From a virus, in IMG/VR virus record IMGVR_UViG_3300017917_005124, positions 1 to 64,000 of that record: a stretch of 64,000 nucleotides of DNA; one strand, given 5' to 3'. Position 1 is the stretch's first letter. Each line of letters starts with the position of its first letter. Below the pieces are notes generated by a model. The model made no database searches and had not been told where the DNA came from. It was given only the letters and a program-made list of their open reading frames with translations. This document shows positions 1 through 64,000 of the stretch, in pieces. The translations under genes and the position numbers were made by a program.

Positions 1-2
1 AA

Positions 3-1583
3 ACAGCAACTCAAACATTAACCAATAAAACTGCTGTAACATTTTCTGGTGGAACTTTATCTGGAGGTACTATTTTCTCAGGTTCAACGAACCTTTATAA
101 TATTTTCCAAAAGATTGGTGATGTAGATGGGGTTGTGAATGTAAATGCAGGAACAAACATAACAACTGGCGGAACTGCAACAAGTCCAATAATAAATGTA
201 GCAAATTCTCCTTCTGTAAATAACATAACATTCTCTGGAGCTGCAATTGGAGGGAATGTCCAAGCTGATGCTGGGAGGTTTATTTCTTTAAGTGCAACAA
301 CGCTGTCAGGCGGAACAATTCTTTCTGGAGGAACAAATCTTTATGATATTTTCTTGACTTTAGGAGATTTATCTGGAACTTCAGTTTCCGCAGGCTCAAA
401 CATAAGTATTCAGCAGTCTGGAAATGACTATATTGTTTCAGTAGTTGATTCGCCAAGTTTAAATCAACTAACAGCATCTGGACTAACAACAATTAATTCT
501 AATCTTGTAGTAACAGGAGATACAACTCTAAAGGCAATCTCAGCAACAACTTATTATACAGAAGAGTATATTCAATTTAATCCATCGTATACCGCTGGAA
601 CTGTTAGCGAAGGTAGAATGTATTGGGATGAAAATAATCAAACTGTAAGCATTGGTCTTCACAATGATGTTTCTATGCAACTAGGTCAAGAAACATATTA
701 CTTAATTAAAAATCAGAGTGGAGCAACAATTCAGAATGGTAGAGTTGTAAGAGCTGCTGGTACACTCGGTTCTTCTGGTCGTATTTTAGGCCAATATATG
801 ATTGCTGATGGAACAATTCCAGCAAAATATACTCTTGGTATTGCAATTGAGGATATTATTAATGGTGATGATGGGTATGTTACAGAATTTGGATTAGTTA
901 GAGGAATAAATACAACTGGTTCATTATATGGAGAAACGTGGGCTAATGGAGATGTGTTATGGGTTTCTCCAACAGTTTCTGGTGGTCTTACTAATGTTGA
1001 GCCACAATTTCCAAGTCTTAAGATTGAAATGGCAATGGTAGTAAATGCTGCTGCAAATGGTACAATTTTCGTAAGACCTCATAGATACCCATCAACAAAT
1101 GAAATTCAGGATATAATTTCTTCTGGTAAGACAAATAATTCAATACTTCAATATAGCTCAACATTAAGTGGATATACAAATACAACAACTCCAATATTAA
1201 CCTCAATTAGTGCAACAACAATATCTGGAGGTACAGTTTATTCTGGTTCAACAAATTTGTACGATATTTTTGAGCCAATAAATAAGAGTCCTTATAATAC
1301 ATTTATTTTAACAGCAGGGACAAGCTATAGTTTCACTGGAGCTGTAAATAGTCTTTCTGTTAATAAAACAATAGGTTCTTCTACGCAAGTTAATTTGCCA
1401 TCAAACCCTTCTGTTAATGATTTTTATGTAGTTAAAGATAGAAAGGGAGATTCTAATATAAACCCAATTACTATTTCTGGAGGAACTAAGACAATTGATG
1501 GAAATATAAGTTATTTGATTAAATCAAATAATAAACCATCATTAACTTTTTTATTTGATGGTTCAGAATATATAATAATATAA
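3..1583 (+). CDS. Tail fibre / virion adhesin, C-terminal part (5' truncated)
   Basis: The reading frame is open from base 3, so the true start lies outside the window; the GTG at 135 is internal. About 526 residues are visible. The protein carries several copies of a short motif of the form SGGTIxSGGTNLYDIF, found again in the large fibre at 2843-7900, separated by beta-rich Gly/Ser/Thr segments. The last 100 residues are a compact domain with a VNKTIGSS-VNLPSNPSVNDFYVVKD pattern often seen in phage fibre tips. I infer a trimeric beta-structured fibre or a fibre-connecting protein on the outside of the virion. The receptor cannot be judged. It is followed after 22 bases by another virion gene on the same strand, so co-expression is likely. 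The family assignment rests on composition, repeats and neighbours, not on a recognised catalytic domain. Confidence 0.7.
   Translation, partial: TATQTLTNKTAVTFSGGTLSGGTIFSGSTNLYNIFQKIGDVDGVVNVNAGTNITTGGTATSPIINVANSPSVNNITFSGAAIGGNVQADAGRFISLSATTLSGGTILSGGTNLYDIFLTLGDLSGTSVSAGSNISIQQSGNDYIVSVVDSPSLNQLTASGLTTINSNLVVTGDTTLKAISATTYYTEEYIQFNPSYTAGTVSEGRMYWDENNQTVSIGLHNDVSMQLGQETYYLIKNQSGATIQNGRVVRAAGTLGSSGRILGQYMIADGTIPAKYTLGIAIEDIINGDDGYVTEFGLVRGINTTGSLYGETWANGDVLWVSPTVSGGLTNVEPQFPSLKIEMAMVVNAAANGTIFVRPHRYPSTNEIQDIISSGKTNNSILQYSSTLSGYTNTTTPILTSISATTISGGTVYSGSTNLYDIFEPINKSPYNTFILTAGTSYSFTGAVNSLSVNKTIGSSTQVNLPSNPSVNDFYVVKDRKGDSNINPITISGGTKTIDGNISYLIKSNNKPSLTFLFDGSEYIII
207..353 (+). repeat. Fibre DNA repeat B, copy in upstream fibre gene
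   Basis: About 147 bases nearly identical to 6902-7048 in the downstream 1685-residue fibre, with only a handful of differences. Sequence sharing between two separate fibre genes at the DNA level points to recent exchange or gene conversion. Confidence 0.7.
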
Positions 1584-1594
1584 TAAATTTTTAA

Positions 1595-1602
1595 TATTTA
1601 TA
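1595..1602 (+). promoter_or_regulatory. TATTTATA motif, candidate late promoter element
   Basis: Exact TATTTATA ending 3 bases before the ATG at 1606. It belongs to a recurrent motif upstream of structural genes. The very short distance to the start makes this copy the weakest case; it would give an almost leaderless message. Confidence 0.35.
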
Positions 1603-1605
1603 GAT

Positions 1606-2841
1606 ATGAGTTTTATATTAAATAATCAAGTATCGTTTTCAGATTCACCAAATCTTGATGCCTTCGGTAGATTAAGAGTTAGTGAGCCTATTTCTTTATT
1701 TTCATCAACACATGTATTCGATAGTGGATACACTTATTATGAGACTTATTTAAGTGGTGGAAGTATAACTTACAATCAAAGTAAATCAGAAGTTCAATTT
1801 AATGTCACTTCTAATGGCAATAGAGTTTTAAGAGAACAACATGGTTATAATAATTATCAACCTGGTAAGGGTCAGCTTATACTTTTGACTGGAGTTTTTG
1901 GAACATCTGTATCAAATACAAGGAAGAGAATTGGTTATTATAACGATGATGATGGTTTATTTTTCGAATTAAGTGGAAATACGTTTGGTGTTGTATTAAG
2001 AACGTCAACAAGCGGCTCACCTGTCGATACCTTCATTCCTCAGAGTAACTGGAATTTAGATACACTCAATACAGGAAGTACATTAAATCCAAGTGGTTTT
2101 CACTTAGACATAACAAAAACACAAATATTCATAATAAATTTTCAGTGGCTTGGAGTTGGAAGGGTGGTCTATGCACTTGACCTTGACGGAGTCATAGTTC
2201 CAGTTCATGAAATTTTAAATGCAAACAATAAGACTTCTGTCTATATGAAGACAGCAAATCTTCCAGTAAGGTATGAAGTAACATCTCAGGGAGGCTCAGA
2301 CTCTACATTTAAGCACATTTGTTCATCTGTTATTTCAGAAGGTGGATTTACCCCACTTCCATATACAAGTGCTGTTTCTAATGGATTAACAACCAGAACA
2401 TTTTCAACAAGACAATCTGTAATTTCTGTTAGACTATCAAACACCTTCAATGGTCAAATAAATAGAGTAAACGTTGAACCTTTGGAGACAGAAATAGCAA
2501 CAACAACAAATTCTGTAAATGCATATTGGGAGCTTATATTGCAGAAGGGATATTTAGGAGAAACAAACTTAGGAGGCTCTCCAACTTGGACGCAATTAGC
2601 AGGTTCTCCAATTGAGTTTTCTGTAAATGGAACAACAACAACGGGTGGAACTGTTTTAGATTCAGGATATATAGTTGCTACAACTCAGGCTGGAGCAAAA
2701 AATGCTGTATCTATTCTTGCAAGCAAGAATTTGATGGCATTAAATTACAGTGGAACATCTTCAGATTTTTTACACTTAGTTGTTACTCCAGATGTAAGTT
2801 CATCTTGGGCTGGAAAAATTAAATTAAGAACACTATATTAA
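1606..2841 (+). CDS. Virion structural protein (phage DAFGRLRVSEP-type)
   Basis: A 411-residue protein whose N-terminus contains DAFGRLRVSEPISLFSS. That signature recurs in structural proteins of many tailed phages, including marine T4-like ones. The rest is beta-rich, with no signal peptide, membrane segment or catalytic motif visible. It lies between two fibre genes: 22 bases after the first and 1 base before the ATG of the next. I infer an exposed tail or fibre-attachment component in the same transcription unit. The exact position in the particle is unknown to me. The start at 1606 is the first ATG in frame and follows an AT-rich leader without a Shine-Dalgarno site, which is normal for Bacteroidota. 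Confidence 0.65.
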   Translation: MSFILNNQVSFSDSPNLDAFGRLRVSEPISLFSSTHVFDSGYTYYETYLSGGSITYNQSKSEVQFNVTSNGNRVLREQHGYNNYQPGKGQLILLTGVFGTSVSNTRKRIGYYNDDDGLFFELSGNTFGVVLRTSTSGSPVDTFIPQSNWNLDTLNTGSTLNPSGFHLDITKTQIFIINFQWLGVGRVVYALDLDGVIVPVHEILNANNKTSVYMKTANLPVRYEVTSQGGSDSTFKHICSSVISEGGFTPLPYTSAVSNGLTTRTFSTRQSVISVRLSNTFNGQINRVNVEPLETEIATTTNSVNAYWELILQKGYLGETNLGGSPTWTQLAGSPIEFSVNGTTTTGGTVLDSGYIVATTQAGAKNAVSILASKNLMALNYSGTSSDFLHLVVTPDVSSSWAGKIKLRTLY

Positions 2842-2842
2842 T

Positions 2843-5800
2843 ATGGCATTTAGTTATTTATATAATAAGCAGGTTTATCCAGCAGACTTATTCACATTAG
2901 TAAATGATGGTTTAGGTATAACTCCTTTATACATAGATTATGATATAAAGACATTTGATATTGCTATATGGTTTGAATCTGCATTAACTGTTCCACAACA
3001 ATCTGCATTAGATTCTATTGTTGCTAATATTGTTTATGTGGATAAGTCTGGGTATGCAGCATTTTCATTTATTACGGCAACAGAAGAGAATGCAGGTTCA
3101 TTAACAGCTAACACAATAGAATCTTCTTATACTTATGCTACTTATTTAAGCGGAGGTACAATTTATTCGGGTGGAACGAATCTTTATGATATATTTTTAA
3201 CATCATCAGATGGAAATGATATAACAAGAGTTCAGCCAGGAACAAATATAACAACTGGTGGGACAGATAATTTCCCAACTGTAAGTTTGGTTGCATCTCC
3301 ATCTGTAAATAACATAACATTCTCTGGAGCTGCAACAGGTGGAAATGTTTTTGCAACTCAATTAAGCGGTGGGACAATATACTCAGGTTCAACAAATCTT
3401 TATGATATATTCTCAACTGGAACTGGAGACACAACAAGAATTCAACCTGGCTCAAACATAACAACAGGTGGTACAGATAATTTTCCAATAGTAAATTTGA
3501 CCGCATCTCCTTCTGTGAATAACATTACATTCTCTGGAGCTGCGATTGGTGGAACCGTTCAAGCTGGTTCTGGGAGTTTCACATCGCTTTCAGGTGGAAC
3601 ACTAAGTGGTGGAATCATCTATTCTGGTGGAACCAACTTGTATGATATTTTCTTGGGAATTAATGATGATTATGTTAAAAATATAGTAACTGTTGGTCAG
3701 GGTGGACTTGTTGATTTCTCTTCAATAAAAGATGCTGTCGATTCAATTACAGCAGCAACAACATCAAACCCATATGTAGTTAGTGTTGGTCCTGGTATGT
3801 ATATTGAAGATACCATTACAATGAAACCTGGAATATCAGTTGTAGCAAATTCACTTGGAAGTGTATTGGTTATTCCATCGGTAAGTACAAATACTATAGT
3901 TGTTGGGGCAGATGGCTCCTCAATTGTTAATTTGATATTAACAAACGCAAGTGGAGCGGGAGGAAAAGCTGTTTATCACAATGGAACTGGAGGAACTGGA
4001 TTCTTAATCAAGGATTGTAATTTTAATGGAAATGAGACTCAAGTTCATTGTTACGGAACTTCAGCGACATCAATTGTTTATATTGACAGATGTAGTGTAA
4101 CTGGAAATAACACTTATGGATTTAGAGTTGATAATACAGGAACAACTACTTCGCAAATTATATTTACTAACGGTACATATAAAGATACTTCATTACCTGT
4201 TACAACAGATTTTTTCACAGTAATGGGAACTGGCTCTACATGTACAATTACAAATTCTACATTTAGAGTCGCTCAATCAACAGGTTCAACATTCTTAAAA
4301 GCTGAAGATGGTGCGAATGTCAGGATTATAGGCTCAAGTATTAGAGGGTTTGAAAATACAATTCAATGTTTATCTGGCGGTGGTGCTTGTAATTTAATTT
4401 TTGATTCTGTAGGTATCTCTGAATCCACAAACGACATTTTTATAGAAAATCCAGGTACAACAGGTTATTTTAATGGTGTAGCAGATTTTTCTAAAATCTC
4501 AATAGCTGAAGATAGTCCATTTTTTATCACAAAAACAGACCCGCAGATTATTACTGTTGCAAGTAAGGGAGAGGATTTTACATCTATTGCTGATGCTGTT
4601 AATTTTATTACAAACGCATCTGATAATAATAGATTTTTAATTAAAGTTGGTGCTGGAACATTTGTAGAACCATTAATTGACCTTTCTACAAAGCCATATA
4701 TTTCTATTGTAGGTTCATCAATTCAAACAACACTAATTATTCCTGATGGAAATCACCATGTGATTAGTATGGGTAGTTACAATGAGATTTCATTCTTGAG
4801 TATAAGTGGGGCAACAACTGGTTATGCTGGAATTGCTGCTCTTGATAGTGGAGACTTTTCTCAAGCTCACAAGATTTCAATGCAAGATTGTGATACTGGT
4901 ATATTAATAACATCATCATCACAACCAACTTATTTTTATGGTGAATACATAGACTTAAATGGTGTTTATAGTTGTGGAGTTAGAGTGGAAGCTTCAAATG
5001 GAATCGAAGCATTTGCTAACTTAGAGAACTACTACAACTTACCAAGTGTAACTGGTGTAACTGGTACATATGTATCTGGCTCAGGGGCAACAGCTGATAT
5101 ATTAGCTTCTGGAAATCTTGGAGCTGGAGATGGGACTGCGTTTTATATTGAGGATGGTGCTAATATCACGATTAACTCAACATATGTAGATAGTTGGAGT
5201 AAGGGATTGCATATTGGGAATATAGGACTAGCATCTACATTTACAGCCCCATCAATTTCGCTTTATAACAATGCTACATATGATTTACAGGTAGAACATA
5301 TTTCAGCTAGTGGTACAATCTCAGGAAACTTAACGCAAACTAAGATAAATAACGCAAGTGCAAATGTGTCATGGTCATTCTTAGACCCATCAGATGGAAC
5401 ATATGAAATAACAAATAGGTTATACATGACATTTCCTAATTCTACTCACACAGATTTATCTACAATTATTGTTGAGGGAAGTACAATGGGTTTAATAGAG
5501 GGGGGAGTTTTGACATCTGGAACTGGATTTACAGTTAATGTATCTGCTGGGTTTGGTTACTTAGAGCAATTTCCATATAATGCAGTATTGCAGCGTGTTG
5601 ACTGGAATTCAACATTTATAAATTTATCAGCAAATACAGAGAATTTTATATATTTCAATCAAAATGAGACTTTGATTGCATCTCCATCAAATCCAGACAC
5701 AAAATATAATATTTTATTAGGAAGAGTTGTGACAAATTCAACATCAATAGAATTTATTTCACAATCTCCTCTTAGCGCTAGACATACTTCAAATAAGTAT

Positions 5801-7900
5801 TCTGATTTGTTTAGAGAAGCGTTAGGTCCTATTTATTCATCAGGGTCAATTACTTCTGAAGGAATAACTCCATTTACAATAGATGTAACTTCTGGTAAAT
5901 TCTACTATTCTACCAATGTATTTAACCCAGTAGGAGGGACTGGATTAACATTTAACACAGTATATAGAGATGGATTAGGGAGTCATGTTATAAGTGCTAC
6001 AACAATAGTTCCAAGTGGATATTATGATAATGGAAGCGGCACATTAGCTGCAACAACAGCTTCTGCATATACGAAGCATGCATTATATCTTATTGGGGAT
6101 GGTGCTTATGAAAAATACTATTTAGTCTATGGACAGAATGAATATAGTTCATTATTAGAGGTTGAGAATGCTGGATTGCCATTACCTCCTAGTTATTTTA
6201 CAAATGCTCTTACAATAATTGCAACAATAATTACACAACAAGGCGCATCTGGAATAACTGAAATTTTTGATAATCGACCAATTGTTGGATTTAGGTCTCA
6301 AGGTGTCAGCACAGCTGCAAGTACTCACGGAGAGTTGTTAGGTTTAGACGCAGACGACCATCAACAATATTTATTAGTAGATGGCTCAAGAGCTATGTCT
6401 GGAAATTTTAATGTTGGATTAAATCATATTATTAGTGCTGGTACAATAAATAATGTCACAATTCAAGCACATGCATCAAGACACTTGCCGAATGGAGCTG
6501 ACCCGCTTGCAACAGGAATCCCAGTAAGTATAAATAGTCAAAATACAGAAGGAAACGCTAATTCTTTTTCGAGGTCAAATCATACACATGCTCATGGAGT
6601 TCATAGTGGTGGCACTTCACATAGTGTAGTTGATTCTATTGAGAATGGATTTATGTCATCTACAGATAAGATTTATTTTGACACAATATCAGGTCAATTT
6701 AATACAAAGGCAAATTTGTCTGGAGCTACATTTACAGGTACGGTTCAAGCAACAACACTGTCAGGTGGAACGATTTTCTCAGGCGGAACGAATCTTTATG
6801 ACATATTCTCAACTGGAACTGGAGATATAACAAGAGTTCAGTCAGGAACTAATATAACAACTGGTGGGACAGATAATTTCCCAACTGTAAGTTTGGTTGC
6901 ATCTCCATCTGTAAATAACATAACATTCTCTGGAGCTGCAATTGGAGGGAATGTCCAAGCTGATGCTGGGAGGTTTACTTCTTTAAGTGCAACAACACTG
7001 TCAGGTGGAACAATTCTTTCAGGCGGAACGAATCTTTATGATATATTCTCAACGGGTGGTCCAGGCGGGACATCAACATATGTGCAACCAGGTACGAATA
7101 TAATAACTGGTGGAACAGCGAATAATCCAATTGTTTCAGTTGTAAGTTCACCTTCTTTTAATAATTTAACTATATCTGGATTGACATCATCTTCTGGTGG
7201 AGCTATTTTTGCTAATCTTTCTGGAACAAGTATTTTTTCAGGAAGCACAAACCTGCAATCAATATTCAATTTGTTTAGTGCAGCAGATACAACGAAGGCA
7301 AATTTATCTGGAGCTACATTTACAGGACAAGTTAATATTCCAACTTTATCAGCAACAACCTTGAGTGCAACAACATCTGTGTTCACAAGTTCATTCAGAT
7401 TCCCAGTTTCGCCTGTTGCTGGTTTTATATTGACTTCTGATGCGAGTGGTAATGCAACTTGGCAACCATCCCCTACATCAGGAAGTGGTACAACTAAGCT
7501 GGATATACAATCTGTATCAACAGCTACAACAACAACAGCGACAGCGGCTTTAGTTGATGTTCCTGGAATGGTTTTGGCAGCAAGAAATCTTGGGTCGTCT
7601 GCAACTACTTATATTATAAATTTTGCTGGAACATTTTCTAATAACAATAACGCAGGTAACTCAACAATTAGAGCGACATTAAATGGAGTTCAAATTCCAG
7701 GCTCTCCAGTTATGACATTTACAAATGCTGGTGCATCAATGGCTACAGCTCAAAGAAATATAGCCTTAGTTTGTGTAGCAACTGGAGTAAAAAATGGAGA
7801 TGTAATAAAAATTCAGATGTCAGCATCAACTGGGACTTTAACAGCACAGGCTGGTAAGTCACTTTCAATAATAGGAACTTTAAATGCAAATATAGTTTAA
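2843..7900 (+). CDS. Large tail fibre with two beta-helix (pectate-lyase-like) domains
   Basis: 1685 residues. The first ~75 residues form a distinct domain, possibly the virion anchor. Then come copies of the SGGTIYSGGTNLYDIF motif. Two tandem parallel beta-helix segments follow, starting near VGQGGLVDFSSIKDAVDSI (about residues 278-550) and VASKGEDFTSIADAVNFIT (about 570-830). These resemble the start of pectinesterase-type helices; I see no clear catalytic set. Further on are HGELLGLDADDHQQYL and AHASRHLPNGADPL, both common in phage fibre shafts, then more SGGT repeats and a C-terminal beta domain. I infer the main receptor-binding fibre. Near-identical DNA blocks are shared with the upstream fibre gene. 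It is directly linked to both neighbours (1-base gaps). Confidence 0.75.
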   Translation: MAFSYLYNKQVYPADLFTLVNDGLGITPLYIDYDIKTFDIAIWFESALTVPQQSALDSIVANIVYVDKSGYAAFSFITATEENAGSLTANTIESSYTYATYLSGGTIYSGGTNLYDIFLTSSDGNDITRVQPGTNITTGGTDNFPTVSLVASPSVNNITFSGAATGGNVFATQLSGGTIYSGSTNLYDIFSTGTGDTTRIQPGSNITTGGTDNFPIVNLTASPSVNNITFSGAAIGGTVQAGSGSFTSLSGGTLSGGIIYSGGTNLYDIFLGINDDYVKNIVTVGQGGLVDFSSIKDAVDSITAATTSNPYVVSVGPGMYIEDTITMKPGISVVANSLGSVLVIPSVSTNTIVVGADGSSIVNLILTNASGAGGKAVYHNGTGGTGFLIKDCNFNGNETQVHCYGTSATSIVYIDRCSVTGNNTYGFRVDNTGTTTSQIIFTNGTYKDTSLPVTTDFFTVMGTGSTCTITNSTFRVAQSTGSTFLKAEDGANVRIIGSSIRGFENTIQCLSGGGACNLIFDSVGISESTNDIFIENPGTTGYFNGVADFSKISIAEDSPFFITKTDPQIITVASKGEDFTSIADAVNFITNASDNNRFLIKVGAGTFVEPLIDLSTKPYISIVGSSIQTTLIIPDGNHHVISMGSYNEISFLSISGATTGYAGIAALDSGDFSQAHKISMQDCDTGILITSSSQPTYFYGEYIDLNGVYSCGVRVEASNGIEAFANLENYYNLPSVTGVTGTYVSGSGATADILASGNLGAGDGTAFYIEDGANITINSTYVDSWSKGLHIGNIGLASTFTAPSISLYNNATYDLQVEHISASGTISGNLTQTKINNASANVSWSFLDPSDGTYEITNRLYMTFPNSTHTDLSTIIVEGSTMGLIEGGVLTSGTGFTVNVSAGFGYLEQFPYNAVLQRVDWNSTFINLSANTENFIYFNQNETLIASPSNPDTKYNILLGRVVTNSTSIEFISQSPLSARHTSNKYSDLFREALGPIYSSGSITSEGITPFTIDVTSGKFYYSTNVFNPVGGTGLTFNTVYRDGLGSHVISATTIVPSGYYDNGSGTLAATTASAYTKHALYLIGDGAYEKYYLVYGQNEYSSLLEVENAGLPLPPSYFTNALTIIATIITQQGASGITEIFDNRPIVGFRSQGVSTAASTHGELLGLDADDHQQYLLVDGSRAMSGNFNVGLNHIISAGTINNVTIQAHASRHLPNGADPLATGIPVSINSQNTEGNANSFSRSNHTHAHGVHSGGTSHSVVDSIENGFMSSTDKIYFDTISGQFNTKANLSGATFTGTVQATTLSGGTIFSGGTNLYDIFSTGTGDITRVQSGTNITTGGTDNFPTVSLVASPSVNNITFSGAAIGGNVQADAGRFTSLSATTLSGGTILSGGTNLYDIFSTGGPGGTSTYVQPGTNIITGGTANNPIVSVVSSPSFNNLTISGLTSSSGGAIFANLSGTSIFSGSTNLQSIFNLFSAADTTKANLSGATFTGQVNIPTLSATTLSATTSVFTSSFRFPVSPVAGFILTSDASGNATWQPSPTSGSGTTKLDIQSVSTATTTTATAALVDVPGMVLAARNLGSSATTYIINFAGTFSNNNNAGNSTIRATLNGVQIPGSPVMTFTNAGASMATAQRNIALVCVATGVKNGDVIKIQMSASTGTLTAQAGKSLSIIGTLNANIV
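3221..3335 (+). repeat. Fibre DNA repeat A, copy 1
   Basis: This ~115-base block is almost identical to 6827-6941 in the same gene. Both encode a stretch ending in the SVNNITFSGAA motif, differing at only a few positions. It could support intragenic deletion or duplication of shaft modules. Confidence 0.7.
6827..6941 (+). repeat. Fibre DNA repeat A, copy 2
   Basis: Partner of 3221-3335, about 3.6 kb away in the same reading frame. It runs directly into repeat B, which starts near 6902. Confidence 0.7.
6902..7048 (+). repeat. Fibre DNA repeat B, copy in large fibre gene
   Basis: Partner of 207-353 in the other fibre gene. It encodes the SVNNITFSGAAIGGNVQADA segment followed by an SGGT...NLYDIF unit. 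Confidence 0.7.
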
Positions 7901-7901
7901 T

Positions 7902-8693
7902 ATGGATATTTATAATTTTAATATAGCACAATATAATGTAGACCAGATTATAAATGAGGTTTACTTACAAATGAATAAAAGATTAGTTGCTACATATGAA
8001 GGTCAATTAATTGATGGGTATTTTACTGGATATGAAAGTTCTGTTGAGTTTGGGTTCTATATAAATTTAACAATTGAAGAACAAAGTTTATTAAATAATA
8101 TTATATTAAATTATGTTTATAACCCGAAATATGAAGACGATAAAAGGTTTAAAATAAATAATTCTTTTGAAGACCCAAGGTCTATTGATTATGATATAAT
8201 GGGTTTTCATAAAAAAAGAACTATAACTTCAGGTGAACTAAGGAAGGTAGAATATTTTAGAAATTATGACCACTTAACAAAAACTTATTCTGACTTAATT
8301 GTTGTAGAGCTTAGGGAATATTTCAGAAATGAAATAGGTATAGCTCAATATAGAAATCAAACATCAAAGTGGATTTTAAATGATGATACAGAGGGATTGG
8401 TTATTAATTACTCTAAGTATTATTCTCCAGAGGAGGGAATTCAGGAAGGTATAGATAGAAGAACGAATATGATTTCTTCTGCTAAAATTTCATTACTTAA
8501 TGAACTTGCTATTATTTATGGAGAACCAGCAAATCAAAATTATGCATTTGACTTGTTAACTAGTGTTAAGGCTGAAATTGAATATTTTATACAGGGATAT
8601 ACTCAACCTCTTAGAGATTCTATAAATTCTTCTACAAAGCCATATTTAAACTCGACAATAAAAAATGCAATTTTACAACAATTAATATTTTAA
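7902..8693 (+). CDS. Conserved-looking phage protein of the fibre cluster, function unknown
   Basis: A 263-residue soluble protein, rich in Tyr, Asn, Ile and Glu, with no membrane segment or motif I recognise. It starts 1 base after the stop of the large fibre (TAATATGG junction), so it is almost certainly co-translated or at least co-transcribed with it. The position suggests a fibre assembly factor or a small structural protein. This is inference from location only. A mixed alpha/beta pattern is apparent, ending with a helical stretch. Confidence 0.6.
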   Translation: MDIYNFNIAQYNVDQIINEVYLQMNKRLVATYEGQLIDGYFTGYESSVEFGFYINLTIEEQSLLNNIILNYVYNPKYEDDKRFKINNSFEDPRSIDYDIMGFHKKRTITSGELRKVEYFRNYDHLTKTYSDLIVVELREYFRNEIGIAQYRNQTSKWILNDDTEGLVINYSKYYSPEEGIQEGIDRRTNMISSAKISLLNELAIIYGEPANQNYAFDLLTSVKAEIEYFIQGYTQPLRDSINSSTKPYLNSTIKNAILQQLIF

Positions 8694-8697
8694 TAAT

Positions 8698-9240
8698 ATG
8701 AAAACATTAATTATAACATTAATAATTACTATAGTACTTGGTTTATTTGTATCTAAAACTTTTAGATATGGATTTTTGACGTTATTAGGTTCTTTTTTGG
8801 TATTTACTCCAATTATATTAATAGGAATATTATATAATGTACCATATTCTCTTTATATGCCTTTTAAAGAAAAGGATTGGAAAGTATTTTTTAAGATATG
8901 GTGGAAGACTATAGATGGTACTTATGCTTTCTTAGGAGATTGTATGTATGAAGGGTTTGCTGAGAGATATGATGAACTTGGAAATGTTTGGGGAGAGTGG
9001 CTTGAAGATTCTGTTACTATGAATGAAAAAACAACGTTTGGTGACAAGCAGACTACTATATCAGCCTCAATTGGATATCTTGAATTTAATAAAATGTTTA
9101 TGTTTAAGAGAGGTCATAACTTAAGTAAGGCTTTAAATTGGGCATTTAGACAAAAAAGACATGCAATCGGTTCTTGGGAGAAAAAAATAGCTCTTAAGGA
9201 GCTTGAAGATAAAAATTTGCATGGAAATATAAAAAGATAG
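8698..9240 (+). CDS. Membrane-anchored phage protein, function unknown
   Basis: 180 residues. Two hydrophobic segments lie at about residues 3-20 and 26-48, followed by a soluble, aromatic-rich tail (FKIWWKTIDGTYAFLGD) and a basic C-terminus. The start follows the previous stop by 4 bases (TAATAATATG). Two N-terminal transmembrane helices with a cytoplasmic or periplasmic tail would fit a holin-like or host-envelope protein. Nothing in the sequence proves this, and no lysis gene stands directly beside it. Confidence 0.6.
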   Translation: MKTLIITLIITIVLGLFVSKTFRYGFLTLLGSFLVFTPIILIGILYNVPYSLYMPFKEKDWKVFFKIWWKTIDGTYAFLGDCMYEGFAERYDELGNVWGEWLEDSVTMNEKTTFGDKQTTISASIGYLEFNKMFMFKRGHNLSKALNWAFRQKRHAIGSWEKKIALKELEDKNLHGNIKR

Positions 9241-9259
9241 AATAATATTCTTTTAACTC

Positions 9260-9267
9260 TATTTATA
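9260..9267 (+). promoter_or_regulatory. TATTTATA motif, candidate late promoter element
   Basis: Exact TATTTATA followed by GAAA, with 13 bases between it and the ATG at 9281. Same motif and spacing as at 9636, 32196, 35760 and 40183. Confidence 0.45.
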
Positions 9268-9280
9268 GAAAAATATAATC

Positions 9281-9589
9281 ATGATAATTGGAACTGGAAC
9301 TACTGTTTATGAGCAAATACTTTCTGTAAGTGAGGATAATTATCCAGTTACAGGTGCTACTTTTGATGTGTCATTATATAATAATGGATTTTTTGATTCT
9401 GGCACCACAGTTAATATTGTTTTATCAGACGAATCAAGAGGTGTTTATACTGCTATTTGGTCAGCATCTACTATTGGAAACTATCAATTATATGCTAAAA
9501 ATAACTTAACATCTGTTATATTTATTTCTGATTTAGTAATAGTAAAAACTGATGAAGAGATTAGTACAAATGTTTATATAGGATTATGA
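9281..9589 (+). CDS. Small beta-sandwich-like phage protein
   Basis: 102 residues with alternating hydrophobic strands and a pattern such as ATFDVSLYNNGFFDSGTTVNI and SRGVYTAIWSAS, reminiscent of an Ig-like or carboxypeptidase-regulatory-like fold. No signal peptide. It is preceded by a TATTTATA element and followed, after 67 bases, by the terminase gene. I infer a small virion or decoration protein; the fold guess is weak. Confidence 0.5.
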   Translation: MIIGTGTTVYEQILSVSEDNYPVTGATFDVSLYNNGFFDSGTTVNIVLSDESRGVYTAIWSASTIGNYQLYAKNNLTSVIFISDLVIVKTDEEISTNVYIGL

Positions 9590-9635
9590 TAATATAATTA
9601 TTTATTATTTTTTTTTAAAAAATACAATTTACCCC

Positions 9636-9643
9636 TATTTATA
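9636..9643 (+). promoter_or_regulatory. TATTTATA motif inside an inverted repeat, before terL
   Basis: TATTTATA lies 13 bases before the terminase ATG. It is flanked by the inverted repeat ATTTACCC (9627-9634) and GGGTAAAT (9651-9658), whose right arm covers the AT of the start codon. This could be a late promoter element, an operator, or a hairpin controlling the start. Confidence 0.45.
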
Positions 9644-9656
9644 TAAAATCGGGTAA

Positions 9657-12600
9657 ATGATAGATAAAAAAATGTTTGAATATACTAGGTGTGCAAAGGA
9701 CCCAGTATATTTTCTTAATAATTATGGTTTTGTATTTGATGCTAAAAAGAAAAAGGTAGACAAGATGACTTGTTTCCCTTATCAAGAATCGTGTGTACAA
9801 AAGTTTCATAAGGAACAAAATAATATAATACTTAAGTCAAGACAATGTCTTCCTGAAGATACTTTTGTTGATACTCCAGATGGGCCAAAACCAATTCAAG
9901 ATTTTAAAATTGGAGATTTTGTGTATTCTTATAATCTTGAAACAGGTCAAGTTGAAATGGATACAGTCGCTGACTCTTGGCTTAGTGGGGATAGACAATG
10001 TGTTAAATTAAAACTAAAAGATTCAAGAAATATTGAAGTTGGAGAGAATCATCCATTTTGGATTGTAAACAAACAGGCTTGGATAAAAGCTAAAGACCTT
10101 GATATTAATGATGAAATACTGGATGCTAATATAGGGTTTGGTGATGTGAATGTAAGTGATGAAGAAATAAAAATACTTGCCTATCTAATTACAGATGGGT
10201 GTACTAATAAGCAAGTAAAATTTACTAATAATAATATTGATTATCTATCTGAGTTTGAAGATAGTGTTAATATATGTTTCCCTGATTTAGAGATTAGAAA
10301 AAGTCCTAAATTAAATGGATATGATTATTATCCTCACCAAAAACATGGAGTAAGTACTTTAAATCCAATAATAGAGTGGTGTGAGAACAAGGGTATAGCT
10401 AATAAAAAGACAGAGTTTAAAAATTTACCAGAAGAAGTTTTTTATTGGGACAAAAATTCCGTATCTCTATTGGTTAATAGAATATTTGCTGGAGACGGAT
10501 GGATTTCTATTTTAAAAAAAACTGGAAATAAAAGATTAGAGCTGGGATTGGGCTCCCCATCACTCGTTTTTTTAGAACAAATTAAAATGTTGCTTAAAAA
10601 ATATAATATAAAAGGCAATATTTATGAAGTTAAAAATATGAAACTTCAGCAAAATAAATTTTATAAACTTAGAATAACTCACTCAAAAAGTGTATCTAAA
10701 TTTATAAATGAAATTGGAATTTATAAGAAAATAAATCAAGAACATCTTGATATTATAAATAATAGAGTTCATGATGTAAAAAACACATCTATTGTTAGAA
10801 AAATAGAGAAAACAGAAACCAAAAAGTGTTATGACATATCTGTTACAAAAAACGAAAATTTTTTAATTAATGGTTTGTTGGTTCACAATACTGGTCTCTC
10901 AGTTGTTACTGCTGGATATGTTGCGTGGAGGCTTATGTTTAGATATGATGAGAAAATACTTATCATTGCCAATGATGGAGCAGGAGCTGTTCGTTTTCTC
11001 GATACTGTTAAGCAATTTATTGAATATACACCAGATTGGATGAAACCAGATTCTGTTGAGACAGAAAATCAAAAGAAAATAATGTTTTCAAACAATTCTT
11101 ATGCTGAAGCTAAGGCATCAAGCCCTAATGCTGGTCGTGGAGATTCGCTTACAATGCTCATTCTTGATGAGACCGCCTTCATCAAGGATGCTGAGGCAAT
11201 TTGGATGGGCGCTGGTATGGCGCTTTCAGCTACTGGTGGTAAGTGTATAATGATTTCATGTGTGCCAGAGGGTACGATGGTATTTACTGATAATGGAATC
11301 AAAGAGATAGGTCAATTTGTTGATAAGAAAAAAAATGGTGGTTATGAAATAGATGAATATAGTGTATATGGAAAAGATAGGCTAAGGAAAGGTAATTTGT
11401 TTTTTAATAACGGTGAACATGATACAAAAATAATAACTACTACAAATTCAATATTTGAGGGAACATTTTCACATAAATTATGGGCATGTAAAAATGGGGT
11501 TTATGATTGGTACAAGACGGAGGAATTAGAGGTAGGTGATTATGTATCTGTACAATATGGCATGGAGTCTTGGGGTGGCAATGATTTTGTAATGGATTTT
11601 AAACCAACTATTAGTAATAAGATGTCAAATAAATTTAATCCTGATAGGATTACAAAAGAAATTTCTTATTTAATTGGATTGTATATTAGTGAAGGTTCTG
11701 TTTATAAAAAATATAATGAAAATAAAGAGTTTATAGGAGGCAGTGTTACGATTACATGTGGTGACGATATATCTAAAGCAATTAAAGATATTGGACTCTC
11801 ATACTCATGTCATGATGGATTACATTATTCAATAGGTTCAAAAAATTTAATTGAGTTTTTGGAATATATTGGTTTTGATTTATCTAAGAAGGCTAGAGAA
11901 AAAGAAATTCCAAAGAGGTTGTTTGAAATGTCTAGAGAGAATATAATTTATATGCTCAGGGGAATTTTTGATGGTGACGGATATTCAAGAAAAGATAAGG
12001 GATATATTGGTATTGGAATGAACTCAAAAAAATTAATACAACAACTAAGGATGTTGTTATTAAATTTTGGTATTTTAACTGATTATAGTGAGGTTTGGAC
12101 TAAAAAAACAAAAAAAGTTAACATAGAGACATTAAATTTTAGAATATCTGCAAATGCAGAGTTTTCTAAGATATTTTATGATAATATAGGTTTTAATTTT
12201 GATAGAAAGCAAAAAAATAAATTAATTTTGGAAAATTATAATTTAAAAAGAAATTCTCCAAATGATATAATACCATTCTCATTAAATTTAATTAAGAGAG
12301 TAATTAGTGAAAGTGGTCTTAAAATAAAAAATTTTAAGGATGCAGGCATATTTATTAATTCGATAGTAAATTCGAGATTAGAATATAAAACGCAACATGT
12401 AAGTAGAAAATTGTTTTTAAAAGTATTTGAAATTTGTAAAAATAAAATTTCAAATGAAACTATAGTTGAAGTAGAAAAGTGTTTATCATCAAATTTAATT
12501 TGGAATAAAATAAATAAGATAGAAAAGTCTAAAAAAGAAACTTATGATTTTTCTTTACCAAATAATGATGAAGATTTTTGGGCTCACTCTGTTATATATA

Positions 12601-15023
12601 ATGGTGTGTTAGGCCATCAAACGCCAAATGGTACTGGTAACCTGTACTACAAGACATGGGTTGATGCTGTAAATAATGATAACAAATTTAATGGCACAAT
12701 GGTTCATTGGACAGAGAATCCAAACAGTTCTGTTAATCTTGAATGGAAAATAAGCCCAACTGGAGAAAAAGTGCCTTGGAGCCCATGGTATGAGGACCAG
12801 TGTAAGAGGCTTAATTGGGACTCTGTTAAGATTGCTCAAGAGCTTGACCTGTCATTTGAAGGTTCCAAGAGGCTTGCTGTTGACCCAGAGCTTGTCACCA
12901 AGTATCATGCTAAAGTTATGGCTGATAGTAATGCTGAGGGGTATATGAGATTTGACTACATGGAGAAAGAAAATCCGACAGAGTTTGCAAAGATTGTTAC
13001 CGACATCACAAATATGACAATATTTAAGAGGCCAGAAGAGGGTAGGCAGTACATCATAGGATGTTTACCTCCTGATGAAAAAGTTTTGACAGATAGTGGA
13101 TTGATGAATATTCAAGATGTTACTGTTGATGATAAATTAGTTAGTGAGAATGGTGATTATGTTGATATAATTAATAAGCAAATATACCAAGTTATTGATG
13201 AGGATATATTTGAGATGAAAATGGATAACACTTTTAGAACAACAACATTTACAAAGGAGCATCCAATTTTAATTAGTAAACCAAATTTGAAAAGAAATTA
13301 CAACAAAAATCATAATAAGTATAGATTTAATGAAAGATATTGGGATTTTGATTTTAATTACACAAGAATGGAAGATGTTGAAATTGGTGACTGGATTAAA
13401 GTTCCTAATGTGTATAAAAAGGAAATAAAAAATATTTATAATGATAAATGGAAAATAAGCGAATCTGTTAGGTCTGATTTTGAGTTTGAATCACCATTGT
13501 TAGAAGATGACTTTTGGTGGTTTATTGGAATGTGGCTAGGAGATGGATGGTTAGGAAAAAATAATTATTCACATACAATATCAATATGTTTTGATAAAAA
13601 TCATGAGGGCTACATTGAAAAATGCGAAGATATTATTAAACGATTATTTAAGCGTTCTCCATCTTTTGTTGATAAAGGTAGTACATATGAATTAGTTTTT
13701 AATTCTAAATTTTTGTACTATTTTATATTAGAAAATTTCGGTCAATACTCACATGGAAAAAAAATACCAGAATGGGTTAAATTTATATCAAATGAATATA
13801 AAAAAGAATTGATTAGAGGTTATTTTGATAGTGATGGATGTTGGGTTAAGATAAATAAAAATGGAATTTTAAATTCAAAAGTAAGTTTTGTTAGTATTAA
13901 TCTGGAGTTGCTTGAATCAATACAAGATATTATTTTCTCTCTTGGTATTATTTCATCTCTAAGTAAGTTGCGAGATAAAAAAACGGCAATAACTCTTAAC
14001 AGAGAGTGTAAGCAAAAAGAAACATACAATTTAACATTATCAAATAATGATAGTTTAGAGTTGATAAATTTAATTTATAAACATGATGATATTAAGTTAA
14101 ATAAATTTAGTTTTAATGATTTTAATATTAAGAATAATAGAATTATTAGCTCTTGTCATTTTGATGAAGATAAACAATTTATTTATTTTAGAGTCAAAAA
14201 AATAAGTAAATCTAAATTTACTGGCAATGTTTATAATTTTGAGTGTGACACACACACATTTATGTGTCATCATATAACGACACATAATTGTGACGTTGCT
14301 AGAGGTGATGGACAGGATTACTCGACAATACAAGTTCTTGATGTTGATACGCTTGAGCAAGTTGCGGAATACAGAGAAAAAGTTTCTCCAGACCTTTTTC
14401 CTTTTGTGATTAATTATGTAGCAAGAATGTATAACATGGCCTATGTTGTAATAGAGGCCAATTCATTTGGTCTTGGTGTATGTTTTGATATAAGAGATAA
14501 ATTTAAATACCCAAGAAATAGATTATATTTTTCTAAGAATATAAAAGATATACATGTAAGGCATTATAGTTATAAGGTGAATGAGGGAACTGAAATTCCA
14601 GGATTCCAAACAACAAGAAAAACTAGAGTATTATTAATTAAGGCAATTATAGAACATATGAGAGAGGGTTCATTAATTTTGCATTCTAAGAAGTTGATGG
14701 CCGAATTTCAAACTTTTGTTATGAATGGAGATAAACCAGAACATGAGCCAGGATTTAATGATGACCTTATTCTCGCTCTTGGTCTTGCACTTTATATTAG
14801 AGACACTGAGTTTGAAAATGTAACATCAAGTACAGAAATGTATAAGAGCATGCTTAGTGCTATGATGCTTAATTCTAATTCTAGCTCTGGAAAATTACCA
14901 GACCCAAACAAAAAAATAGATTTACCAAAAGGTGGTGCTGGTTTGTATATTTTCAATGGTACAAATAACATGAATAATATAGAAAATTCAGACCCAGATG
15001 ATTTAAGTTGGCTTATGGGATAA
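9657..15023 (+). CDS. terL: Large terminase subunit (DNA-packaging ATPase/nuclease) with three inteins
   Basis: 1788 residues, of which 577 are terminase after removing three inteins. The enzyme translocates phage DNA into the prohead through the portal and cuts it. Spliced motifs: a deviant Walker A KSRQ-TGLS, a Walker B with catalytic Glu in LTMLILDETAF, the coupling motif MIS-TPNGTG, and the RNase H-fold nuclease acidic residues in CDVARGDGQDYS, VVIEANSFG and GFNDDLILALG. Inteins occupy residues 64-411, 535-988 and 1136-1544. Each sits inside one of these motifs, so no activity is expected before splicing. The portal gene follows 58 bases after the stop. The start at 9657 is the only ATG upstream of the conserved N-terminus; a short inverted repeat overlaps it. 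I am confident of the family. Confidence 0.93.
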   Translation: MIDKKMFEYTRCAKDPVYFLNNYGFVFDAKKKKVDKMTCFPYQESCVQKFHKEQNNIILKSRQCLPEDTFVDTPDGPKPIQDFKIGDFVYSYNLETGQVEMDTVADSWLSGDRQCVKLKLKDSRNIEVGENHPFWIVNKQAWIKAKDLDINDEILDANIGFGDVNVSDEEIKILAYLITDGCTNKQVKFTNNNIDYLSEFEDSVNICFPDLEIRKSPKLNGYDYYPHQKHGVSTLNPIIEWCENKGIANKKTEFKNLPEEVFYWDKNSVSLLVNRIFAGDGWISILKKTGNKRLELGLGSPSLVFLEQIKMLLKKYNIKGNIYEVKNMKLQQNKFYKLRITHSKSVSKFINEIGIYKKINQEHLDIINNRVHDVKNTSIVRKIEKTETKKCYDISVTKNENFLINGLLVHNTGLSVVTAGYVAWRLMFRYDEKILIIANDGAGAVRFLDTVKQFIEYTPDWMKPDSVETENQKKIMFSNNSYAEAKASSPNAGRGDSLTMLILDETAFIKDAEAIWMGAGMALSATGGKCIMISCVPEGTMVFTDNGIKEIGQFVDKKKNGGYEIDEYSVYGKDRLRKGNLFFNNGEHDTKIITTTNSIFEGTFSHKLWACKNGVYDWYKTEELEVGDYVSVQYGMESWGGNDFVMDFKPTISNKMSNKFNPDRITKEISYLIGLYISEGSVYKKYNENKEFIGGSVTITCGDDISKAIKDIGLSYSCHDGLHYSIGSKNLIEFLEYIGFDLSKKAREKEIPKRLFEMSRENIIYMLRGIFDGDGYSRKDKGYIGIGMNSKKLIQQLRMLLLNFGILTDYSEVWTKKTKKVNIETLNFRISANAEFSKIFYDNIGFNFDRKQKNKLILENYNLKRNSPNDIIPFSLNLIKRVISESGLKIKNFKDAGIFINSIVNSRLEYKTQHVSRKLFLKVFEICKNKISNETIVEVEKCLSSNLIWNKINKIEKSKKETYDFSLPNNDEDFWAHSVIYNGVLGHQTPNGTGNLYYKTWVDAVNNDNKFNGTMVHWTENPNSSVNLEWKISPTGEKVPWSPWYEDQCKRLNWDSVKIAQELDLSFEGSKRLAVDPELVTKYHAKVMADSNAEGYMRFDYMEKENPTEFAKIVTDITNMTIFKRPEEGRQYIIGCLPPDEKVLTDSGLMNIQDVTVDDKLVSENGDYVDIINKQIYQVIDEDIFEMKMDNTFRTTTFTKEHPILISKPNLKRNYNKNHNKYRFNERYWDFDFNYTRMEDVEIGDWIKVPNVYKKEIKNIYNDKWKISESVRSDFEFESPLLEDDFWWFIGMWLGDGWLGKNNYSHTISICFDKNHEGYIEKCEDIIKRLFKRSPSFVDKGSTYELVFNSKFLYYFILENFGQYSHGKKIPEWVKFISNEYKKELIRGYFDSDGCWVKINKNGILNSKVSFVSINLELLESIQDIIFSLGIISSLSKLRDKKTAITLNRECKQKETYNLTLSNNDSLELINLIYKHDDIKLNKFSFNDFNIKNNRIISSCHFDEDKQFIYFRVKKISKSKFTGNVYNFECDTHTFMCHHITTHNCDVARGDGQDYSTIQVLDVDTLEQVAEYREKVSPDLFPFVINYVARMYNMAYVVIEANSFGLGVCFDIRDKFKYPRNRLYFSKNIKDIHVRHYSYKVNEGTEIPGFQTTRKTRVLLIKAIIEHMREGSLILHSKKLMAEFQTFVMNGDKPEHEPGFNDDLILALGLALYIRDTEFENVTSSTEMYKSMLSAMMLNSNSSSGKLPDPNKKIDLPKGGAGLYIFNGTNNMNNIENSDPDDLSWLMG
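9846..10889 (+). other. TerL intein 1 (Walker A site), LAGLIDADG type
   Basis: In-frame insertion of 348 residues, from Cys64 (CLPEDTFVDTPDG) to His-Asn (LLVHN), followed by Thr as the +1 nucleophile. Block B-like GENHPFW is present. Two LAGLIDADG-type motifs, AYLITDG and NRIFAGDGW, mark a homing endonuclease domain. It splits the P-loop of the ATPase (KSRQ/TGLS). All residues needed for standard splicing are visible. Confidence 0.92.
11259..12620 (+). other. TerL intein 2 (motif III site), LAGLIDADG type, ends in Gln
   Basis: 454 residues, from Cys535 (CVPEGTMVFTDNG) to His-Gln (GVLGHQ), followed by Thr. The terminal residue is Gln instead of Asn, a known but less common variant that still cyclises in some inteins. 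LAGLIDADG motifs: GLYISEGSV and RGIFDGDGY. The insertion site is MIS/TPNGTG, the motif that couples ATP hydrolysis to movement. It is the longest of the three. Confidence 0.9.
13062..14288 (+). other. TerL intein 3 (nuclease active-site), LAGLIDADG type
   Basis: 409 residues, from Cys1136 (CLPPDEKVLTDSG) to His-Asn (HHITTHN), followed by Cys. LAGLIDADG motifs: IGMWLGDGW and RGYFDSDGC. The insertion falls directly before CDVARG, whose Asp is the first metal ligand of the nuclease. Cys+1 is therefore both the splice nucleophile and part of the extein. Confidence 0.92.
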
Positions 15024-15081
15024 GGTTATCTAACTATTTAATTTATAGAAAGAAATATATATATTTAAAAAAAGCATTTAA

Positions 15082-17124
15082 ATGGCAAATGAAGATAAAA
15101 ATGATTTAAGTATTTTTAGTGGTGTTAACAACGCCATTAATAAAAATAAGCGAAGAACACCTGTGGTTCAAAATCCTGGTGTTGTGCAAAATGTTGGAGA
15201 TGGATTGCGTCAGCGTCAAGGTAATAATATAGAACATGTTCAACAGCAATTCTTAGATTGGCAAGTCAATAAAATTGCTAATGACCTATATACTAGAACT
15301 ATATATTATGATACAGATAGGTTAGTTGCTTATGGTGATTTTAGAGCTATGGACCAATCTCCAGAGATTGCGGCAGCCTTAAATATAATGAGAGATGAAT
15401 GTATTACTAGGGGTGAGAAAGGTAAGATACTTGATATATTTTCAGAGAATTCTAGGGTTAAGACGGTTCTTGAAGATTTATTTTATAACAGATTAGATAT
15501 TGATTTTGCACTTAAGCTTTGGATTCGTGAGCTTCTTAAATATGGAGATTTATTTTTACAACTTCACATTGATAAGGAAGAAGGTATATATGGAGTAATG
15601 GCTTTGCCTTCTGATGAAATGCATAGAGAAGAGGGTTATGAGGGTAGGACTGATGATGTAAGGTTTAAGTGGGAGACTACTGGTGACATATTTGAAGATT
15701 GGCAAGTTGCTCACTTTAGATTGCTTGAGGATGTTAGAAAATTACCATATGGACGCTCTATACTAGACCCAGCTAGAAAACTTTGGAAACAACTTCAGCT
15801 TGCTGAAGATTCTATGTTGGTATACCGTATAACAAGAGCTCCAGAGAGGCGTGTTTTTTATATTGATGTAGGAAATCTTGAACATGCTGATGTATCTCAA
15901 TTTATTCAACAATTTCAAATTCAGCTCAAGAAACAGCCAATAGTTGACCAAAGAACAGGGAATATAAACTTGAAGTACAATCCAATGAATGTGACAGAGG
16001 ATTATTTTATTCCAATGAGGGCTGATAGGTCATCAAGAATCGAAACATTGCCAGGAGCTTCAAATCTTGGAGACATTCAAGATATTGAATATCTCCAAAA
16101 TAAATTATTCGCCTCACTTCAAGTTCCTAAGAATTACTTGAACTATGGGGAATCACTCCCAGGAGGCTCAACATTATCTCAGCAAGACCTTAGATTTGCT
16201 CGTACAATTAATACAATACAACAAGCAGTTCTTGCAGAGCTTAAGAGGATTGCAAATATTCATCTGTACTTTAATGGGTTTAAGGATGATATTGATAATT
16301 TTACATTAACACTTAACAATCCTTCTACACAACAGGAGTTACTTAAGCTTGAGACGATGAAGGCACGTCTTGAGGTATTTAAGGAAATGTTCTCTGCTGA
16401 AGCAACGTCACCAGTATCTTATGTATGGGCAATGGAAAATATTTTAGGATTTTCTAAGAGTGAGATTAAACTTATTCTTAAGCAGAAAAAGGTTGAAAAG
16501 AAAATTTTCGCTGAAATTGATTCTGCTGTTGAAATGTATAAGAAAATAGGATTATTTAGAGAACTTGATGATAAATATGAAATAGAAGGGGCTGAAGAAA
16601 TGATGATGGCTCAACAATCAGGAGAAGAAGCTGAAGGTGCTGGCGGAGATGTTGGTGGCGGAGGTGGAGGCCTTGGTGGAGCATTTGGAGGCGCTGGAGA
16701 ACTTGACCTAGGTGCAGATACTGGAGCTGAAGTAGGGGCTGAAGCAGGCGGTGCTGAACCTGAAGCAGGGGCTGAAGCAGCTCCAATAGCGGAGTATAAA
16801 TTTAGAAAAGTTCAAAATATTTCTGATAATTATGTAGAAAAAATGTTAAATGAATTACTTGGAAGTGATGAAAATAAATCTATCAAAAAAGTAGAAGACA
16901 ATGCTTTAATTAAAAGGAGTGAGTCAATGAATTTTGAATCTAAAAAATTAATTAGCAATATTAAAAATGGACTATCAAAAAGAGGTTTTAGGGAAACAAT
17001 ACAAGAGGGTTATTTTATCGAGACATCAAAAAATCCACTTGTAGATAACTCTGAAAAATTAAATAGTGATAACAATCAATTAATGAGTGAGATAGAAACT
17101 TATTTAAAAAATAGAAAAAAATAA
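15082..17124 (+). CDS. Portal protein (T4 gp20-like)
   Basis: 680 residues. This would be the dodecameric ring at the capsid vertex through which TerL pumps DNA. The order and features fit T4-like portals: an N-terminal segment with FLDWQVNKIANDLYTRT and YRAMDQSPEIAAALN-like sequence, a central region with the PSDEMHREEGYE and ILDPARKLWKQLQLAEDS stem motifs, and LPGGSTLSQQDLRFARTI. A Gly/Ala/Glu-rich low-complexity segment covers about residues 515-570, with a helical C-terminal tail. The leader (15024-15081) contains CTATTTAATTTATAGAAA, a variant of the motif seen before other structural genes. Next to TerL, this is the usual packaging module. Confidence 0.85.
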   Translation: MANEDKNDLSIFSGVNNAINKNKRRTPVVQNPGVVQNVGDGLRQRQGNNIEHVQQQFLDWQVNKIANDLYTRTIYYDTDRLVAYGDFRAMDQSPEIAAALNIMRDECITRGEKGKILDIFSENSRVKTVLEDLFYNRLDIDFALKLWIRELLKYGDLFLQLHIDKEEGIYGVMALPSDEMHREEGYEGRTDDVRFKWETTGDIFEDWQVAHFRLLEDVRKLPYGRSILDPARKLWKQLQLAEDSMLVYRITRAPERRVFYIDVGNLEHADVSQFIQQFQIQLKKQPIVDQRTGNINLKYNPMNVTEDYFIPMRADRSSRIETLPGASNLGDIQDIEYLQNKLFASLQVPKNYLNYGESLPGGSTLSQQDLRFARTINTIQQAVLAELKRIANIHLYFNGFKDDIDNFTLTLNNPSTQQELLKLETMKARLEVFKEMFSAEATSPVSYVWAMENILGFSKSEIKLILKQKKVEKKIFAEIDSAVEMYKKIGLFRELDDKYEIEGAEEMMMAQQSGEEAEGAGGDVGGGGGGLGGAFGGAGELDLGADTGAEVGAEAGGAEPEAGAEAAPIAEYKFRKVQNISDNYVEKMLNELLGSDENKSIKKVEDNALIKRSESMNFESKKLISNIKNGLSKRGFRETIQEGYFIETSKNPLVDNSEKLNSDNNQLMSEIETYLKNRKK

Positions 17125-17125
17125 T

Positions 17126-17380
17126 ATGATTGAAAGACGATATTATGAAGCTTGGAATATAAATGACCACTATGAGATTAAACAAGAGGTTTTGCTTTTG
17201 CTTGATGAGCTTGAAAATTTTGATAAGAAGTTAAAAAAATTTTTAGGACCTAAAAAAGTAAAAGTAGCAGGTGCACATGCTAGAAAAAGTTGCAGGTCAA
17301 TGGAAAAAATATTAGAACAAATAAAGAAAAAAATTCAAATGACGAAGCAGGATTATGAGTCAGATTATGAAGATTATTAG
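17126..17380 (+). CDS. Small charged helical protein downstream of portal
   Basis: 84 residues, rich in Lys/Glu/Asp, predicted helical, with no recognised motif. It begins 1 base after the portal stop and ends 20 bases before a strong terminator, so it closes the packaging operon. In T4-like phages small genes after the portal can be prohead core proteins; that is a positional guess. The core and protease genes are not visible in this window. Confidence 0.6.
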   Translation: MIERRYYEAWNINDHYEIKQEVLLLLDELENFDKKLKKFLGPKKVKVAGAHARKSCRSMEKILEQIKKKIQMTKQDYESDYEDY

Positions 17381-17400
17381 ATATATATTTTTTTTATTTT

Positions 17401-17440
17401 AAAAAAGACTTTCATTAAATTTATGAAAGTCTTTTTTTTT
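17401..17440 (+). terminator. Intrinsic terminator after packaging operon
   Basis: Perfect 15-base stem AAAAAAGACTTTCAT / ATGAAAGTCTTTTTT with a 7-base loop, continuing into a run of T. It separates the packaging genes from the polymerase genes. Confidence 0.9.
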
Positions 17441-17473
17441 GTTTATAATTTGTTTTTAAATTAAAATTATTTT

Positions 17474-17507
17474 TTTGAAACAAATTTAATTATTTTAAGT
17501 ATATTTG
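17474..17507 (+). promoter_or_regulatory. Bacteroidota-type promoter for the split DNA polymerase cluster
   Basis: TTTG at 17474-17477 and TATATTTG at 17500-17507, spacing 22 bases, match the TTTG / TAnnTTTG form known for Bacteroidota primary sigma factors. It lies between the terminator and the ATG at 17546, giving a leader of about 30 bases. Confidence 0.6.
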
Positions 17508-17545
17508 TATGTTGATTAATATCTATTTTAAAAATAATTCATAAA

Positions 17546-19651
17546 ATGTACATAGTATTTGATACTGAGACAACAGGCAAGGCAAAGAGTTTTAGTGCGC
17601 CTATAACTGATTTTAATAATTGGCCAAGGATGGTTCAAATTGCTTGGAAATTATTTGATAGAAATGGTGTTGAATTAGATTCTCAGAATTTAATAATTAA
17701 ACCTCAAGGATATATAATTCCTGATGAGGCAATAAAGATTCATAGAATCACAAACGAAAGAGCTAAGTCTGAAGGTGTTTTATTAAGAGTTGCTCTTGAG
17801 AAGTTTGGAGAAGCAATTAGAAATAGTAAATACTTAATTGCGCACAATATAACATTTGATGAAAATGTTGTTGGTTGTGAGCTTCTTAGAGAAGGTATGC
17901 ATAATTATATTCAAGATATTATGCATATTGATACAATGACACGTACAACTGAGTTTGTGGGAATTCCAAATAAAATGGGAAGAAGTGGATTTAAATATCC
18001 TTCTATGACTGAGCTTCATCATAAATTATTTGGCAAAGGCTTTGAAGATGCGCATGATGCACTTGCTGACGTTACAGCTCTTGCTAATTGTTTCTTTAAG
18101 TTACAAGAATTGGGTATTTTAGGATTTAAAGAAAATGATGATGACATTAGTTTAAGTTCACTTTCTGAGTTTGCTAAAGATAAAGCTTCTAGTGTTATAT
18201 TAAATAAAAATATACCATTTACAGCTCTTGGTGTACACACATTCCATTCAATACTTGAAGGCGCTGGCTCAGTTGATGAATATATAAAATTAGCTCAATC
18301 ATTAGGTCATACTTCTATGGCAATAACAGATAATTCAACTTTATCTGGAACATTTGAATTTTATAATAAATGTAAATCCAAAGGCATAAAGCCTGTGTTT
18401 GGTATAGAAATGTTATTAAATGATAATATTGGTATTTATTTTGATAATAAATCTTTTGAGGGAGATAATTTTAAAATTAAAATTTTTATAAAAGATGAGA
18501 AGGGTTATTGCAATTTAAATCACTTATTATATCTTGCAAATACAGAAGGATACTATAATAAGGAGGGTAGAATAAAAACTGAATGGCTCCTTAAGTATAA
18601 GGAGGGGCTATTGGTTTCTACATCTGGACTAGATAGTAAACTTGCAAGCATGGTTCTTAGAGGTAAAGAAAATGATGCTGAAAATTATGTTAATATGCTT
18701 AGGGCTGAATTCCAAGATGACCTCATAATAGAGCTAAAGTTCAGTAAATTTGCTAACCAAAAACAATACAATAATTTCTTGCTTAAGATGATGAGAAAGT
18801 ATAATATTATGCCAGTCTTGAGTAATGATACATATTACCCAACAAAAGATGATTCTATTTTGCAAGATGTTGTAACAGCTATTAAGCAGCATAGAACAAT
18901 TTCTTCCTGTTCTCTTAAGGAAAATAGAGAGCTTTGGTATTTTAGTAGCGATGATTTTAAAAATATTAACATAAAATATGGTTTTAATTACCCAGATGAA
19001 TTTATTGAATTATGTATGCAAAATACATTAAAGGTTGCAGATAAGTGTAATTTTAAATTTGATACTGGCTCTGAAAAATATCCTAGATATGAACCTACTG
19101 AAGATATTATAAAATATTTTGGCACCGATATCCCAGAAGAGATTATAAAAAAACTTTCATTTGCAAAGTTGAGGCAAAAAATTAAGAAGTACCAAGAGAA
19201 TGGTATTGTTGAAATGACGGATGAAAAAATTAAAGAGTATGTTGACCGTCTTAATTATGAGATTGAAGTTATTGAATCTAAGAAGATGCTTGACTACTTC
19301 CTTGTAAACTGGGAAATTATAAATTACTACAGAAAGCAAGGATTTTCCATTGGTCCTGCTAGGGGATGTTTTTTGCCTGGGAGTAGGGTTAAGATGGCTG
19401 ATGGCATGTATGCTCCAATAGATACAATTGAGATTGGAGATAGGGTGATTGATGCCTTTGGGGATGAGAGAGAAGTGATTGATACATTGGAATATGATAT
19501 TGATGAAGACATTATTGAGCTTGAGTTTGATGATGGAAGAATCATTGAGTGTACACTTGACCATGAGATTCTTACAGAGAATCGTGGATGGGTTCATGCA
19601 AAGGATTTGACAGAAGAAGATGAAATTGTTGATATAAATAAAGCAAGATGA
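17546..19651 (+). CDS. DNA polymerase III alpha, fragment A: proofreading exonuclease + PHP + start of palm + N-intein 1
   Basis: 701 residues. Residues 1-190 are a DnaQ-like DEDDh 3'-5' exonuclease: Asp6 and Glu8 in FDTETTG, Asp105 in HNITFDEN, His170 and Asp175 in HDALADV. A PHP domain starts near 224, but its metal site looks degraded: AITDNS stands where active PHP domains have TDHG. The C-family polymerase domain begins after that and stops at GPARG (residue 607). Residues 608-701 are the N-terminal half of a split intein starting with Cys (CFLPGSRVKM). The chain is useless as a polymerase until joined to fragment B. The ATG of the next frame overlaps the stop (ATGA at 19648). A host-like promoter lies upstream. 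Confidence 0.9.
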   Translation: MYIVFDTETTGKAKSFSAPITDFNNWPRMVQIAWKLFDRNGVELDSQNLIIKPQGYIIPDEAIKIHRITNERAKSEGVLLRVALEKFGEAIRNSKYLIAHNITFDENVVGCELLREGMHNYIQDIMHIDTMTRTTEFVGIPNKMGRSGFKYPSMTELHHKLFGKGFEDAHDALADVTALANCFFKLQELGILGFKENDDDISLSSLSEFAKDKASSVILNKNIPFTALGVHTFHSILEGAGSVDEYIKLAQSLGHTSMAITDNSTLSGTFEFYNKCKSKGIKPVFGIEMLLNDNIGIYFDNKSFEGDNFKIKIFIKDEKGYCNLNHLLYLANTEGYYNKEGRIKTEWLLKYKEGLLVSTSGLDSKLASMVLRGKENDAENYVNMLRAEFQDDLIIELKFSKFANQKQYNNFLLKMMRKYNIMPVLSNDTYYPTKDDSILQDVVTAIKQHRTISSCSLKENRELWYFSSDDFKNINIKYGFNYPDEFIELCMQNTLKVADKCNFKFDTGSEKYPRYEPTEDIIKYFGTDIPEEIIKKLSFAKLRQKIKKYQENGIVEMTDEKIKEYVDRLNYEIEVIESKKMLDYFLVNWEIINYYRKQGFSIGPARGCFLPGSRVKMADGMYAPIDTIEIGDRVIDAFGDEREVIDTLEYDIDEDIIELEFDDGRIIECTLDHEILTENRGWVHAKDLTEEDEIVDINKAR
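19367..19648 (+). other. Split intein 1, N-terminal half (94 residues)
   Basis: Starts with Cys608 right after the extein GPARG. It contains the block A to B features: a DxIEIGDRV turn and TLDHEILT, a TxxH-like block B. The chain ends at a stop instead of an endonuclease. Its partner is at 20083-20190. Confidence 0.88.
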
Positions 19652-20102
19652 AAGAAAGGGATTATAATCAAATAGATGCACTAAAATATTTGGTGGAAAC
19701 TGGACCTACGCATACAAATGAATGGACTGAAGCTGGTATGTATAATATATTGTCTAAAGTTATATTAGAAAGTGCGAGGAGATATAAAAAACAAGAGCTT
19801 GATAAATTAATCCAAGAAGCATCAAATTATTAAACAGGAAACACAAAACCTCAAGTAGGTCTAATTTTAGAAAATTGAGACTATATTTTATTTTAGATAA
19901 TAAATATTTAATTGAAGTTAAGGGTTATGGTCCGTGGGCAGATATAGCTAATATTAGCAAAAAAAATGAGGCTGCTAAGGTTTGGTGTAAAGAAAATAGT
20001 ATGAGATATAGACTTGTTGAGTTTAAAGATATTGGTAATCATTGGTATAAAAAGGCGAGAAATAAACATAAAGAATTAAATAATGGCGAAATTAAAGAGT
20101 AG
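19648..20102 (+). pseudogene. Decayed homing endonuclease in the gap of split intein 1
   Basis: Two overlapping frames look like one broken gene. Frame one (19648-19833) gives 61 residues from an ATG overlapping the previous stop. The second frame is open from 19806 to 20102 and reads NRKHKTSSRSNFRK and then DNKYLIEVKGYG, with KKNEAAKVWC and RYRLVEFKDIG. This resembles the EVKG / AA..WC / VEF end of PD-(D/E)XK-type phage homing nucleases, such as the intact gene at 48342. A frameshift and an internal deletion are the simplest reading. The end overlaps the start of the C-intein gene by 20 bases, as in the other two gaps. The nuclease type is a moderate-confidence call. Confidence 0.6.
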
Positions 20103-20190
20103 AAAAATTAGAAAATATACAGGAAAAGTTCATGACTTAACTGTTGAAGAAACTCATTCATATAATATTGAGGGTTTAGGGGTTCATAAT
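20083..20190 (+). other. Split intein 1, C-terminal half (36 residues)
   Basis: Contains the block F-like segment [15 protein letters not shown] and block G GVHN, followed by Ser. It pairs with the N-half ending at 19648. Confidence 0.9.
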
Positions 20191-20577
20191 TCTGCTGCAG
20201 GAAGTTTGCTCTCTTGGTGTCTTGACATCACAAAGATTGACCCAATAAGATTTGACCTTTATTTTGAGCGTTTTCTTAATCCAGAGAGGAACTGCCTCAC
20301 ATCAAACTGTAATGTGATGCTTAAAGATGGCTCTTATAAAAATATTGTAGATGTTGAGGTTGGTGACCCTGTTCAGACTGAGCATGGACTTGGAACACTG
20401 GTTCAAAAGCATGAGAGAGAGCTTAGAGAAGATGAGAGTGTTTATGAGCTTGAAACTGAAGATGGAGCAAAGGTTCAGTTAACAGGTTGTCATATTGTTC
20501 CTGTGTTTAGAGAAGGTAAGAGAATAGAGGTTCGTGTTGATGAAATATTGGAGACCGACCAATTATTTGTATTTTAA
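20083..20577 (+). CDS. DNA polymerase III alpha, fragment B: C-intein 1 + 34-residue extein + N-intein 2
   Basis: 164 residues in three parts. Residues 1-36 are a C-intein ending [12 protein letters not shown], followed by Ser+1. Residues 37-70 are polymerase sequence (SAAGSLLSW...FLNPERN), matching the C-family motif G-S-x-A-G-S-L and FERFLNPER that leads into the catalytic PDxDxDF. Residues 71-164 begin with Cys ([10 protein letters not shown]) and form the N-half of a second split intein. So only 34 residues of this gene reach the mature polymerase, and both of its ends must be trans-spliced. Translation is probably coupled to the overlapping upstream frame. Confidence 0.92.
20293..20574 (+). 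other. Split intein 2, N-terminal half (94 residues)
   Basis: Begins with Cys71 of fragment B after the extein NPERN. It contains [12 protein letters not shown] and a TGCHIVPVF block B-like stretch. It has the same length as the other two N-halves but little sequence similarity to them. Confidence 0.88.
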
Positions 20578-20593
20578 AAAATTTAATTTGATT

Positions 20594-21288
20594 ATGAAAA
20601 AATATTTAGATATTAAGACTATTAAAGTTTCTAATTTAGTTGCTGAGTATATGATAAAGAAGTTTTTTCAAGAAAACTCTCCATCTCTTTTTAAGAAAGA
20701 GTTTGTAAAAATTTTTGAAATAGAAAAATTAATTAATGATTATCTGAGGCAAATTGATGAAGATGAAGTTAATTTATATATTAAAGAGCATAGAAAATTA
20801 GACTATAAATCAAGACCTTGTTTTGCTTTTATTTCTGATAATTTAACAAATCCACTTAGATTATATTTAGACCAACACACAGAAGGCGAAAGTGTTTGTG
20901 TTGATGATTTTTCCTTAGCAAGTGATTATTATACACAAGATTTAGAAACAAATAAGAATATAATGGATGTGAAATAGATAGAAGTGGTGTTTATGATTAT
21001 AAAAACAAAAAACTATATATTCCAGATTTTATTAATAGAAAGTTAAAGATTTTTATTGAGTTTAACGGTGATTATTGGCATTGTAATCCATGTATATTTA
21101 AAAAAGAATATTATAATACAGTTAAAAAAATGACTGCTGAAGAAATTTGGAATAAAGATAAATTTAGAAACGAAAGAATTAAGAAATTGACTGGATGTTG
21201 TTATTTGGTTGTTTGGGAAAATGATTGGAATAAAAACAAAGAAGAGGTTAAACAGATTTTAATAAAATTTTTAAATGAAAAAAAATAA
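20594..21288 (+). pseudogene. EDxHD (Vsr-like) homing endonuclease in the gap of split intein 2, frameshifted
   Basis: From the ATG at 20594 one frame runs to a stop at 20977. A second frame, open from 20956 to 21288, encodes YIPDFINRKLKIFIEFNGDYWHCNP, here read as IPDF + IEFNGDYWH, and ends with VVWENDW. The E-x-x-G-D-Y-W-H pattern and the VWEND end are those of the EDxHD homing endonucleases, a family described next to split inteins in fractured phage genes. One frameshift near 20950-20976 would restore a protein of about 230 residues. It could be real decay or a sequencing error. The 3' end overlaps the C-intein gene start (21275) by 14 bases. Confidence 0.75.
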
Positions 21289-21418
21289 AATAAAATCAAT
21301 AAAAAAAATTGATTATAAAGGAGTAGTTTACGACCTTTCTTTTAATAAAGATAATTTATTTTTTACTTCAAGTAATACTTTAAGTGAAGGTACTCAACTA
21401 TCTGTTTTAGTGCACAAT
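21275..21418 (+). other. Split intein 2, C-terminal half (48 residues)
   Basis: Contains GVVYDLSFNKDNLFFTSS (block F-like) and QLSVLVHN, followed by Ser. It is longer than the other two C-halves by 8-12 residues. Confidence 0.88.
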
Positions 21419-22882
21419 AGCTCACCAGATATTGATATTGACTTTATGACTGGAACTGATGATATTACAAATAACTTTTTATATGAGAAATATGGAAGAG
21501 AGCGTGTGATGTCTGTTGGAACATTTGGAACATTTTCTGAGAAGAATACTATTAAGGATGTTGTTAGAGCATATCAAGGAAAGGATGCTACTGGATTTGG
21601 TTCAGATGTATTTGCGTTAACTGAGGAGATGCCAGACTTCCTTAAGTACAACGATACACTTGAGCACTGGTTCGAGACATGGCCAGATAATCCAGAATGT
21701 AGTCCTAGAGTTAGAAACTGGATTAAAGACCCTAAGAATAAAGAAATAATAGAAGTTGCACTTAAGCTTCAAGGTAATATAAGAGGTGTGGGTCAACATG
21801 CTGCTGGTATAGTAATTACTCCGAGTGAGTCTTGGAACTATGTTCCTACTAATATAATCGCATCAAACGAAAATATTGTTACAGCATTTCAAGAGGCTGA
21901 TAAATCTGGAAAAGACCTTAGTGCTCTTGGGATTTTAAAATTAGACAGACTTAAATTAGAAACTCTAAATGTAATCAAGGAGGCTATTGAGATTGTAAAG
22001 AAAAATAAGGGTATAGATATATCTGATAAAGTTGACTACGTTGACCTTGAGGATGAAAATTTATTCATTGAGCTTAGACTTGGGCTTAACCATGGTATAT
22101 TTCAGTTTGAGAGTAGTGGTATGAATAACTTAATAAGAGGAATGCAGGTTGAGAAGTTTGAAGAGCTTGTTGCATGTAATGCGCTCTATAGACCAGGTCC
22201 AATGGGAATTGGTGCCCACGAGGAGTTTATCACAAATAAATTTAATCCTGAAAAAATTAAATTGGTCCACCCAGCTCTTGAGCCAATTCTTAGAGAGACA
22301 AATGGAGTACTTGTATTTCAGGAGCAACTAATGTTTATTGCTGATAGAATTGGTGGAATGGGTCTTGGTAAGGGTGATAACCTTAGAAGATACATGGATA
22401 AGGCGAGTAAGATTATTGCTCGACACTCTGCAGGAGAAAAGCTTACTGAAGAAGAGTTAAACAATAGCAACTGGAAAGGGTTTCAACAATATTGGAATAT
22501 GTTCCTTGAGGGAGCTGCTGCTCAAGGGTATGATACTGCGGAGGTCGATAAAATTAAGGATTGGGTAATCCAATATCTTGGATATTCATTCAATAAGTGC
22601 TTAACAGAAAATCATAAAGTAATTTCTGAGGATAGAGGCGAGATTAACATTCTTGATGTGAAGATTGGAGAGAAAGTTCTTGGATATAATCCCGAAACTG
22701 GCGAGGATGAGTTTAATCAAGTTAAGGATATTCATCATAATGGCAGGAAAAAGGTTTACAGGATTAAAACGAAGTCTGGAAAAATATTAGAATGTACTGA
22801 AGACCATAAGATTATGACAGAAAGTGGGATGAAAACTTTAAAGGAGGTTAGAGAAAATAAATTAAAAATCAAAATTGTATGA
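21275..22882 (+). CDS. DNA polymerase III alpha, fragment C: C-intein 2 + catalytic palm/fingers + N-intein 3
   Basis: 535 residues. Residues 1-48 are a C-intein ending VLVHN with Ser+1. Residues 49-441 are the core of a C-family polymerase: SSPDIDIDF with the two catalytic Asp, then the finger region with NALYRPGPMG, GVLVFQEQLM and GKGDNLRRYMDKAS. They end at GYSFNK. Residues 442-535 begin with Cys (CLTENHKVIS) and are the N-half of a third split intein. Two trans-splicing reactions are needed on this chain. The intein 2 junction (NPERN/SSPDIDIDF) is two residues from the start of the catalytic motif. The family call is very secure. Confidence 0.94.
   Translation: MKKNKIKSIKKIDYKGVVYDLSFNKDNLFFTSSNTLSEGTQLSVLVHNSSPDIDIDFMTGTDDITNNFLYEKYGRERVMSVGTFGTFSEKNTIKDVVRAYQGKDATGFGSDVFALTEEMPDFLKYNDTLEHWFETWPDNPECSPRVRNWIKDPKNKEIIEVALKLQGNIRGVGQHAAGIVITPSESWNYVPTNIIASNENIVTAFQEADKSGKDLSALGILKLDRLKLETLNVIKEAIEIVKKNKGIDISDKVDYVDLEDENLFIELRLGLNHGIFQFESSGMNNLIRGMQVEKFEELVACNALYRPGPMGIGAHEEFITNKFNPEKIKLVHPALEPILRETNGVLVFQEQLMFIADRIGGMGLGKGDNLRRYMDKASKIIARHSAGEKLTEEELNNSNWKGFQQYWNMFLEGAAAQGYDTAEVDKIKDWVIQYLGYSFNKCLTENHKVISEDRGEINILDVKIGEKVLGYNPETGEDEFNQVKDIHHNGRKKVYRIKTKSGKILECTEDHKIMTESGMKTLKEVRENKLKIKIV
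22598..22879 (+). other. Split intein 3, N-terminal half (94 residues)
   Basis: Begins with Cys442 of fragment C. It contains ILDVKIGEKVLGYNPETGE and CTEDHKIMTESGM, a clear block B with T..H. The insertion point GYSFNK/SHS lies a few residues downstream of the site used by the cyanobacterial DnaE split intein. Confidence 0.9.
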
Positions 22883-22946
22883 TACAAATTGGAGTTATAT
22901 GTATTTCTACTCCTATTATAGATAATGATTATAACTTATCTATAAA

Positions 22947-23366
22947 ATGGAACATTTGAATAAGATACCAGAACATGTGTTTTCTGGAATTAATAAAGAA
23001 GGTTTTTTAAAATATGTTGAGGATGTATTTATAAAAATAGAAAATTTAGATGAAATACATATTCCAGCTGCAATTTCATTTTTGAAGATTAAGTTTTTAA
23101 ATGGAAATATTGATTTTGAATCAGGCGCATTGATGATAAAAAGTCAATGTAAAAAGTAAGTTTTAATAAATCTCATACTACGCAATCCAAAAACTCGTCA
23201 TGCAACACCTAAAAGTGATATGCAGAAAAATAATTTGGAGAGAGATGAAAGAAAGCGTAATTTTGTAAAAGAAAATTTAGAATACGAACTCATTGAAGTA
23301 TGGGAAAATGATATAATTAATAATATTGAAAAAGTAAAAATATGCTTGAACAATTTGAAGAAATAG
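22947..23366 (+). pseudogene. Remnant EDxHD-type homing endonuclease in the gap of split intein 3
   Basis: An ATG frame (22947-23159) of 70 residues ends at an in-frame stop. The same frame then continues to 23366 with NLERDERKRNFVKENLEYELIEVWENDIINN, read here in parts: NLERDERKRNF and ELIEVWENDI. That is the typical C-terminal end of the EDxHD nucleases, matching VVWENDW at about 21220 and VVWEYDL at about 26700. The catalytic middle is missing, so an internal deletion plus a stop has killed it. The 3' end overlaps the C-intein gene by 25 bases. Confidence 0.65.
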
Positions 23367-23461
23367 TTGAATTTGAAGAAATAGGTGAAGTAGAAACTTA
23401 TGACCTTGAAATAGAATCTAAACATCATAATTTTTATGCTAATGGAATTTGTGTGTCTAAT
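23342..23461 (+). other. Split intein 3, C-terminal half (40 residues), ends Ser-Asn
   Basis: Block F/G end reads YANGICVSN followed by Ser-His. The missing penultimate His, which normally assists Asn cyclisation, is unusual but tolerated in some natural inteins. Confidence 0.85.
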
Positions 23462-24430
23462 AGTCACTCACTTTCCTATTCATATCTTGCAATGCAAACG
23501 CTTTATTTAAAGCACTATTACCCTACAGAATTTTACACAGCTCTTCTAAATCACCCAAAATCTGGAACTAAGGAAAAGCAACAAGCGTGGATTGCGTCTG
23601 CGATTTCATCAGCAATGTCTAAGGGAATTATAATCAAGAGACCATCTAGAAAGTCAGGATGGGAGTGGACAATGACAGGAGACCATGAAATATCAATGGG
23701 GTTCTCTGGAATCAATGGATTGGGTACTATAGCTTATGAGGAAATGCTTCAACTTATAGATGAAATTCCAGTAGAAAATGGTCAACCTAAGAAGACTCTT
23801 GAGACTGTAAATATGAGTACATTTATGAGACTGCCGTTTAGTAAATTCAATAAAGGTGCGTTTACATCTTGTGTTAAGGCTGGTGTCTTTGATGACTGGA
23901 GCGAGTCAAGAGAGCAATTGCTTGCAATTAAGCAGAAAAAGAAAAAGAAAGTAATAGCAAACCAAGGTGTATTATTTGATATGAATGACTCTTCTTTTGA
24001 TATACCTATGCAAAAAGATGATGTTAATTATCCACCTACTTCTGATTTAACAAAGAGGTCTGAATTTATTGATGTATGTAATTTTGACCTTGAAAAAATA
24101 AAATATATTCTTGATATTAAGAGTGATGTAAATAATAGAGCTAAGAGAGAAAAGCCAGTTGATACTATAATTAATTTTGATGAAAATGATTACTATATTT
24201 TTGTTGTTGAGACATTTAGGCTTATGCAAAGTAAATCTGGAAAACAATATTTAACTATGAAAGTTGGCGATGGAATTAGTCATACTACAATTAGAGCATT
24301 TGAGCCAACTGTAAATGACCTCTTACCTATTTTGGTTACAAATGGTATTTATGTTGGTGAGTTTGAAAAAAATGACAAGGGGTATATCAATTTTAAGAGA
24401 GGAACCAGAATAGTAAGAGTTGATAAATAA
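23342..24430 (+). CDS. DNA polymerase III alpha, fragment D: C-intein 3 + C-terminal polymerase region
   Basis: 362 residues. Residues 1-40 are a C-intein with YDLEIESKHHNFYANG and the end CVSN. The penultimate residue is Ser rather than the usual His. Ser+1 follows. Residues 41-362 continue the polymerase with SHSLSYSYLAMQTLYLKHYYPTEF, split here as SHSLSYSYLAMQ and YLKHYYPTEF, then the HhH-like region and an OB-fold stretch around VVETFRLMQSKSGKQYLTMK. Joined, fragments A-D give about 1356 residues (607+34+393+322), a normal length for an exonuclease-fused alpha subunit. RNase H follows 38 bases later. Confidence 0.92.
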   Translation: MLEQFEEIVEFEEIGEVETYDLEIESKHHNFYANGICVSNSHSLSYSYLAMQTLYLKHYYPTEFYTALLNHPKSGTKEKQQAWIASAISSAMSKGIIIKRPSRKSGWEWTMTGDHEISMGFSGINGLGTIAYEEMLQLIDEIPVENGQPKKTLETVNMSTFMRLPFSKFNKGAFTSCVKAGVFDDWSESREQLLAIKQKKKKKVIANQGVLFDMNDSSFDIPMQKDDVNYPPTSDLTKRSEFIDVCNFDLEKIKYILDIKSDVNNRAKREKPVDTIINFDENDYYIFVVETFRLMQSKSGKQYLTMKVGDGISHTTIRAFEPTVNDLLPILVTNGIYVGEFEKNDKGYINFKRGTRIVRVDK

Positions 24431-24468
24431 ATTATATAGTTTGCTTGTTAAAAAATATATAAATAAAA

Positions 24469-24960
24469 ATGATTAACATATACACAGACGGAGCCTGCAA
24501 GGAAAATTCAAGGGATAATGGAACTCCAAGTGGATTAGGTGGTTGGGCATATGTAATTCTTGACCAGGAGCCAGGAAGAAATATGGAAATTGCACTCTCT
24601 GATTCAGACTTTGTAGATGGAACTACAAACCAGGAAATGGAAATAGTTGCTGTAGCAAAGGCTTTTGAGGCACTTGTCGGATATAAGATTGATGATAAGG
24701 TGATTTTATACTCAGATAGTGCCTATGTGATAAATTGCTTCAAGGATAGATGGTACGACAAGTGGAATTCCAACGGTTGGCTAAATAGTAAGGGAAATCC
24801 AGTAGAAAATCGTGAATCTTGGGAAATAGCGATAGATTTAGTCAATAGATTTGACGTAACTTTTTTTCATATTAAGAGAAACTCAACAAAATATATTTCA
24901 ATGGTCGATGAAATGGCGAAGAAGGCTTCTAAGAAACAAACCAGCCAAGAATCGTTATAG
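24469..24960 (+). CDS. rnhA: Ribonuclease H type I
   Basis: 163 residues, the usual length of RNase HI. It removes RNA from RNA-DNA hybrids such as Okazaki primers. Catalytic residues are visible: Asp in INIYTDGACKEN, Glu in TNQEMEIVAVAKA, Asp in ILYSDSAYVIN, and the late Asp in MVDEMAKKAS. The gene follows the split polymerase cluster with a 38-base gap, fitting a replication operon. Its last 32 bases overlap, in antisense, the 3' end of the gene at 24929-25339. An imperfect TATAGTTTG element lies upstream. Confidence 0.92.
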   Translation: MINIYTDGACKENSRDNGTPSGLGGWAYVILDQEPGRNMEIALSDSDFVDGTTNQEMEIVAVAKAFEALVGYKIDDKVILYSDSAYVINCFKDRWYDKWNSNGWLNSKGNPVENRESWEIAIDLVNRFDVTFFHIKRNSTKYISMVDEMAKKASKKQTSQESL

Positions 24961-25339
24961 CAGTACTAAATAGTATAGAAAGTATTGCCACTACAGTCTT
25001 AGCTTTTATTTTAAAAGTCTTCAAGTCTTCTATTTCAATTCTATCTTTAATTTTTTCTTCTCTTATACTTTTAAGCTCACTTTCAAGTGTTTTTATTTCT
25101 TCGTTTGAAATCTTTATATCTTGAAGCGCCTTTTTCATATCTCTAAGGTCATCTGGATTTACAACTTTTTCTAAGTTCTCTTTCCAAATTTTTATATCTT
25201 GAAGAGCGTGTTTCATTCCGCCTATTCGAGTCATTTCAAGATTTGTCTCATGAAGAGAAGATGCGAGGTTGTCAATTTTATCTTCCATTTTTTGAAGTTG
25301 TTGCAAAATTAACACATTGTTGTTTTCGTTTCCTGTCAT
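24929..25339 (-). CDS. Coiled-coil protein with C-terminal membrane anchor
   Basis: 136 residues on the minus strand. Residues ~10-105 form heptad-rich coiled coil (QQLQKMEDKIDNLASSLHET and so on), and residues ~112-134 form one transmembrane helix (VVAILSILFSTAITILGWFV). Coiled coil plus a C-terminal membrane helix resembles small phage haemolysin/holin accessory proteins (XhlA-like) or a tail-anchored membrane factor; this is inference. It converges on rnhA with a 32-base overlap and is divergent from the gene at 25469. It is one of only three minus-strand genes here. Confidence 0.6.
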   Translation of the reverse strand: MTGNENNNVLILQQLQKMEDKIDNLASSLHETNLEMTRIGGMKHALQDIKIWKENLEKVVNPDDLRDMKKALQDIKISNEEIKTLESELKSIREEKIKDRIEIEDLKTFKIKAKTVVAILSILFSTAITILGWFVS

Positions 25340-25440
25340 GATATTTTTGTTTAATAATTTAAAATAAACCTCTTTATAATATATATATTAGTTTTTTAAA
25401 AAAACATAATTTTTATGTTATAAAAACTCTTTTTATTTAA

Positions 25441-25448
25441 TATTTATT
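25441..25448 (+). promoter_or_regulatory. TATTTATT motif, candidate late promoter element
   Basis: TATTTATT followed by TAAAAA, with 20 bases between it and the ATG at 25469. Confidence 0.4.
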
Positions 25449-25468
25449 TAAAAAGATATTGTATAAGT

Positions 25469-26296
25469 ATGAAAAAGCACTTAATAGAAGAATCACTAAA
25501 GAAAATGAAAAATATTGTTGAAGCAAGGATTAATGAAGCTCCAACACAACAGGCTTCAGCACAACAGGCTCCAACACAACAGGCTCCAGCACAGCAGGCT
25601 CCAGCACAACAAGCTCCAGCGCAGCAAGCTCCAGCACAGCAAGACCCGCAAAGAGACCAAAAAATAGCTAAAAATATTGATGTCACAATGGACCAAGCTA
25701 TGAATACAGTAGTTGCAAAATTACCTAGTATATTAGCTAATTTTGCAAAAACAAGTGGAGATAAAGACGGTTCTATTGATGCACCTGGTGTATACGACAA
25801 CAATCAAGTACAACAGCCACAGACGCAGGCACAACAGCCACAAGCAATAAAGGAGGGTGTTGTTTCTGAGATAACATTTGATGAAAGTAAGTTTATGCAA
25901 TGTGTGGATGGTGGTCTTAATGAAGGTGGAATACTTGGTTTAGCTATGTCGGCTCCAGCTATTTTAAAATATGGTGGTCAAGCTTCTAAGTGGATTGGTA
26001 AGAAAATGGATTCTCAATGGCTTCAGAAGTGGGGAAATAAAACTGCAGAGGCTGGTGAAAAACTTCATCATAAATATATTCACACAATAGAAAAGGTTTT
26101 AAAGCCACTTATGCCAAATGCAACTCCAGAACAATTACATAAGGCCGCAAATGGTGTATTCTTAGGTGCTGTTGGTGTTCTTTTTGCAGGGAGTCTAGCA
26201 CATCCAGGTATGTTAACTGGAATAAAGGGTGCAGAGCTTGGTCAAGAGGCTATTGCAGCACTTCAAAAATCTTTACCTTCTCTTGGGTTTGCGTAA
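25469..26296 (+). CDS. Phage protein with APAQQ repeats and a hydrophobic C-terminal region
   Basis: 275 residues. A charged N-terminal helix (MKKHLIEESLKKMKNIVEARI) is followed by a Pro/Ala/Gln repeat at about residues 24-58, then by a second Gln-rich stretch near 112-125. The C-terminal half is helical and Gly/Ala-rich (LGLAMSAPAILKYGGQ; GVFLGAVGVLFAGSLAH), possibly membrane-active or packed inside the virion. The opening resembles the start of several other small proteins here (26760, 57723, 58036) that begin with a REEV/REEI helix, perhaps a targeting segment. Function unknown. Its stop overlaps the start of the following nuclease gene by one base. Confidence 0.6.
   Translation: MKKHLIEESLKKMKNIVEARINEAPTQQASAQQAPTQQAPAQQAPAQQAPAQQAPAQQDPQRDQKIAKNIDVTMDQAMNTVVAKLPSILANFAKTSGDKDGSIDAPGVYDNNQVQQPQTQAQQPQAIKEGVVSEITFDESKFMQCVDGGLNEGGILGLAMSAPAILKYGGQASKWIGKKMDSQWLQKWGNKTAEAGEKLHHKYIHTIEKVLKPLMPNATPEQLHKAANGVFLGAVGVLFAGSLAHPGMLTGIKGAELGQEAIAALQKSLPSLGFA
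25538..25642 (+). repeat. Tandem 15-base repeat encoding APAQQ / APTQQ
   Basis: About seven copies of a GCTCCAGCACAGCAG-like unit. They encode a flexible Pro/Ala/Gln linker and differ mainly at third positions. Copy number may vary between relatives. Confidence 0.8.
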
Positions 26297-26763
26297 TGGC
26301 AAAGAAAAATACATATAGAAGTCTTCTAAGGAAAGCGGTTTGTAAGGCTAAATTTGCAGCTAATCCAGCTGCATCAAAGGCTAAAAAAAAGAAGAGACTT
26401 GAAAGTTCTGCTAAGAAGATGTCTAATAAGATGACTAATCCAGAAAAAATATTTTCTGAGATGATGATTGAATTGGATGTTGAATTTGAGTCTCAAAAAA
26501 TTATTGATAATAAAATTTTTGATTTTTATATACCTTCTAAAAATTTAATAGTAGAGGTTCATGGTGATTATTGGCATAGCAATCCATTAATATACGAAGG
26601 TAAGGAGCTGAATAAGATACAAGTAAGAAATCAAAAAAATGATTTATTTAAAGAAACTCTAGCTAAGGGCATGGGATTTGATATTGAGGTGGTTTGGGAA
26701 TATGACCTTAAAAATAATTATAATGAACAAATAGAAAGGTTTAAAAAAATTTTAAAAAAATGA
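26296..26763 (+). CDS. EDxHD / Vsr-like homing endonuclease, free-standing
   Basis: 155 residues with a basic N-terminal tail (about 1-45). Then KIFSEMMIELDVEFESQKII, FDFYIPSKNLIVEVHGDYWH and VVWEYDL follow. The E-V-H-G-D-Y-W-H signature and VWE end are those of the EDxHD family related to Vsr mismatch endonucleases. The same pieces occur, broken, in the polymerase gaps at 20956-21288 and 23190-23366. The gene appears intact, overlaps the upstream stop by one base (TAATG) and the downstream start by four bases, and so has slipped neatly between two phage genes. Confidence 0.8.
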   Translation: MAKKNTYRSLLRKAVCKAKFAANPAASKAKKKKRLESSAKKMSNKMTNPEKIFSEMMIELDVEFESQKIIDNKIFDFYIPSKNLIVEVHGDYWHSNPLIYEGKELNKIQVRNQKNDLFKETLAKGMGFDIEVVWEYDLKNNYNEQIERFKKILKK

Positions 26764-27128
26764 ATAATTCAATTAGAAAAATAATTAGAGAAGAGGTGTA
26801 TAGGGTGGTACAAGAAATTGGCGAGGACCCACTTCAAATAAATAAAGACATTATTGCCTCGAATGAAGAGCAAATAAAAGAGCTTGAGGCTGAGCTTAAA
26901 TTTAGACAAAACGACATGAGGGTTCAGGGATTGGAGCCTCAAGAAAAAAAAGCTAGAATTGAAAGGGCTGATTTAGTAAAGAAAAGGTTGGAGCTAGCTA
27001 AGAGTGAGCTTGAATTAGCAAAGCAATCTGGAATTAGCATAACTCAAATGCAACAAAGTCAATCTAGCTCTGAAGAACAATCTCAAACTCAAGATGTATC
27101 TCAAAGTCAAGTTAAGACTCAGATATAA
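26760..27128 (+). CDS. Small coiled-coil protein, Gln/Ser-rich tail
   Basis: 122 residues. The first ~14 residues form a charged helix (NNSIRKIIREEVYRVVQEIG). Residues ~35-90 are strongly helical and heptad-like, and the last 25 are Gln/Ser-rich and probably disordered. The ATG overlaps the end of the nuclease gene (ATGA), so it is co-translated. No family recognised. The position before the baseplate genes suggests a minor virion or assembly protein. Confidence 0.55.
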   Translation: MNNSIRKIIREEVYRVVQEIGEDPLQINKDIIASNEEQIKELEAELKFRQNDMRVQGLEPQEKKARIERADLVKKRLELAKSELELAKQSGISITQMQQSQSSSEEQSQTQDVSQSQVKTQI

Positions 27129-27169
27129 TAAAATGTTTTTTTTATTTAATTTACTTTTTTTTTAACTTA

Positions 27170-27177
27170 TATTTATT
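27170..27177 (+). promoter_or_regulatory. TATTTATT motif, candidate late promoter element
   Basis: TATTTATT followed by AAAAATAAAA, with 19 bases between it and the ATG at 27197. Confidence 0.4.
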
Positions 27178-27196
27178 AAAAATAAAAAAAGTAAAT

Positions 27197-28108
27197 ATGA
27201 ATAATGAATCAATAATGTTAGGGGGGAACTCTGAAAGAAATGATAACCTAAGGCCAGTTAATACTGGAACAAATGTGCCTACTGAAGAAGTTCAAGTAAA
27301 TAAAACTTCTCAAGATATTGCAAAGGAGCATAATATACCTGAACAATATCTTGATACAGAATTTACAGTTCCAACGGAAAGAGTAGAATTGCCATCTAAG
27401 GGAGTTTTTTATCCTAACAATAAATCTTATGTAACTATTAAGTATCTTACTGCAGAGGAGGATGATATTCTTTATTCATCAGACCTTATTAAATCAGGAA
27501 AGGTTTTAGATGTTCTTCTTGATAAGTCAGTATTAGACAAAGACCTTAGACCAGAAGATATGTTATCTGGTGATAGAAACTTTATACTTATTGAAATGAG
27601 AAAAACTGGGCTTGGCTCAGATTATATGCCAGGTGAAATATCATGTCCGTCATGTGGTCAATCTCATAAGCCAACAATAGACCTTGATAAATTAAGTGCT
27701 AAGTACATTGAAATTATGCCAGACCAATTAGGTGAATATGAAGTTCAATTACCTATAATTAAGGCTAATTTAAAATTTAGATTACTTAATGGAAAGGATG
27801 AAAAGAGATTATCTAAGATTTCAGAAAATAAAACTGGAAATCCTGGTGGAATTAAAGTATCTAAGGTTATTACTGAAAAATACTTAATGCAAATAATGGA
27901 GGTTAATGGAAATAGAGATAAGTTGCATATAAAGAAGTTTATTAGTATTATGCCAATGAAGGACTCAGCATTTTTCAGAGAATATCTCAGAAGAATAGAG
28001 CCAGGATTAGACCTTTCTTATGATTTCGATTGTCCAAATTGTGGACATGTTGACTCAAGAGATATTCCGATTACACCAAAGCTGTTCTATCCTGATTTGG
28101 AGCAGTAA
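27197..28108 (+). CDS. T4 gp26-like baseplate protein, paralogue 1 (zinc-ribbon type)
   Basis: 303 residues. The signature is ELPSKGVFYPNNKSYVTIKYLTAEEDDIL near residues 65-93, here read as ELPSKGVFYP and LTAEEDDIL. A CPSCG motif follows at about 152 and a second pair, CPNCGHVDSRDIP, near 281, ending in KLFYPDLEQ. The layout matches the T4 baseplate hub family that includes gp26, and many T4-like phages carry two such genes. It probably acts in baseplate hub assembly. A second, longer paralogue lies at 28987-30042; a minus-strand homing cassette sits between them and overlaps this gene's last 38 bases. Confidence 0.7.
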   Translation: MNNESIMLGGNSERNDNLRPVNTGTNVPTEEVQVNKTSQDIAKEHNIPEQYLDTEFTVPTERVELPSKGVFYPNNKSYVTIKYLTAEEDDILYSSDLIKSGKVLDVLLDKSVLDKDLRPEDMLSGDRNFILIEMRKTGLGSDYMPGEISCPSCGQSHKPTIDLDKLSAKYIEIMPDQLGEYEVQLPIIKANLKFRLLNGKDEKRLSKISENKTGNPGGIKVSKVITEKYLMQIMEVNGNRDKLHIKKFISIMPMKDSAFFREYLRRIEPGLDLSYDFDCPNCGHVDSRDIPITPKLFYPDLEQ

Positions 28109-28757
28109 TTTTATTAGATTTCCAATTGTTTTCTTTCGCACAAAGCGGTTGAAAATTGCTGTAGTGATTTAATGATATAAGTTCAGCTTCATCTTTTGCG
28201 GATGAGGCTGGAATTATATGGTCAAGCTGCCACCTTTTTTCGGTTTCGCTGTATAATCCATGATTCGACCAATTCATCCAAGGTTCAAATTGATTTTCTA
28301 TGTGAATTTTAAATTCTTCAAATGTGTAGCCTAAGATTTGTGCTGTCTTGCTCGATTTTTTGTATCCCTGATTTTTAAAGTACTGAGATATAAGTCCACG
28401 AATATTTTCTTTGAGTTTAAAAAGTGAATTTTTTGCCTTTTTTAATTGATATTTTTCGTTTAATTTTTTTCTGTTGTTAATTCTATATAGTTTGTCTAGA
28501 TTTTTCTTTTTTTCCTTTCCTTCATCGCTATTTCTGTATTCTTTTATTTTGTTACAACATTCTTCTTTATTTTCGTTATAATATTTTGACGAATATTCTT
28601 TTCTAGCCTCTGTATTTTCTGAATAATATTTTTTGAGTCGATATTTCTCGCATTCAATGCAAGAATTTCTGTATTTACCAATATCTTTTCTGAAGTAAAA
28701 TCCAGATAATTCCTTTTCTAAATTACATCTTTTGCAAGTCTTTATCTCCATTTTCAC
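28071..28757 (-). CDS. HNH homing endonuclease, minus strand
   Basis: 228 residues from a GTG at 28757; the alternative ATG at 28751 removes two residues. The N-terminal zinc finger is CKRCNLEKELSGFYFRKD with a second CxxC (CIECEKY). A long Lys/Asn/Tyr-rich helical linker follows. The C-terminal HNH nuclease has WQLDHIIPASSA, NHYSNFQPLC and NNWKSNKI as the D-H, N and N residues. It is antisense to the surrounding genes and its 3' end overlaps the end of the gp26-like gene. Translation probably couples to the small ribbon-helix-helix gene, which it overlaps by about 35 bases. It is likely a mobile invader of the baseplate locus. Confidence 0.85.
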   Translation of the reverse strand: MKMEIKTCKRCNLEKELSGFYFRKDIGKYRNSCIECEKYRLKKYYSENTEARKEYSSKYYNENKEECCNKIKEYRNSDEGKEKKKNLDKLYRINNRKKLNEKYQLKKAKNSLFKLKENIRGLISQYFKNQGYKKSSKTAQILGYTFEEFKIHIENQFEPWMNWSNHGLYSETEKRWQLDHIIPASSAKDEAELISLNHYSNFQPLCAKENNWKSNKITAPNQDRTALV

Positions 28758-28890
28758 TCTTATTTAATTCGCTCATTATTATTTGCCTTATTTTAACAGA
28801 CATTCCAATTAATTCTTTATCACACTGCTTTGAGAACTTTTCTTTAATTTCTTTTGGAAGTCTAATAATTATTTCTGCATCATTTTTCAT
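28723..28890 (-). CDS. Small ribbon-helix-helix (Arc/MetJ-like) DNA-binding protein
   Basis: 55 residues on the minus strand, ATG at 28888-28890, stop at 28723-28725. The sequence starts MKNDAEIIIRLPKEIKEKFS, with a beta strand (EIIIRLP) followed by two amphipathic helices, as in Arc/CopG-type repressors. It overlaps the start of the HNH gene in another frame, so the two are a pair: an autoregulator plus nuclease, or an accessory DNA-binding subunit. Short, but the fold pattern and the overlap make it credible. Confidence 0.65.
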   Translation of the reverse strand: MKNDAEIIIRLPKEIKEKFSKQCDKELIGMSVKIRQIIMSELNKSENGDKDLQKM

Positions 28891-28938
28891 TTTGTATAGC
28901 TTTTGTTAATATAAATATTCAAAAAAAATAAGAAATAC

Positions 28939-28946
28939 TATTTATA
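28939..28946 (+). promoter_or_regulatory. TATTTATA motif, candidate late promoter element
   Basis: CTATTTATAAAA, 40 bases upstream of the ATG at 28987. A second, weaker copy (CTATATTTAATAAA) lies closer to the start. Confidence 0.4.
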
Positions 28947-28986
28947 AAACAAAATGATAATACTATATTTAATAAACTATTTTTAG

Positions 28987-30042
28987 ATGGATGAAGAAAA
29001 TTTTAATATTGAAAACTTTAAAGGTAGATTAGTTGATGATGATTTTTCAAAATCTATAAATGAATTAAAAGAAAAATTTGAAGAAAATACTGAAGAGGTT
29101 AGAAGATTATCTGCTTTAATCCATCAAGAAAAGCAAGATAAGCACATAGAAAGGCCTTTTGAGATGTTATTTATCCCATCACGAGGTTTATTTTATGAAT
29201 CAAAAGAAAACTACTTACTTTTAAATCAATTGACTTACATTGAGGAGAATCTCCTCACAAGTGAATTCCTTGTAGAGTCTGGAAAGGCTATGGAATTTGT
29301 TCTTAAGAATATTCTTGTTGAGCAGAATGTGAAGCCATCAGAATTATTAGCTGGAGACGTTCAAGCTATTGGCTTATTTCTTCGCTCGTTTGCATATGGA
29401 GATAAAATTGACTTAGAGTTTGATTGTCAAAATTGTGGATTTAAAGAGGAAGTTCCAGTTAGGCTATCATCTTTTCAAATGAAAGATATTATAGTTCCTC
29501 CAGAAAATGGTTTAATACCAATGCTTCTAGATGGAACAGAATTAGTATTTAGATTCAAGCCTCTTACTTATTTTGAAGATGTTGGAATGTCTAAGGCAAA
29601 AATAAGCAATATTGATAGGATAATATACATGACTAAATCCATAAATGGATGTGAAGATAAGAATGTAATAGCTCAGATAATAAAAAAATTAAAACTTCCT
29701 GAAATAAGGAGAGTTAAAAAATTTATTGAGAAGGCAATGCCAGGAGTTGATGCTGTTGTTAGGCATAATTGTAGTTCATGTGGAAGAATGAATGTATATA
29801 ATTTAGGAGGGGCTCATAGTTTCTTGTCATTCCCATCTTCGTTTAGAGAAAATGTTGAAGAAGAATGTTTTCTAGTGTCTTATTATGGAAAGGGAGTTAG
29901 TCTTGAGTATGCCAAGAAGATGTCTGTTACAGAAAGGCGTTGGCTACTAAATAGAATTAATGAAGAGCTTACTAAAAAGAGGGAAGCGGAAGAAAAATCT
30001 TACAGACAAGCTAAGGCTAAATCAAAGGGTAGAGGTAGGTGA
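28987..30042 (+). CDS. T4 gp26-like baseplate protein, paralogue 2
   Basis: 351 residues with a coiled-coil start (about 15-45). Then comes the family signature FIPSRGLFYESKENYLLLNQLT, here seen as FIPSRGLFYE and LTYIEENLLTSEF, followed by CQNCGFKEEVPVRL and a second ribbon, CSSCGRMNVYNLG. The C-terminal extension is FLVSYYGKGVSLEYAKKMSV...RRWLLNRINEEL, which resembles the C-terminal region of gp26-like proteins in other T4-like phages and is missing in paralogue 1. It ends in a Lys/Arg-rich tail. The two paralogues probably arose by old duplication and are now split by the inserted HNH cassette. The role is inferred to be in the baseplate hub. Confidence 0.7.
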   Translation: MDEENFNIENFKGRLVDDDFSKSINELKEKFEENTEEVRRLSALIHQEKQDKHIERPFEMLFIPSRGLFYESKENYLLLNQLTYIEENLLTSEFLVESGKAMEFVLKNILVEQNVKPSELLAGDVQAIGLFLRSFAYGDKIDLEFDCQNCGFKEEVPVRLSSFQMKDIIVPPENGLIPMLLDGTELVFRFKPLTYFEDVGMSKAKISNIDRIIYMTKSINGCEDKNVIAQIIKKLKLPEIRRVKKFIEKAMPGVDAVVRHNCSSCGRMNVYNLGGAHSFLSFPSSFRENVEEECFLVSYYGKGVSLEYAKKMSVTERRWLLNRINEELTKKREAEEKSYRQAKAKSKGRGR

Positions 30043-30059
30043 TATTTAAAAAAATGACC

Positions 30060-30067
30060 TATTTATT
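30060..30067 (+). promoter_or_regulatory. TATTTATT motif, candidate late promoter element
   Basis: CTATTTATTATAAAA, with 17 bases between the motif and the ATG at 30085. Confidence 0.42.
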
Positions 30068-30084
30068 ATAAAAGTGTTTTTGTA

Positions 30085-31587
30085 ATGGATAATCAAGATA
30101 AAAAACTTAAAAAATTAAGAGAAGATAGTAGTGAAATATTTAATGAACTATTTGGTTTTGGAAAAAAGAAGGATAATAGTAATATAAGTTATGAAAATAA
30201 TGATATAATTATAGATACACAACTTAGATTAATTATAAAAAAAACAAAAAGTACAATTGAAAAGCCTTTGCCTACTGCTGGTAAGTGGTCTCAATTGGAT
30301 TGGAATAACCCTGAAATAAATTGGCTTGAAGACGCTGAGTTTAAGGCTCAATCAGCATCTGTTAATAATGACCTAAAAATAGAACAGTTTAGAAATTGTA
30401 TTTGGCAGAGTGGCGATTTTAGAGGTGGTAAATTTATTGGAGGAGAATTTAATGGTGGAACATTTGTTGGTCAATTTGGTCCAGGAGCTAAGTGGAATGT
30501 AAGTCCATTTAATTTTATAGATGGTACAACCAAGGAGAATGAAACAATTCTAGGTCTTCCAAATATTACAAACTTAAATAAAGATAGATTTAAATTTAAT
30601 ATAATATCCGTGGTTCCAGGAAATGATATCATCATCAATTTATCAAATGGAATAACTCATAAGATTAGTGTAATAAAAAGGTTGGATGATAAAAATTCTT
30701 TTTTTTCATATAAGGTTACAAATGGGGTTAGTAAGGAAGAAAAAGTTATTAATGTTAGATGGAGTCAAATTAGAGGTCAAAATGCAACAGAGTTTCAAAA
30801 TAATGTCACATTTGGAACAAATATAATTCCAGGTGTTTTTACAAAATTTTTAATGCTACCATTCGAGGGAGCTGTAAAGAATGTTAAAATAGACTCAAGT
30901 ACAAATTTCGAGCAGCCACAGTGGTCGGAAAAAGAGGAGACACCAGCAGACCTATCTAAAAAACAAGTTAGCTATGAATTATCTAAGCTTCCACTTGGAA
31001 TACCTTCAATACCAAGGAAAGGGGAGGGAAAAAATACGATAGGCAGTGTCTATTTTAATTTTCCATCATCAGTAGAACAAAAGGGTTTTAATGATGTGGT
31101 GAAAGCTCTTGAAAAAAACTGGCTTAGCGCTTATATAAAAAAGGTTAAATCCGCTCTTGAAAATGGTGTTGTGAAGCAAATACCACCTCAGTATCCATAT
31201 TTATCTAATTTATTAAGTTCAAATAACATTTCAGAATCTCCTATAAAAAAAGCGGAACCATTACAGCCAGCCGCTCCAATTATTGACCAAGACACGCATA
31301 ATGCTATGTTAGGTATTGAGAATTTTTTAAAATACTTCGTTGGAACAATGGTTAGAAGGTTTAGGAAGTCTGGAGCTGAAAAAGGTCTATATGATGTAGA
31401 AGATACTGTTGGTAGAAGTGCAATAAAAAATAAGTTAAAATCATTGTTATTACCAACTTCAAGTCAACCAGTTAAATCAAAAAAAGTAAAAAAAAATACA
31501 CAACCTGCAGCGGTTAACAGACTTAATATACCTGAGTCAATAAATTTATTGGAGTCTATTAAAGATATTTTGTCAAAAAAAATGTAA
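30085..31587 (+). CDS. Virion-cluster protein with MORN/pentapeptide-like patch, function unknown
   Basis: 500 residues. The N-terminus is charged and helical (DNQDKKLKKLREDSSEIFNE). Around residues 105-135 is a short repeat reading WQSGDFRGGKFIGGEFNGG, of the kind seen in pentapeptide or MORN-like beta turns. The remainder is mixed, with a Lys-rich C-terminal helix (SINLLESIKDILSKKM). It lies between baseplate genes and the tape measure in a run of structural genes. I infer a tail or baseplate component; nothing catalytic is visible. Confidence 0.55.
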   Translation: MDNQDKKLKKLREDSSEIFNELFGFGKKKDNSNISYENNDIIIDTQLRLIIKKTKSTIEKPLPTAGKWSQLDWNNPEINWLEDAEFKAQSASVNNDLKIEQFRNCIWQSGDFRGGKFIGGEFNGGTFVGQFGPGAKWNVSPFNFIDGTTKENETILGLPNITNLNKDRFKFNIISVVPGNDIIINLSNGITHKISVIKRLDDKNSFFSYKVTNGVSKEEKVINVRWSQIRGQNATEFQNNVTFGTNIIPGVFTKFLMLPFEGAVKNVKIDSSTNFEQPQWSEKEETPADLSKKQVSYELSKLPLGIPSIPRKGEGKNTIGSVYFNFPSSVEQKGFNDVVKALEKNWLSAYIKKVKSALENGVVKQIPPQYPYLSNLLSSNNISESPIKKAEPLQPAAPIIDQDTHNAMLGIENFLKYFVGTMVRRFRKSGAEKGLYDVEDTVGRSAIKNKLKSLLLPTSSQPVKSKKVKKNTQPAAVNRLNIPESINLLESIKDILSKKM

Positions 31588-31638
31588 CATTTTTAAATAT
31601 ATTGCGTATAATAAAAAAGAACCAATAAAAAAAATGTT

Positions 31639-32136
31639 ATGAACTCAGTTATTAAATTATTTCTTATCATATTAAAAGTTTTAAACTTTTTACTTTTTGT
31701 AATGCCAAGTAGATTTTCTCTCTTGGTTTTGTTTGGCTACAATTTTGCTATTTACTTATACTTTGGAGCTTGGAGTATAGAGACAGTTCAACAAACTCTG
31801 GGATATGATTCTATTGCCTATAAGCTATTTCTTTTGTTTGTAGAATTTCCAATTTTCTGGTCATTTATATGTTGTTTCGCAGACGCAAAGATGGCCTCAA
31901 GTCACAGAGCTGGGACAATAAGTTCAGCGCTTGATAGTGCAATTGCATATAGAAACGGTCAAATGAGTAATAAAACTCCGCAGAAGGCTTTTGATATTTT
32001 AAGAAAAACTTCTAATTTAGACGTTATGAAGGCAAATGAAAATAACCCAACATTTGAACAGGCTATAATGGGTTTTAATGCAAAGTACGGCAATTCAAGT
32101 CCTACAAAAGTCTTTAATGAGTTTACAAAAAAATAA
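31639..32136 (+). CDS. Integral membrane protein of the tail cluster
   Basis: 165 residues. Two or three hydrophobic segments cover about 5-23, 30-48 and 62-85. A soluble C-terminal part follows with a helical repeat (QKAFDILRKTSNLDVMKA). It is followed immediately by a strong terminator. Membrane proteins just before tape measure genes are not a fixed feature of T4-like phages, so the role is open; a holin or an injection-related inner membrane protein are possibilities. Confidence 0.6.
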   Translation: MNSVIKLFLIILKVLNFLLFVMPSRFSLLVLFGYNFAIYLYFGAWSIETVQQTLGYDSIAYKLFLLFVEFPIFWSFICCFADAKMASSHRAGTISSALDSAIAYRNGQMSNKTPQKAFDILRKTSNLDVMKANENNPTFEQAIMGFNAKYGNSSPTKVFNEFTKK

Positions 32137-32155
32137 AAATAATAATATATAAGTT

Positions 32156-32189
32156 AAAAGTCACCTTTAATTTGGGTGGCTTTTTTTTT
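32156..32189 (+). terminator. Intrinsic terminator before the tape measure gene
   Basis: Stem AAAAGTCACC / GGTGGCTTTT (one T-G wobble) with a loop of about 9 bases and a run of nine T. Confidence 0.88.
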
Positions 32190-32213
32190 ATTCTTTATTT
32201 ATTAATAAAGAAT
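32190..32213 (+). promoter_or_regulatory. Perfect inverted repeat containing TATTTATT, 5 bases before the tape measure start
   Basis: ATTCTTTATT / AATAAAGAAT with a 4-base spacer. The TATTTATT element (32196-32203) sits across the left arm and spacer, 15 bases from the ATG at 32219. It could be a dyad operator, an RNA hairpin at the start, or the late promoter motif itself. Confidence 0.5.
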
Positions 32214-32218
32214 AAAAT

Positions 32219-35200
32219 ATGGCTGATAATATGGATGAAAACATCAAGAAGGCAAAAGCCTATAAAGATAGTCTTGATGCAATTAATAAATCAATAGAGA
32301 CTCAGACAAGTAGATTTGGAACATTGGCTAACGAGGTGGGTATTGCATTCGGTGCATGGAATTCTCAAACAAAAAAAACTCAAGCTGATAGACTTGAAGA
32401 GATTAGATTAACAGAAGAAGCTACAAAATCAGTAAAAAGTCAGTCAGATGTAGTTCAAGGTCTGATTAATGCTGAGCTTAAATTAGGTGATGCTTTTAAG
32501 AAAAATAAGACAAGTGCTGAAATGTTTTCAGATGTATTATCTTCTCTTAATGCTGGAGACTTAGCTGGTCAATATTCTAATATAAACGACATTCAAAAAA
32601 AGATTTATGAGCTTGAAAAGGATAAAAAAGATTTAAGTTCTGAACAGTTAGATGAGTTAGAAAAGTTAAGTGGTATATCTAAAAAATATAGAGAAGAGAC
32701 AGAAGATTTTAATAAAAAAAATGAAAAGAATTTTGAAGAATGGCTTGAGACAAATGAAAAGATACAAGACATTTTTGAAAACCTACCAGATAAATTAAAT
32801 TCAACTGCTGAAAAAATGGAGTTCATCAAAAACCTTCAAGAAAGAGGTGCTGATGAGGCCGAGAGACTTGTAGCAGCAGGTATAATAACAAACGAAGCTG
32901 CTCAAAAACTATTGGGTGAAACTCAGAAATTAGTAGAATATAGAGAGACTTTGTCTGATTTACAAGCGGAGTCAGCGAATCAATTAAAGACTGAAACTAG
33001 TTTACTTAAAAGAATAGGTAATGTGGCTAAGGATAATTCTGAAAACGCATTTAAGGGTATTTATGATAGCATGAAGGAAACTAATCAAGCTATTAAAGAT
33101 GCACAAAGAGATTTTGGTACTTCATTTGATGGCATGAGTGTTCAGATGGCTGGATTAACAAGTGAGGCTGCAAGATTTGGTATGTCAACAAAAGACACTG
33201 TACAAATGATGGGTCAACTTGGTGATGAACTTAAGACAACTGATACAAAATATTTAGCATCAGCAACTGAACATTTTGTCGCAATTCAGAAGGCAACTGG
33301 TATTTCTTCAGAAGAAGTTACAACAATTGCTGGAGAGATGATGCGTGCTGGTAAGTCTGCTGAACAAGTTGAAGGATTTATGGATGAATCTAATAAGATT
33401 GCAAAGAAATTTGGCGTAAACACCAAGAAAGTGCTACAAGGTGTTTCTAGGAACGTTGATAAGATGCGTCAAATGGGCTTTCAAGGAGGAGAAGAATCAT
33501 TAGCAAGAATGGCTGCAAGAGCAGAGAGGCTTAATATGGATATGGATGAAATGTTCGATGTTGCTAAAAAGGCCAGAAACATAGAGGGTGCTATGGAAAT
33601 GGCATCTGAACTTCAACTTGCAGGAGGTTCTTTTGCTAACATAAATCCTATGGACTTATTATCTGCGGCAAGAAAAGGTCCTGAAGAACTTCAAAAGATA
33701 CTAACTCAGATGGGTGGAGATATCGGTAATTTCAATAAAGAGACTGGGGAACTTGAGTTTGATGCTGTTGATTCAGATAGGCTTCAGATGGTCGCTGATG
33801 CCACTGGTCAAACAGTTGACTCAATACAAAAAGGCCTTCAAAAGGCAGCTGCAGATAATGCTAAGCTTGATGTTCTTGGTCTTGACTCATCTATTGGTGA
33901 AGACGCTAAGAATTTCTTAACAGACATGACAACAATGAAAGATGGTCAATTGGAGGTTAGTCCTGAATTGTCAGATTTAGCATCTGGTGCTGGTATAGAT
34001 ATCTCAAATGTTGATGACCTTAAGAATTTGAGTGAAGAAGATACAAAGAAATTAATGGCAGCTAAGGCTGATAAAGAAAAGTCAATTGAGGAGCAAGCTT
34101 TGGCAAATCAGTCTTTTGAAGAAAGTATGAAAGCTTTTAAAGATTCAGTTATGAGTTTGTTTACTGTATTTCAGCCATTTTTAGATGGAATAACTGGGTT
34201 TATTCAAGGTTTAACAAAATTTGGACCTGTAGGTCAAATTTTGGGGGCTGCAATTGTTGGGCTTGTTGCATTTGGTCCGAAAATAATAGGAGGATTTCAA
34301 ACGTTTAGAGATTCAGCTAGTTCTGTTGTTGATGGGTTTAAAGGATTTGCATCTGGATTAAAAAATGGAGAAGGGTTTTTAGGAAAAGTAAAAGGTGGAT
34401 TAAGTGGTGCTTTTGGTAAAAAAGAAGCTCTTCCAGGCGCAGATAGTAAGGATGCTACTCCTGGGAAAAGTGGAGGAGGTCTTCAATCTCTTGCTGAGGG
34501 CCTTAAGGCTATGGGTGACCCTAAAGTATTTGCTGGTATTGGTGCTGTTGCACTTGCTGCTCCAGCACTTGTATTAATGCTTGCAGGAATTCCAACTCTC
34601 CTTCTTATGGCGGGAGTTGGAGCATTAGGTAAGCTTGTTGAGGCTGGATTCAAGGCAACGGCAAGTGGTATATCAGCAATGGGAGAAGCTAAGGGTGTTC
34701 TTAAGGGGGCACTCGCAATGGTTATTGTTGGAGCATCACTAATTCCATTTGCACTTGCGCTCCAGATGATGGCATCAGTTGAGTGGTCTACGATAGGTAT
34801 GATGGTAGTTGGTATTGTTGCTCTTGCTGGAATAACTGCTTTACTAGGGTTTATTGCACCACTAATGCTTATGGGGGCACTTGCTCTAGCGGCATCTAGT
34901 GTTGGTTTATTGGTTTTTAGTGCAGCAATAATGGTATTTGCAACTGCATCTCAGATGATGCAAGGAATATCTTTTGATTGGCTTGGAGACCTGGGATGGA
35001 ATCTACTTGTTGCATCTCCTGGATTGTTGCTAGGAGGTCTTGCACTTATGGTTGCTGCCCCAGCTCTTATTTTAGGTTCACTTGGATTAATGGCACTTGG
35101 AGTTGCAGCACAGGCCCTTTCTGGAATTGATTGGACTACATTTTCAGGTATAGGACCAGCACTATCAAGTCTATCATTGGGTCTTATTGCATTTTCTCTT

Positions 35201-35608
35201 GCTGGACTTGTTTTTGCAAATCCTATAACTCTACTTGGGATGCTTTTAATGATTGGAAATCTTGGAATGCTTGCTGCAATAATGGCTCCACTTTCTTTAT
35301 CCTTAAATTCTGGAGCAGATGGTCTTGAGAGATTTTCTGATGGATTAACAAAGCTTCAAGCTGCAGCAAATAGTCTTGATTTTGAAAGACTTGAGGCACT
35401 TAAGGAGTTGTCTGTTGGTATGGCTTCTGGAAGTGGTGGAGGCATAGGTGGAGAAATACAGAAGATAGCTGAAGCCCTCGCTGCATTGACAAACAATTCT
35501 GGAGGAAATGGAAAAGGTGGCGGAAATAAGAAGATTGAGATTGATTTAAAGTTGAACGGGAGGAGAGTGCAAGAAATTTTGATTGATGACACATCAATCG
35601 TGTCATAA
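32219..35608 (+). CDS. Tail tape measure protein
   Basis: 1129 residues. The N-terminal half is long coiled coil (about 1-250) leading into a helical domain that contains ATGISSEEVTTIAGEMMRAG and ANINPMDLLSAARKG. The middle to C-terminal region (about 660-1030) is a series of very hydrophobic Ala/Gly/Leu helices, typical of tape measures that contact the host membrane. The last part is Gly-rich and ends in a basic beta-like segment. Length sets tail length. It is flanked by tail genes. No lytic-enzyme motif is visible. Confidence comes from composition and synteny. Confidence 0.8.
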   Translation: MADNMDENIKKAKAYKDSLDAINKSIETQTSRFGTLANEVGIAFGAWNSQTKKTQADRLEEIRLTEEATKSVKSQSDVVQGLINAELKLGDAFKKNKTSAEMFSDVLSSLNAGDLAGQYSNINDIQKKIYELEKDKKDLSSEQLDELEKLSGISKKYREETEDFNKKNEKNFEEWLETNEKIQDIFENLPDKLNSTAEKMEFIKNLQERGADEAERLVAAGIITNEAAQKLLGETQKLVEYRETLSDLQAESANQLKTETSLLKRIGNVAKDNSENAFKGIYDSMKETNQAIKDAQRDFGTSFDGMSVQMAGLTSEAARFGMSTKDTVQMMGQLGDELKTTDTKYLASATEHFVAIQKATGISSEEVTTIAGEMMRAGKSAEQVEGFMDESNKIAKKFGVNTKKVLQGVSRNVDKMRQMGFQGGEESLARMAARAERLNMDMDEMFDVAKKARNIEGAMEMASELQLAGGSFANINPMDLLSAARKGPEELQKILTQMGGDIGNFNKETGELEFDAVDSDRLQMVADATGQTVDSIQKGLQKAAADNAKLDVLGLDSSIGEDAKNFLTDMTTMKDGQLEVSPELSDLASGAGIDISNVDDLKNLSEEDTKKLMAAKADKEKSIEEQALANQSFEESMKAFKDSVMSLFTVFQPFLDGITGFIQGLTKFGPVGQILGAAIVGLVAFGPKIIGGFQTFRDSASSVVDGFKGFASGLKNGEGFLGKVKGGLSGAFGKKEALPGADSKDATPGKSGGGLQSLAEGLKAMGDPKVFAGIGAVALAAPALVLMLAGIPTLLLMAGVGALGKLVEAGFKATASGISAMGEAKGVLKGALAMVIVGASLIPFALALQMMASVEWSTIGMMVVGIVALAGITALLGFIAPLMLMGALALAASSVGLLVFSAAIMVFATASQMMQGISFDWLGDLGWNLLVASPGLLLGGLALMVAAPALILGSLGLMALGVAAQALSGIDWTTFSGIGPALSSLSLGLIAFSLAGLVFANPITLLGMLLMIGNLGMLAAIMAPLSLSLNSGADGLERFSDGLTKLQAAANSLDFERLEALKELSVGMASGSGGGIGGEIQKIAEALAALTNNSGGNGKGGGNKKIEIDLKLNGRRVQEILIDDTSIVS

Positions 35609-35781
35609 AAATTATTTTAATTTTTATTGATAAATAATGTATAATTTAGGAGCTATTACTTCTATTGCATGATTATATAATTTTTCAACCAACTCTTTGT
35701 TTATGCAAAATGTTAAATTTTTTAAAATATAATTTTGTTTATATTTTTTTTTATATTATTATTTATAATAAACTATAATTA
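35609..35781 (+). other. Intergenic region after tape measure
   Basis: 173 bases of AT-rich sequence. It ends with the TATTTATA element at 35760. A short minus-strand frame of about 40 codons without an ATG is present but not supported as a gene. No clear terminator. Confidence 0.5.
35760..35767 (+). promoter_or_regulatory. TATTTATA motif, candidate late promoter element
   Basis: TATTTATAATAAAC, with 14 bases between the motif and the ATG at 35782. Confidence 0.45.
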
Positions 35782-38700
35782 ATGGAAGATAGGTTCCCAC
35801 TTTTTGACCCAAATGATGATGCCGCAAGACAGGAAGAAAAACTTAGGTCATATTACGAAGAATTTTCTGCAAACGCAAGAAAAAGACTTATTTCTAAGAC
35901 AATAATTAGACCAACAACTGTTTATGATATTTTATATCCTCAAACAAGAAACGAATTATTGTCTAAGAATATTCCATTTAATACAAATCTTGAGGAAGAT
36001 TCTAAGTTAATAAGAGATAGACAGATTTCTAAGTTAATAGAAGGTCAAAGAGATGTTGATAAGCAAGCTGATGATTTTAGAAAATCATTGCTTGCTAGAA
36101 ATAAGATTCATGAAGATAATGAAAAATTATTGAGAGATTCAGAATCTTTTAGGGAAAATTTATTATCAAAAAATAACCCAATAAGCTCAAATGTAGAAAA
36201 AGATTCTGAATTTATTAGAAATAATAACCTTTCTAAAAATAGAATTAACTTATCTTCTAGTGATGATATGAGTGAGAAAAGTTCTTCATATAGAGCAAAA
36301 AACTCATCAAGAAATGTAGATAAAGAACAAGATTTGCTTAAGTACAGTGAAGAAATAAGAAATCAATTTAGAAAAAATGATATTCACAAAAATGTTTCTA
36401 GTGAATATAAAATTGAAAAAGAGTCAGAGGTATTTAGGAGAAATAATTTAAATAAAAATTCAAGTATCAAATTAAATAATATTGATAAGTTATCGAGTGA
36501 TAAAAGACAGCAGGAGCTATCAAAAAATGCTACAAAAAAAATAAATCTTGAAGAGTTTTCTAAGGATTTTAGGAGCTCAGATATCTCAAAAAATAATGGT
36601 ATTGAATTTGATTTACTTAAATATTCTGAAGATATAAGAAATCAGTTTAGAAAAAATGATATAAATAAAAATTCATATAAAAAAAATGATTTAGAAAAAG
36701 AAAGTAATTTTTTTAGAAAAAATAACACATCTAAAAATGTCAATGACAATAGTGACTTAGAAAAAGATTCTGAAATTTATAGAAATAGTAATTTATCAAA
36801 AAATACAAATGATTCTAATAATTTAAACATAGAAGATATAGCTTCCGAGAGAAGGGGTGATAATTTATCTAAAAATAAAAATAAGAAGATAGATTTAGAA
36901 AATTACTCCATAAACTTTAGAAAGGAGGATATGTCTCTTAATACTTCGAAAATAAGCGACATAGAGAGTGAATCTAAATTATATAGAAGTGATGAACTTT
37001 CAAAGAATAAAACTAAATCTGGAAATTTAGAGATAGACTCTATTCCATTTAGAGAATCTGACCTTTCATTTAATAAATTTAAAAAAACTAATCTAGAAGA
37101 GGACTCAAAAGATTTTAGAAATGAAGATTTGTCTAAAAATAAAAATAAGAAGATAGACCTTGATGTATATTCTGTTGATTTTAGAAAAGAAGATTTGTCG
37201 CTAAATAAGCCGAAATTCAGCGACCTAGAAAAAGACTCTACTCCATTTAGAAATAGCGACCTTTCATTTAATAAGCCGAAATTCAGCGACCTAGAAAAAG
37301 ACTCTGTGTCATTTAGAAATAGCGACCTTTCATTTAATAAGCCGAAATTCAGCGACCTAGAAAAAGACTCTGTGTCATTCAGGGAAGATGACCTTTCATT
37401 TAATAAGCCGAAGCTAAGTAATTTGGAAGTTGACTCAGTTCCATTCAGGGAAGGTGACCTTTCATTTAATAAGCCGAAGTTAAGTAATTTGGAAGTTGAC
37501 TCAGTTCCATTCAGGGAAGGTGACCTTTTATTTAATAAGCCGAAATTTAGCGACCTAGAAAAGGATTCAACGCCTTATTTGTATAATAATTTATCATCAA
37601 ATGTTCCTAAGTTTAGCGACTTAGAAAAAGATTCTGTTCCATTTAGAGAAGATGACTTATCATCAAATGTTCCAAGTTATTTGGATTTATTTGTTTACTC
37701 AAATGATTTTAGGAATGATAATTTATCATCAAATGTTCCTACTACTGGTGATTTATTAACAGACTCAGTTCCGTTTAGAAATAGTGACTTAGCAAATAAT
37801 ACTCCAAGTGTATCAAATATAGCTTCTGATTCAGTTGATTTTAGAAAAGATTTACTTTCTAAAAATAAACCTTTTATAACTGACCTACTTTCTGACTCTT
37901 CTTCATTTAGGGATGATGCTAAATCCAAAAACAATGGCTTTGGATTGCTTGGTGTAAATATTCAAGGAGCTGGAACAAAAGCATTTCTAGGTATTTCTAG
38001 AGTTTTTACTCAAGGTATTTTAGTTAGGCAATTACTTTTTTCAAAGAATAAATCAAAAAATCAAAACTTATTGCTTGATTCAGAGATTCCAAGAAGTAAT
38101 AATATAAGAGTTAATAGATGGAATTTAAATGGTAATGCATATGACTCAACTTCAGAAAATTATGTACTTGCAGATATTATGCAAGGACCATTTAATGGTA
38201 AGATAGTTGATTATTCTAGAATTAGCAACACTAATTCACCGACAGCAAATGCTATTTTTGCGAATGATAATTATATTATAAATGTTGGTGCAAATTTGCA
38301 ATTACTTTATGGTACTTCTAATTCTATCGGCACTCCTTTACCTGGAACAAACAATAAAATGGACTTTCCAAGAGGTAGAAAAGATAGAAAAATAAATAAT
38401 GGTGTTTTTTCTGTTGACTCTTTAAATCCAAAGGGTGGCTGGTTCGGCCCTTCTACATATAATAGAAATACTTGGATTGATTTTTTACAAGGAGGTGTAA
38501 CCAGTGATATAAGAGCTTATAACCAACAAAGAAATGCTTTTAATTTATACGGATATCAACCTGGAAACCCTAATACTATACAAAAACTTAAGAGTTATAC
38601 ACAAGATGGATTTCAAGATTTAATAAGTTTAACTATAGGTGATTTTAGTGCAGACTTCCAATCAAGAACTTTAACAACTCCTAATTCTGTAATACAAAGC

Positions 38701-40143
38701 AATAAGGGAGCTTATTATGATGGTGGAAATTCTGATATTGATATATTAAGGCCAACAGCTTCTGGTGTAGAAATCGGTTCTGCCGAATCTATGATGGCCA
38801 AGACTGTGATAGGAAACCCGTTTCAAGATAAAGATTTCTTAGAGGGAAGAAGAGGGGTTAGGCATATAGTTGATACAATTAAAAAGAGCGACATTCCTCT
38901 TGCTAAAAACTATGACCCACAAAATAACAGAGCCTATATAACTGGGTTAAATAAAGATGGTTCTGCAAAGATATCAAGACAAAGATTTACTATTGCAAAT
39001 CCATATGCTCCTGGTAATTCTGGTAAATTAATATTTTTTATAAAAAATTATTCTAGTGGGGACCAGTTTTATTTCCCTCCATATATTAAGAGTATCTCAA
39101 ATACGGAGAGTGCTAATTGGAATTCTACAAATTTTCTAGGAAGACCAGAGGCTATGTATACATATAATAATTCAAGTAGAGAAGCGTCTATTTCTTTTTA
39201 TGTATTAACTGATTATACTCAAAGGGTTGATATAGGAAGGGATTGGGAATCTGAGTCTATGAATAAATTGTCAGTTAACATTAGTGGTCATTTTACTACA
39301 ACTGATGTTTCTGAAAATAAAAAAAGAAAACTAAAAGAACAGGAGCTTAATAAATTAAAGCAGGAACAAACAAAAAATATATCTGAATCTAAAAAAAAGC
39401 TAGAAGAAAATTCTAATCAAATAGATAATATAAAATCGAAAACAAAAGAAATAGATGGTAATGGAAATGTTAACGAACAAGTAAAAGAAGAAAAAAATAA
39501 AGAAAAACAAGAAGAGCGTCAAGAAAAATTAAATAAGTTAGAGACAGAAACAGCTGCCTTAAGTGAACAAATAAAAAATCAACAAAAAGAATTAAGTAGT
39601 GTAAGTGAAAAAATAGGGACAACAACGGGAAATTTTAATAGATTAACAAATTACTCCACATCAAATAATGTTGGTAAAAATGTTTATGGTTTAAATATAA
39701 ATGATTTACAACGAAATGGAAGTGAAATAGTAAGTAAGCCAGAAGAAACGGTAAAACGTATAAATACTATGAAATCTAATTTAATGTTTCAACCTGCTTA
39801 TTTTTCTGGTGACAAGATTGATTTTGTTAGAAAAATAGAATTTTTATCAAAACTCACAAGACCTTCAGCAAATGATGATGGTTCAAATACTGGTTTCTCA
39901 TTTATAAAACCACCAATTTGTCACATACATCTTGGTGATTGGTGGAATCATGACATAGTTGTTAATAGTGTCAGTTATGATTATGCAGATGCTCCATGGA
40001 CTTTGGATGAGGGTAGAGTGCAGCCAATGTGGGCTCTTGTTACTATAAGTTTTAATGTCATTGGACCATTTAAGGCACATAATTCTAGACCACCACTCTC
40101 AACTGACCCTGGAGGAATGTTTAGTCCTATTAATGGACTTTAA
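35782..40143 (+). CDS. Baseplate/tail-tube-associated protein with ~30 repeats of 22 residues
   Basis: 1453 residues. From about residue 50 to 715 the chain is a tandem array of a 22-residue unit, roughly DLSxNxPxxxDLxxDSxxFRxx. It is degenerate at first and almost perfect at 37192-37590. The C-terminal half contains YFPPYIKSISNTESANWNST followed by FLGRPEAMYTYNN and ISFYVLTDYTQRV, reminiscent of T4 gp48/gp54-type tube cap or initiator proteins. A charged coiled coil covers about 1175-1275. The end reads HLGDWWNHDIVVNSVSYDY. It sits between the tape measure and LysM-like wedge genes. I infer a structural role at the tube-baseplate junction; the gp48 comparison is tentative. Confidence 0.6.
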   Translation: MEDRFPLFDPNDDAARQEEKLRSYYEEFSANARKRLISKTIIRPTTVYDILYPQTRNELLSKNIPFNTNLEEDSKLIRDRQISKLIEGQRDVDKQADDFRKSLLARNKIHEDNEKLLRDSESFRENLLSKNNPISSNVEKDSEFIRNNNLSKNRINLSSSDDMSEKSSSYRAKNSSRNVDKEQDLLKYSEEIRNQFRKNDIHKNVSSEYKIEKESEVFRRNNLNKNSSIKLNNIDKLSSDKRQQELSKNATKKINLEEFSKDFRSSDISKNNGIEFDLLKYSEDIRNQFRKNDINKNSYKKNDLEKESNFFRKNNTSKNVNDNSDLEKDSEIYRNSNLSKNTNDSNNLNIEDIASERRGDNLSKNKNKKIDLENYSINFRKEDMSLNTSKISDIESESKLYRSDELSKNKTKSGNLEIDSIPFRESDLSFNKFKKTNLEEDSKDFRNEDLSKNKNKKIDLDVYSVDFRKEDLSLNKPKFSDLEKDSTPFRNSDLSFNKPKFSDLEKDSVSFRNSDLSFNKPKFSDLEKDSVSFREDDLSFNKPKLSNLEVDSVPFREGDLSFNKPKLSNLEVDSVPFREGDLLFNKPKFSDLEKDSTPYLYNNLSSNVPKFSDLEKDSVPFREDDLSSNVPSYLDLFVYSNDFRNDNLSSNVPTTGDLLTDSVPFRNSDLANNTPSVSNIASDSVDFRKDLLSKNKPFITDLLSDSSSFRDDAKSKNNGFGLLGVNIQGAGTKAFLGISRVFTQGILVRQLLFSKNKSKNQNLLLDSEIPRSNNIRVNRWNLNGNAYDSTSENYVLADIMQGPFNGKIVDYSRISNTNSPTANAIFANDNYIINVGANLQLLYGTSNSIGTPLPGTNNKMDFPRGRKDRKINNGVFSVDSLNPKGGWFGPSTYNRNTWIDFLQGGVTSDIRAYNQQRNAFNLYGYQPGNPNTIQKLKSYTQDGFQDLISLTIGDFSADFQSRTLTTPNSVIQSNKGAYYDGGNSDIDILRPTASGVEIGSAESMMAKTVIGNPFQDKDFLEGRRGVRHIVDTIKKSDIPLAKNYDPQNNRAYITGLNKDGSAKISRQRFTIANPYAPGNSGKLIFFIKNYSSGDQFYFPPYIKSISNTESANWNSTNFLGRPEAMYTYNNSSREASISFYVLTDYTQRVDIGRDWESESMNKLSVNISGHFTTTDVSENKKRKLKEQELNKLKQEQTKNISESKKKLEENSNQIDNIKSKTKEIDGNGNVNEQVKEEKNKEKQEERQEKLNKLETETAALSEQIKNQQKELSSVSEKIGTTTGNFNRLTNYSTSNNVGKNVYGLNINDLQRNGSEIVSKPEETVKRINTMKSNLMFQPAYFSGDKIDFVRKIEFLSKLTRPSANDDGSNTGFSFIKPPICHIHLGDWWNHDIVVNSVSYDYADAPWTLDEGRVQPMWALVTISFNVIGPFKAHNSRPPLSTDPGGMFSPINGL
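35935..37920 (+). repeat. Array of 66-base (22-residue) tandem repeats
   Basis: Repeat unit ends in F-R and starts with an L-S-x-N motif. Units beginning at 37192, 37258, 37324, 37390, 37456 and 37522 are nearly identical in DNA, while flanking units are highly diverged. This pattern suggests recent expansion in the middle of an old array. Confidence 0.85.
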
Positions 40144-40182
40144 ATTCTTTAATTATTTGTATTTAACATTTTTAATTCTTAT

Positions 40183-40190
40183 TATTTATA
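40183..40190 (+). promoter_or_regulatory. TATTTATA motif, candidate late promoter element
   Basis: TATTTATATTAAAAC, with 15 bases between the motif and the ATG at 40206. Confidence 0.45.
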
Positions 40191-40205
40191 TTAAAACATA
40201 ATAAT

Positions 40206-40511
40206 ATGCCTTATAACTTTTATAATCTACTAAAGACTGATGACTATCTTAAGGATATGCCAGTAATTTCTATAAAAAAAAGAACTACTGATAAATCAGT
40301 GTTATATAATAAGCAAATAAATAGATTAGATACAATTGCTGGTAATATTTATAAGGATGAAACGCTTTGGAGATTAATACTATGGGCTAATCAGGAATAT
40401 TTTTTAGAATTCGACATTCCAGATAATACAGTAATAAGGGTTCCATATCCATTACAAGATGTTATGAATGAGGTTCAAACAAAAATAATATCTAAATCAG
40501 ATAGAGCATAA
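40206..40511 (+). CDS. LysM-like baseplate wedge protein (T4 gp53-like role)
   Basis: 101 residues. The stretch RLDTIAGNIYKDETLWRLIL followed by WANQEYFLEFDIPDNTVIRVPYPL has the pattern of the LysM-type domain found in many phage baseplate proteins: disorganised start, DxxAxxxYxxxxLWxxIxxAN, then IPxGTxLRIP. T4 gp53 holds wedges together and is of this size class or somewhat larger. The stop codon overlaps the next start by one base (TAATG), so it is translationally coupled to the hub gene. Confidence 0.7.
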   Translation: MPYNFYNLLKTDDYLKDMPVISIKKRTTDKSVLYNKQINRLDTIAGNIYKDETLWRLILWANQEYFLEFDIPDNTVIRVPYPLQDVMNEVQTKIISKSDRA

Positions 40512-43500
40512 TGGGAAGAGAATATCCGCAACCTTTTAGTATGAAAGATTTGTTCATTGATGTAAAGCTTGAGGCTTATGTCAAGGGAACTACTTTTGAT
40601 TTTCTTGGTAGAAAGTTGTTTAGTACTCAATTCTTGAGAGAAGGAATTGGATTTGGTATAACAAATATTGAAATTGAGGTAAATACATCGCTACAGCCTA
40701 TTGTTACAGTTACTATGAAAGATATGTATGGTTTAACTGTGTTTGGAGGTCAAAGTAGAAATGATGATTACGACAATCAATCTTATGACTATAGTGTTTT
40801 GTTTGATTGGCCTCCTCCTAAGTTTTTGTTCTCATTTAAAGGATATTTGGGAAAACCAGTTAGTTGGCTTTTAAATCTAAAGAGGACAACAACAAACTTT
40901 AACTCAAGTGATGGTAGTTATGAAATTAAGTGTGAATTTGTGCCAAATCAGTGGGGTTTCTTTGCGGATTTGCCAATGCTTTTTTTATTGGCAGCAAAGG
41001 CAATGAGGAGAGATAGAGTTGGAAATTCACCTGCAAATCCAGCATATGTAACAAGTGTGTTTGATTTAATTAAAATAGGTAAACAAGTAGAGGTAAAAAC
41101 GAAAGATACTACCAAGGAGTTTGATGAATTAATTAAACAACTGGGGTCATTAAAATCAAATATAGCTGGAACTCTAGTTAGTTCTAAGGTTGTGGGTTTT
41201 GGTGATGAAATAACAGGAGTTGTTAATAATATTCCAATTAAGGGTTTTAAAAAAATAACTATACCAAAACTTGAAGACTTTGATAGTTCAGTTAATACTG
41301 AAGAGAAAGTGAATCTTAAGATATCAGACCCAACTTCTTTATCGAAGGTAAACACCTATATGCTTCTTCACTTGAAGATTGATGGTAAATATTATCATAA
41401 TTTTTCTATTCCTAGTTATAGTAGTCTCCAGCCTAATGAATCAAATACATCAATTGCTAAAAATCAAACAATAGAAGGTATTAATAAAAATATAAGGCTT
41501 ATTGAAGATGAAATAAAAAGAAGAGTATATAATTCTTCAAAAAGCAAGTTAAAAAAAATAACTATTGGAGAGATTTTCTCTCAACTTGCTAAGGATGCTG
41601 CTTTTATTATTGGAAATATAATAGAATCTGGATTAAAGGGTTATAATAATAATGTTGACTCAAGAAGTCAAAATGAAAAAAATTTAATAGGTCAATCATT
41701 TCCGCTAATGATAAAAGATAATGGAGAAGAAGTTCCAGCTACTACTGAGAACTTTGGAGACGACCTTGGAGTGGATAAATATGAAATGGATTTTGTTAGA
41801 AAATTCATAAATGCTATTAGTGAGGGGATTGCAAAGGATTTGATTGATGATAATGATTCTAATCTGTCTGATGATAGTACTTTAAAGAATAGGATTAATA
41901 ATATGGAAATAATTAAAGGCAATCCATATAAGCCATTCTATAGAGATATAGCAACAAATATTTTAGTCAGAGGAGGTATAGCTGGTTTTGTAACTAGAAG
42001 TAATGACCCTAATAAGCCAGGTGATTATGCTAATGATTTTGTTGACTTTTATTTTGATAGAGAAGGTGCTGATGATTTAATTGCACTAGCTGAGTTAGAT
42101 TCTAAAAATATAACTGATGGTATATTATCTCAAATGTCGGATGTTGATATACTTTCTTTGAAAAGATTTTGTAAGTTTTTCGGTAGGTTTTATCAAGAAA
42201 ATGGAGAATATTTAATTGAAAGAGATAAAGATGGAAATACTTCTAAGGGAGCTGAGATAACAAGTGCTGACCAAGCCTCGACATATAAAGTAATAATGGA
42301 GGATTCTCCTGAAGTGACTTTAACGTTTGAGCAATTGTTTAAAGAGTTAAAAAAGGGTAATATAGACTTTAGCTCAAATAAAACAGGTGGATTGGTTTTA
42401 CCTGCAGAAGAGTTGGAAGAGGATTCTGAGTTTTCCACATCTCAAGTACCTAGTTCAATAGACCCTATTCAATTTATTGATGATGAAGAATATACAGCAA
42501 AAAAAATAATAAATAACGGAATAGCATATACAAAACCTTTAAATAATAGTGATAGATATTGGTATGTAGTTTTTGAGGGAAATGATAACGTTAAGGCGCA
42601 AGAAGCAAACTCATCTCCATCGGATTCTGAAAGCAAAGGTTCAGAAAGGGATGAGAGTCAAGATGAGCCAGTGGGATATTTGCCAATAAACGCAGTAAAA
42701 GATTCTGAACAAAAAGAGTTAGGGTATTATAAACTTTTTAATGATAGACAGAGTCAGTTTTTACTTGTATCTTATGATAAATTAAAAAACCCAGAATCTT
42801 CTTTTTATGATAAAGATGAAAGTTCTGGATTTCAAAATTATTTATTTACAAAAAAAATATATGAAAGTAAGGAAGAAGCTATTTATGAAGGTAAAAAACC
42901 TGGTGAATACGCTATTGCTGGAGAAATAGGTATGACTGTTTTTTCTAATTTTGATGGTGATACATTTGGGGAAGATGGTCTTGTTTTCGACATGTTTTCA
43001 AATACAAGACAAAGTATAAGTCAAAGAGTTTTTATTAAGCATATTTGTAAATTAATATTGCAAAATATAAATAAACTTGAAGAAGAGAGAAATCAGGTTA
43101 TAGGCTCAGTTTTAGGTAAAGCAGCAGAACAGGAAGTTGCATTATATAAGCAAATGCATACTTTGTTTCATCAGTGGGAAGTTTTGTCATACGCATCAAA
43201 TAAAAAAAGTGATTCACAAAAAGTTGACGGATTAATTGATGAATTAGAAGAAAAATATGGAGGTTCACATAATGATATAACTTCATCTGAGGATGTAAAT
43301 GGATTGCCAGATGGTGCCTTTGTATATGAATTTCCTCTTCAGAGGATAAATGGAGTTAAAGGAGGTAAGCCTATACAGGTTAGAAATTCTTTAATAAATC
43401 TTGAGCCATTATATAAATTAAATGGAGACACTTCTGTTTTAAATATAATACAACAAATTTGCACGAAGAATAATTTCTTATTTATTCCAATACCTGGAAA

Positions 43501-44884
43501 TGCATCTTATATGAATGTGTCAGATTTATATTCTCCAAGTCAAATGCACGCTAGTATAGATGTTAGAAATTTCTTTCATGTATTATTTACTCCAACACCA
43601 GAATCTAGAGCTAAGACTAAAAATAATGGAGCACCTTTAGCGTTAAGTGAGAATCATAAAAATTATGATACAAATTCTTTTGCTATAAAATATGGACATC
43701 CAGACAATCAAATTGTAAGTAATATACAAGTTGGCACTGATGATAACAAAGTTACTGCAGAGAGTATTGTAAATTTGCAAAGATTAGCGGATAATGAAAA
43801 TCAAAATAAAGTTGTAACTACTGATTGTTCCACATTACCAGTTCTTGAAGGTCGTTCATATAAAGCTACTATTGATATGATTGGTAATGCTCAAGTGTAT
43901 CCTATGCAATTCTTTTTTCTTGAGAATTCACCTTTATTTGGAGGTCTTTATCAGGTTATGGATGTAAAGCATTCAATTACGCCTAATGATATGAAAACAT
44001 CAGTTGGAGGTATGAGAATGAGATTTGTTGATAGTGGCTATGGTTCAATAAAACCAGTCACACTTGAGACTTTAGAAGGTTTAGGTAAATTAGAAGAACC
44101 TGTTGCGTTTTCTAAGGATGAAAAAGAGAAAATTAGAGAGATTAACGACTCAACATCAACAACAGGTTTTATGAATAATAAATCTACAAAATTATCAAAA
44201 TCAGCAGCAAAAATAATAAAAAAATCATCAACAGAAGAAGATGCAACTGAGGCTATAATTAAATTTTTAGAAGGAGGATACTTCCATCCAGCTCATGCTT
44301 GGGATTCTAAAAAAAATAAAATTAAAAGAGGATATACTATTATGCGCAATAGTAGTGAAACTCTTTTTGGTATAGATAGAAAAAAAGGTGAGTGGATTAA
44401 ATCTTCAAAAGGAAGGGCTTTTTGGGAAAAAATAGATACTATATCTGGTTATGGCTCTTATTCAGATACAAATTGGTTAAAAACAACTAGACAATGGGAT
44501 ATTAAAAATAAACCATTAAAAAACAGCGCTTGGGGTTATAACCACTTTCCAGATAAATCAGAAATATCTTCTCTATTAACAGAAGCTAAAAATATGATAA
44601 AAGAAAGATTTGATAAATATATTAAATTAAACTTTTCAAATCATCCTTTAAAAAAAATAATTTTAGAAGATGGTAGGCTTATTTTTATGTTCTATAGGGC
44701 TACGTGGAATGGGAGTGGGTTTTTTGCTAAATACGCATCAAATATCAAGAGAGTATATGATAGTGGAGAAAGAAATGTTGATAAATTAATAGAAGCTGAT
44801 TTAGATTATAGATATAAGACTAAAAAGGGGGAATTTAAGCAAGGTGTTATTGATATGAAGTATATGATAGATTATAATCCTTGA
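40511..44884 (+). CDS. Baseplate hub protein with C-terminal lysozyme-like domain
   Basis: 1457 residues. The N-terminal part (about 1-160) has FGITNIEIEVNTSLQPIVTV and LFSFKGYLGKPVSWLLNLK, typical of hub beta-barrel domains. The middle is long and insertion-rich. The C-terminal ~230 residues (about 1225 onward) read KFLEGGYFHPAHAW, GYTIMRNSSETLFGIDRKKG and GRAFWEKID. This E-G-G-Y ... T-L-F-G-I-D pattern is typical of phage peptidoglycan hydrolases. I infer a cell-puncturing hub with attached muramidase activity, the functional counterpart of T4 gp5, with Glu of FLEGGY as the likely catalytic acid. It overlaps the LysM gene by one base and ends the tail operon. Confidence 0.7.
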   Translation: MGREYPQPFSMKDLFIDVKLEAYVKGTTFDFLGRKLFSTQFLREGIGFGITNIEIEVNTSLQPIVTVTMKDMYGLTVFGGQSRNDDYDNQSYDYSVLFDWPPPKFLFSFKGYLGKPVSWLLNLKRTTTNFNSSDGSYEIKCEFVPNQWGFFADLPMLFLLAAKAMRRDRVGNSPANPAYVTSVFDLIKIGKQVEVKTKDTTKEFDELIKQLGSLKSNIAGTLVSSKVVGFGDEITGVVNNIPIKGFKKITIPKLEDFDSSVNTEEKVNLKISDPTSLSKVNTYMLLHLKIDGKYYHNFSIPSYSSLQPNESNTSIAKNQTIEGINKNIRLIEDEIKRRVYNSSKSKLKKITIGEIFSQLAKDAAFIIGNIIESGLKGYNNNVDSRSQNEKNLIGQSFPLMIKDNGEEVPATTENFGDDLGVDKYEMDFVRKFINAISEGIAKDLIDDNDSNLSDDSTLKNRINNMEIIKGNPYKPFYRDIATNILVRGGIAGFVTRSNDPNKPGDYANDFVDFYFDREGADDLIALAELDSKNITDGILSQMSDVDILSLKRFCKFFGRFYQENGEYLIERDKDGNTSKGAEITSADQASTYKVIMEDSPEVTLTFEQLFKELKKGNIDFSSNKTGGLVLPAEELEEDSEFSTSQVPSSIDPIQFIDDEEYTAKKIINNGIAYTKPLNNSDRYWYVVFEGNDNVKAQEANSSPSDSESKGSERDESQDEPVGYLPINAVKDSEQKELGYYKLFNDRQSQFLLVSYDKLKNPESSFYDKDESSGFQNYLFTKKIYESKEEAIYEGKKPGEYAIAGEIGMTVFSNFDGDTFGEDGLVFDMFSNTRQSISQRVFIKHICKLILQNINKLEEERNQVIGSVLGKAAEQEVALYKQMHTLFHQWEVLSYASNKKSDSQKVDGLIDELEEKYGGSHNDITSSEDVNGLPDGAFVYEFPLQRINGVKGGKPIQVRNSLINLEPLYKLNGDTSVLNIIQQICTKNNFLFIPIPGNASYMNVSDLYSPSQMHASIDVRNFFHVLFTPTPESRAKTKNNGAPLALSENHKNYDTNSFAIKYGHPDNQIVSNIQVGTDDNKVTAESIVNLQRLADNENQNKVVTTDCSTLPVLEGRSYKATIDMIGNAQVYPMQFFFLENSPLFGGLYQVMDVKHSITPNDMKTSVGGMRMRFVDSGYGSIKPVTLETLEGLGKLEEPVAFSKDEKEKIREINDSTSTTGFMNNKSTKLSKSAAKIIKKSSTEEDATEAIIKFLEGGYFHPAHAWDSKKNKIKRGYTIMRNSSETLFGIDRKKGEWIKSSKGRAFWEKIDTISGYGSYSDTNWLKTTRQWDIKNKPLKNSAWGYNHFPDKSEISSLLTEAKNMIKERFDKYIKLNFSNHPLKKIILEDGRLIFMFYRATWNGSGFFAKYASNIKRVYDSGERNVDKLIEADLDYRYKTKKGEFKQGVIDMKYMIDYNP

Positions 44885-44916
44885 TATATTTTAGTAGCTT
44901 AATTAATTTTTTTTAT

Positions 44917-44924
44917 TATATTTG
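44917..44924 (+). promoter_or_regulatory. TATATTTG, host-like -7 element before the family A polymerase
   Basis: TATATTTG ends 6 bases before the ATG at 44931, so a message from it would be nearly leaderless. No good -33 TTTG at normal distance was seen. Confidence 0.4.
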
Positions 44925-44930
44925 CAATAT

Positions 44931-46553
44931 ATGTTTATAGTTTGCAAAATAATAGTTGATAATAAGGAGTTAGAATCTAATTTAAAAGGTTTTCTAAGAG
45001 GTTATCCAGTTGATATAAGTTGCAACTCATCAATAGATGAACATTTAAATATGCCAATATTATTTGTAGGGTGGGATTTGGTTAAGAGAATATTCCCACT
45101 TCAAAAAATACATGATAATAAGGTTAATGAAAATATTGAATGGACATATAATGAATCTGAGTGTAATGAAATAGATAAAGAAGGGTTTTATAGTAATATA
45201 GAAGAATTTGTTAATAGAAATTTGAAATCTTGGCTCCCATCTAATTTTATATTATACGATTATATAATTCATGGAGAATTAATTAAATTTATAGAAGCAA
45301 ATATAAATAATGAAATAAAGACTTATGTTCATTATAATAATGGTGCTATTTACATGAGAAATGGAGATAATGATTACATTATTAATACCAAGAGTTTGTG
45401 GATGTTTGATGATGACTATAGAAACACAATAACAAATGTTTTAAATAGTACTAATTGTATGGTGTATTCATATAATGGGATTGAGGATTATGTAAATCTT
45501 GACACATTAGGGAATTTAGTTTCATTAGACATTTTAAGATGGATTAAATTTGGAGTAGAGACACCTATAAAGTATTTTCAAATAATACCAAATATTGATA
45601 TAAGTAAATATATACCATTCTTGATGAGTAAGATTGTAATGAATTCTCTTGAATTAAATAATCAAGAGTTGATATATTTCAATAGAATGTGTCAGAGAGA
45701 TAAGATAACTAGGTGGATGTCTAGTAGATATTTATCATTTTCTTATGATTTTAAAAAGAATTTAAACTTTATATTTAGAGAAAATGCTAAGCTAGCAAAA
45801 ATAAACTATTCAAGTAAGAGGACTATAACAGGTAGAATAACATCAATTGATAAGTATAATCCACAGAATCTATCTAAGACTAATGAAGATAGGTCTATGA
45901 TAATTTCTAGATTTACAGGGGGAAAAGTATATCAATTTGATTATACTTCATTTGAAGCAAGGATATCTTTGTATTTGAGTGAAGATGAAGAATTTATAGA
46001 GAATTATTATGATAAAGACCTTCACTTAGAGACTGCTATGTTAATATTCGATGTCTTTGAACCAACAGAAGAGCAGAGGGAAATAGCAAAATTAGTAAAT
46101 CACTCTGTGTTATATGGAGCAGGCGAAGCTACTATACTAAGTAAGCTACAATCTTTACCAAATCCTATTGAAAAAATGATAATTGTTAAAGAGTTTTTAG
46201 CTCCTATATTTAAAAAATCTAAGGAGTTAATGGAATTATCAGAAAAATATGGATATATAATAAATAAATGGGGTTCAATAATAAAGCCAGAAAAATCATA
46301 CGCTGGATTTAATAATTATATACAATCAACAGCTTCTGAAATAATTGTAGATAAAGTTATTGAAATAAAGGAATTATTAATAAACTGCAGAAGTCAATTT
46401 ATGTTTCAAGTGCATGATTCATTAGTTTTTGACATTCATCCAGAAGAAAATTATCTTATTGAAAAAATATATAAAATAATGTCTTATCATAGAAATATGA
46501 TTTTTTCTGTAGATTATAAGTCAGGTTCTAATTTTAAAGACCTACATTATTAG
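44931..46553 (+). CDS. Family A DNA polymerase (Pol I-like), no recognisable exonuclease
   Basis: 540 residues from the ATG at 44931; a TTG at 44922 is less likely. Polymerase motifs: KRTITGRITSIDKYNPQNLS (template-binding), motif A QFDYTSFEARI with catalytic Asp337, motif B REIAKLVNHSVLYGAG, and motif C QVHDSLVFDI with Asp496. Motif C reads HDS where most members have HDE. The first ~290 residues show none of the usual 3'-5' exonuclease acidic motifs. The genome therefore has two replicative-type polymerases of different families, this one and the split C-family enzyme. Repair, primer-gap filling or an alternative replication phase are possible roles. Confidence 0.88.
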   Translation: MFIVCKIIVDNKELESNLKGFLRGYPVDISCNSSIDEHLNMPILFVGWDLVKRIFPLQKIHDNKVNENIEWTYNESECNEIDKEGFYSNIEEFVNRNLKSWLPSNFILYDYIIHGELIKFIEANINNEIKTYVHYNNGAIYMRNGDNDYIINTKSLWMFDDDYRNTITNVLNSTNCMVYSYNGIEDYVNLDTLGNLVSLDILRWIKFGVETPIKYFQIIPNIDISKYIPFLMSKIVMNSLELNNQELIYFNRMCQRDKITRWMSSRYLSFSYDFKKNLNFIFRENAKLAKINYSSKRTITGRITSIDKYNPQNLSKTNEDRSMIISRFTGGKVYQFDYTSFEARISLYLSEDEEFIENYYDKDLHLETAMLIFDVFEPTEEQREIAKLVNHSVLYGAGEATILSKLQSLPNPIEKMIIVKEFLAPIFKKSKELMELSEKYGYIINKWGSIIKPEKSYAGFNNYIQSTASEIIVDKVIEIKELLINCRSQFMFQVHDSLVFDIHPEENYLIEKIYKIMSYHRNMIFSVDYKSGSNFKDLHY

Positions 46554-46679
46554 TTAAATAATTTATAATTAAAAAAAATTTTAAAAATTTTCATTTTTTT
46601 TTATTTTTTACTTGATTTTAGAAATCAAATTTCTTATTATTAAATATAATAATTTTAAAAAAAATAAATAAAAACAATT

Positions 46680-47090
46680 ATGGGAAATTTTAAAATGAAA
46701 ATTGAGAAAAAGGTAGGTAAAAGAACTTACGAATTTACTGTAGAGGGTGAGAATCTTCATGAGGCAGTTATGGAATCTAAAAAACTTTCTTTCTATGATG
46801 TTAATAGTTGTGGGTGTTGCGGTAGTCATGATTTAATTCTTGATGCTCATATAGCTAAAAATAAGTTTAAATATACAACTGTTAAGTGTAATAATTGTAG
46901 AGCTTCTGTAAATTTCGGACAACAACAGGAAGATAAAGATATTTTTTATCTAAAAATGAGAGATAAGGTTGGTGGTACTGGAAAAGAGGTGGATTGGAAT
47001 CCAGCTCCAGTTGATGTGAATGCTCCTGCACAACAAGTTGCACAACAACAAGTTAATAATTATGCACAACAAGCACAACAAAGACAATAA
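46680..47090 (+). CDS. Zinc-ribbon protein next to the recombinase
   Basis: 136 residues. Residues ~40-80 contain CGCCGSHDLILDAHI and VKCNNCRASVNFGQQQED, a CxxC...CxxC zinc ribbon followed by a conserved-looking FGQ...D segment. The last 30 residues are a Gln/Ala tail (APAQQVAQQQVNNYAQQAQQ). It lies 25 bases upstream of the RecA-like gene, which suggests a DNA-binding partner in recombination; it might serve as, or with, the ssDNA-binding protein. No OB fold is obvious to me. Confidence 0.6.
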   Translation: MGNFKMKIEKKVGKRTYEFTVEGENLHEAVMESKKLSFYDVNSCGCCGSHDLILDAHIAKNKFKYTTVKCNNCRASVNFGQQQEDKDIFYLKMRDKVGGTGKEVDWNPAPVDVNAPAQQVAQQQVNNYAQQAQQRQ

Positions 47091-47115
47091 TTAAAAATCA
47101 TTTAATCTTATAACT

Positions 47116-48234
47116 ATGGCAAAAAAGAAAGTAAATCTACCAGAAGGGTTTGAGGAAGTGGGTGGTAAAATCATTCGCTCCGTATCTGGAGAAGAATATA
47201 TTAAAGAAGGTAGCGATTTAGTATGTACTTCAACAGGAGAGGTTTTTGAAGAATCAAAGGATGATTCCAATATAGAAACTCCTAAAATAAAGAAAAAATT
47301 TACTAAGCTTGGTGATTACAAGGCTAAAATTAACTTTAAGGATGTGAAATATAAACCACAAGAGTGGATTAATATGTCACAGGCCTTTAAAGAGGTGACA
47401 AGACTTCCAGGAATTCCGATTTGTGGAGTGATACAGGCGATAGGTAAGTCTAACTCAGGTAAAACAACATTAGCTTTAGAAGCGGCAGCTAACGCACAAA
47501 AACAAGGCACACTTCCAGTTTTTATTATTACCGAAAATAAATTTAGCTTTGAAAGAGCTGAAGCTATGGGTATTGATTTTGAAGAAGCTATTGTATATAA
47601 TGGTGTTTCTACAATCGAGGAAGGGTGTAATCTAGTTAGAGAAACGATTGAGTCTCAAGAAAAAGGAGAATTACCTTATGATTTATTATTTATCTGGGAT
47701 TCTATCGGAGCAACACCATCTAAGGCTGAGTTGTCTAAAAAAGAAGATGGAGGTTCAGGTGGTGGTATGATGGTTACAGCCAGAGTATTAAGGGAGGAAA
47801 TTACAAGATATATTGGTCCTAAAATAAACTCAACCAGACTAGAAAGTTACCCTTATAATTCAACCCTTATAATTGTTAATCATGCTTATGTGTCTCCTCC
47901 AGCTCATCCAATGGGTCAACCAACTTTAGAGCCATATGGTGGAGATGCTATTTATTTAGCGTCTTCTTTAGTGTTTAGAATGGGTGGGATTAAAACTAGA
48001 CCATCAATGGTAACAGCTGTTAAAGATAAAGTTGAAGTTGCATTTGCCTCAAAAACATCTATTGTTGTTGAAAAAAATCACGTAACAAATATATCCTCTA
48101 AAGGTAAGATACTTTGTACGGACCAAGGTTTTATAATGGATGACAAAAAATCTATTGATAGCTATAAAGATGAGTATAAAACTGGGTGGGACCTGAAATT
48201 TGATAAATATTGGGATTCAGTTAGTGATGAATAA
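47116..48234 (+). CDS. RecA/UvsX-like recombinase
   Basis: 372 residues. Walker A QAIGKSNSGKTTLALEAAAN lies near residue 110, a Walker B-like LLFIWDSIGATPSKAE near 194, and TLIIVNHAY, equivalent to the RecA L2-preceding strand, near 252. An N-terminal extension of about 85 residues includes VGGKIIRSVSGEEYIKEGSD. It forms filaments on ssDNA for strand exchange and recombination-dependent replication, as T4 UvsX does. The zinc-ribbon gene precedes it and a strong terminator follows 6 bases after the stop. Confidence 0.88.
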   Translation: MAKKKVNLPEGFEEVGGKIIRSVSGEEYIKEGSDLVCTSTGEVFEESKDDSNIETPKIKKKFTKLGDYKAKINFKDVKYKPQEWINMSQAFKEVTRLPGIPICGVIQAIGKSNSGKTTLALEAAANAQKQGTLPVFIITENKFSFERAEAMGIDFEEAIVYNGVSTIEEGCNLVRETIESQEKGELPYDLLFIWDSIGATPSKAELSKKEDGGSGGGMMVTARVLREEITRYIGPKINSTRLESYPYNSTLIIVNHAYVSPPAHPMGQPTLEPYGGDAIYLASSLVFRMGGIKTRPSMVTAVKDKVEVAFASKTSIVVEKNHVTNISSKGKILCTDQGFIMDDKKSIDSYKDEYKTGWDLKFDKYWDSVSDE

Positions 48235-48240
48235 ATTTTA

Positions 48241-48269
48241 AAACCCACATTTAATGTGGGTTTTTTTTT
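48241..48269 (+). terminator. Intrinsic terminator after the recombinase gene
   Basis: Perfect 10-base stem AAACCCACAT / ATGTGGGTTT with a 3-base loop and a run of T. Confidence 0.92.
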
Positions 48270-48323
48270 GTCTCATTAAAATTTTATTTGAATGTTTTGA
48301 TGCTGGAATTATTTTTTTTAAAA

Positions 48324-48331
48324 TATTTATA
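48324..48331 (+). promoter_or_regulatory. TATTTATA motif before a homing endonuclease gene
   Basis: TATTTATAAATAAAAG, 10 bases from the ATG at 48342, directly after a terminator. It implies that the nuclease has its own, possibly late, expression. Confidence 0.4.
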
Positions 48332-48341
48332 AATAAAAGTT

Positions 48342-49472
48342 ATGGAAAAAAAATTTAATAGAAATTGTCCTCAATGTAAAAGTGAGCTAATTTATACGAA
48401 TATAAAAAATAGAAATCAAGCTGAAAAGCATCAAAAAAAATGTAAAAAATGCATCAATTCAAAAAATATTGAAAAAAATAGAATTAAAATGCAGTCTAAA
48501 TATTTAATATTTGATGATATAAGAAATAAAGAAATTATTGATATTTTTAATGAAATTGGTAGTAATTGGAAAGTTTTTAGAAAGGAGGTAATTCCTGTTT
48601 TTAATAAATTTAAAAAAGAAACTAAAACAATAATACTTTGTAGAAATTGTCCTGAATGTAATATAGAATTATTTTATTCTGATGAAATAAGTGTTAAAAA
48701 TGCAAATAAAAAAAAATCTTTATGTAAACCTTGCAGCAAAAAAGGAGAAAAAAACTCTTTTTTTGGAAAAAAACATACACAAGAATCTTTAATAAAAAGG
48801 TCTAATTCTTTAGAAACTTCTGATTCTTGGAAAAAATTTATTGAATATAAAAAAAGCGAAGAGTATAGAGGTAATTTGTCAAAATCTATGTCTGGAGAAA
48901 ATAATCCAGCATTTAATAGAGGGAAGTTGATAGATATATGGGCAAAAAAATATGGAATAGAAGAGGCGGAAATAAGACATAAAAATTGGATAGATAAGTT
49001 ATCTAATTCATTTACAGGTGAAAAAAATCATATGTATGGAAAGCCTTCTCCTGTTGGTTCTGGCAATGGCTGGTCTGGTTGGTATAATGGGTGGTACTTC
49101 AGAAGTTTAAGAGAACTTTCTTATATGATTACTGAAATTGAAGATAAAAACTTAAAATGGGAAAATGGGGAATTAAAAAAATATAAAATATCTTATATTG
49201 ATTGGGATGGTAAAAACAGAAATTATTTCCCTGATTTTGTAGTTGAAAATAAATACATGATTGAATGTAAGCCTAATAATTTAATCAATTCAAAGTCAGT
49301 AATCTGCAAAAAAGAAGCGGCAGAAAAATTTTGTAATACTAATAATTTAGAATATATAATTGTGGAGCCAAAAATATTGTCTAAAGAAGAAATAGAGAAT
49401 TTGTATTATTCAGGAAAAATTAAATTTTTACCAAAATATGAAGAAAAGTTTTTAAAGTATATTGAAAAATAG
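48342..49472 (+). CDS. Homing endonuclease: zinc fingers, NUMOD3 motifs, PD-(D/E)XK nuclease
   Basis: 376 residues. Two zinc-binding segments, CPQCKSELIY...CKKC and CPECNIELFY...CKPC, occupy about residues 7-140. Then NUMOD3-type DNA-binding motifs follow (FFGKKHTQESLIKRSNS; GENNPAFNRGK; GEKNHMYGKPSP). The C-terminal catalytic part has YFPDFVVENKYMIECKP, giving D and E-x-K, followed by KKEAAEKFC and EYIIVEP. It lies alone between a terminator and the 5'-3' exonuclease gene, a typical free-standing phage homing nuclease. A broken relative sits in the split intein 1 gap. Confidence 0.85.
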   Translation: MEKKFNRNCPQCKSELIYTNIKNRNQAEKHQKKCKKCINSKNIEKNRIKMQSKYLIFDDIRNKEIIDIFNEIGSNWKVFRKEVIPVFNKFKKETKTIILCRNCPECNIELFYSDEISVKNANKKKSLCKPCSKKGEKNSFFGKKHTQESLIKRSNSLETSDSWKKFIEYKKSEEYRGNLSKSMSGENNPAFNRGKLIDIWAKKYGIEEAEIRHKNWIDKLSNSFTGEKNHMYGKPSPVGSGNGWSGWYNGWYFRSLRELSYMITEIEDKNLKWENGELKKYKISYIDWDGKNRNYFPDFVVENKYMIECKPNNLINSKSVICKKEAAEKFCNTNNLEYIIVEPKILSKEEIENLYYSGKIKFLPKYEEKFLKYIEK

Positions 49473-49480
49473 TATTTTTG
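49473..49480 (+). promoter_or_regulatory. TATTTTTG, host-like -7 element
   Basis: Matches TAnnTTTG, 58 bases before the ATG at 49539, directly after the nuclease stop codon. No good -33 box was seen. Confidence 0.35.
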
Positions 49481-49538
49481 TTGTTAAATAATATAACATC
49501 ATTATTTTTTTTTATAAAATAAAATAAAATAAATTAGA

Positions 49539-50612
49539 ATGAAAACTATAGAAAAAAATAAAACATTTCGAACAATAATTATTGATGGGAATTGGAATCT
49601 TAAGAGGAACTATCTTCCTCCTCACAGAAAGGTTTTAACAGGTAACAATGGAAAACTATGCGGAGGCACATATGGATTCTTGGATAGCACAAAAGCAGTA
49701 ATAAATAAGATAATTCCAGACAGAGTCGTTGTTGCTTGGGATGGTTTTCATGCTGGAAAAATGAGATACAATCTCTATAAGGGATATAAGGCAAAGAGAG
49801 AAAAGGATTGGGAGAGTGAGACTAGAGTTTTAGCTACAGATGGAATAGGTAGTCAGGAAGATAATGAGAAATTTCAATTATTAGTTCAAAAAATAGAGGT
49901 TCAAACATATTTGGAGGAACTTTTTATTAGACAGATGGAAGCTGACTATGTTGAGGCTGATGATTTAATTGCCTATTATATAATGGAGAGTAAAAATCCA
50001 AATGAGCACATCTATATATTTAGTAGAGACCAAGACTTCTATCAGTTAATATCAGAAAAAGTCTCAATTATAAGCCCAGACAGTTTTGAGATAATGACGA
50101 TACATAACTTTAAGGAAAAAATGGGTTTTTGTGTTGATAACGCTCTCTTAGTGAAGTGTATTGAGGGTGATGATAGCGATGAAATTACTGGGATAGGAGG
50201 AGTTAAGAGAGCAACTTTATTAGAGCATTTTCCAGCTTTTGCTGATGAGAAATATACATATAGAAGACTTATTGATGAAGCTTGCGCAATTCAAGATGCA
50301 AGAATTGGTGGAAAGCCAAAGAAAAAAAGACTCTCAAAGCTTGATACTATAATAGAATCAGAAACTATTGTATATAGAAATGCTGTGCTTATGAATCTCA
50401 AAAAGCCATTTTTAAACCAAGAAGCAATAGACCTTGTTAAATCGGTAATTGTTCAACCTCTTGACTCAGATAGAAGTATAGAAACAGCGATGGAAATGTT
50501 TATGAAGGACGGTTTTAATAGATTTATTGGAGATAATTATATTAGTCATTTTTTTGGGCCATTTTATAATTTAAAAGCTAAAGAAAAGGAATATGAAAAT
50601 AGTTTATTTTAA
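49539..50612 (+). CDS. 5'-3' exonuclease / flap endonuclease (PIN/FEN fold)
   Basis: 357 residues. Acidic metal ligands are visible in TIIIDGNWNL, VVVAWDGFHAGKMRYNLYKG, VEADDLIAYY, FSRDQDFYQLIS and CIEGDDSDEITGIGGVKRAT; the last is the helix-hairpin-helix region. Family members include T4 RNase H and T5 exonuclease, which remove RNA primers and flaps on the lagging strand. It precedes the replicative helicase gene. An internal stretch of about 25 residues rich in Asp/Glu (TRVLATDGIGSQEDNEK) follows the arch region. Confidence 0.88.
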   Translation: MKTIEKNKTFRTIIIDGNWNLKRNYLPPHRKVLTGNNGKLCGGTYGFLDSTKAVINKIIPDRVVVAWDGFHAGKMRYNLYKGYKAKREKDWESETRVLATDGIGSQEDNEKFQLLVQKIEVQTYLEELFIRQMEADYVEADDLIAYYIMESKNPNEHIYIFSRDQDFYQLISEKVSIISPDSFEIMTIHNFKEKMGFCVDNALLVKCIEGDDSDEITGIGGVKRATLLEHFPAFADEKYTYRRLIDEACAIQDARIGGKPKKKRLSKLDTIIESETIVYRNAVLMNLKKPFLNQEAIDLVKSVIVQPLDSDRSIETAMEMFMKDGFNRFIGDNYISHFFGPFYNLKAKEKEYENSLF

Positions 50613-50653
50613 AAAAAAATAAAAAAAAATTTTTCTTATTTAAGTTTTAATTT

Positions 50654-50661
50654 TACATTTG
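50654..50661 (+). promoter_or_regulatory. TACATTTG, host-like -7 element before the helicase gene
   Basis: TAnnTTTG match, 20 bases before the ATG at 50682. The -33 region is only T-rich. Confidence 0.45.
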
Positions 50662-50681
50662 CACTATAACTAAAAATAAAC

Positions 50682-52067
50682 ATGGCAGATTTTAATAACA
50701 GTACATTTAATTCTTTTTTGCAGGAGGATGAGGATGATAGAGAATTGGGTGTACATTATCAAAATAAGTTAATTAATGTATTTTGTAATGATAGGTCTGG
50801 ATTTTCTGAGCAAATAATAGATGTTCTTAAGAGTGATTATTTTGATGCATACCAAAAAATTCTTATTGAGCACGCTTTAAAGTATTATAAAGATAGAAGT
50901 ACTATTATAAGGTTTGATACCCTTAGGGATAGAGTTTGTTTTAATGAGAAAGGTATAGTTAAGGAACATCTACTTGGTTTAATTGACAAAATTGAAGAAA
51001 TAAAAGTTGAAGATAAAGCTGAGGTTCAGGAAACATCTACAGAATTTTTTGTTAAGAGAAATATGCGTGAGGCTATTCTTAGAGCAGCATCAAATTGGAA
51101 GAAAAATAAGTGGGATAGTATTTTGAAGGATTTTGAAGATGCTCTTAAAGCTGGGCAACCTAAAGATACTGGTCATGATTATTTTAGAGATGTAAATAAA
51201 AGACTCTCAAAAGATTTTAGGATACCAATACCTTGTATGAATGGTCTTGATGAGTTAATTAGTGGTGGTCTATCTCCAGGTGAACTTGGAGTTGTGATTG
51301 CTCCACCTGGAGGAGGAAAATCAATGGCTCTTGTTAAATTCGCATCAACTGCATTACTTGCAGGAAAGAAAGTTGTATACTACACCCTTGAGTTATCAGA
51401 AGAAGTTGTAGGACAAAGATTCGATGCCTGTATAAATGATATAGGACTTAAGCATGTATGGGATTATCCAGAATATATATCAGAAAAGCTTGCAGACCTT
51501 GCAGAATTGGGTGGTGGATTAAAAATTAAAGAGTTTCTTGAGGGTAGTGTAACTGTTAATACTATAAAGGCGCATTTAAAAACTCTTGAAATAGAAGGTT
51601 TTATTCCTGATGTAATATTTGTTGACTACCTTGGGCTTATGAAGCCTCTTGGTTCATATGCAGAAAAGAGACATGCTTTAACAGATGTAGCTGAGGGGCT
51701 TAGGAATATTGCAAATAACATGAGGGTACCAATTTGGTCTGCTCATCAGACAAACAGAACAGCTATTCAAGAAGAGAAAATTAATACTTCACATATTGGA
51801 GAATCTCTTGGTATTATAGCAACTGTTGACCTTGCTCTTGGAATTGGTAGGCCAGATGAGATGAAGGATGAAAATCAAGCTATGCTTGGAATAATAAAAA
51901 ATAGGCTTGGGCAAGATGGTATTTATAGGCTTATGATATTTGACACAAGAAGAGTTTTTCTTGAATTTGCAAATGAAAACGAAAATGGGATAGCTCAAAC
52001 TTCTTCTTCGTATGTTGAGCCAGATTTGAATGAAATAAGTCTTTTTTTAGAACATAAAAATAATTAA
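50682..52067 (+). CDS. Replicative DNA helicase (DnaB / T4 gp41-like)
   Basis: 461 residues. The RecA-fold core has Walker A VVIAPPGGGKSMALVKF at about 206, the DnaB signature KKVVYYTLELSEEVVGQRF, Walker B DVIFVDYLGLM at about 308, and WSAHQTNRTA (motif H4). The N-terminal ~150 residues form a helical domain. It unwinds DNA at the fork as a hexamer. It is separated from the upstream exonuclease by 69 bases with a host-like -7 element, so it belongs to the early or middle replication genes. Confidence 0.92.
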   Translation: MADFNNSTFNSFLQEDEDDRELGVHYQNKLINVFCNDRSGFSEQIIDVLKSDYFDAYQKILIEHALKYYKDRSTIIRFDTLRDRVCFNEKGIVKEHLLGLIDKIEEIKVEDKAEVQETSTEFFVKRNMREAILRAASNWKKNKWDSILKDFEDALKAGQPKDTGHDYFRDVNKRLSKDFRIPIPCMNGLDELISGGLSPGELGVVIAPPGGGKSMALVKFASTALLAGKKVVYYTLELSEEVVGQRFDACINDIGLKHVWDYPEYISEKLADLAELGGGLKIKEFLEGSVTVNTIKAHLKTLEIEGFIPDVIFVDYLGLMKPLGSYAEKRHALTDVAEGLRNIANNMRVPIWSAHQTNRTAIQEEKINTSHIGESLGIIATVDLALGIGRPDEMKDENQAMLGIIKNRLGQDGIYRLMIFDTRRVFLEFANENENGIAQTSSSYVEPDLNEISLFLEHKNN

Positions 52068-52394
52068 ATTTGCCTAAATTTTAATAGTATAGGTGTTATT
52101 GAAAAATAATTTAAAAATTTTCATGAATTATAAAATTTGTTATTTATTTATTAAAAAGAAAAAAAATATGAATGAATTGATACAAGAAAATAAGAATATG
52201 ATTTTATTAAAAAATAATCTTGAATCATTTCCACACATCTATTCATATTTTAATAATTTGTATTTAAAAAAAGAAAAAGAGACATAGTTAAGTATGTTAT
52301 TTTTAAATTTAATTTGGTATAATTTTATACTGAAATAGGATTTGTCGTCTAAAAAATTTTAAAAAGTAAAATAAAAAAGTAAAATAAAAATAAA
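52068..52394 (+). other. Leader region between helicase and NrdB genes
   Basis: 327 bases, very AT-rich. It holds a 39-codon ORF (52168-52287) preceded by overlapping TATTTATT copies (52141-52152). A possible promoter for nrdB follows: TTTG at 52313-52316, 19 bases, TAGGATTTG at 52336-52344, which is one base longer than the usual -7 form. Otherwise nothing clear. Confidence 0.4.
52168..52287 (+). CDS. Possible 39-residue small protein
   Basis: MNELIQENKNMILLKNNLES... from the ATG at 52168; the open frame reaches upstream to 52093, but the ATG has the typical A-rich leader. A doubled TATTTATT motif ends 15 bases before it, the same spacing as before structural genes. Composition is charged and helical. 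No family known to me. A real gene is plausible, not certain. Confidence 0.35.
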   Translation: MNELIQENKNMILLKNNLESFPHIYSYFNNLYLKKEKET

Positions 52395-53399
52395 ATGAAT
52401 GTAGAAAAAAAAGAAGTAAATTTTATTGAACCGATTCTTAAGCCTAATGATAATAGGTTTGTATTATTCCCAATCCAACATGATGACATTTGGCAATTCT
52501 ATAAGAAATCGGAGGCTAGCTTTTGGACTGCTGAGGAAATAGACCTCCTTCAAGACCTTAAGGATTGGGAAAATCTTAATGAAAATGAGAGATATTTTAT
52601 AAAAAATGTTTTAGCTTTTTTTGCGGCATCAGATGGTATAGTAAATGAAAATTTAGCAGAAAATTTTGTAAGCGAAGTTCAATATACTGAAGCGAAGTTT
52701 TTTTATGGTTTTCAGATTATGATGGAAAATATACACTCTGAGACTTACTCTTTATTAATTGACACTTATGTTGCAAAGGATAAAGATGAGAAGGATAGGT
52801 TGTTTAATGCAATAGAGACAATACCCGCTGTTAAGAAGAAGGCTGAGTGGGCTCTTAATTGGATTGAATCAGATAGTTTTGCTGAAAGGCTTATTGCATT
52901 TGCAGCAGTTGAGGGTATTTTCTTTTCTGGCTCATTTTGTTCTATTTTTTGGCTTAAGAAAAGGGGTTTGATGCCAGGACTTAGCTTTTCTAATGAGCTT
53001 ATATCAAGAGATGAGGGGTTACATTGTGATTTTGCTGTTCACTTACACAATAATCACCTTGTTAATAAGGTGCCAGAATCAAGAATTAGAGAGATAATAG
53101 AATCTGCTCTTGAGATTGAGAAAGAATTTATCACAGAATCTTTACCAGTAAGTCTTATTGGAATGAATTCTAAGTTGATGTCAGATTATCTTGAATATGT
53201 TGCTGATAGACTTATGATTGATTTGAAGTGTGCTCCTATATATAAAACTGAAAATCCTTTTGATTTTATGTCAAATATTGCTCTTGAAAATAAGACGAAC
53301 TTTTTCGAGAAAAGAGTTGCTGAGTATGCTAAGTCTGGAGTGGGAAGAAGCGTTGAAGATAATAAGCTATCTTTTGATGGTGATGATGATGATTTTTAA
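52395..53399 (+). CDS. nrdB: Ribonucleotide reductase class I, small (beta) subunit
   Basis: 334 residues. Di-iron ligands and the radical Tyr are visible: the first acidic ligand in [12 protein letters not shown], Glu and His in [15 protein letters not shown] with Tyr in SETYS at the radical position, Glu in [12 protein letters not shown], and Glu/His in [13 protein letters not shown]. The C-terminal tail ends GDDDDF, the type of tail that docks to the alpha subunit. It generates the radical used by NrdA to make dNTPs for phage replication. nrdA starts 23 bases downstream. Confidence 0.94.
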
Positions 53400-53422
53400 A
53401 CAAACAATACAAACAATATAAA

Positions 53423-56400
53423 ATGAAAGTAATTAAGAGAGATGGCTCAGAAGAGGGTGTGAAATTTGATAAAATTTCAGCGAGAATAAAAAAACAAACT
53501 TACGGATTAGATTCTGAATTTATAGATTATCTTGAGGTATCTAAGAAGGTTATTTCTGGTGTATATGATGGTGTTACATCTAAGGAACTTGATAACCTTG
53601 CGGCAGAGACAGCGGCTGCAATGACAAGGATTCACCCAGACTATTCAATACTTGCAGCAAGAATTGCAATATCCTCACTAAAGAAAGAAACAAAGAAAAG
53701 CTTCAAGGAGACTATAGAAGATTTGTATAATCACATTAGCAAAGAAACAAATCAACATGCTCCAATGGTGTCAGAGGAATTATATAATCTAGTTCAAAAT
53801 CATCACAAGAAAATAGAATCAATGATTGTTCATGATAGAGATTTTGATTTTGAGTATTTTGGGTATAAGACTCTTGAAAGGTCTTACTTATTGAAAATAG
53901 ATAATAAGATAGTAGAAACACCACAACACTTGTATTTAAGAGTTGCTCTTGGGATATGGGGAGATAATTTTGAACAAGCTCAAAAGACTTATGAGCTTTT
54001 ATCAACTGGAGAATTTACTCATGCTACACCAACATTGTTCAACTCAGGAACTCAGAAACCACAGTTATCTTCATGTTTTCTTGTTGGAAACAAAGGTGAT
54101 GATATTGATGGGTTATTTGATACATTAAAGGATGTTGCTAAGATTTCTAAGTGGGCTGGAGGAATTGGTCTACATGTTCATGATGTAAGGGCTAGAGGTT
54201 CTTATATTAAGGGCACAGGAGGTAAGTCAGATGGTCTTTTGCCTATGATGAAAACTTATAACGAAGTTGCAAAGTGGATAAATCAATGTTTTGCTCCAGA
54301 AACACTTATTTATACAAATGATGGAGTCAAGAGAATTGAGGACTTAAAAGAAGGAGAGCTTGTTTTAACTAAGGATGGAAAATATTGTGAAGTTGGAGAG
54401 GTTATGAGTTATAATCAAGTTGGAGGTATGCTTGAAATTGAAACAAAATCAACGTTAAAACCCCTTAGACTAACTGATGAGCACCCTTTATTCGCATTTA
54501 AAAATACATACAATAGAATTGGACGCTCAAATGATGAGTACATAAATCAATTAGAAAAAGGAATAATATCTCCTAGCTGGATTGACAGTGGTGAATTAAA
54601 AGTTGGAGATTTTATTGGAAAAGCAATACCTAAAGAAGTTATTGATGTGGAATTTTTTTCTGAGGAAGATGCATTTATTTATGGTTTATTACTTGGAGAT
54701 GGTCATATAAGCGGATATGAAGTAGGTATATCTTTTAATGAAATAACTAATTCTGATAGTTTATTTATTGTAAGAAATTACTTAGTTGATAGAGATATTA
54801 AATTTTGGGAAGCAAAAAGTGAATCTGAATTTTATTTACAAATTAGATTTTCTTTGAGTAATTTACCTTGGTTAAATGAAGATTTGCTATATGATGAACA
54901 AGGAAATAAAAGGTTACATAATTCTTTATCTCACTTACCTCTAAATAAGAGTTTGCAAATAATTAATGGATTAATTAAATCAGATGGGGGTGTGTATAGA
55001 AGAAATGAAATTCATTTTTATAATACCTCAGAAGTTTTGGTAGAAAATTTATCTTATCAAATTTTGAGATTTAAAGTTCCGACCTATGGTTCTTGGGTTG
55101 AGCGAGAAAATAATAGTAAATACATTTTAGAACATGGATGTAAAAAAGAGCTCACATTATCTTGCGACCTTAGAATCCCTGCCTTCAAAGAATTATCTGA
55201 AATACTTAATATAGAACAGGTTGAGCGTAAAAATTGGATTGTTTGGGATGGTATTTTATATACAAGAATAACATCAGTTAAAATGATTGAGGATTATAAT
55301 GGGAGAGTTTATGATTTAAAAATAAAAGAAAATTTTGAAGACCCATCCTATACATTATCTTCCGCATTGGTTCACAATGGAGGAAAGCGAAAAGGTTCTT
55401 TTGCGGTATATCTTGAGCCATGGCACCTGGATGTAGAGGAGTTTATAGATTTGCGAAAAAACCACGGTAAAGAAGAAGTTAGGGCGAGGGATTTGTTTTT
55501 AGCTCTTTGGATTCCTGATTTATTTATGAAAAGAGTTCAAGATGACTTAGAGTGGACATTAATGTGTCCTAATGAGTGTCCAGGCCTTTCTGATGTGTAT
55601 GATATTTATCCAGAATATGATGAGGAAGGTGAAATAACAAATTCTGAAGAAGTAAATTTAGCATTTACTGAATTGTATGAAAAGTATGAGCTAGAGAATA
55701 AAGGTAGAAAAACTATTAAGGCAAGAGAACTTTGGGCCAAGATACTTGATGCTCAGATTGAAACTGGAACCCCATATGTTTTATACAAAGATGCTGCAAA
55801 TAAAAAGAGCAATCAAAAAAATATAGGAACCATCAAGTCTTCGAATTTATGTACAGAAATAATGGAAGTTTCAACTCCAGAAGAACAAGCTGTATGTAAC
55901 TTAGCTTCTATAGCTCTTCCTAAGATGGTTGTTATTCCTCAAGGAAAAGTTAAATCTAAAGACAAATCCTTGAGAGGATATGATTTCCAAAGGCTATATG
56001 AAGTTGCATATCAAACAGCAGTCAATCTTAATAGAGTAATTGATATTAACTGGTATCCAACAGAAGAGACAAGAAGGTCAAATATGAGACACAGACCTAT
56101 TGGGATAGGTGTTCAGGGCTTAGCTGATACATTTGCTATGCTTGGGTTACCTTTTGAATCTGATGCAGCCAAAAAGCTTAATAAGGATATTTTTGAGACA
56201 ATCTACTTTGCAGCTATGACAGCTTCAAATGATATGTCCAAGAAATCATATAGAGCCGAATCAGCTTCTACTGAAGATGTTAGCTTCACAATTGGGGCGT
56301 ACTCAACTTTTGTTGGCTCTCCATTGTCTGAAGGAAAATTCCAATTTGATATGTGGGGAATTGATGAGTCAATGCTTTCTGGTCTTTGGGATTGGTCTAA

Positions 56401-57097
56401 GCTTAGAAAATCAGTGGTTAAGTATGGTGTGAAAAACTCATTATTGCTTGCTCCAATGCCAACAGCATCTACAGCTCAAATTCTTGGAAACAATGAGTGC
56501 TTCGAGCCATATACAAATAACATTTATAAGAGAAATACTCTTTCTGGGGAATTTGTTGTTGTAAATAGGCACTTGGTTGAAGATTTAATAAACATTGACC
56601 TTTGGAATGATGAGATAAGAATAAAAATCATTCAAAACAATGGTTCAATTCAAACTATTGCAGAAATTCCTGCAGAAATACGTGAGGCCTACAAGACGGT
56701 TTGGGAGATGAAGGCAAGTAACTTAATTGATATGGCTGCAGATAGAGGGGCATTTATTTGTCAATCTCAGTCTATGAATTTATTTATTAGAGATGCAAAT
56801 GTAGCTAAGTTAAATAAAGCATTATTCTACGCTTGGTCTAAGGGTCTTAAAACTGGAATGTATTACCTTAGAAGTAATGCTCAATCTGAGGCTAAGAAGT
56901 CTCTTGGAGAAAACATATCATCAGAAGTGTCTGAGTCAATTACAACTGAATCAGTAGCGCCTGCGATGATTCAAGCAATGGTTTCTAATATTATTGAGAC
57001 ACCTTCAGTAGAACTATCAGATGCTGAGTCTGAGGCGATGAGAGGTTTGACTTGTAGTTTGGATTCTCCTGAAAATTGTGATTCCTGCGGTGCGTAG
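53423..57097 (+). CDS. nrdA: Ribonucleotide reductase class I, large (alpha) subunit, with intein
   Basis: 1224 residues, of which 860 are NrdA once the intein (289-652) is removed. An N-terminal ATP-cone begins MKVIKRDGSEEGVKFDKI. Catalytic-core motifs: THATPTLFNSGTQKPQLSSCF (first active Cys), GGKRKGSFAVYLEPWH, SSNLCTEIMEV, LLAPMPTASTAQILGNNECFEPYT, split here as LLAPMPTAS and NNECFEPYT. The C-terminal redox pair is CSLDSPENCDSCGA. It follows nrdB in one operon, which ends in a terminator at 57141. After splicing the junction would read NQ-GGKRKG with two Gly, where relatives normally have three (NQGGGKR), and the residue after the intein is Gly. Confidence 0.93.
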   Translation: MKVIKRDGSEEGVKFDKISARIKKQTYGLDSEFIDYLEVSKKVISGVYDGVTSKELDNLAAETAAAMTRIHPDYSILAARIAISSLKKETKKSFKETIEDLYNHISKETNQHAPMVSEELYNLVQNHHKKIESMIVHDRDFDFEYFGYKTLERSYLLKIDNKIVETPQHLYLRVALGIWGDNFEQAQKTYELLSTGEFTHATPTLFNSGTQKPQLSSCFLVGNKGDDIDGLFDTLKDVAKISKWAGGIGLHVHDVRARGSYIKGTGGKSDGLLPMMKTYNEVAKWINQCFAPETLIYTNDGVKRIEDLKEGELVLTKDGKYCEVGEVMSYNQVGGMLEIETKSTLKPLRLTDEHPLFAFKNTYNRIGRSNDEYINQLEKGIISPSWIDSGELKVGDFIGKAIPKEVIDVEFFSEEDAFIYGLLLGDGHISGYEVGISFNEITNSDSLFIVRNYLVDRDIKFWEAKSESEFYLQIRFSLSNLPWLNEDLLYDEQGNKRLHNSLSHLPLNKSLQIINGLIKSDGGVYRRNEIHFYNTSEVLVENLSYQILRFKVPTYGSWVERENNSKYILEHGCKKELTLSCDLRIPAFKELSEILNIEQVERKNWIVWDGILYTRITSVKMIEDYNGRVYDLKIKENFEDPSYTLSSALVHNGGKRKGSFAVYLEPWHLDVEEFIDLRKNHGKEEVRARDLFLALWIPDLFMKRVQDDLEWTLMCPNECPGLSDVYDIYPEYDEEGEITNSEEVNLAFTELYEKYELENKGRKTIKARELWAKILDAQIETGTPYVLYKDAANKKSNQKNIGTIKSSNLCTEIMEVSTPEEQAVCNLASIALPKMVVIPQGKVKSKDKSLRGYDFQRLYEVAYQTAVNLNRVIDINWYPTEETRRSNMRHRPIGIGVQGLADTFAMLGLPFESDAAKKLNKDIFETIYFAAMTASNDMSKKSYRAESASTEDVSFTIGAYSTFVGSPLSEGKFQFDMWGIDESMLSGLWDWSKLRKSVVKYGVKNSLLLAPMPTASTAQILGNNECFEPYTNNIYKRNTLSGEFVVVNRHLVEDLINIDLWNDEIRIKIIQNNGSIQTIAEIPAEIREAYKTVWEMKASNLIDMAADRGAFICQSQSMNLFIRDANVAKLNKALFYAWSKGLKTGMYYLRSNAQSEAKKSLGENISSEVSESITTESVAPAMIQAMVSNIIETPSVELSDAESEAMRGLTCSLDSPENCDSCGA
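54287..55378 (+). other. NrdA intein, LAGLIDADG type, followed by Gly at +1
   Basis: 364 residues from Cys289 (CFAPETLIYTNDG) to His-Asn (SSALVHN). It contains TDEHPLFAF (block B) and the LAGLIDADG motifs IYGLLLGDGHI and NGLIKSDGG. The next residue is Gly rather than Cys, Ser or Thr, so the standard second nucleophile is missing; see the finding on this. It sits next to the conserved GGKRKG loop of the enzyme. Confidence 0.88.
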
Positions 57098-57140
57098 CTT
57101 ATAGATTATATCTTGATTGTTGTTTAATCTGTGGTTTTTA

Positions 57141-57187
57141 AAAATTCCATACTTTTATAATAAAATATAAAGGTATGGAATTTTTTT
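57141..57187 (+). terminator. Intrinsic terminator after the nrd operon
   Basis: Stem AAAATTCCATAC (57141-57152) / GTATGGAATTTT (57173-57184), a loop of about 20 bases, then a T run. Confidence 0.82.
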
Positions 57188-57456
57188 ATGTACTTAAAAG
57201 TAAAAAAATAAAGGATTAGACATGCTTAAATTATAAGGAGAAACTAAGGAGAAAATTCCAGATTCAATAAAAGGAAAAGCTTTCTATTTATAAATTAAGA
57301 AAGAAAGGTCATCAAACAGTTGAATAGAGATTTAGAAAACTTATATAAAATTACGTAAGTTTTTTGAACGGTTGGGATAAATATATAAATTTATTTTAAT
57401 GTTATTTATTTGATTTATAAAAAACATTTTCTTATATTTTTATAAAATTAGAAATC
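57188..57456 (+). other. Gene-free stretch with a probable ORF relic
   Basis: About 270 bases without an intact frame. One frame near 57292-57385 reads LRKKGHQTVE, stop, RFRKLI, stop, NYVSFLNGWDKY, which looks like protein-coding sequence scarred by stop codons. An upstream frame reads EKIPDSIKGKAFY. I cannot name the parent family; a decayed homing nuclease is one guess. The last ~60 bases are AT-rich leader for the next gene. Confidence 0.4.
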
Positions 57457-57648
57457 ATGAAAAAACCAAAAAGCAAAGAAAAGCAAATAGCAGCAAATAA
57501 GAGAGGCGCTAAGAGAAGTGAAAGACTTAGGGATTCTAGAAAAAAGGTAGCCAAAAAAAGAGAAGAGCTGATAAATAAAAGAAAGGCAGAGAAAGAAAAG
57601 TTTCTTAAATTTATGATGAAATTAGAAGAGGCTAGAAATAGGGCTTAG
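57457..57648 (+). CDS. Small, strongly basic protein
   Basis: 63 residues, about 40% Lys/Arg with Glu, predicted as one long helix (KRSERLRDSRKKVAKKREEL). It is followed by a strong terminator 12 bases after its stop. It could bind DNA or RNA, or be a small virion-internal protein. A TATTTTTATAAAA sequence lies shortly upstream, a variant of the late motif. No family recognised. Confidence 0.55.
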   Translation: MKKPKSKEKQIAANKRGAKRSERLRDSRKKVAKKREELINKRKAEKEKFLKFMMKLEEARNRA

Positions 57649-57660
57649 TATGTTTTAAAA

Positions 57661-57695
57661 AAAGGTATTTGATGTATTCAAATACCTTTTTTTTT
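57661..57695 (+). terminator. Intrinsic terminator
   Basis: Perfect 11-base stem AAAGGTATTTG (57661-57671) / CAAATACCTTT (57679-57689), a 7-base loop, and a T run. The late-type motif TATTTATA follows 3 bases later. Confidence 0.92.
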
Positions 57696-57697
57696 AC

Positions 57698-57705
57698 TAT
57701 TTATA
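57698..57705 (+). promoter_or_regulatory. TATTTATA motif directly after a terminator
   Basis: CTATTTATAATAAAG, with 17 bases between the motif and the ATG at 57723. Its position right after a terminator supports a promoter role, since the downstream gene needs a new start. Confidence 0.5.
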
Positions 57706-57722
57706 ATAAAGTATTTTCTAAA

Positions 57723-58034
57723 ATGAAAGAATTAAGAGAAGAAATATTGTGTGTCTTAAAAAATGCGCTTTTAAGTGAAGAAGTTTCTGTGCCACAAAAT
57801 ACTGAAACTCAAAATGTGAAACCAAAATCTCAAGCTATAAGATTCAATCCTGGTCTTGAAAATGAATATATTGTTACATTTTCAGAAAGAGGATTTTTGA
57901 TTGATAATACAAGAATGAGTTTTGAGGAAATAGAAAATGCCTTATCTAAGGAGTATTTTATAACACTAAAAGGCGGAACTGTTTTAGACTTAGTTAAAAT
58001 GCAACAGATTTTAAAATATAAAGATAGGTATTGA
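57723..58034 (+). CDS. Small phage protein, function unknown (paired with next gene)
   Basis: 104 residues from the ATG at 57723. The open frame continues upstream through the terminator, which cannot be coding in practice. It starts with a helix, KELREEILCVLKNALLSEE, similar to the start of the next protein (DIRDEIRSILKEVFSEA). The rest is a small alpha/beta domain (ENEYIVTFSERGFLIDNTR). The gap to the next gene is 1 base, so they form one unit. Confidence 0.6.
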   Translation: MKELREEILCVLKNALLSEEVSVPQNTETQNVKPKSQAIRFNPGLENEYIVTFSERGFLIDNTRMSFEEIENALSKEYFITLKGGTVLDLVKMQQILKYKDRY

Positions 58035-58035
58035 G

Positions 58036-58683
58036 ATGGATATAAGAGATGAGATAAGAAGTATATTAAAAGAGGTTTTTTCAGAAGCAGCTCCTACAAA
58101 GCATTATAAAGATAGAGTTGAGGGTAGATTAAAAAGTACTGAATACACGAGACCAACATTCAATTATAATGAAGTTGAAAATCAAATTAATATTCTTAAG
58201 AATACGAATTTTGACCCCCAAGAGTCATTTGCAATTTTTTTAAAATCATTCCCAGTCACTTATGCTTCTAAGGACCCATATGATGATAAAATATCAGTTG
58301 GAGATGAGCTTTGGGCTGTAGTAAGAAGTAATGAGATTACCACTATTTTCTTCAGAAACTCAAGTCAAAGAAATGTACCAGTAAAGGGGGTTGATAATAC
58401 ATTGGAAATAAAGACTCTATATAAAAATTATGTAGAAAAAGAAAAGAATCAAGATGGGACTGTAGACTTTTCTATTTATTCAAAAAATCAATCAAATAGA
58501 AGAGGTCCTGGTAGAAAAAAAATAGAAATTGACTTACCTATTGTAGATATTGATGGTTCTAAGTGGTATATTGACCAAGAAAATGAGAAGATAATATTTG
58601 TAAAAAATACAAAAAAAGAGATATCTTTTGATAATCTAAAGGAAGAGTATTTAGAAAAGATAATAGACGCTGTGACTTCATAA
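58036..58683 (+). CDS. Phage protein, function unknown
   Basis: 215 residues. The N-terminal helix DIRDEIRSILKEVFSEA resembles the openings of the proteins at 57723 and 26760, perhaps a shared targeting or scaffolding-binding segment. It is followed by HYKDRVEGRLKSTEY and a beta-rich domain (VGDELWAVVRSNEITTIFFRN), suggestive of an HD- or toxin-like small domain, though no catalytic residues are evident to me. It ends 28 bases before a terminator. Confidence 0.6.
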   Translation: MDIRDEIRSILKEVFSEAAPTKHYKDRVEGRLKSTEYTRPTFNYNEVENQINILKNTNFDPQESFAIFLKSFPVTYASKDPYDDKISVGDELWAVVRSNEITTIFFRNSSQRNVPVKGVDNTLEIKTLYKNYVEKEKNQDGTVDFSIYSKNQSNRRGPGRKKIEIDLPIVDIDGSKWYIDQENEKIIFVKNTKKEISFDNLKEEYLEKIIDAVTS

Positions 58684-58710
58684 AAAAATAAATTTATTTT
58701 TTTTTTAAAA

Positions 58711-58756
58711 AATAGACTCTTTAATTTGTTTAAGAGTCTATTTTTGTTTATATTTG
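58711..58756 (+). promoter_or_regulatory. Terminator and host-type promoter overlaid on each other
   Basis: Hairpin AATAGACTCTT (58711-58721) / AAGAGTCTATT (58732-58742) with a T run to 58748 forms a terminator. The loop holds TTTG (58725-58728), and 20 bases further is TATATTTG (58749-58756): a full TTTG / TAnnTTTG promoter for the gene at 58780. Confidence 0.65.
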
Positions 58757-58779
58757 CATATAACATAAAATATGTAGTA

Positions 58780-59145
58780 ATGGATAGTGAATTGAAAGAA
58801 GATAGTGGTTTTAAAGGGGTTTTTCCTGGTACAGCAAATAATCAAAAAGATAGTAATTTGAGTGCATTAGAATCTGTAGAGTCTAAACAAAATAGCGGTG
58901 TGACTAACGATTCTAAGACTTATATTAAGTTAGAGACAAAAAATTCCCAAGGTCAATTATCAGGTGTTCTTGAAATTGATTTAATTAGTTTTAGAGAAAA
59001 AGGGCAAGAGAGCAGATATCTTTCTATAAATACATTAGGTTCAGATTCTATTGGCGAATCTAGCAATACTATTATATCAATAGACAACGAATTGGATTTT
59101 AATAGATTTAAAAAATTCATTTCAGAATTAAATTGGAATGATTAA
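58780..59145 (+). CDS. Small acidic protein upstream of the sigma factor
   Basis: 121 residues from the ATG at 58780. An earlier TTG at 58726 lies inside the terminator-promoter and is rejected. The first ~45 residues are Ser/Asn-rich and probably disordered. The C-terminal part is beta-rich (IKLETKNSQGQLSGVLEIDL) and ends in a helix with a Trp (ELDFNRFKKFISELNWND). It lies 9 bases before the sigma factor gene and shares its promoter, so it may modulate that factor; this is only a positional inference. Confidence 0.6.
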   Translation: MDSELKEDSGFKGVFPGTANNQKDSNLSALESVESKQNSGVTNDSKTYIKLETKNSQGQLSGVLEIDLISFREKGQESRYLSINTLGSDSIGESSNTIISIDNELDFNRFKKFISELNWND

Positions 59146-59154
59146 TTTTGTATC

Positions 59155-60045
59155 ATGAAGTTGGAAGAAAATTTAAATAAAGATAGCATTTCTTTAAAGA
59201 ATTATTTTAAAGAAGTAAGAAAACTAGAGTTATTAGGTGCTAAAGAACAAATAGAGCTTGCTACACAGGCTAAAAATGGTGATAGCATAGCTATGAAAAA
59301 GCTAATAGAAAGTAATTTAAGGTTTGTATTAAGGGTTGCAAAAGAGTATTCTTACACAGGAATCCCATTAGAAGACTTAATCCAAGAGGGTAATTTTGGA
59401 ATTATAAAGGCAGTAGAAAAGTTTGACGAGAGTAAGGGGTTAAATTTTATTTCTTATGCGGTATGGTGGATTAGACAATCTATAATGCAATCTGCGTATG
59501 ACAATGGGAATGCTGTAAGGTTGCCTGTTAATAGAATTAATATTATAAACAAAGTATCTAAGGCTAATGAGATTTTATCCAAAGAGCTTGGTAGAGAACC
59601 ATCTCCAAGTGAGATTATTGATTTTTATAAAAAGGAAGAAAATGGAGAATTTCAAATAACTGAGAAAGATATTAGAAGTTCGTATTCAGATGGTAATTAT
59701 AGTGTTTCATTAAATTCGACTATAACAGAGGAATCAGGCTCAATAGAGTTACATGAATTAATTGAAGGTGATGGTTTTAGTGAATTAGAGAATGATGTTA
59801 ATAAAGATTCTCTTAAGTTTGAAATTGATGAAGTTCTTGATGGGTTATCTAAGAGAGAATCAGATATTCTTAAAATGTATTTTGGAATAGGTGATAAAAA
59901 GGAAATGACTTTAGCTGAGATTGGTGAAGAGATAGGTATAACAAATGAGAGGGTTAGGCAAATTAAGGAGTTTGCTTTAAAAAAATTAAGAACATACAAT
60001 AATAGTTGTAAATTAAAAGAGTTTTTAAGTTGTCAAATAAAATGA
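59155..60045 (+). CDS. RNA polymerase sigma factor, sigma-70 family, Bacteroidota primary-sigma-like
   Basis: 296 residues. Region 1.2/2: SLKNYFKEVRKLELL, then NLRFVLRVAKEYSYTGIPLE, DLIQEGNFGIIKAVEKFDES and FISYAVWWIRQSIMQS (about 54-113), including the promoter-melting aromatic residues. Region 3 spans about 125-200. Region 4 is MTLAEIGEEIGITNERVRQI with a helix-turn-helix at 251-280. The arrangement and wording are very close to the short RpoD of Bacteroidota, without region 1.1. It probably redirects the host RNA polymerase to phage promoters, and the TATTTAT(A/T) motif is a candidate target. TAATTTTG (59143-59150) precedes the ATG. The stop overlaps the next start (ATGA). Confidence 0.92.
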   Translation: MKLEENLNKDSISLKNYFKEVRKLELLGAKEQIELATQAKNGDSIAMKKLIESNLRFVLRVAKEYSYTGIPLEDLIQEGNFGIIKAVEKFDESKGLNFISYAVWWIRQSIMQSAYDNGNAVRLPVNRINIINKVSKANEILSKELGREPSPSEIIDFYKKEENGEFQITEKDIRSSYSDGNYSVSLNSTITEESGSIELHELIEGDGFSELENDVNKDSLKFEIDEVLDGLSKRESDILKMYFGIGDKKEMTLAEIGEEIGITNERVRQIKEFALKKLRTYNNSCKLKEFLSCQIK

Positions 60046-60305
60046 AAGATATTAAGGTTGAATATTACAAAATGGTTTGCGATAAGAAATTGGGAGATAA
60101 CAGTATTATACCAAAAAATCAAAATTTAATTTTAATAAAAGAAGATAATGATGGAATGTTTTTTTTTGAAACATACATTGATGAGTATAAAAAGTTGTTT
60201 TGGGCAAATAAAAATGAAGTAGTATTTATGGAATCTATAATTGAAAAATGGGAAGATGAAAAAATAAATAAAATAAATAAATATATTAATGGTGAGTTTT
60301 TATAA
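60042..60305 (+). CDS. Small protein coupled to the sigma factor gene
   Basis: 87 residues from the ATG at 60042, which overlaps the sigma stop (ATGA), so translation is coupled. An upstream TTG at 60030 is less likely. The sequence has beta strands and many aromatic residues (MKDIKVEYYKMVCDKKLGDN; GMFFFETYIDEYKKLFWANK). Function unknown. Coupling to a sigma gene makes an anti-sigma or co-activator role possible but unproven. Confidence 0.6.
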   Translation: MKDIKVEYYKMVCDKKLGDNSIIPKNQNLILIKEDNDGMFFFETYIDEYKKLFWANKNEVVFMESIIEKWEDEKINKINKYINGEFL

Positions 60306-60313
60306 AAATTTAT

Positions 60314-60321
60314 TATCTTTG
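60314..60321 (+). promoter_or_regulatory. TATCTTTG, host-like -7 element
   Basis: TAnnTTTG match, 28 bases before the ATG at 60350. No clear TTTG at -33. Confidence 0.42.
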
Positions 60322-60349
60322 TTGGTGTTTAAAAAATAAAAATAAAAAT

Positions 60350-61174
60350 ATGAATTTAAATTTGAATCTGAATCTTAAGAAGCCGTTAGTATTCTTAAAA
60401 GTAGCCACCACTGGTAATGAGCCAGTTGATAAAAAACAAACAAAAAGAGATAGGATTATTGAATTATCTATTACAAGAATTGAGGCTGATAGGCAAACTG
60501 TAAAAACTGGAACAAGGCTTATAAATCCTGGATTTCCTATACCTATTGAATCAACTATGATTAATGGAATTAAAGATGAAGATGTTGTTAATATGCCTAA
60601 GTTTGAGGATATTGCACAAAATATTTATTCATTTATTGGCGATGCTGATTTTGCTGGGTTTGGAATAATAAATTTTGATTTAAAATTTTTAACTGAAGAA
60701 TTCAATAAAGCTGGAATAGATTTTAATATTTATGGTAGAAAAATTATAGATTTAAGTGAGATATTCTATAAAATGGAAAAGAGAGATTTTAGAGCAGCAG
60801 CATCAATTTTTGCAAATAAAGACTTTGATAGTTCGCCAATTTCTTCTCAAACAGCAAATTTAGCGTCTATAGAAATTTTTAATGGAATGGTGTCTAAATA
60901 TTCACACATTGAAGCTTTCTCAAATGCAAATCCTGACATCTTGGATGATGAGTTTAATAAAATAAAAAAGGCTTTGGATGTGCAAAATCTTATAGTTCTT
61001 AATAGTGATAAGAGGCCAGTGTTTAATTTTGGAAAATACAAAAATTTATTAGTTGCAGATATGATGATTAGTGACCCAGAATATTATGATTGGTTTGTAA
61101 ATGTTTCTGATTTACCTTCAGATACTAAAAAAATAGTCAAAAAGATAGTTGAAAAAGCTAAATCACTAAATTAA
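60350..61174 (+). CDS. DnaQ-family exonuclease homologue with lost active site
   Basis: 274 residues. The overall frame matches a 3'-5' exonuclease common in Bacteroidota: RIIELSITRIEADRQTVKTG, then INPGFPIPIESTMINGIKDE, AGFGIINFDLKFLTEEFNKA, and a C-terminal FNFGKYKNLLVADMMISDPEYYDWF segment. The DEDDh residues are largely missing. Motif I reads FLKVATTG where FxDxETTG is expected (Lys17, Ala19), and motif III reads SSPISSQTANLAS without the His and Asp. Only the motif II Asp remains. It is thus probably a non-catalytic scaffold, possibly acting through its C-terminal domain. The start is MNLNLNLNLKKP. The helicase gene follows after 3 bases. Confidence 0.8.
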   Translation: MNLNLNLNLKKPLVFLKVATTGNEPVDKKQTKRDRIIELSITRIEADRQTVKTGTRLINPGFPIPIESTMINGIKDEDVVNMPKFEDIAQNIYSFIGDADFAGFGIINFDLKFLTEEFNKAGIDFNIYGRKIIDLSEIFYKMEKRDFRAAASIFANKDFDSSPISSQTANLASIEIFNGMVSKYSHIEAFSNANPDILDDEFNKIKKALDVQNLIVLNSDKRPVFNFGKYKNLLVADMMISDPEYYDWFVNVSDLPSDTKKIVKKIVEKAKSLN

Positions 61175-61177
61175 TTT

Positions 61178-62683
61178 ATGTCAAAAAAGAAATTAGACCA
61201 ATCTGTTACTGGGCAACTTGATATGTTGGAAGCTTTGGGGCAATCTAAATCTGTTAGTTATACAGAGGAGCAAGAGAAGTTTATTTGTTATGATGGCCAA
61301 GATTCAATTGTATTGGCTGCAACTGCTGGAAGTGGTAAATCATTTAGTTGTGTTCAAAGATTAAAGACTCTTGTGGAGAGAGGGGTAGACCCAAACAAGA
61401 TAATTTTCTTTAGTTTCACAAAGGCTGCTACTGATGAGTTAAGAGAAAGAGTTGAATCAGCTGGTATTTTAGTTAGAGATAAGGTTTATAAAGGAGAAGG
61501 TGTAACTATAACAACTATTCATGCATTTACAAATAGCTTGCTTTTAAAAATGGGTAAGTTTAAAGAGACTGCTACTTTTGGTGATTTTATTAATTGGTTT
61601 AAAGTTGAGTATAAGCCAAGTAATCATGCGACAAGAGAGGCTAAGGAGGCATATTACGATTTAATTTCAAATATGTACGAAGATTCTGATAGAATATCCT
61701 CAGAAATCAGCTCCTTCAAACTTCAATCTGCTGAAAATATAAAAGCTCCAGTTCCTGAATTTTATAGTGACTATAGGAAATTTTTAAAAGAAAAGAGAAA
61801 GAGGGATTTTTCTGACATGTTAATTGAGGTTCGTGATTTGCTTCTTGAAAATATTTGGATTAAGAGATTTAGAGGTCAATATGATTATATATTTATTGAC
61901 GAGTATCAAGATACTAGTACGATACAACTTCAAATACTACTGTCTTTAAATGCTAAATTTTATTACATGATTGGAGACAGAAATCAAAGTATATATGGAT
62001 ATAGTGGAGCAAATTGTAATAAACTTGAAGAGATGTTAAAGAAAAGGAGACAAGTTAAAGAAATGACTTTATCCGTAAATTTCAGAAGCGATGAGTCTAT
62101 TGTTGAAAATTCTAATAAATACTCTTCTTTGAAAGCAATTTCAAGTAGCAAAGATTATGGTTCTGTTAATAAGCATATCATGATTAGGTTAGATGATTTA
62201 ATTGAATTACTTAAGCAACCAGGTGAGATTGTGGTTCTAGTCAGAACAAATGAAATAATTAAAAAAATGGAAAAGGAATTGTTGAAAAGAAAAGTTCCTA
62301 TGAGATATTTTAATTTTATAAATAAAGAGGATATTAGTGATTTTAAAAATGGTAATATCAATACTCACTTAAGAGGTAAATTAAATAATTTCAAGGCTTA
62401 CTTTGAAAATGATGCTCAGACAATTGCTTTCATAGAAAGATTTAAAAATTCGCCTAAGTTTATAACAACTATTCACAAGAGTAAGGGTCGTGAATTTGAT
62501 GAATGTGTAGTTGTTAATTCTATATCTCCAGAAGTCCTTCAAGAATGTGGTATATATGATAAGCTTGGAAAGAAAAGGCTCGAAAGAGTTTCTTTTACAG
62601 ATAAGGATGAAGAATCAAGAAATATTCATTATGTAGCCGTCTCAAGGAGTAAACATAAGTTGCATTTTATGATTTATGAATAA
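61178..62683 (+). CDS. SF1 DNA helicase (UvrD/Dda-like)
   Basis: 501 residues. Motif Q/I: YTEEQEKFI and VLAATAGSGKSFSCVQRLKT (Walker A, about 46-58). Motif Ia: IFFSFTKAATDELRERV. Motif II: YDYIFIDEYQDTSTIQLQIL. Motif III: MIGDRNQSIYGYSGAN. Motif IV-VI: TLSVNFRSDESI, FITTIHKSKGREFDECVVVN and RNIHYVAVSRSKHKLHF. Length fits T4 Dda-like helicases more than full UvrD. It likely acts in origin firing, fork protein removal or recombination. It starts 3 bases after the exonuclease-like gene, so they are co-expressed. Confidence 0.92.
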   Translation: MSKKKLDQSVTGQLDMLEALGQSKSVSYTEEQEKFICYDGQDSIVLAATAGSGKSFSCVQRLKTLVERGVDPNKIIFFSFTKAATDELRERVESAGILVRDKVYKGEGVTITTIHAFTNSLLLKMGKFKETATFGDFINWFKVEYKPSNHATREAKEAYYDLISNMYEDSDRISSEISSFKLQSAENIKAPVPEFYSDYRKFLKEKRKRDFSDMLIEVRDLLLENIWIKRFRGQYDYIFIDEYQDTSTIQLQILLSLNAKFYYMIGDRNQSIYGYSGANCNKLEEMLKKRRQVKEMTLSVNFRSDESIVENSNKYSSLKAISSSKDYGSVNKHIMIRLDDLIELLKQPGEIVVLVRTNEIIKKMEKELLKRKVPMRYFNFINKEDISDFKNGNINTHLRGKLNNFKAYFENDAQTIAFIERFKNSPKFITTIHKSKGREFDECVVVNSISPEVLQECGIYDKLGKKRLERVSFTDKDEESRNIHYVAVSRSKHKLHFMIYE

Positions 62684-62693
62684 AAAAAATATT

Positions 62694-64000
62694 ATGAATT
62701 ATGAAAAAAATATAAATGAAATTATTCATAAAGTATCTTTAGAGGAAGGTTTTAATGTTTGTTTGGATAATAAAGAAATTGATGAAAAAATTTTCATTAT
62801 AAAAAATGAGTTATCAAAAAAGTATAACATACTAAATTTTGACAAAGAAAATTCTTTTGACATAAATTTAGATTATAAAATTTCTACAATAAAAGAATTA
62901 ACTAATAATAAAAATTTTCAAAATAAGTCATTTGGAGAGGTTATGAGTCCGTTGGATTCACTTATAACTCCAATGATGAATACGTTGCCAAAAGAAGTCT
63001 GGAGCAATCCTAATCTTAAGTGGCTTGATTCATGTGCTGGTATAGGAAATTTTCAATCTATTATAATAAGTAGGTTAATGGATGGGCTAGTTAATTGGGA
63101 GCCAGACCAAGAAAAAAGGTATAATCATATTATAGGCAATATGATTTATCTAGGAGAGCTTCAAGCTAAAAATTCATTTATTAATTTTATTTTATTTAGT
63201 AGAAATGAAAGTATTGTTAATATGTATAATGATGATTTTTTGGATAAAAAATTTGAAAAGCATATGCATGATGAGTGGGGGGTTGATGGTTTTGATATAA
63301 TTATAGGAAATCCACCTTTTAATAGTGCTTCGGTTGGAGCTTTTGGAAAAAGGGATTTGTGGGATAAATTTGTAATTAAAAGCATTGATTTATTAAATAA
63401 AAATGGATTTTTAGTTTTGGTCCATCCACCTAAGTGGAGAATGCCAGAACATAAATTATTTGATATTTTTAAGAAAAATAATTTAATATACTTAGAAATA
63501 CACTCAAAATTTGATGGTGATAAAATTTTTAAGGCTACCACAAGATATGATTTTTATTGTTTGCAAAAATGTTCTTATAATGGGAAAACAAAAGTTGTAG
63601 ATGAACTAGGAGTTTGTTCATATATAGATATAACAAAATGGGATTGGTTGCCTAATTATGAATTTGAAAGTATTAGTAGCATAATCACCAAAGAGTTCAA
63701 TAATAATTGTGAAATTATATATGACCGCTCTAAGTATGGAAATGAAAAGGAGTGGATGTCTAAAAAAAAGGATGAAAATCATATGCTACCTTGTGTATAT
63801 GGTATGTATAAAGATAGAACCTGTTCATATTTGTATTCATCAGAGGATAAAGGTCATTTTGGACAATCAAAATTAATTCTTGGTATTGGAGAGGTATTAT
63901 ATCCACTTATTGACTATAAGGGTGAATTCGGGCTGACAAATAATACATTTGCTATAGTTAGTGATGATTTAATTGTTTTAGAAAATATGAAACAAGCAAT
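62694..64000 (+). CDS. N6-adenine DNA methyltransferase (NPPF type), 3' truncated by window end
   Basis: 435 residues visible from the ATG at 62694; the frame is open at the window edge. SAM-binding motif I reads LKWLDSCAGIGNFQSI and the catalytic motif IV is DIIIGNPPFN. Then LLNKNGFLVLVHPPKWRMPE follows, as in type IIG/Eco57I-like or similar adenine methyltransferases with a C-terminal target-recognition part. The first ~80 residues are a helical extension. It follows the helicase by 10 bases. It may protect phage DNA from host restriction or regulate phage genes. The recognition site cannot be read from the sequence. Confidence 0.85.
   Translation, partial: MNYEKNINEIIHKVSLEEGFNVCLDNKEIDEKIFIIKNELSKKYNILNFDKENSFDINLDYKISTIKELTNNKNFQNKSFGEVMSPLDSLITPMMNTLPKEVWSNPNLKWLDSCAGIGNFQSIIISRLMDGLVNWEPDQEKRYNHIIGNMIYLGELQAKNSFINFILFSRNESIVNMYNDDFLDKKFEKHMHDEWGVDGFDIIIGNPPFNSASVGAFGKRDLWDKFVIKSIDLLNKNGFLVLVHPPKWRMPEHKLFDIFKKNNLIYLEIHSKFDGDKIFKATTRYDFYCLQKCSYNGKTKVVDELGVCSYIDITKWDWLPNYEFESISSIITKEFNNNCEIIYDRSKYGNEKEWMSKKKDENHMLPCVYGMYKDRTCSYLYSSEDKGHFGQSKLILGIGEVLYPLIDYKGEFGLTNNTFAIVSDDLIVLENMKQA

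Follow-up and report, generated by a model that had tools for sequence, protein, structure and literature searches.

Why should the packaging ATPase/nuclease of a phage be encoded together with three inteins, each placed in or beside a catalytic motif? This question is raised by the large terminase gene (terL) in the stretch of DNA analysed here (the window), which covers positions 1-64,000 of record G000, a linear fragment of 95,437 bases. The first-pass annotation had described three distinct LAGLIDADG inteins in one terminase, and their coordinates, sites and proportions were found to be right on the basis of the single frame, profile matches and exact junctions:

9657-15023, plus strand: terL ORF with three inteins, 1788 aa in a single open frame
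9846-10889, plus strand: intein 1, site a, in Walker A; 348 aa, residues 64-411, KSRQ/C...HN/TGLS, Thr at +1; HINT and LAGLIDADG domains
11259-12620, plus strand: intein 2, site c, in the coupling motif; 454 aa, residues 535-988, IMIS/C...HQ/TPNG, Thr at +1; LAGLIDADG
13062-14288, plus strand: intein 3, site e, adjoining the nuclease Asp; 409 aa, residues 1136-1544, YIIG/C...HN/CDVARG, Cys at +1; LAGLIDADG
14289-14291, plus strand: Cys codon at +1 of intein 3, which stays in mature TerL

Removal of 348 + 454 + 409 residues leaves a TerL of 577 aa, the mature length given earlier, and the inteins make up 67.7% of the ORF, i.e. two thirds of the 1788-residue chain. Two stretches of the mature protein align to T4 gp17 structures (3ezk and 3cpe, E=1.6e-39 and 2e-38), and both the ATPase and the RNase H-like nuclease domain are alignable to gp17, which is the criterion used here for a T4-type large terminase. 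The three junctions map on gp17 to SRQ/LGKT in Walker A, to TT/TPNG in the coupling motif, and to the residue preceding the first nuclease Asp. This Asp is D401 in the T4 numbering.

The Pfam LAGLIDADG_3 profile scored above its cut-off in all three inteins, whereas the Intein_splicing profile scored above cut-off in intein 1 and gave significant matches below cut-off in intein 2 (1e-5) and intein 3 (0.001). The terminal residues are those of class 1 inteins (Cys1 in each; HN, HQ and HN at the C-terminus; Thr, Thr and Cys at +1), and they are accompanied by a HINT domain and by precise in-frame insertion into a known uninterrupted protein. As had been noted before, the inteins differ in sequence, sharing only about 23% identity over long local alignments. 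The AlphaFold2 model of intein 3 (pLDDT 85) matches the fold of the TliVMA intein, PI-SceI and I-DmoI; for intein 2 the model has low confidence (mean pLDDT 69), and phmmer searches of the PDB sequences with inteins 2 and 3 gave no match.

The explanation which we hold with high confidence is that three separate, independently homing selfish inteins have entered terL, each at its own site, and all of them would have to splice. Each of them would consist of a HINT splicing domain with a nested LAGLIDADG endonuclease. The ORF would be translated into one 1788-aa precursor, from which each intein cuts itself out, and the four stretches of TerL are joined to give the packaging ATPase/nuclease of 577 aa; this splicing is predicted from the catalytic residues, the exact junctions and conservation. 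The endonucleases would probably cut the intein-free terL of co-infecting phages, and repair would then copy the intein in. Inteins of this kind could persist as selfish elements, spliced well enough to be tolerated, and a packaging clock would be needless.

The distribution of the inteins was mapped over relatives, a check which had been proposed along with the original description. Scanning viral contigs (IMG/VR) with the TerL C-terminal extein gave 23 relatives, and in 20 of them TerL is colinear across sites a, c and e without any insert. The other three are L023, a fragment covering only site e, which is empty there, L024 with an intein at site a only, and L026 with an intein at site e only. 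Some of the relatives are near-identical (e.g. L016-L019), so the 20 represent fewer independent phages than their number. The uninterrupted colinear genes fix the junctions exactly, speak against chance and show that phages of this group can do without the inteins. We also asked whether the inteins sit in the best-conserved stretches of terL, which the data did not show; the DNA near the empty sites ranks at the 91st percentile of conservation within the gene for site c, the 75th for a and the 54th for e, with no significant joint excess (p = 0.11).

Scans with each intein identified alleles occupying the same codons in other contigs. Intein 1 has alleles at 15 loci (L024, L040-L053) and intein 3 at more than 30 (L026, L055-L090), while close alleles of intein 2 occur in two contigs (L051, L053/L054) and more distant ones in L055, L063 and L080. 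Reading of the frames distinguished five TerL intein sites. Site a lies in Walker A, b a short way upstream of the coupling motif, c within that motif and e at the nuclease Asp; d, located between c and e, is filled by a split intein. The window is occupied at a+c+e, L055 and L080 at b+c+e, L051 and L053 at a+c, L065 at b+e, L067 at d+e, and L063 at b+c+d+e. In the latter, four-intein case (L063:654-7956) TerL is made up of two polypeptides whose genes flank an endonuclease-like ORF, and the split intein has a short N half and, in its C half, a match to the consensus intein CatC (PDB 6dsl, E=2.6e-11). On the contigs compared, the three-intein TerL is unusual among the window's own relatives but recurs elsewhere; with three or four inteins in L055, L080 and L063, it is evidently not unique. 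In our deep TerL alignment the matches kept are biased to uninterrupted genes and one search pattern leaves out the intein-associated Cys, so that it yields no unbiased frequency of multi-intein TerLs. By reading, the portal genes downstream of terL in L051, L063 and L080 carry more than one intein each; the portal gene of the window (15082-17124) has none.

Intein 3 shares 66-78% identity with copies in TerLs whose C-exteins are only 30-35% identical to that of the window, and 60, 62 and 47% identity with copies in TerLs of 61, 56 and 51% extein identity. In the extein tree the window is grouped with intein-free relatives, L026, L078 and L086 (support 100/100), whereas in the intein 3 tree it is grouped with L055, L057, L059, L061 and L080 (95/98). 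The intein 3 data reject window+L026+L078 (p-AU 0.0024), window+L026 (2e-11) and window+L078 (8e-5). Judged from these trees and identities, intein 3 has demonstrably moved horizontally between deeply diverged TerL lineages. The tree test covers intein 3, and for inteins 1 and 2 the corresponding observation is their allelic and patchy occurrence. Moreover, Cys is found at +1 in 24 of the 24 intein 3 alleles examined, and 17 intein-free relatives carry Ala, Gly or Val immediately before the nuclease Asp; the codon for this Cys was either brought by intein 3 or present beforehand. An analogous conversion of an extein residue, Pro to Ser by MCM-d, has been described (PMC10643990). The splicing and endonuclease parts gave dN/dS values of about 0.08-0.28, which are rough because synonymous changes are almost saturated; the endonuclease parts appear to be conserved, which is what one expects of homing elements.

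Inteins of the same record are not confined to terL. Four separate ORFs encode the pieces of DNA polymerase III alpha:

17546-19651, plus strand: piece A (exonuclease, PHP), with a split-intein N half at 19367-19648
20083-20577, plus strand: piece B, an intein C half, a 34-aa extein and the next intein N half
21275-22882, plus strand: piece C, an intein C half, a 393-aa extein and the next intein N half
23342-24430, plus strand: piece D, an intein C half and a 322-aa extein

The three split sites are PARG/SAAG, PERN/SSPD and SFNK/SHSL. The joined exteins (1356 aa) are colinear with uninterrupted genes in nine loci (L004, L005, L006, L009, L014, L015, L020, L021 and L023), and the relatives in the examined set have either an uninterrupted polymerase or no more than two of the three sites. 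The halves of split intein s1 are 86-89% identical to those in L189-L191, where the extein is only 47-59% identical; as far as these identities indicate, the pattern is the same as for TerL intein 3. The ORFs at 19651-20083, 20577-21275 and 22882-23363 resemble broken endonuclease genes, since a reading of the frames gives overlapping frames and short remnants. A second DNA polymerase, of family A (44922-46553, Pfam E=1.5e-26), is found alongside.

The ribonucleotide reductase gene NrdA carries a further, less conventional intein:

54287-55378, plus strand: NrdA intein, 364 aa, Gly at +1, within the NrdA ORF at 53423-57097

Standard intein chemistry requires Cys, Ser or Thr at +1. At the NrdA site (INQ/GGKRKG) the window has Gly in this position, which sets the intein apart from class 1. 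The same site is filled in nine loci (L136, L139, L140, L151, L156, L164, L165, L167 and L168), some of them near-identical; all nine have Gly at +1 and several of the inteins are clearly split. The site is empty in L091-L102. The one candidate checked among cultured phages, a Lysinibacillus phage, has a single uninterrupted annotated NrdA gene, and no paper on Gly at +1 was found in the literature searched. Bacterial intein-like domains are without a +1 nucleophile, and those of type A can splice by a proposed aminolysis, with cleavage dominant (PMC4031507). Beyond the window, a ClpB-like gene (record 69281-73501, L002:5281-9501) is interrupted within the P-loop of the second ATPase domain; the intein there has a short N half (about 30 aa), and a 524-aa ORF lies between the gene parts. 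It is possible, and we put it forward tentatively, that the phage is an intein super-host needing eight splicing reactions, in which the NrdA intein, like those at this site in several other phages, splices with Gly at +1 and so without the usual side-chain nucleophile, perhaps by aminolysis. The eight predicted reactions in such a phage would be three in cis for TerL, three in trans for polymerase III alpha, one in trans for the ClpB-like ATPase and one for NrdA.

These data bear on the other possible answers to the opening question. The first-pass annotation had suggested that the three inteins act as a joint post-translational timer, with TerL inactive until slow or conditional splicing ends and packaging thereby placed late. 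Its premise, that neither ATPase nor nuclease can form before splicing, is a fair structural inference, as the insertion sites lie in ATPase and nuclease motifs and the precursor should therefore be inactive; conditional splicing is also reported for other inteins, e.g. that of mycobacterial DnaB (PMC6195587). The clock itself is not supported. All 20 close relatives spanning the three sites do without inteins, the TerL inteins are patchy, with intein 3 horizontally moved, and their endonuclease parts are conserved. Further, DNA polymerase III alpha and NrdA, normally early functions, carry inteins in this record as well, and hence its inteins are not specific to packaging. We regard the timer as very unlikely. 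The same argument has been made for archaeal inteins with frequent gain and loss (PMC10643990).

Another reading is that at least one TerL intein does not splice, so that the gene is a decaying pseudogene or another terL is in use. A second terL could lie outside the 95-kb linear fragment; the second, intein-free copy which would have spoken against the original description was sought in the fragment, and only one TerL was found there. Against decay stand the open frame, the intact catalytic residues, an extein dN/dS of 0.06-0.07 (versus L004 and L006) and the C-terminal HQ of intein 2, which is invariant in six of six alleles, and this reading is very improbable. Chimeric assembly from phages with and without inteins is conceivable for a metagenomic record but hardly credible here, as the junctions are in-frame, codon-exact and at sites filled by alleles in other contigs, where two to four inteins are stacked too.

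Invasion by independently homing inteins is accordingly retained as the probable origin of the present terL. A few other features of the record were observed. An ORF at 48342-49472 has NUMOD3 motifs and a TnsA-like nuclease domain and is likely a free-standing homing-type endonuclease, and one at L002:12466-13605 resembles, by sequence only, a TnpB/IS605-type protein. The word TATAAATA occurs 28 times in the window against 15.1 expected from shuffles, on both strands and without clear relation to terL.

This study presents a well-resolved natural case of putative homing inteins stacked in a single essential gene of a phage, for which relatives with empty sites, alleles and a Cys trace in the mature enzyme are at hand. 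It adds a TerL intein site beside the nuclease Asp and shows that one TerL intein lineage crosses packaging motors which are only about one-third identical. With the four-piece polymerase and the Gly+1 NrdA intein two questions become testable, namely how many steps of splicing an essential machine can bear and whether splicing can proceed in a host gene without a +1 nucleophile.

In mycobacteriophages, TerL inteins TerL1-a to -e, TerL6-f and Pham3880-g have been described (PMC5050341). As in the window, they include insertions in the P-loop and in the coupling (C-) motif, and splicing was argued to be needed before an active complex; all of them are placed in the ATPase domain, whereas the window has three occupied sites in one gene, one of which (e) is at the nuclease Asp. 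A crAss-like (Delta group) TerL (cMAG OBYQ01000140, PMC7886860) also has more than one intein, but these are two Hint-Hop inteins in another phage lineage with TAG recoding. Haloquadratum polB, with three endonuclease-bearing inteins, and haloarchaeal MCM, with four sites (PMC10643990), resemble the present case in having several homing inteins per essential gene, independent transfer and an extein residue changed with the intein, whereas they are cellular replication genes and not a phage packaging motor. AceL-TerL, GOS-TerL and Cat-TerL (PMC11766414) likewise come from environmental phages, and the site-d C half of L063 matches CatC; they are natural split inteins at a different site, which the TerL of the window does not have. 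The TliVMA intein (PDB 7qss/7qsu) and PI-SceI (1vde) share the predicted fold of intein 3, but only 12-16% sequence identity, and reside in a different host gene. The multi-intein TerL is of a kind already known, and it is the stacking of inteins across the whole record that stands out.

What the first reader, a model, noticed from the sequence alone, without database searches (positions are those of the whole stretch)
17546..24430. A DNA polymerase III alpha encoded in four pieces that need three split-intein reactions
Seen directly: fragments A (17546-19651), B (20083-20577), C (21275-22882) and D (23342-24430) carry, in order, matching N-intein and C-intein halves. Their exteins join into one continuous C-family polymerase (about 1356 residues) with GPARG/SAAGS, NPERN/SSPDIDIDF and GYSFNK/SHS junctions. 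Known: fractured phage genes with single split inteins and nearby EDxHD nucleases have been reported from metagenomes, and cyanobacterial DnaE has one split intein. I do not know of a polymerase cut by three. The phage replisome would depend on three successive trans-splicing reactions.
Basis: partly seen in the sequence, partly recalled or inferred. Interest (0 to 1): 0.95.

Follow-up and report, generated by a model that had tools for sequence, protein, structure and literature searches.

The report
Phage DNA polymerase in four pieces
A virus of bacteria encodes a replicative-type DNA polymerase as four separate genes whose products carry halves of self-splicing protein tags, so three protein-joining reactions should be needed to make one enzyme; related viruses show how the gene was broken one break at a time.

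Summary
Four ORFs (17546-19651, 20083-20577, 21275-22882, 23342-24430) encode a DNA polymerase III alpha cut by three class-1 split inteins; removing them gives a 1356-residue enzyme. Its exteins align without a gap, at exactly the three predicted junctions, with uncut polymerases of related viruses (nearest 87% identical). Of about 58 distinct relatives, 35 are uncut; others carry intein 1, 2 or 3 alone, or 1+3, 2+3, 1+2. Only this virus has all three. In most split relatives each break holds an endonuclease gene of about 276-376 codons; here all three are decayed to C-terminal stubs. Exteins remain under strong purifying selection (dN/dS 0.04-0.11, near that of the uncut sister pair), so the pieces are very probably still joined. 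A near-identical pair of viruses (2 mismatches in 8.37 kb), one with and one without intein 3, bears a short co-conversion tract, the mark of recent homing. What it is: three stacked 'fractured gene' split inteins in one protein, most likely a natural four-part trans-splicing assembly. Splicing itself is not shown. The virus also encodes a family A polymerase, so dependence of replication on this enzyme is not established.

The parts
17546..19366 (+). exA: N-extein 1 (DEDDh exonuclease, PHP domain, start of the palm/NTPase domain), 607 aa, ends ...SIGPARG
   Evidence: Pfam RNase_T, PHP, DNA_pol3_alpha; collinear with uncut relatives
19367..19651 (+). IN1: N-half of split intein 1 (94 aa, Cys1, TLDH motif) and stop
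   Evidence: homologues at the same site in L100, L102, L140, L151
19648..19833 (+). so1: 61-aa ORF in gap 1, no homologue found
19875..20102 (+). C-terminal stub of the site-1 nuclease (TnsA-like; matches residues 278-342 of 348 in L151, 80% identity)
   Evidence: blastx; DNA match
20083..20190 (+). IC1: C-half of split intein 1 (36 aa, ends GVHN)
20191..20292 (+). exB: 34-aa middle extein SAAGSLLSW...FLNPERN, between two intein halves
20293..20577 (+). IN2: N-half of split intein 2 (94 aa, Cys1, TGCH) and stop
   Evidence: 87% identical to L005 at the same site
20594..20977 (+). so2: 127-aa ORF in gap 2, no homologue found; may be the N-terminal part of a frameshifted nuclease
20956..21288 (+). 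Stub of the site-2 EDxHD/Vsr-like nuclease (IEFNGDYWHCNP...VVWENDW); full length in L005, L009, L023, L114, L134
21275..21418 (+). IC2: C-half of split intein 2 (48 aa, ends LVHN)
21419..22597 (+). exC: 393 aa, catalytic palm PDIDIDF and LKLD, fingers; ends YLGYSFNK
22598..22882 (+). IN3: N-half of split intein 3 (94 aa, Cys1, TEDH) and stop
22947..23159 (+). so3: 70-aa ORF in gap 3, conserved (63%) in gap 3 of L099/L210
23184..23366 (+). C-terminal stub of the site-3 nuclease (matches residues 258-312 of 317 in L114, 71%); about 800 nt missing relative to L114
23342..23461 (+). IC3: C-half of split intein 3 (40 aa, ends CVSN)
23462..24430 (+). exD: C-terminal extein, 322 aa, begins SHSLSYSYLA
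   Evidence: Pfam HHH_6 (just below its cut-off) and NCBIfam pol III alpha models

Best explanation
The virus makes one DNA polymerase III alpha from four separately translated polypeptides. IN1 pairs with IC1, IN2 with IC2 and IN3 with IC3; each pair folds into a Hint domain and ligates its flanking exteins by class-1 protein trans-splicing (Cys1, Ser+1, Asn cyclisation), giving the 1356-residue enzyme and three excised inteins. The state arose by three acquisitions of endonuclease-associated split inteins ('fractured gene' elements) at conserved polymerase motifs (GPxRG|S, NPERN|S..PDIDIDF, GYSFNK|SHS), after which all three endonucleases decayed and the split inteins stayed because the enzyme needs them. 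Shown here: the parts, the exact junctions, the series of states in relatives, the decay of the nucleases, purifying selection. Inferred: splicing in vivo, correct pairing, function of the product.
For: Zero-gap empty sites at all three predicted junctions in uncut relatives. Complete intein catalytic motifs. Two viruses (L112, L113) carry intein 3 as an unbroken 131-133 aa mini-intein that aligns end to end with IN3+IC3; the model of L112's (pLDDT 96) matches gp41-1, DnaB and NrdJ-1 inteins in the PDB (best E 5e-10, TM 0.86). Exteins evolve with dN/dS 0.04-0.11 against uncut L006/L007, compared with 0.02-0.06 between L006 and L007 themselves; 13 of 779 clade-invariant columns are changed, within the 0-20 of the other members. 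Exonuclease, PHP and palm motifs are intact. Nearest relatives L006/L007 are uncut and inteins are scattered over the tree. Intein 1 is 89% identical to that of L100 while exA is 47% identical: horizontal spread. L210 and L211 differ by 2 of 8,367 nt up to the last 10 nt before site 3, where L210 has intein 3 plus four synonymous flank changes: homing with co-conversion. Nuclease remnants in every gap. Charge patterns differ: IN1 -19/IC1 +3, IN2 -10/IC2 +4, but IN3 +2/IC3 -10, a reversal kept in the other site-3 inteins examined, which would disfavour pairing of 3 with 1 or 2.
Against: No expression or splicing data. Pairs 1 and 2 have the same charge polarity, so a 1N-2C cross reaction, which would drop the 34-aa exB, is not excluded by charge. 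IC2 has diverged faster than IN2 (61% against 86-87% identity with L009/L005). Intein 3 has Ser in place of the usual penultimate His, though this is conserved in its family including the cis forms. The virus has a family A polymerase, so loss of this enzyme might be tolerated. Only one contig shows all three splits.
Confidence: 0.87

Rival explanations
1. The gene is dead or dying: the three insertions wrecked it and the family A polymerase replicates the genome.
For: All three homing nucleases are decayed and a family A polymerase is present.
Against: Every extein, including the 34-aa exB, stays under strong purifying selection, with no stops or frameshifts and no excess of changes at conserved sites; the catalytic motifs of polymerase and inteins are intact, while the nucleases beside them have decayed, so selection spares exactly the parts needed for splicing. 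The family A polymerase has VHDS in place of the usual VHDE in motif C.
Confidence: 0.06
2. The four pieces assemble into an active enzyme without peptide ligation (non-covalent complementation), the intein halves acting only as pairing tags.
For: Distant relatives L104, L107 and L109 have a break in the same polymerase without inteins.
Against: Cys1, TxxH, terminal Asn and Ser+1 are kept in all three pairs and across relatives; a mere pairing tag would not need them.
Confidence: 0.05
3. Assembly artefact: the breaks or their combination were made by chimeric assembly.
For: A single contig holds all three splits.
Against: Each split is found at the same codon in independent contigs of other metagenomes, two of them together in L114, L203-L207, L102 and L099; the gaps contain site-specific nuclease remnants; the window's intein halves are not identical to any other found, so no donor is known.
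Confidence: 0.02

Closest known systems
Fractured genes with split inteins and free-standing endonucleases (Dassa et al. 2009, Nucleic Acids Res 37:2560; paper not held, known from memory and from its citation in PMC12350094 and PMC6892783)
   Same: Gene of a DNA-metabolism enzyme cut by a split intein, with a nuclease gene between the halves in relatives (Vsr-like at site 2 in L005, L009, L023, L114, L134).
   Different: Three breaks in one gene; nucleases reduced to stubs; site 1 uses a TnsA-like nuclease; two 'double-ended' middle pieces with an intein half at each end.
Cyanobacterial split DnaE (Ssp, Npu) and Trichodesmium DnaE (Liu and Yang 2003, cited in PMC5874633)
   Same: DNA polymerase III alpha assembled by a split intein; Trichodesmium dnaE carries several inteins.
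   Different: One split intein, the others cis (from memory); here all three are split, in a virus, giving four polypeptides.
Split DNA polymerase B with one split intein in phage MIJ3 (PMC6892783)
   Same: Phage polymerase cut by a split intein with a nuclease gene between.
   Different: Family B, two pieces, one intein, HNH nuclease.
gp41-1 and NrdJ-1 split inteins (PDB 6qaz, 8ubs)
   Same: Same fold (the L112 form of intein 3 matches gp41-1, TM 0.86); the best PDB sequence match of IN1 is NrdJ-1.
   Different: Distant in sequence (27-28% for gp41-1); intein 3 has a basic N-half and an acidic C-half, the reverse of inteins 1 and 2.
Engineered multi-part assembly with orthogonal split inteins (PMC7090010)
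   Same: Several split inteins joining several blocks in one pot.
   Different: There engineered; here natural.

Membership tests
DNA polymerase III alpha (family C) | PHP domain, palm with PDxDxDF and third catalytic Asp, fingers | tested here: met
   Pfam PHP 5e-30, DNA_pol3_alpha, finger 1e-44; PDIDIDF and LKLD present; PDB matches to E. coli and other alpha subunits
Class-1 split inteins | N-half with Cys1 and TxxH; C-half ending in Asn followed by Cys/Ser/Thr+1 | tested here: met
   All three pairs
Class-1 split inteins | Halves separately encoded, not continuous | tested here: met
   Stops after each N-half, gaps of 431-697 nt
Class-1 split inteins | Two halves together make one complete Hint fold | tested here: met
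   Intein 3: cis homologues L112/L113 align end to end and L112's folds as Hint. For inteins 1 and 2 only profile hits
Class-1 split inteins | Trans-splicing activity | not testable with these tools
   Needs expression
Fractured gene arrangement (Dassa 2009) | Conserved enzyme gene broken by a split intein | tested here: met
   Three times
Fractured gene arrangement (Dassa 2009) | Intact free-standing endonuclease gene between the halves | tested here: not met
   Only C-terminal stubs in the window; intact in relatives at the same three sites. The window gene looks like a decayed descendant, not a strict member
EDxHD/Vsr-like homing endonuclease (site 2, relatives) | Vsr-like nuclease core | tested here: inconclusive
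   Conserved IEIMGDYWHCNP core; Foldseek lists Vsr (1vsr, prob 0.57) and I-Bth0305I (3r3p, prob 0.82) but with E > 0.1, on a model of pLDDT 71

The most novel reading that the evidence does not exclude
A natural four-part protein assembly line: three mutually orthogonal split inteins, kept after loss of their nucleases, are an obligatory and possibly regulatory (concentration-dependent, timing) step in making this virus's replicative polymerase.
Probability: 0.3. Interest if true: 0.9.

Novelty: new variant of a known kind. Interest (0 to 1): 0.8.

Why it matters
Natural proteins joined by one split intein are known; one that needs three, with a 34-residue middle piece carrying an intein half at each end, was not found in the papers searched. 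The relatives give a nearly complete series (uncut; 1; 2; 3; 1+2; 1+3; 2+3; 1+2+3), with cis forms of intein 3 and a near-identical with/without pair, so the path from intact gene to four-piece gene can be followed and tested. It also offers three naturally co-existing, probably orthogonal split inteins, one with reversed charge, of possible use in protein engineering.

Tried and rejected
RNA introns: no Rfam match in the window. Annotated phages: no relative of IN1 or IN2 in 50,697 phage records and only 30-34% matches for IN3. Bacterial genomes: the ten loci read were nine ordinary pol III alpha-type genes and one viral-looking contig (L256) binned in a MAG; no host link. A cis form of intein 1 or 2 was not found. 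Promoter scan at chance level. No Shine-Dalgarno in front of the four ORFs, nor of nearly all other genes checked, so that test cannot tell real starts here; it is compatible with a Bacteroidota host (inference). so1 and so2 have no homologues. Dassa 2009 could not be read.
Full report
Check of the observation. The four ORFs are at the given coordinates. Cutting at Cys1 and after the terminal Asn of each intein gives exteins of 607, 34, 393 and 322 residues, 1356 in all. Pfam places exonuclease, PHP and polymerase III alpha NTPase domain on A, the NTPase domain across B and C, fingers on C and a weak HHH hit on D. The exonuclease motifs (FDTETTG, HDALADV), PHP motifs, PDIDIDF and LKLD are present. 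By alignment with E. coli alpha (2hnh) the first residue of exC corresponds to residue 398, just ahead of the catalytic Asp pair, so intein 2 sits at the active site; inteins 1 and 3 also sit in conserved motifs.

Exact junctions. A search of viral contigs with piece C found uncut relatives. In L006, L007, L008, L010 and L011 the exteins run on with no nucleotide gained or lost at all three predicted points. This fixes the splice junctions independently of intein motifs.

Relatives. Further queries (extein C alignment, IN1, IN3, start of piece D, piece B) brought in many more. Classifying every distinct polymerase (contig-end cases read): 35 empty at all three sites; site 1 only (L100/L211, L140, L151); site 2 only (L005, L009, L023, L134, L201); site 3 only (L115 split, L112 cis, L111 cut off by the contig end); 2+3 split (L114/L202; L203-L207), or 2 split with 3 cis (L113); 1+3 (L099/L210, contig ends in gap 3); 1+2 (L102, contig ends in the nuclease). 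The window alone has 1+2+3. On the extein tree the window groups with uncut L006, L007 and L017, and all three inteins are scattered, so the states changed repeatedly; in the window the most economical reading is three gains after divergence from its uncut sisters. The tree does not give their order.

Homing. Intein 1 of the window is 89% identical to that of L100, while exA is 47% identical; the same contrast holds for intein 2 in L023 (IN2 77%, exA 47%, exC 57%). L210 and L211 match at 99.98% over 8,367 nt (2 mismatches), then L210 alone has intein 3; the last ten extein bases before the insertion carry four changes, all synonymous (TCG TTC AAC AGA in L211, TCT TTT AAT AGG in L210), as expected of a short co-conversion tract. 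L210's contig ends about 570 nt into the insertion, so its right-hand side is not seen.

The gaps. In most split relatives the gap holds a nuclease ORF of about 276-376 codons, and in those checked its end overlaps or abuts the start of the C-piece. In L100/L211 gap 1 has lost the nuclease altogether (127 nt left). In the window each gap keeps only the C-terminal part of the matching nuclease: the site-1 stub is 80% identical to residues 278-342 of the 348-residue L151 nuclease; the site-2 stub about 36-46% identical to the site-2 nucleases; the site-3 stub 71% identical to residues 258-312 of the L114 nuclease. At the DNA level gap 3 is IN3, then so3, then a leader that in L114 directly follows IN3, then a jump of about 800 nt into the 3' end of the nuclease. 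so3 lies in the same place in L210, where what looks like the nuclease start (MKKLKINF) follows the leader (read by eye). Small ORFs so1 and so2 occupy the corresponding place in gaps 1 and 2. Why the 3' stubs persist is unknown; their overlap with the start of the C-piece suggests (inference) that they hold its translation start region. The site-2 and site-3 nucleases have a GDYWH/GDYFH core; Foldseek lists Vsr and I-Bth0305I among weak matches to the site-2 model. The site-1 nuclease weakly matches TnsA-like N.

Are the pieces still joined? dN/dS between the window and uncut L006 or L007 is 0.04-0.11 in every extein, close to the uncut pair L006-L007 (0.02-0.06); dS is high, so the values are rough. 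Only 13 of 779 columns invariant in the rest of the clade are changed, within the 0-20 of the other members. Catalytic intein residues are kept while the nucleases are not. Intein 3's unbroken homologues in L112 and L113 align with IN3+IC3 over their whole length, and the L112 model (pLDDT 96) is a Hint fold close to gp41-1. The simplest account is selection for trans-splicing.

How pairing may be kept straight (inference). The three N-halves are only 25-30% identical. Pairs 1 and 2 have acidic N-halves and basic C-halves; pair 3 is reversed, in all four split site-3 inteins counted and, as a tendency, in the cis form L112. This should disfavour pairing of 3 with 1 or 2. Between 1 and 2 only sequence divergence can act.

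Context. The record is a 95,437-b viral contig; GC of the window is 31%. It has T4-like baseplate proteins, portal, terminase, a DnaB-type helicase, ribonucleotide reductase, RNase H, a sigma factor and a family A DNA polymerase. Its other inteins are listed under 'noticed'.

Literature. Searches of the held library for several split inteins in one natural gene found only engineered systems and single-split examples. Dassa et al. 2009 is not held, so a multiply fractured gene in its tables cannot be excluded. MIJ3 PolB is a one-intein phage example.

Verdict. Real, not chance or artefact; a new variant (three split inteins, four pieces, nucleases lost) of the known fractured-gene/split-intein kind.

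Noticed in passing
window 9657-15023: Terminase large subunit ORF of 1788 aa appears to contain three unbroken (cis) inteins of several hundred residues each, long enough to hold endonucleases...LKSRQ|CLPEDT...LLVHN|TGLS...CIMIS|CVPEGT...VLGHQ|TPNG...QYIIG|CLPPDE...TTHN|CDVA. Boundaries read by eye.
   Followed up: partly
L015:6282-10502 (record about 69281-73501, beyond the window): A ClpB/ClpA-like AAA+ gene is fractured at a Walker A motif (GSTGVGK|THLAK): the N-piece carries only about 30 aa of intein, then a 524-aa ORF with a nuclease-like GDMYHGNP core, then a C-piece with a long C-intein: apparently an atypically split intein.
   Followed up: partly
window 53423-57097: Ribonucleotide reductase large chain with a cis intein with a LAGLIDADG hit; its C-terminal side reads VHN|GGKRKGS, so the +1 residue is Gly, not Cys/Ser/Thr, and normal splicing looks impossible as read.
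   Followed up: no
window 44922-46553: Family A DNA polymerase ORF without a recognised exonuclease domain, TTG start, motif C VHDS instead of VHDE.
   Followed up: no
L103, L104, L105 (and L107, L109): In distant polymerases (about 20-30% identical) L103-L105 have split inteins at sites 1 and 3 and a cis intein in the fingers; L104, L107 and L109 also show a break without intein after the third catalytic Asp, with other genes (an exonuclease-like ORF among them) in between.
   Followed up: partly
window 48342-49472: Free-standing nuclease with NUMOD3 and TnsA-like domains next to a RecA-like gene that is not split.
   Followed up: no
window 20594-21288: so2 and the site-2 stub overlap in different frames and may be one frameshifted nuclease; the stub is only about 43% identical to the L005 nuclease although IN2 is 87% identical to L005's, so the nuclease may have been swapped.
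   Followed up: partly
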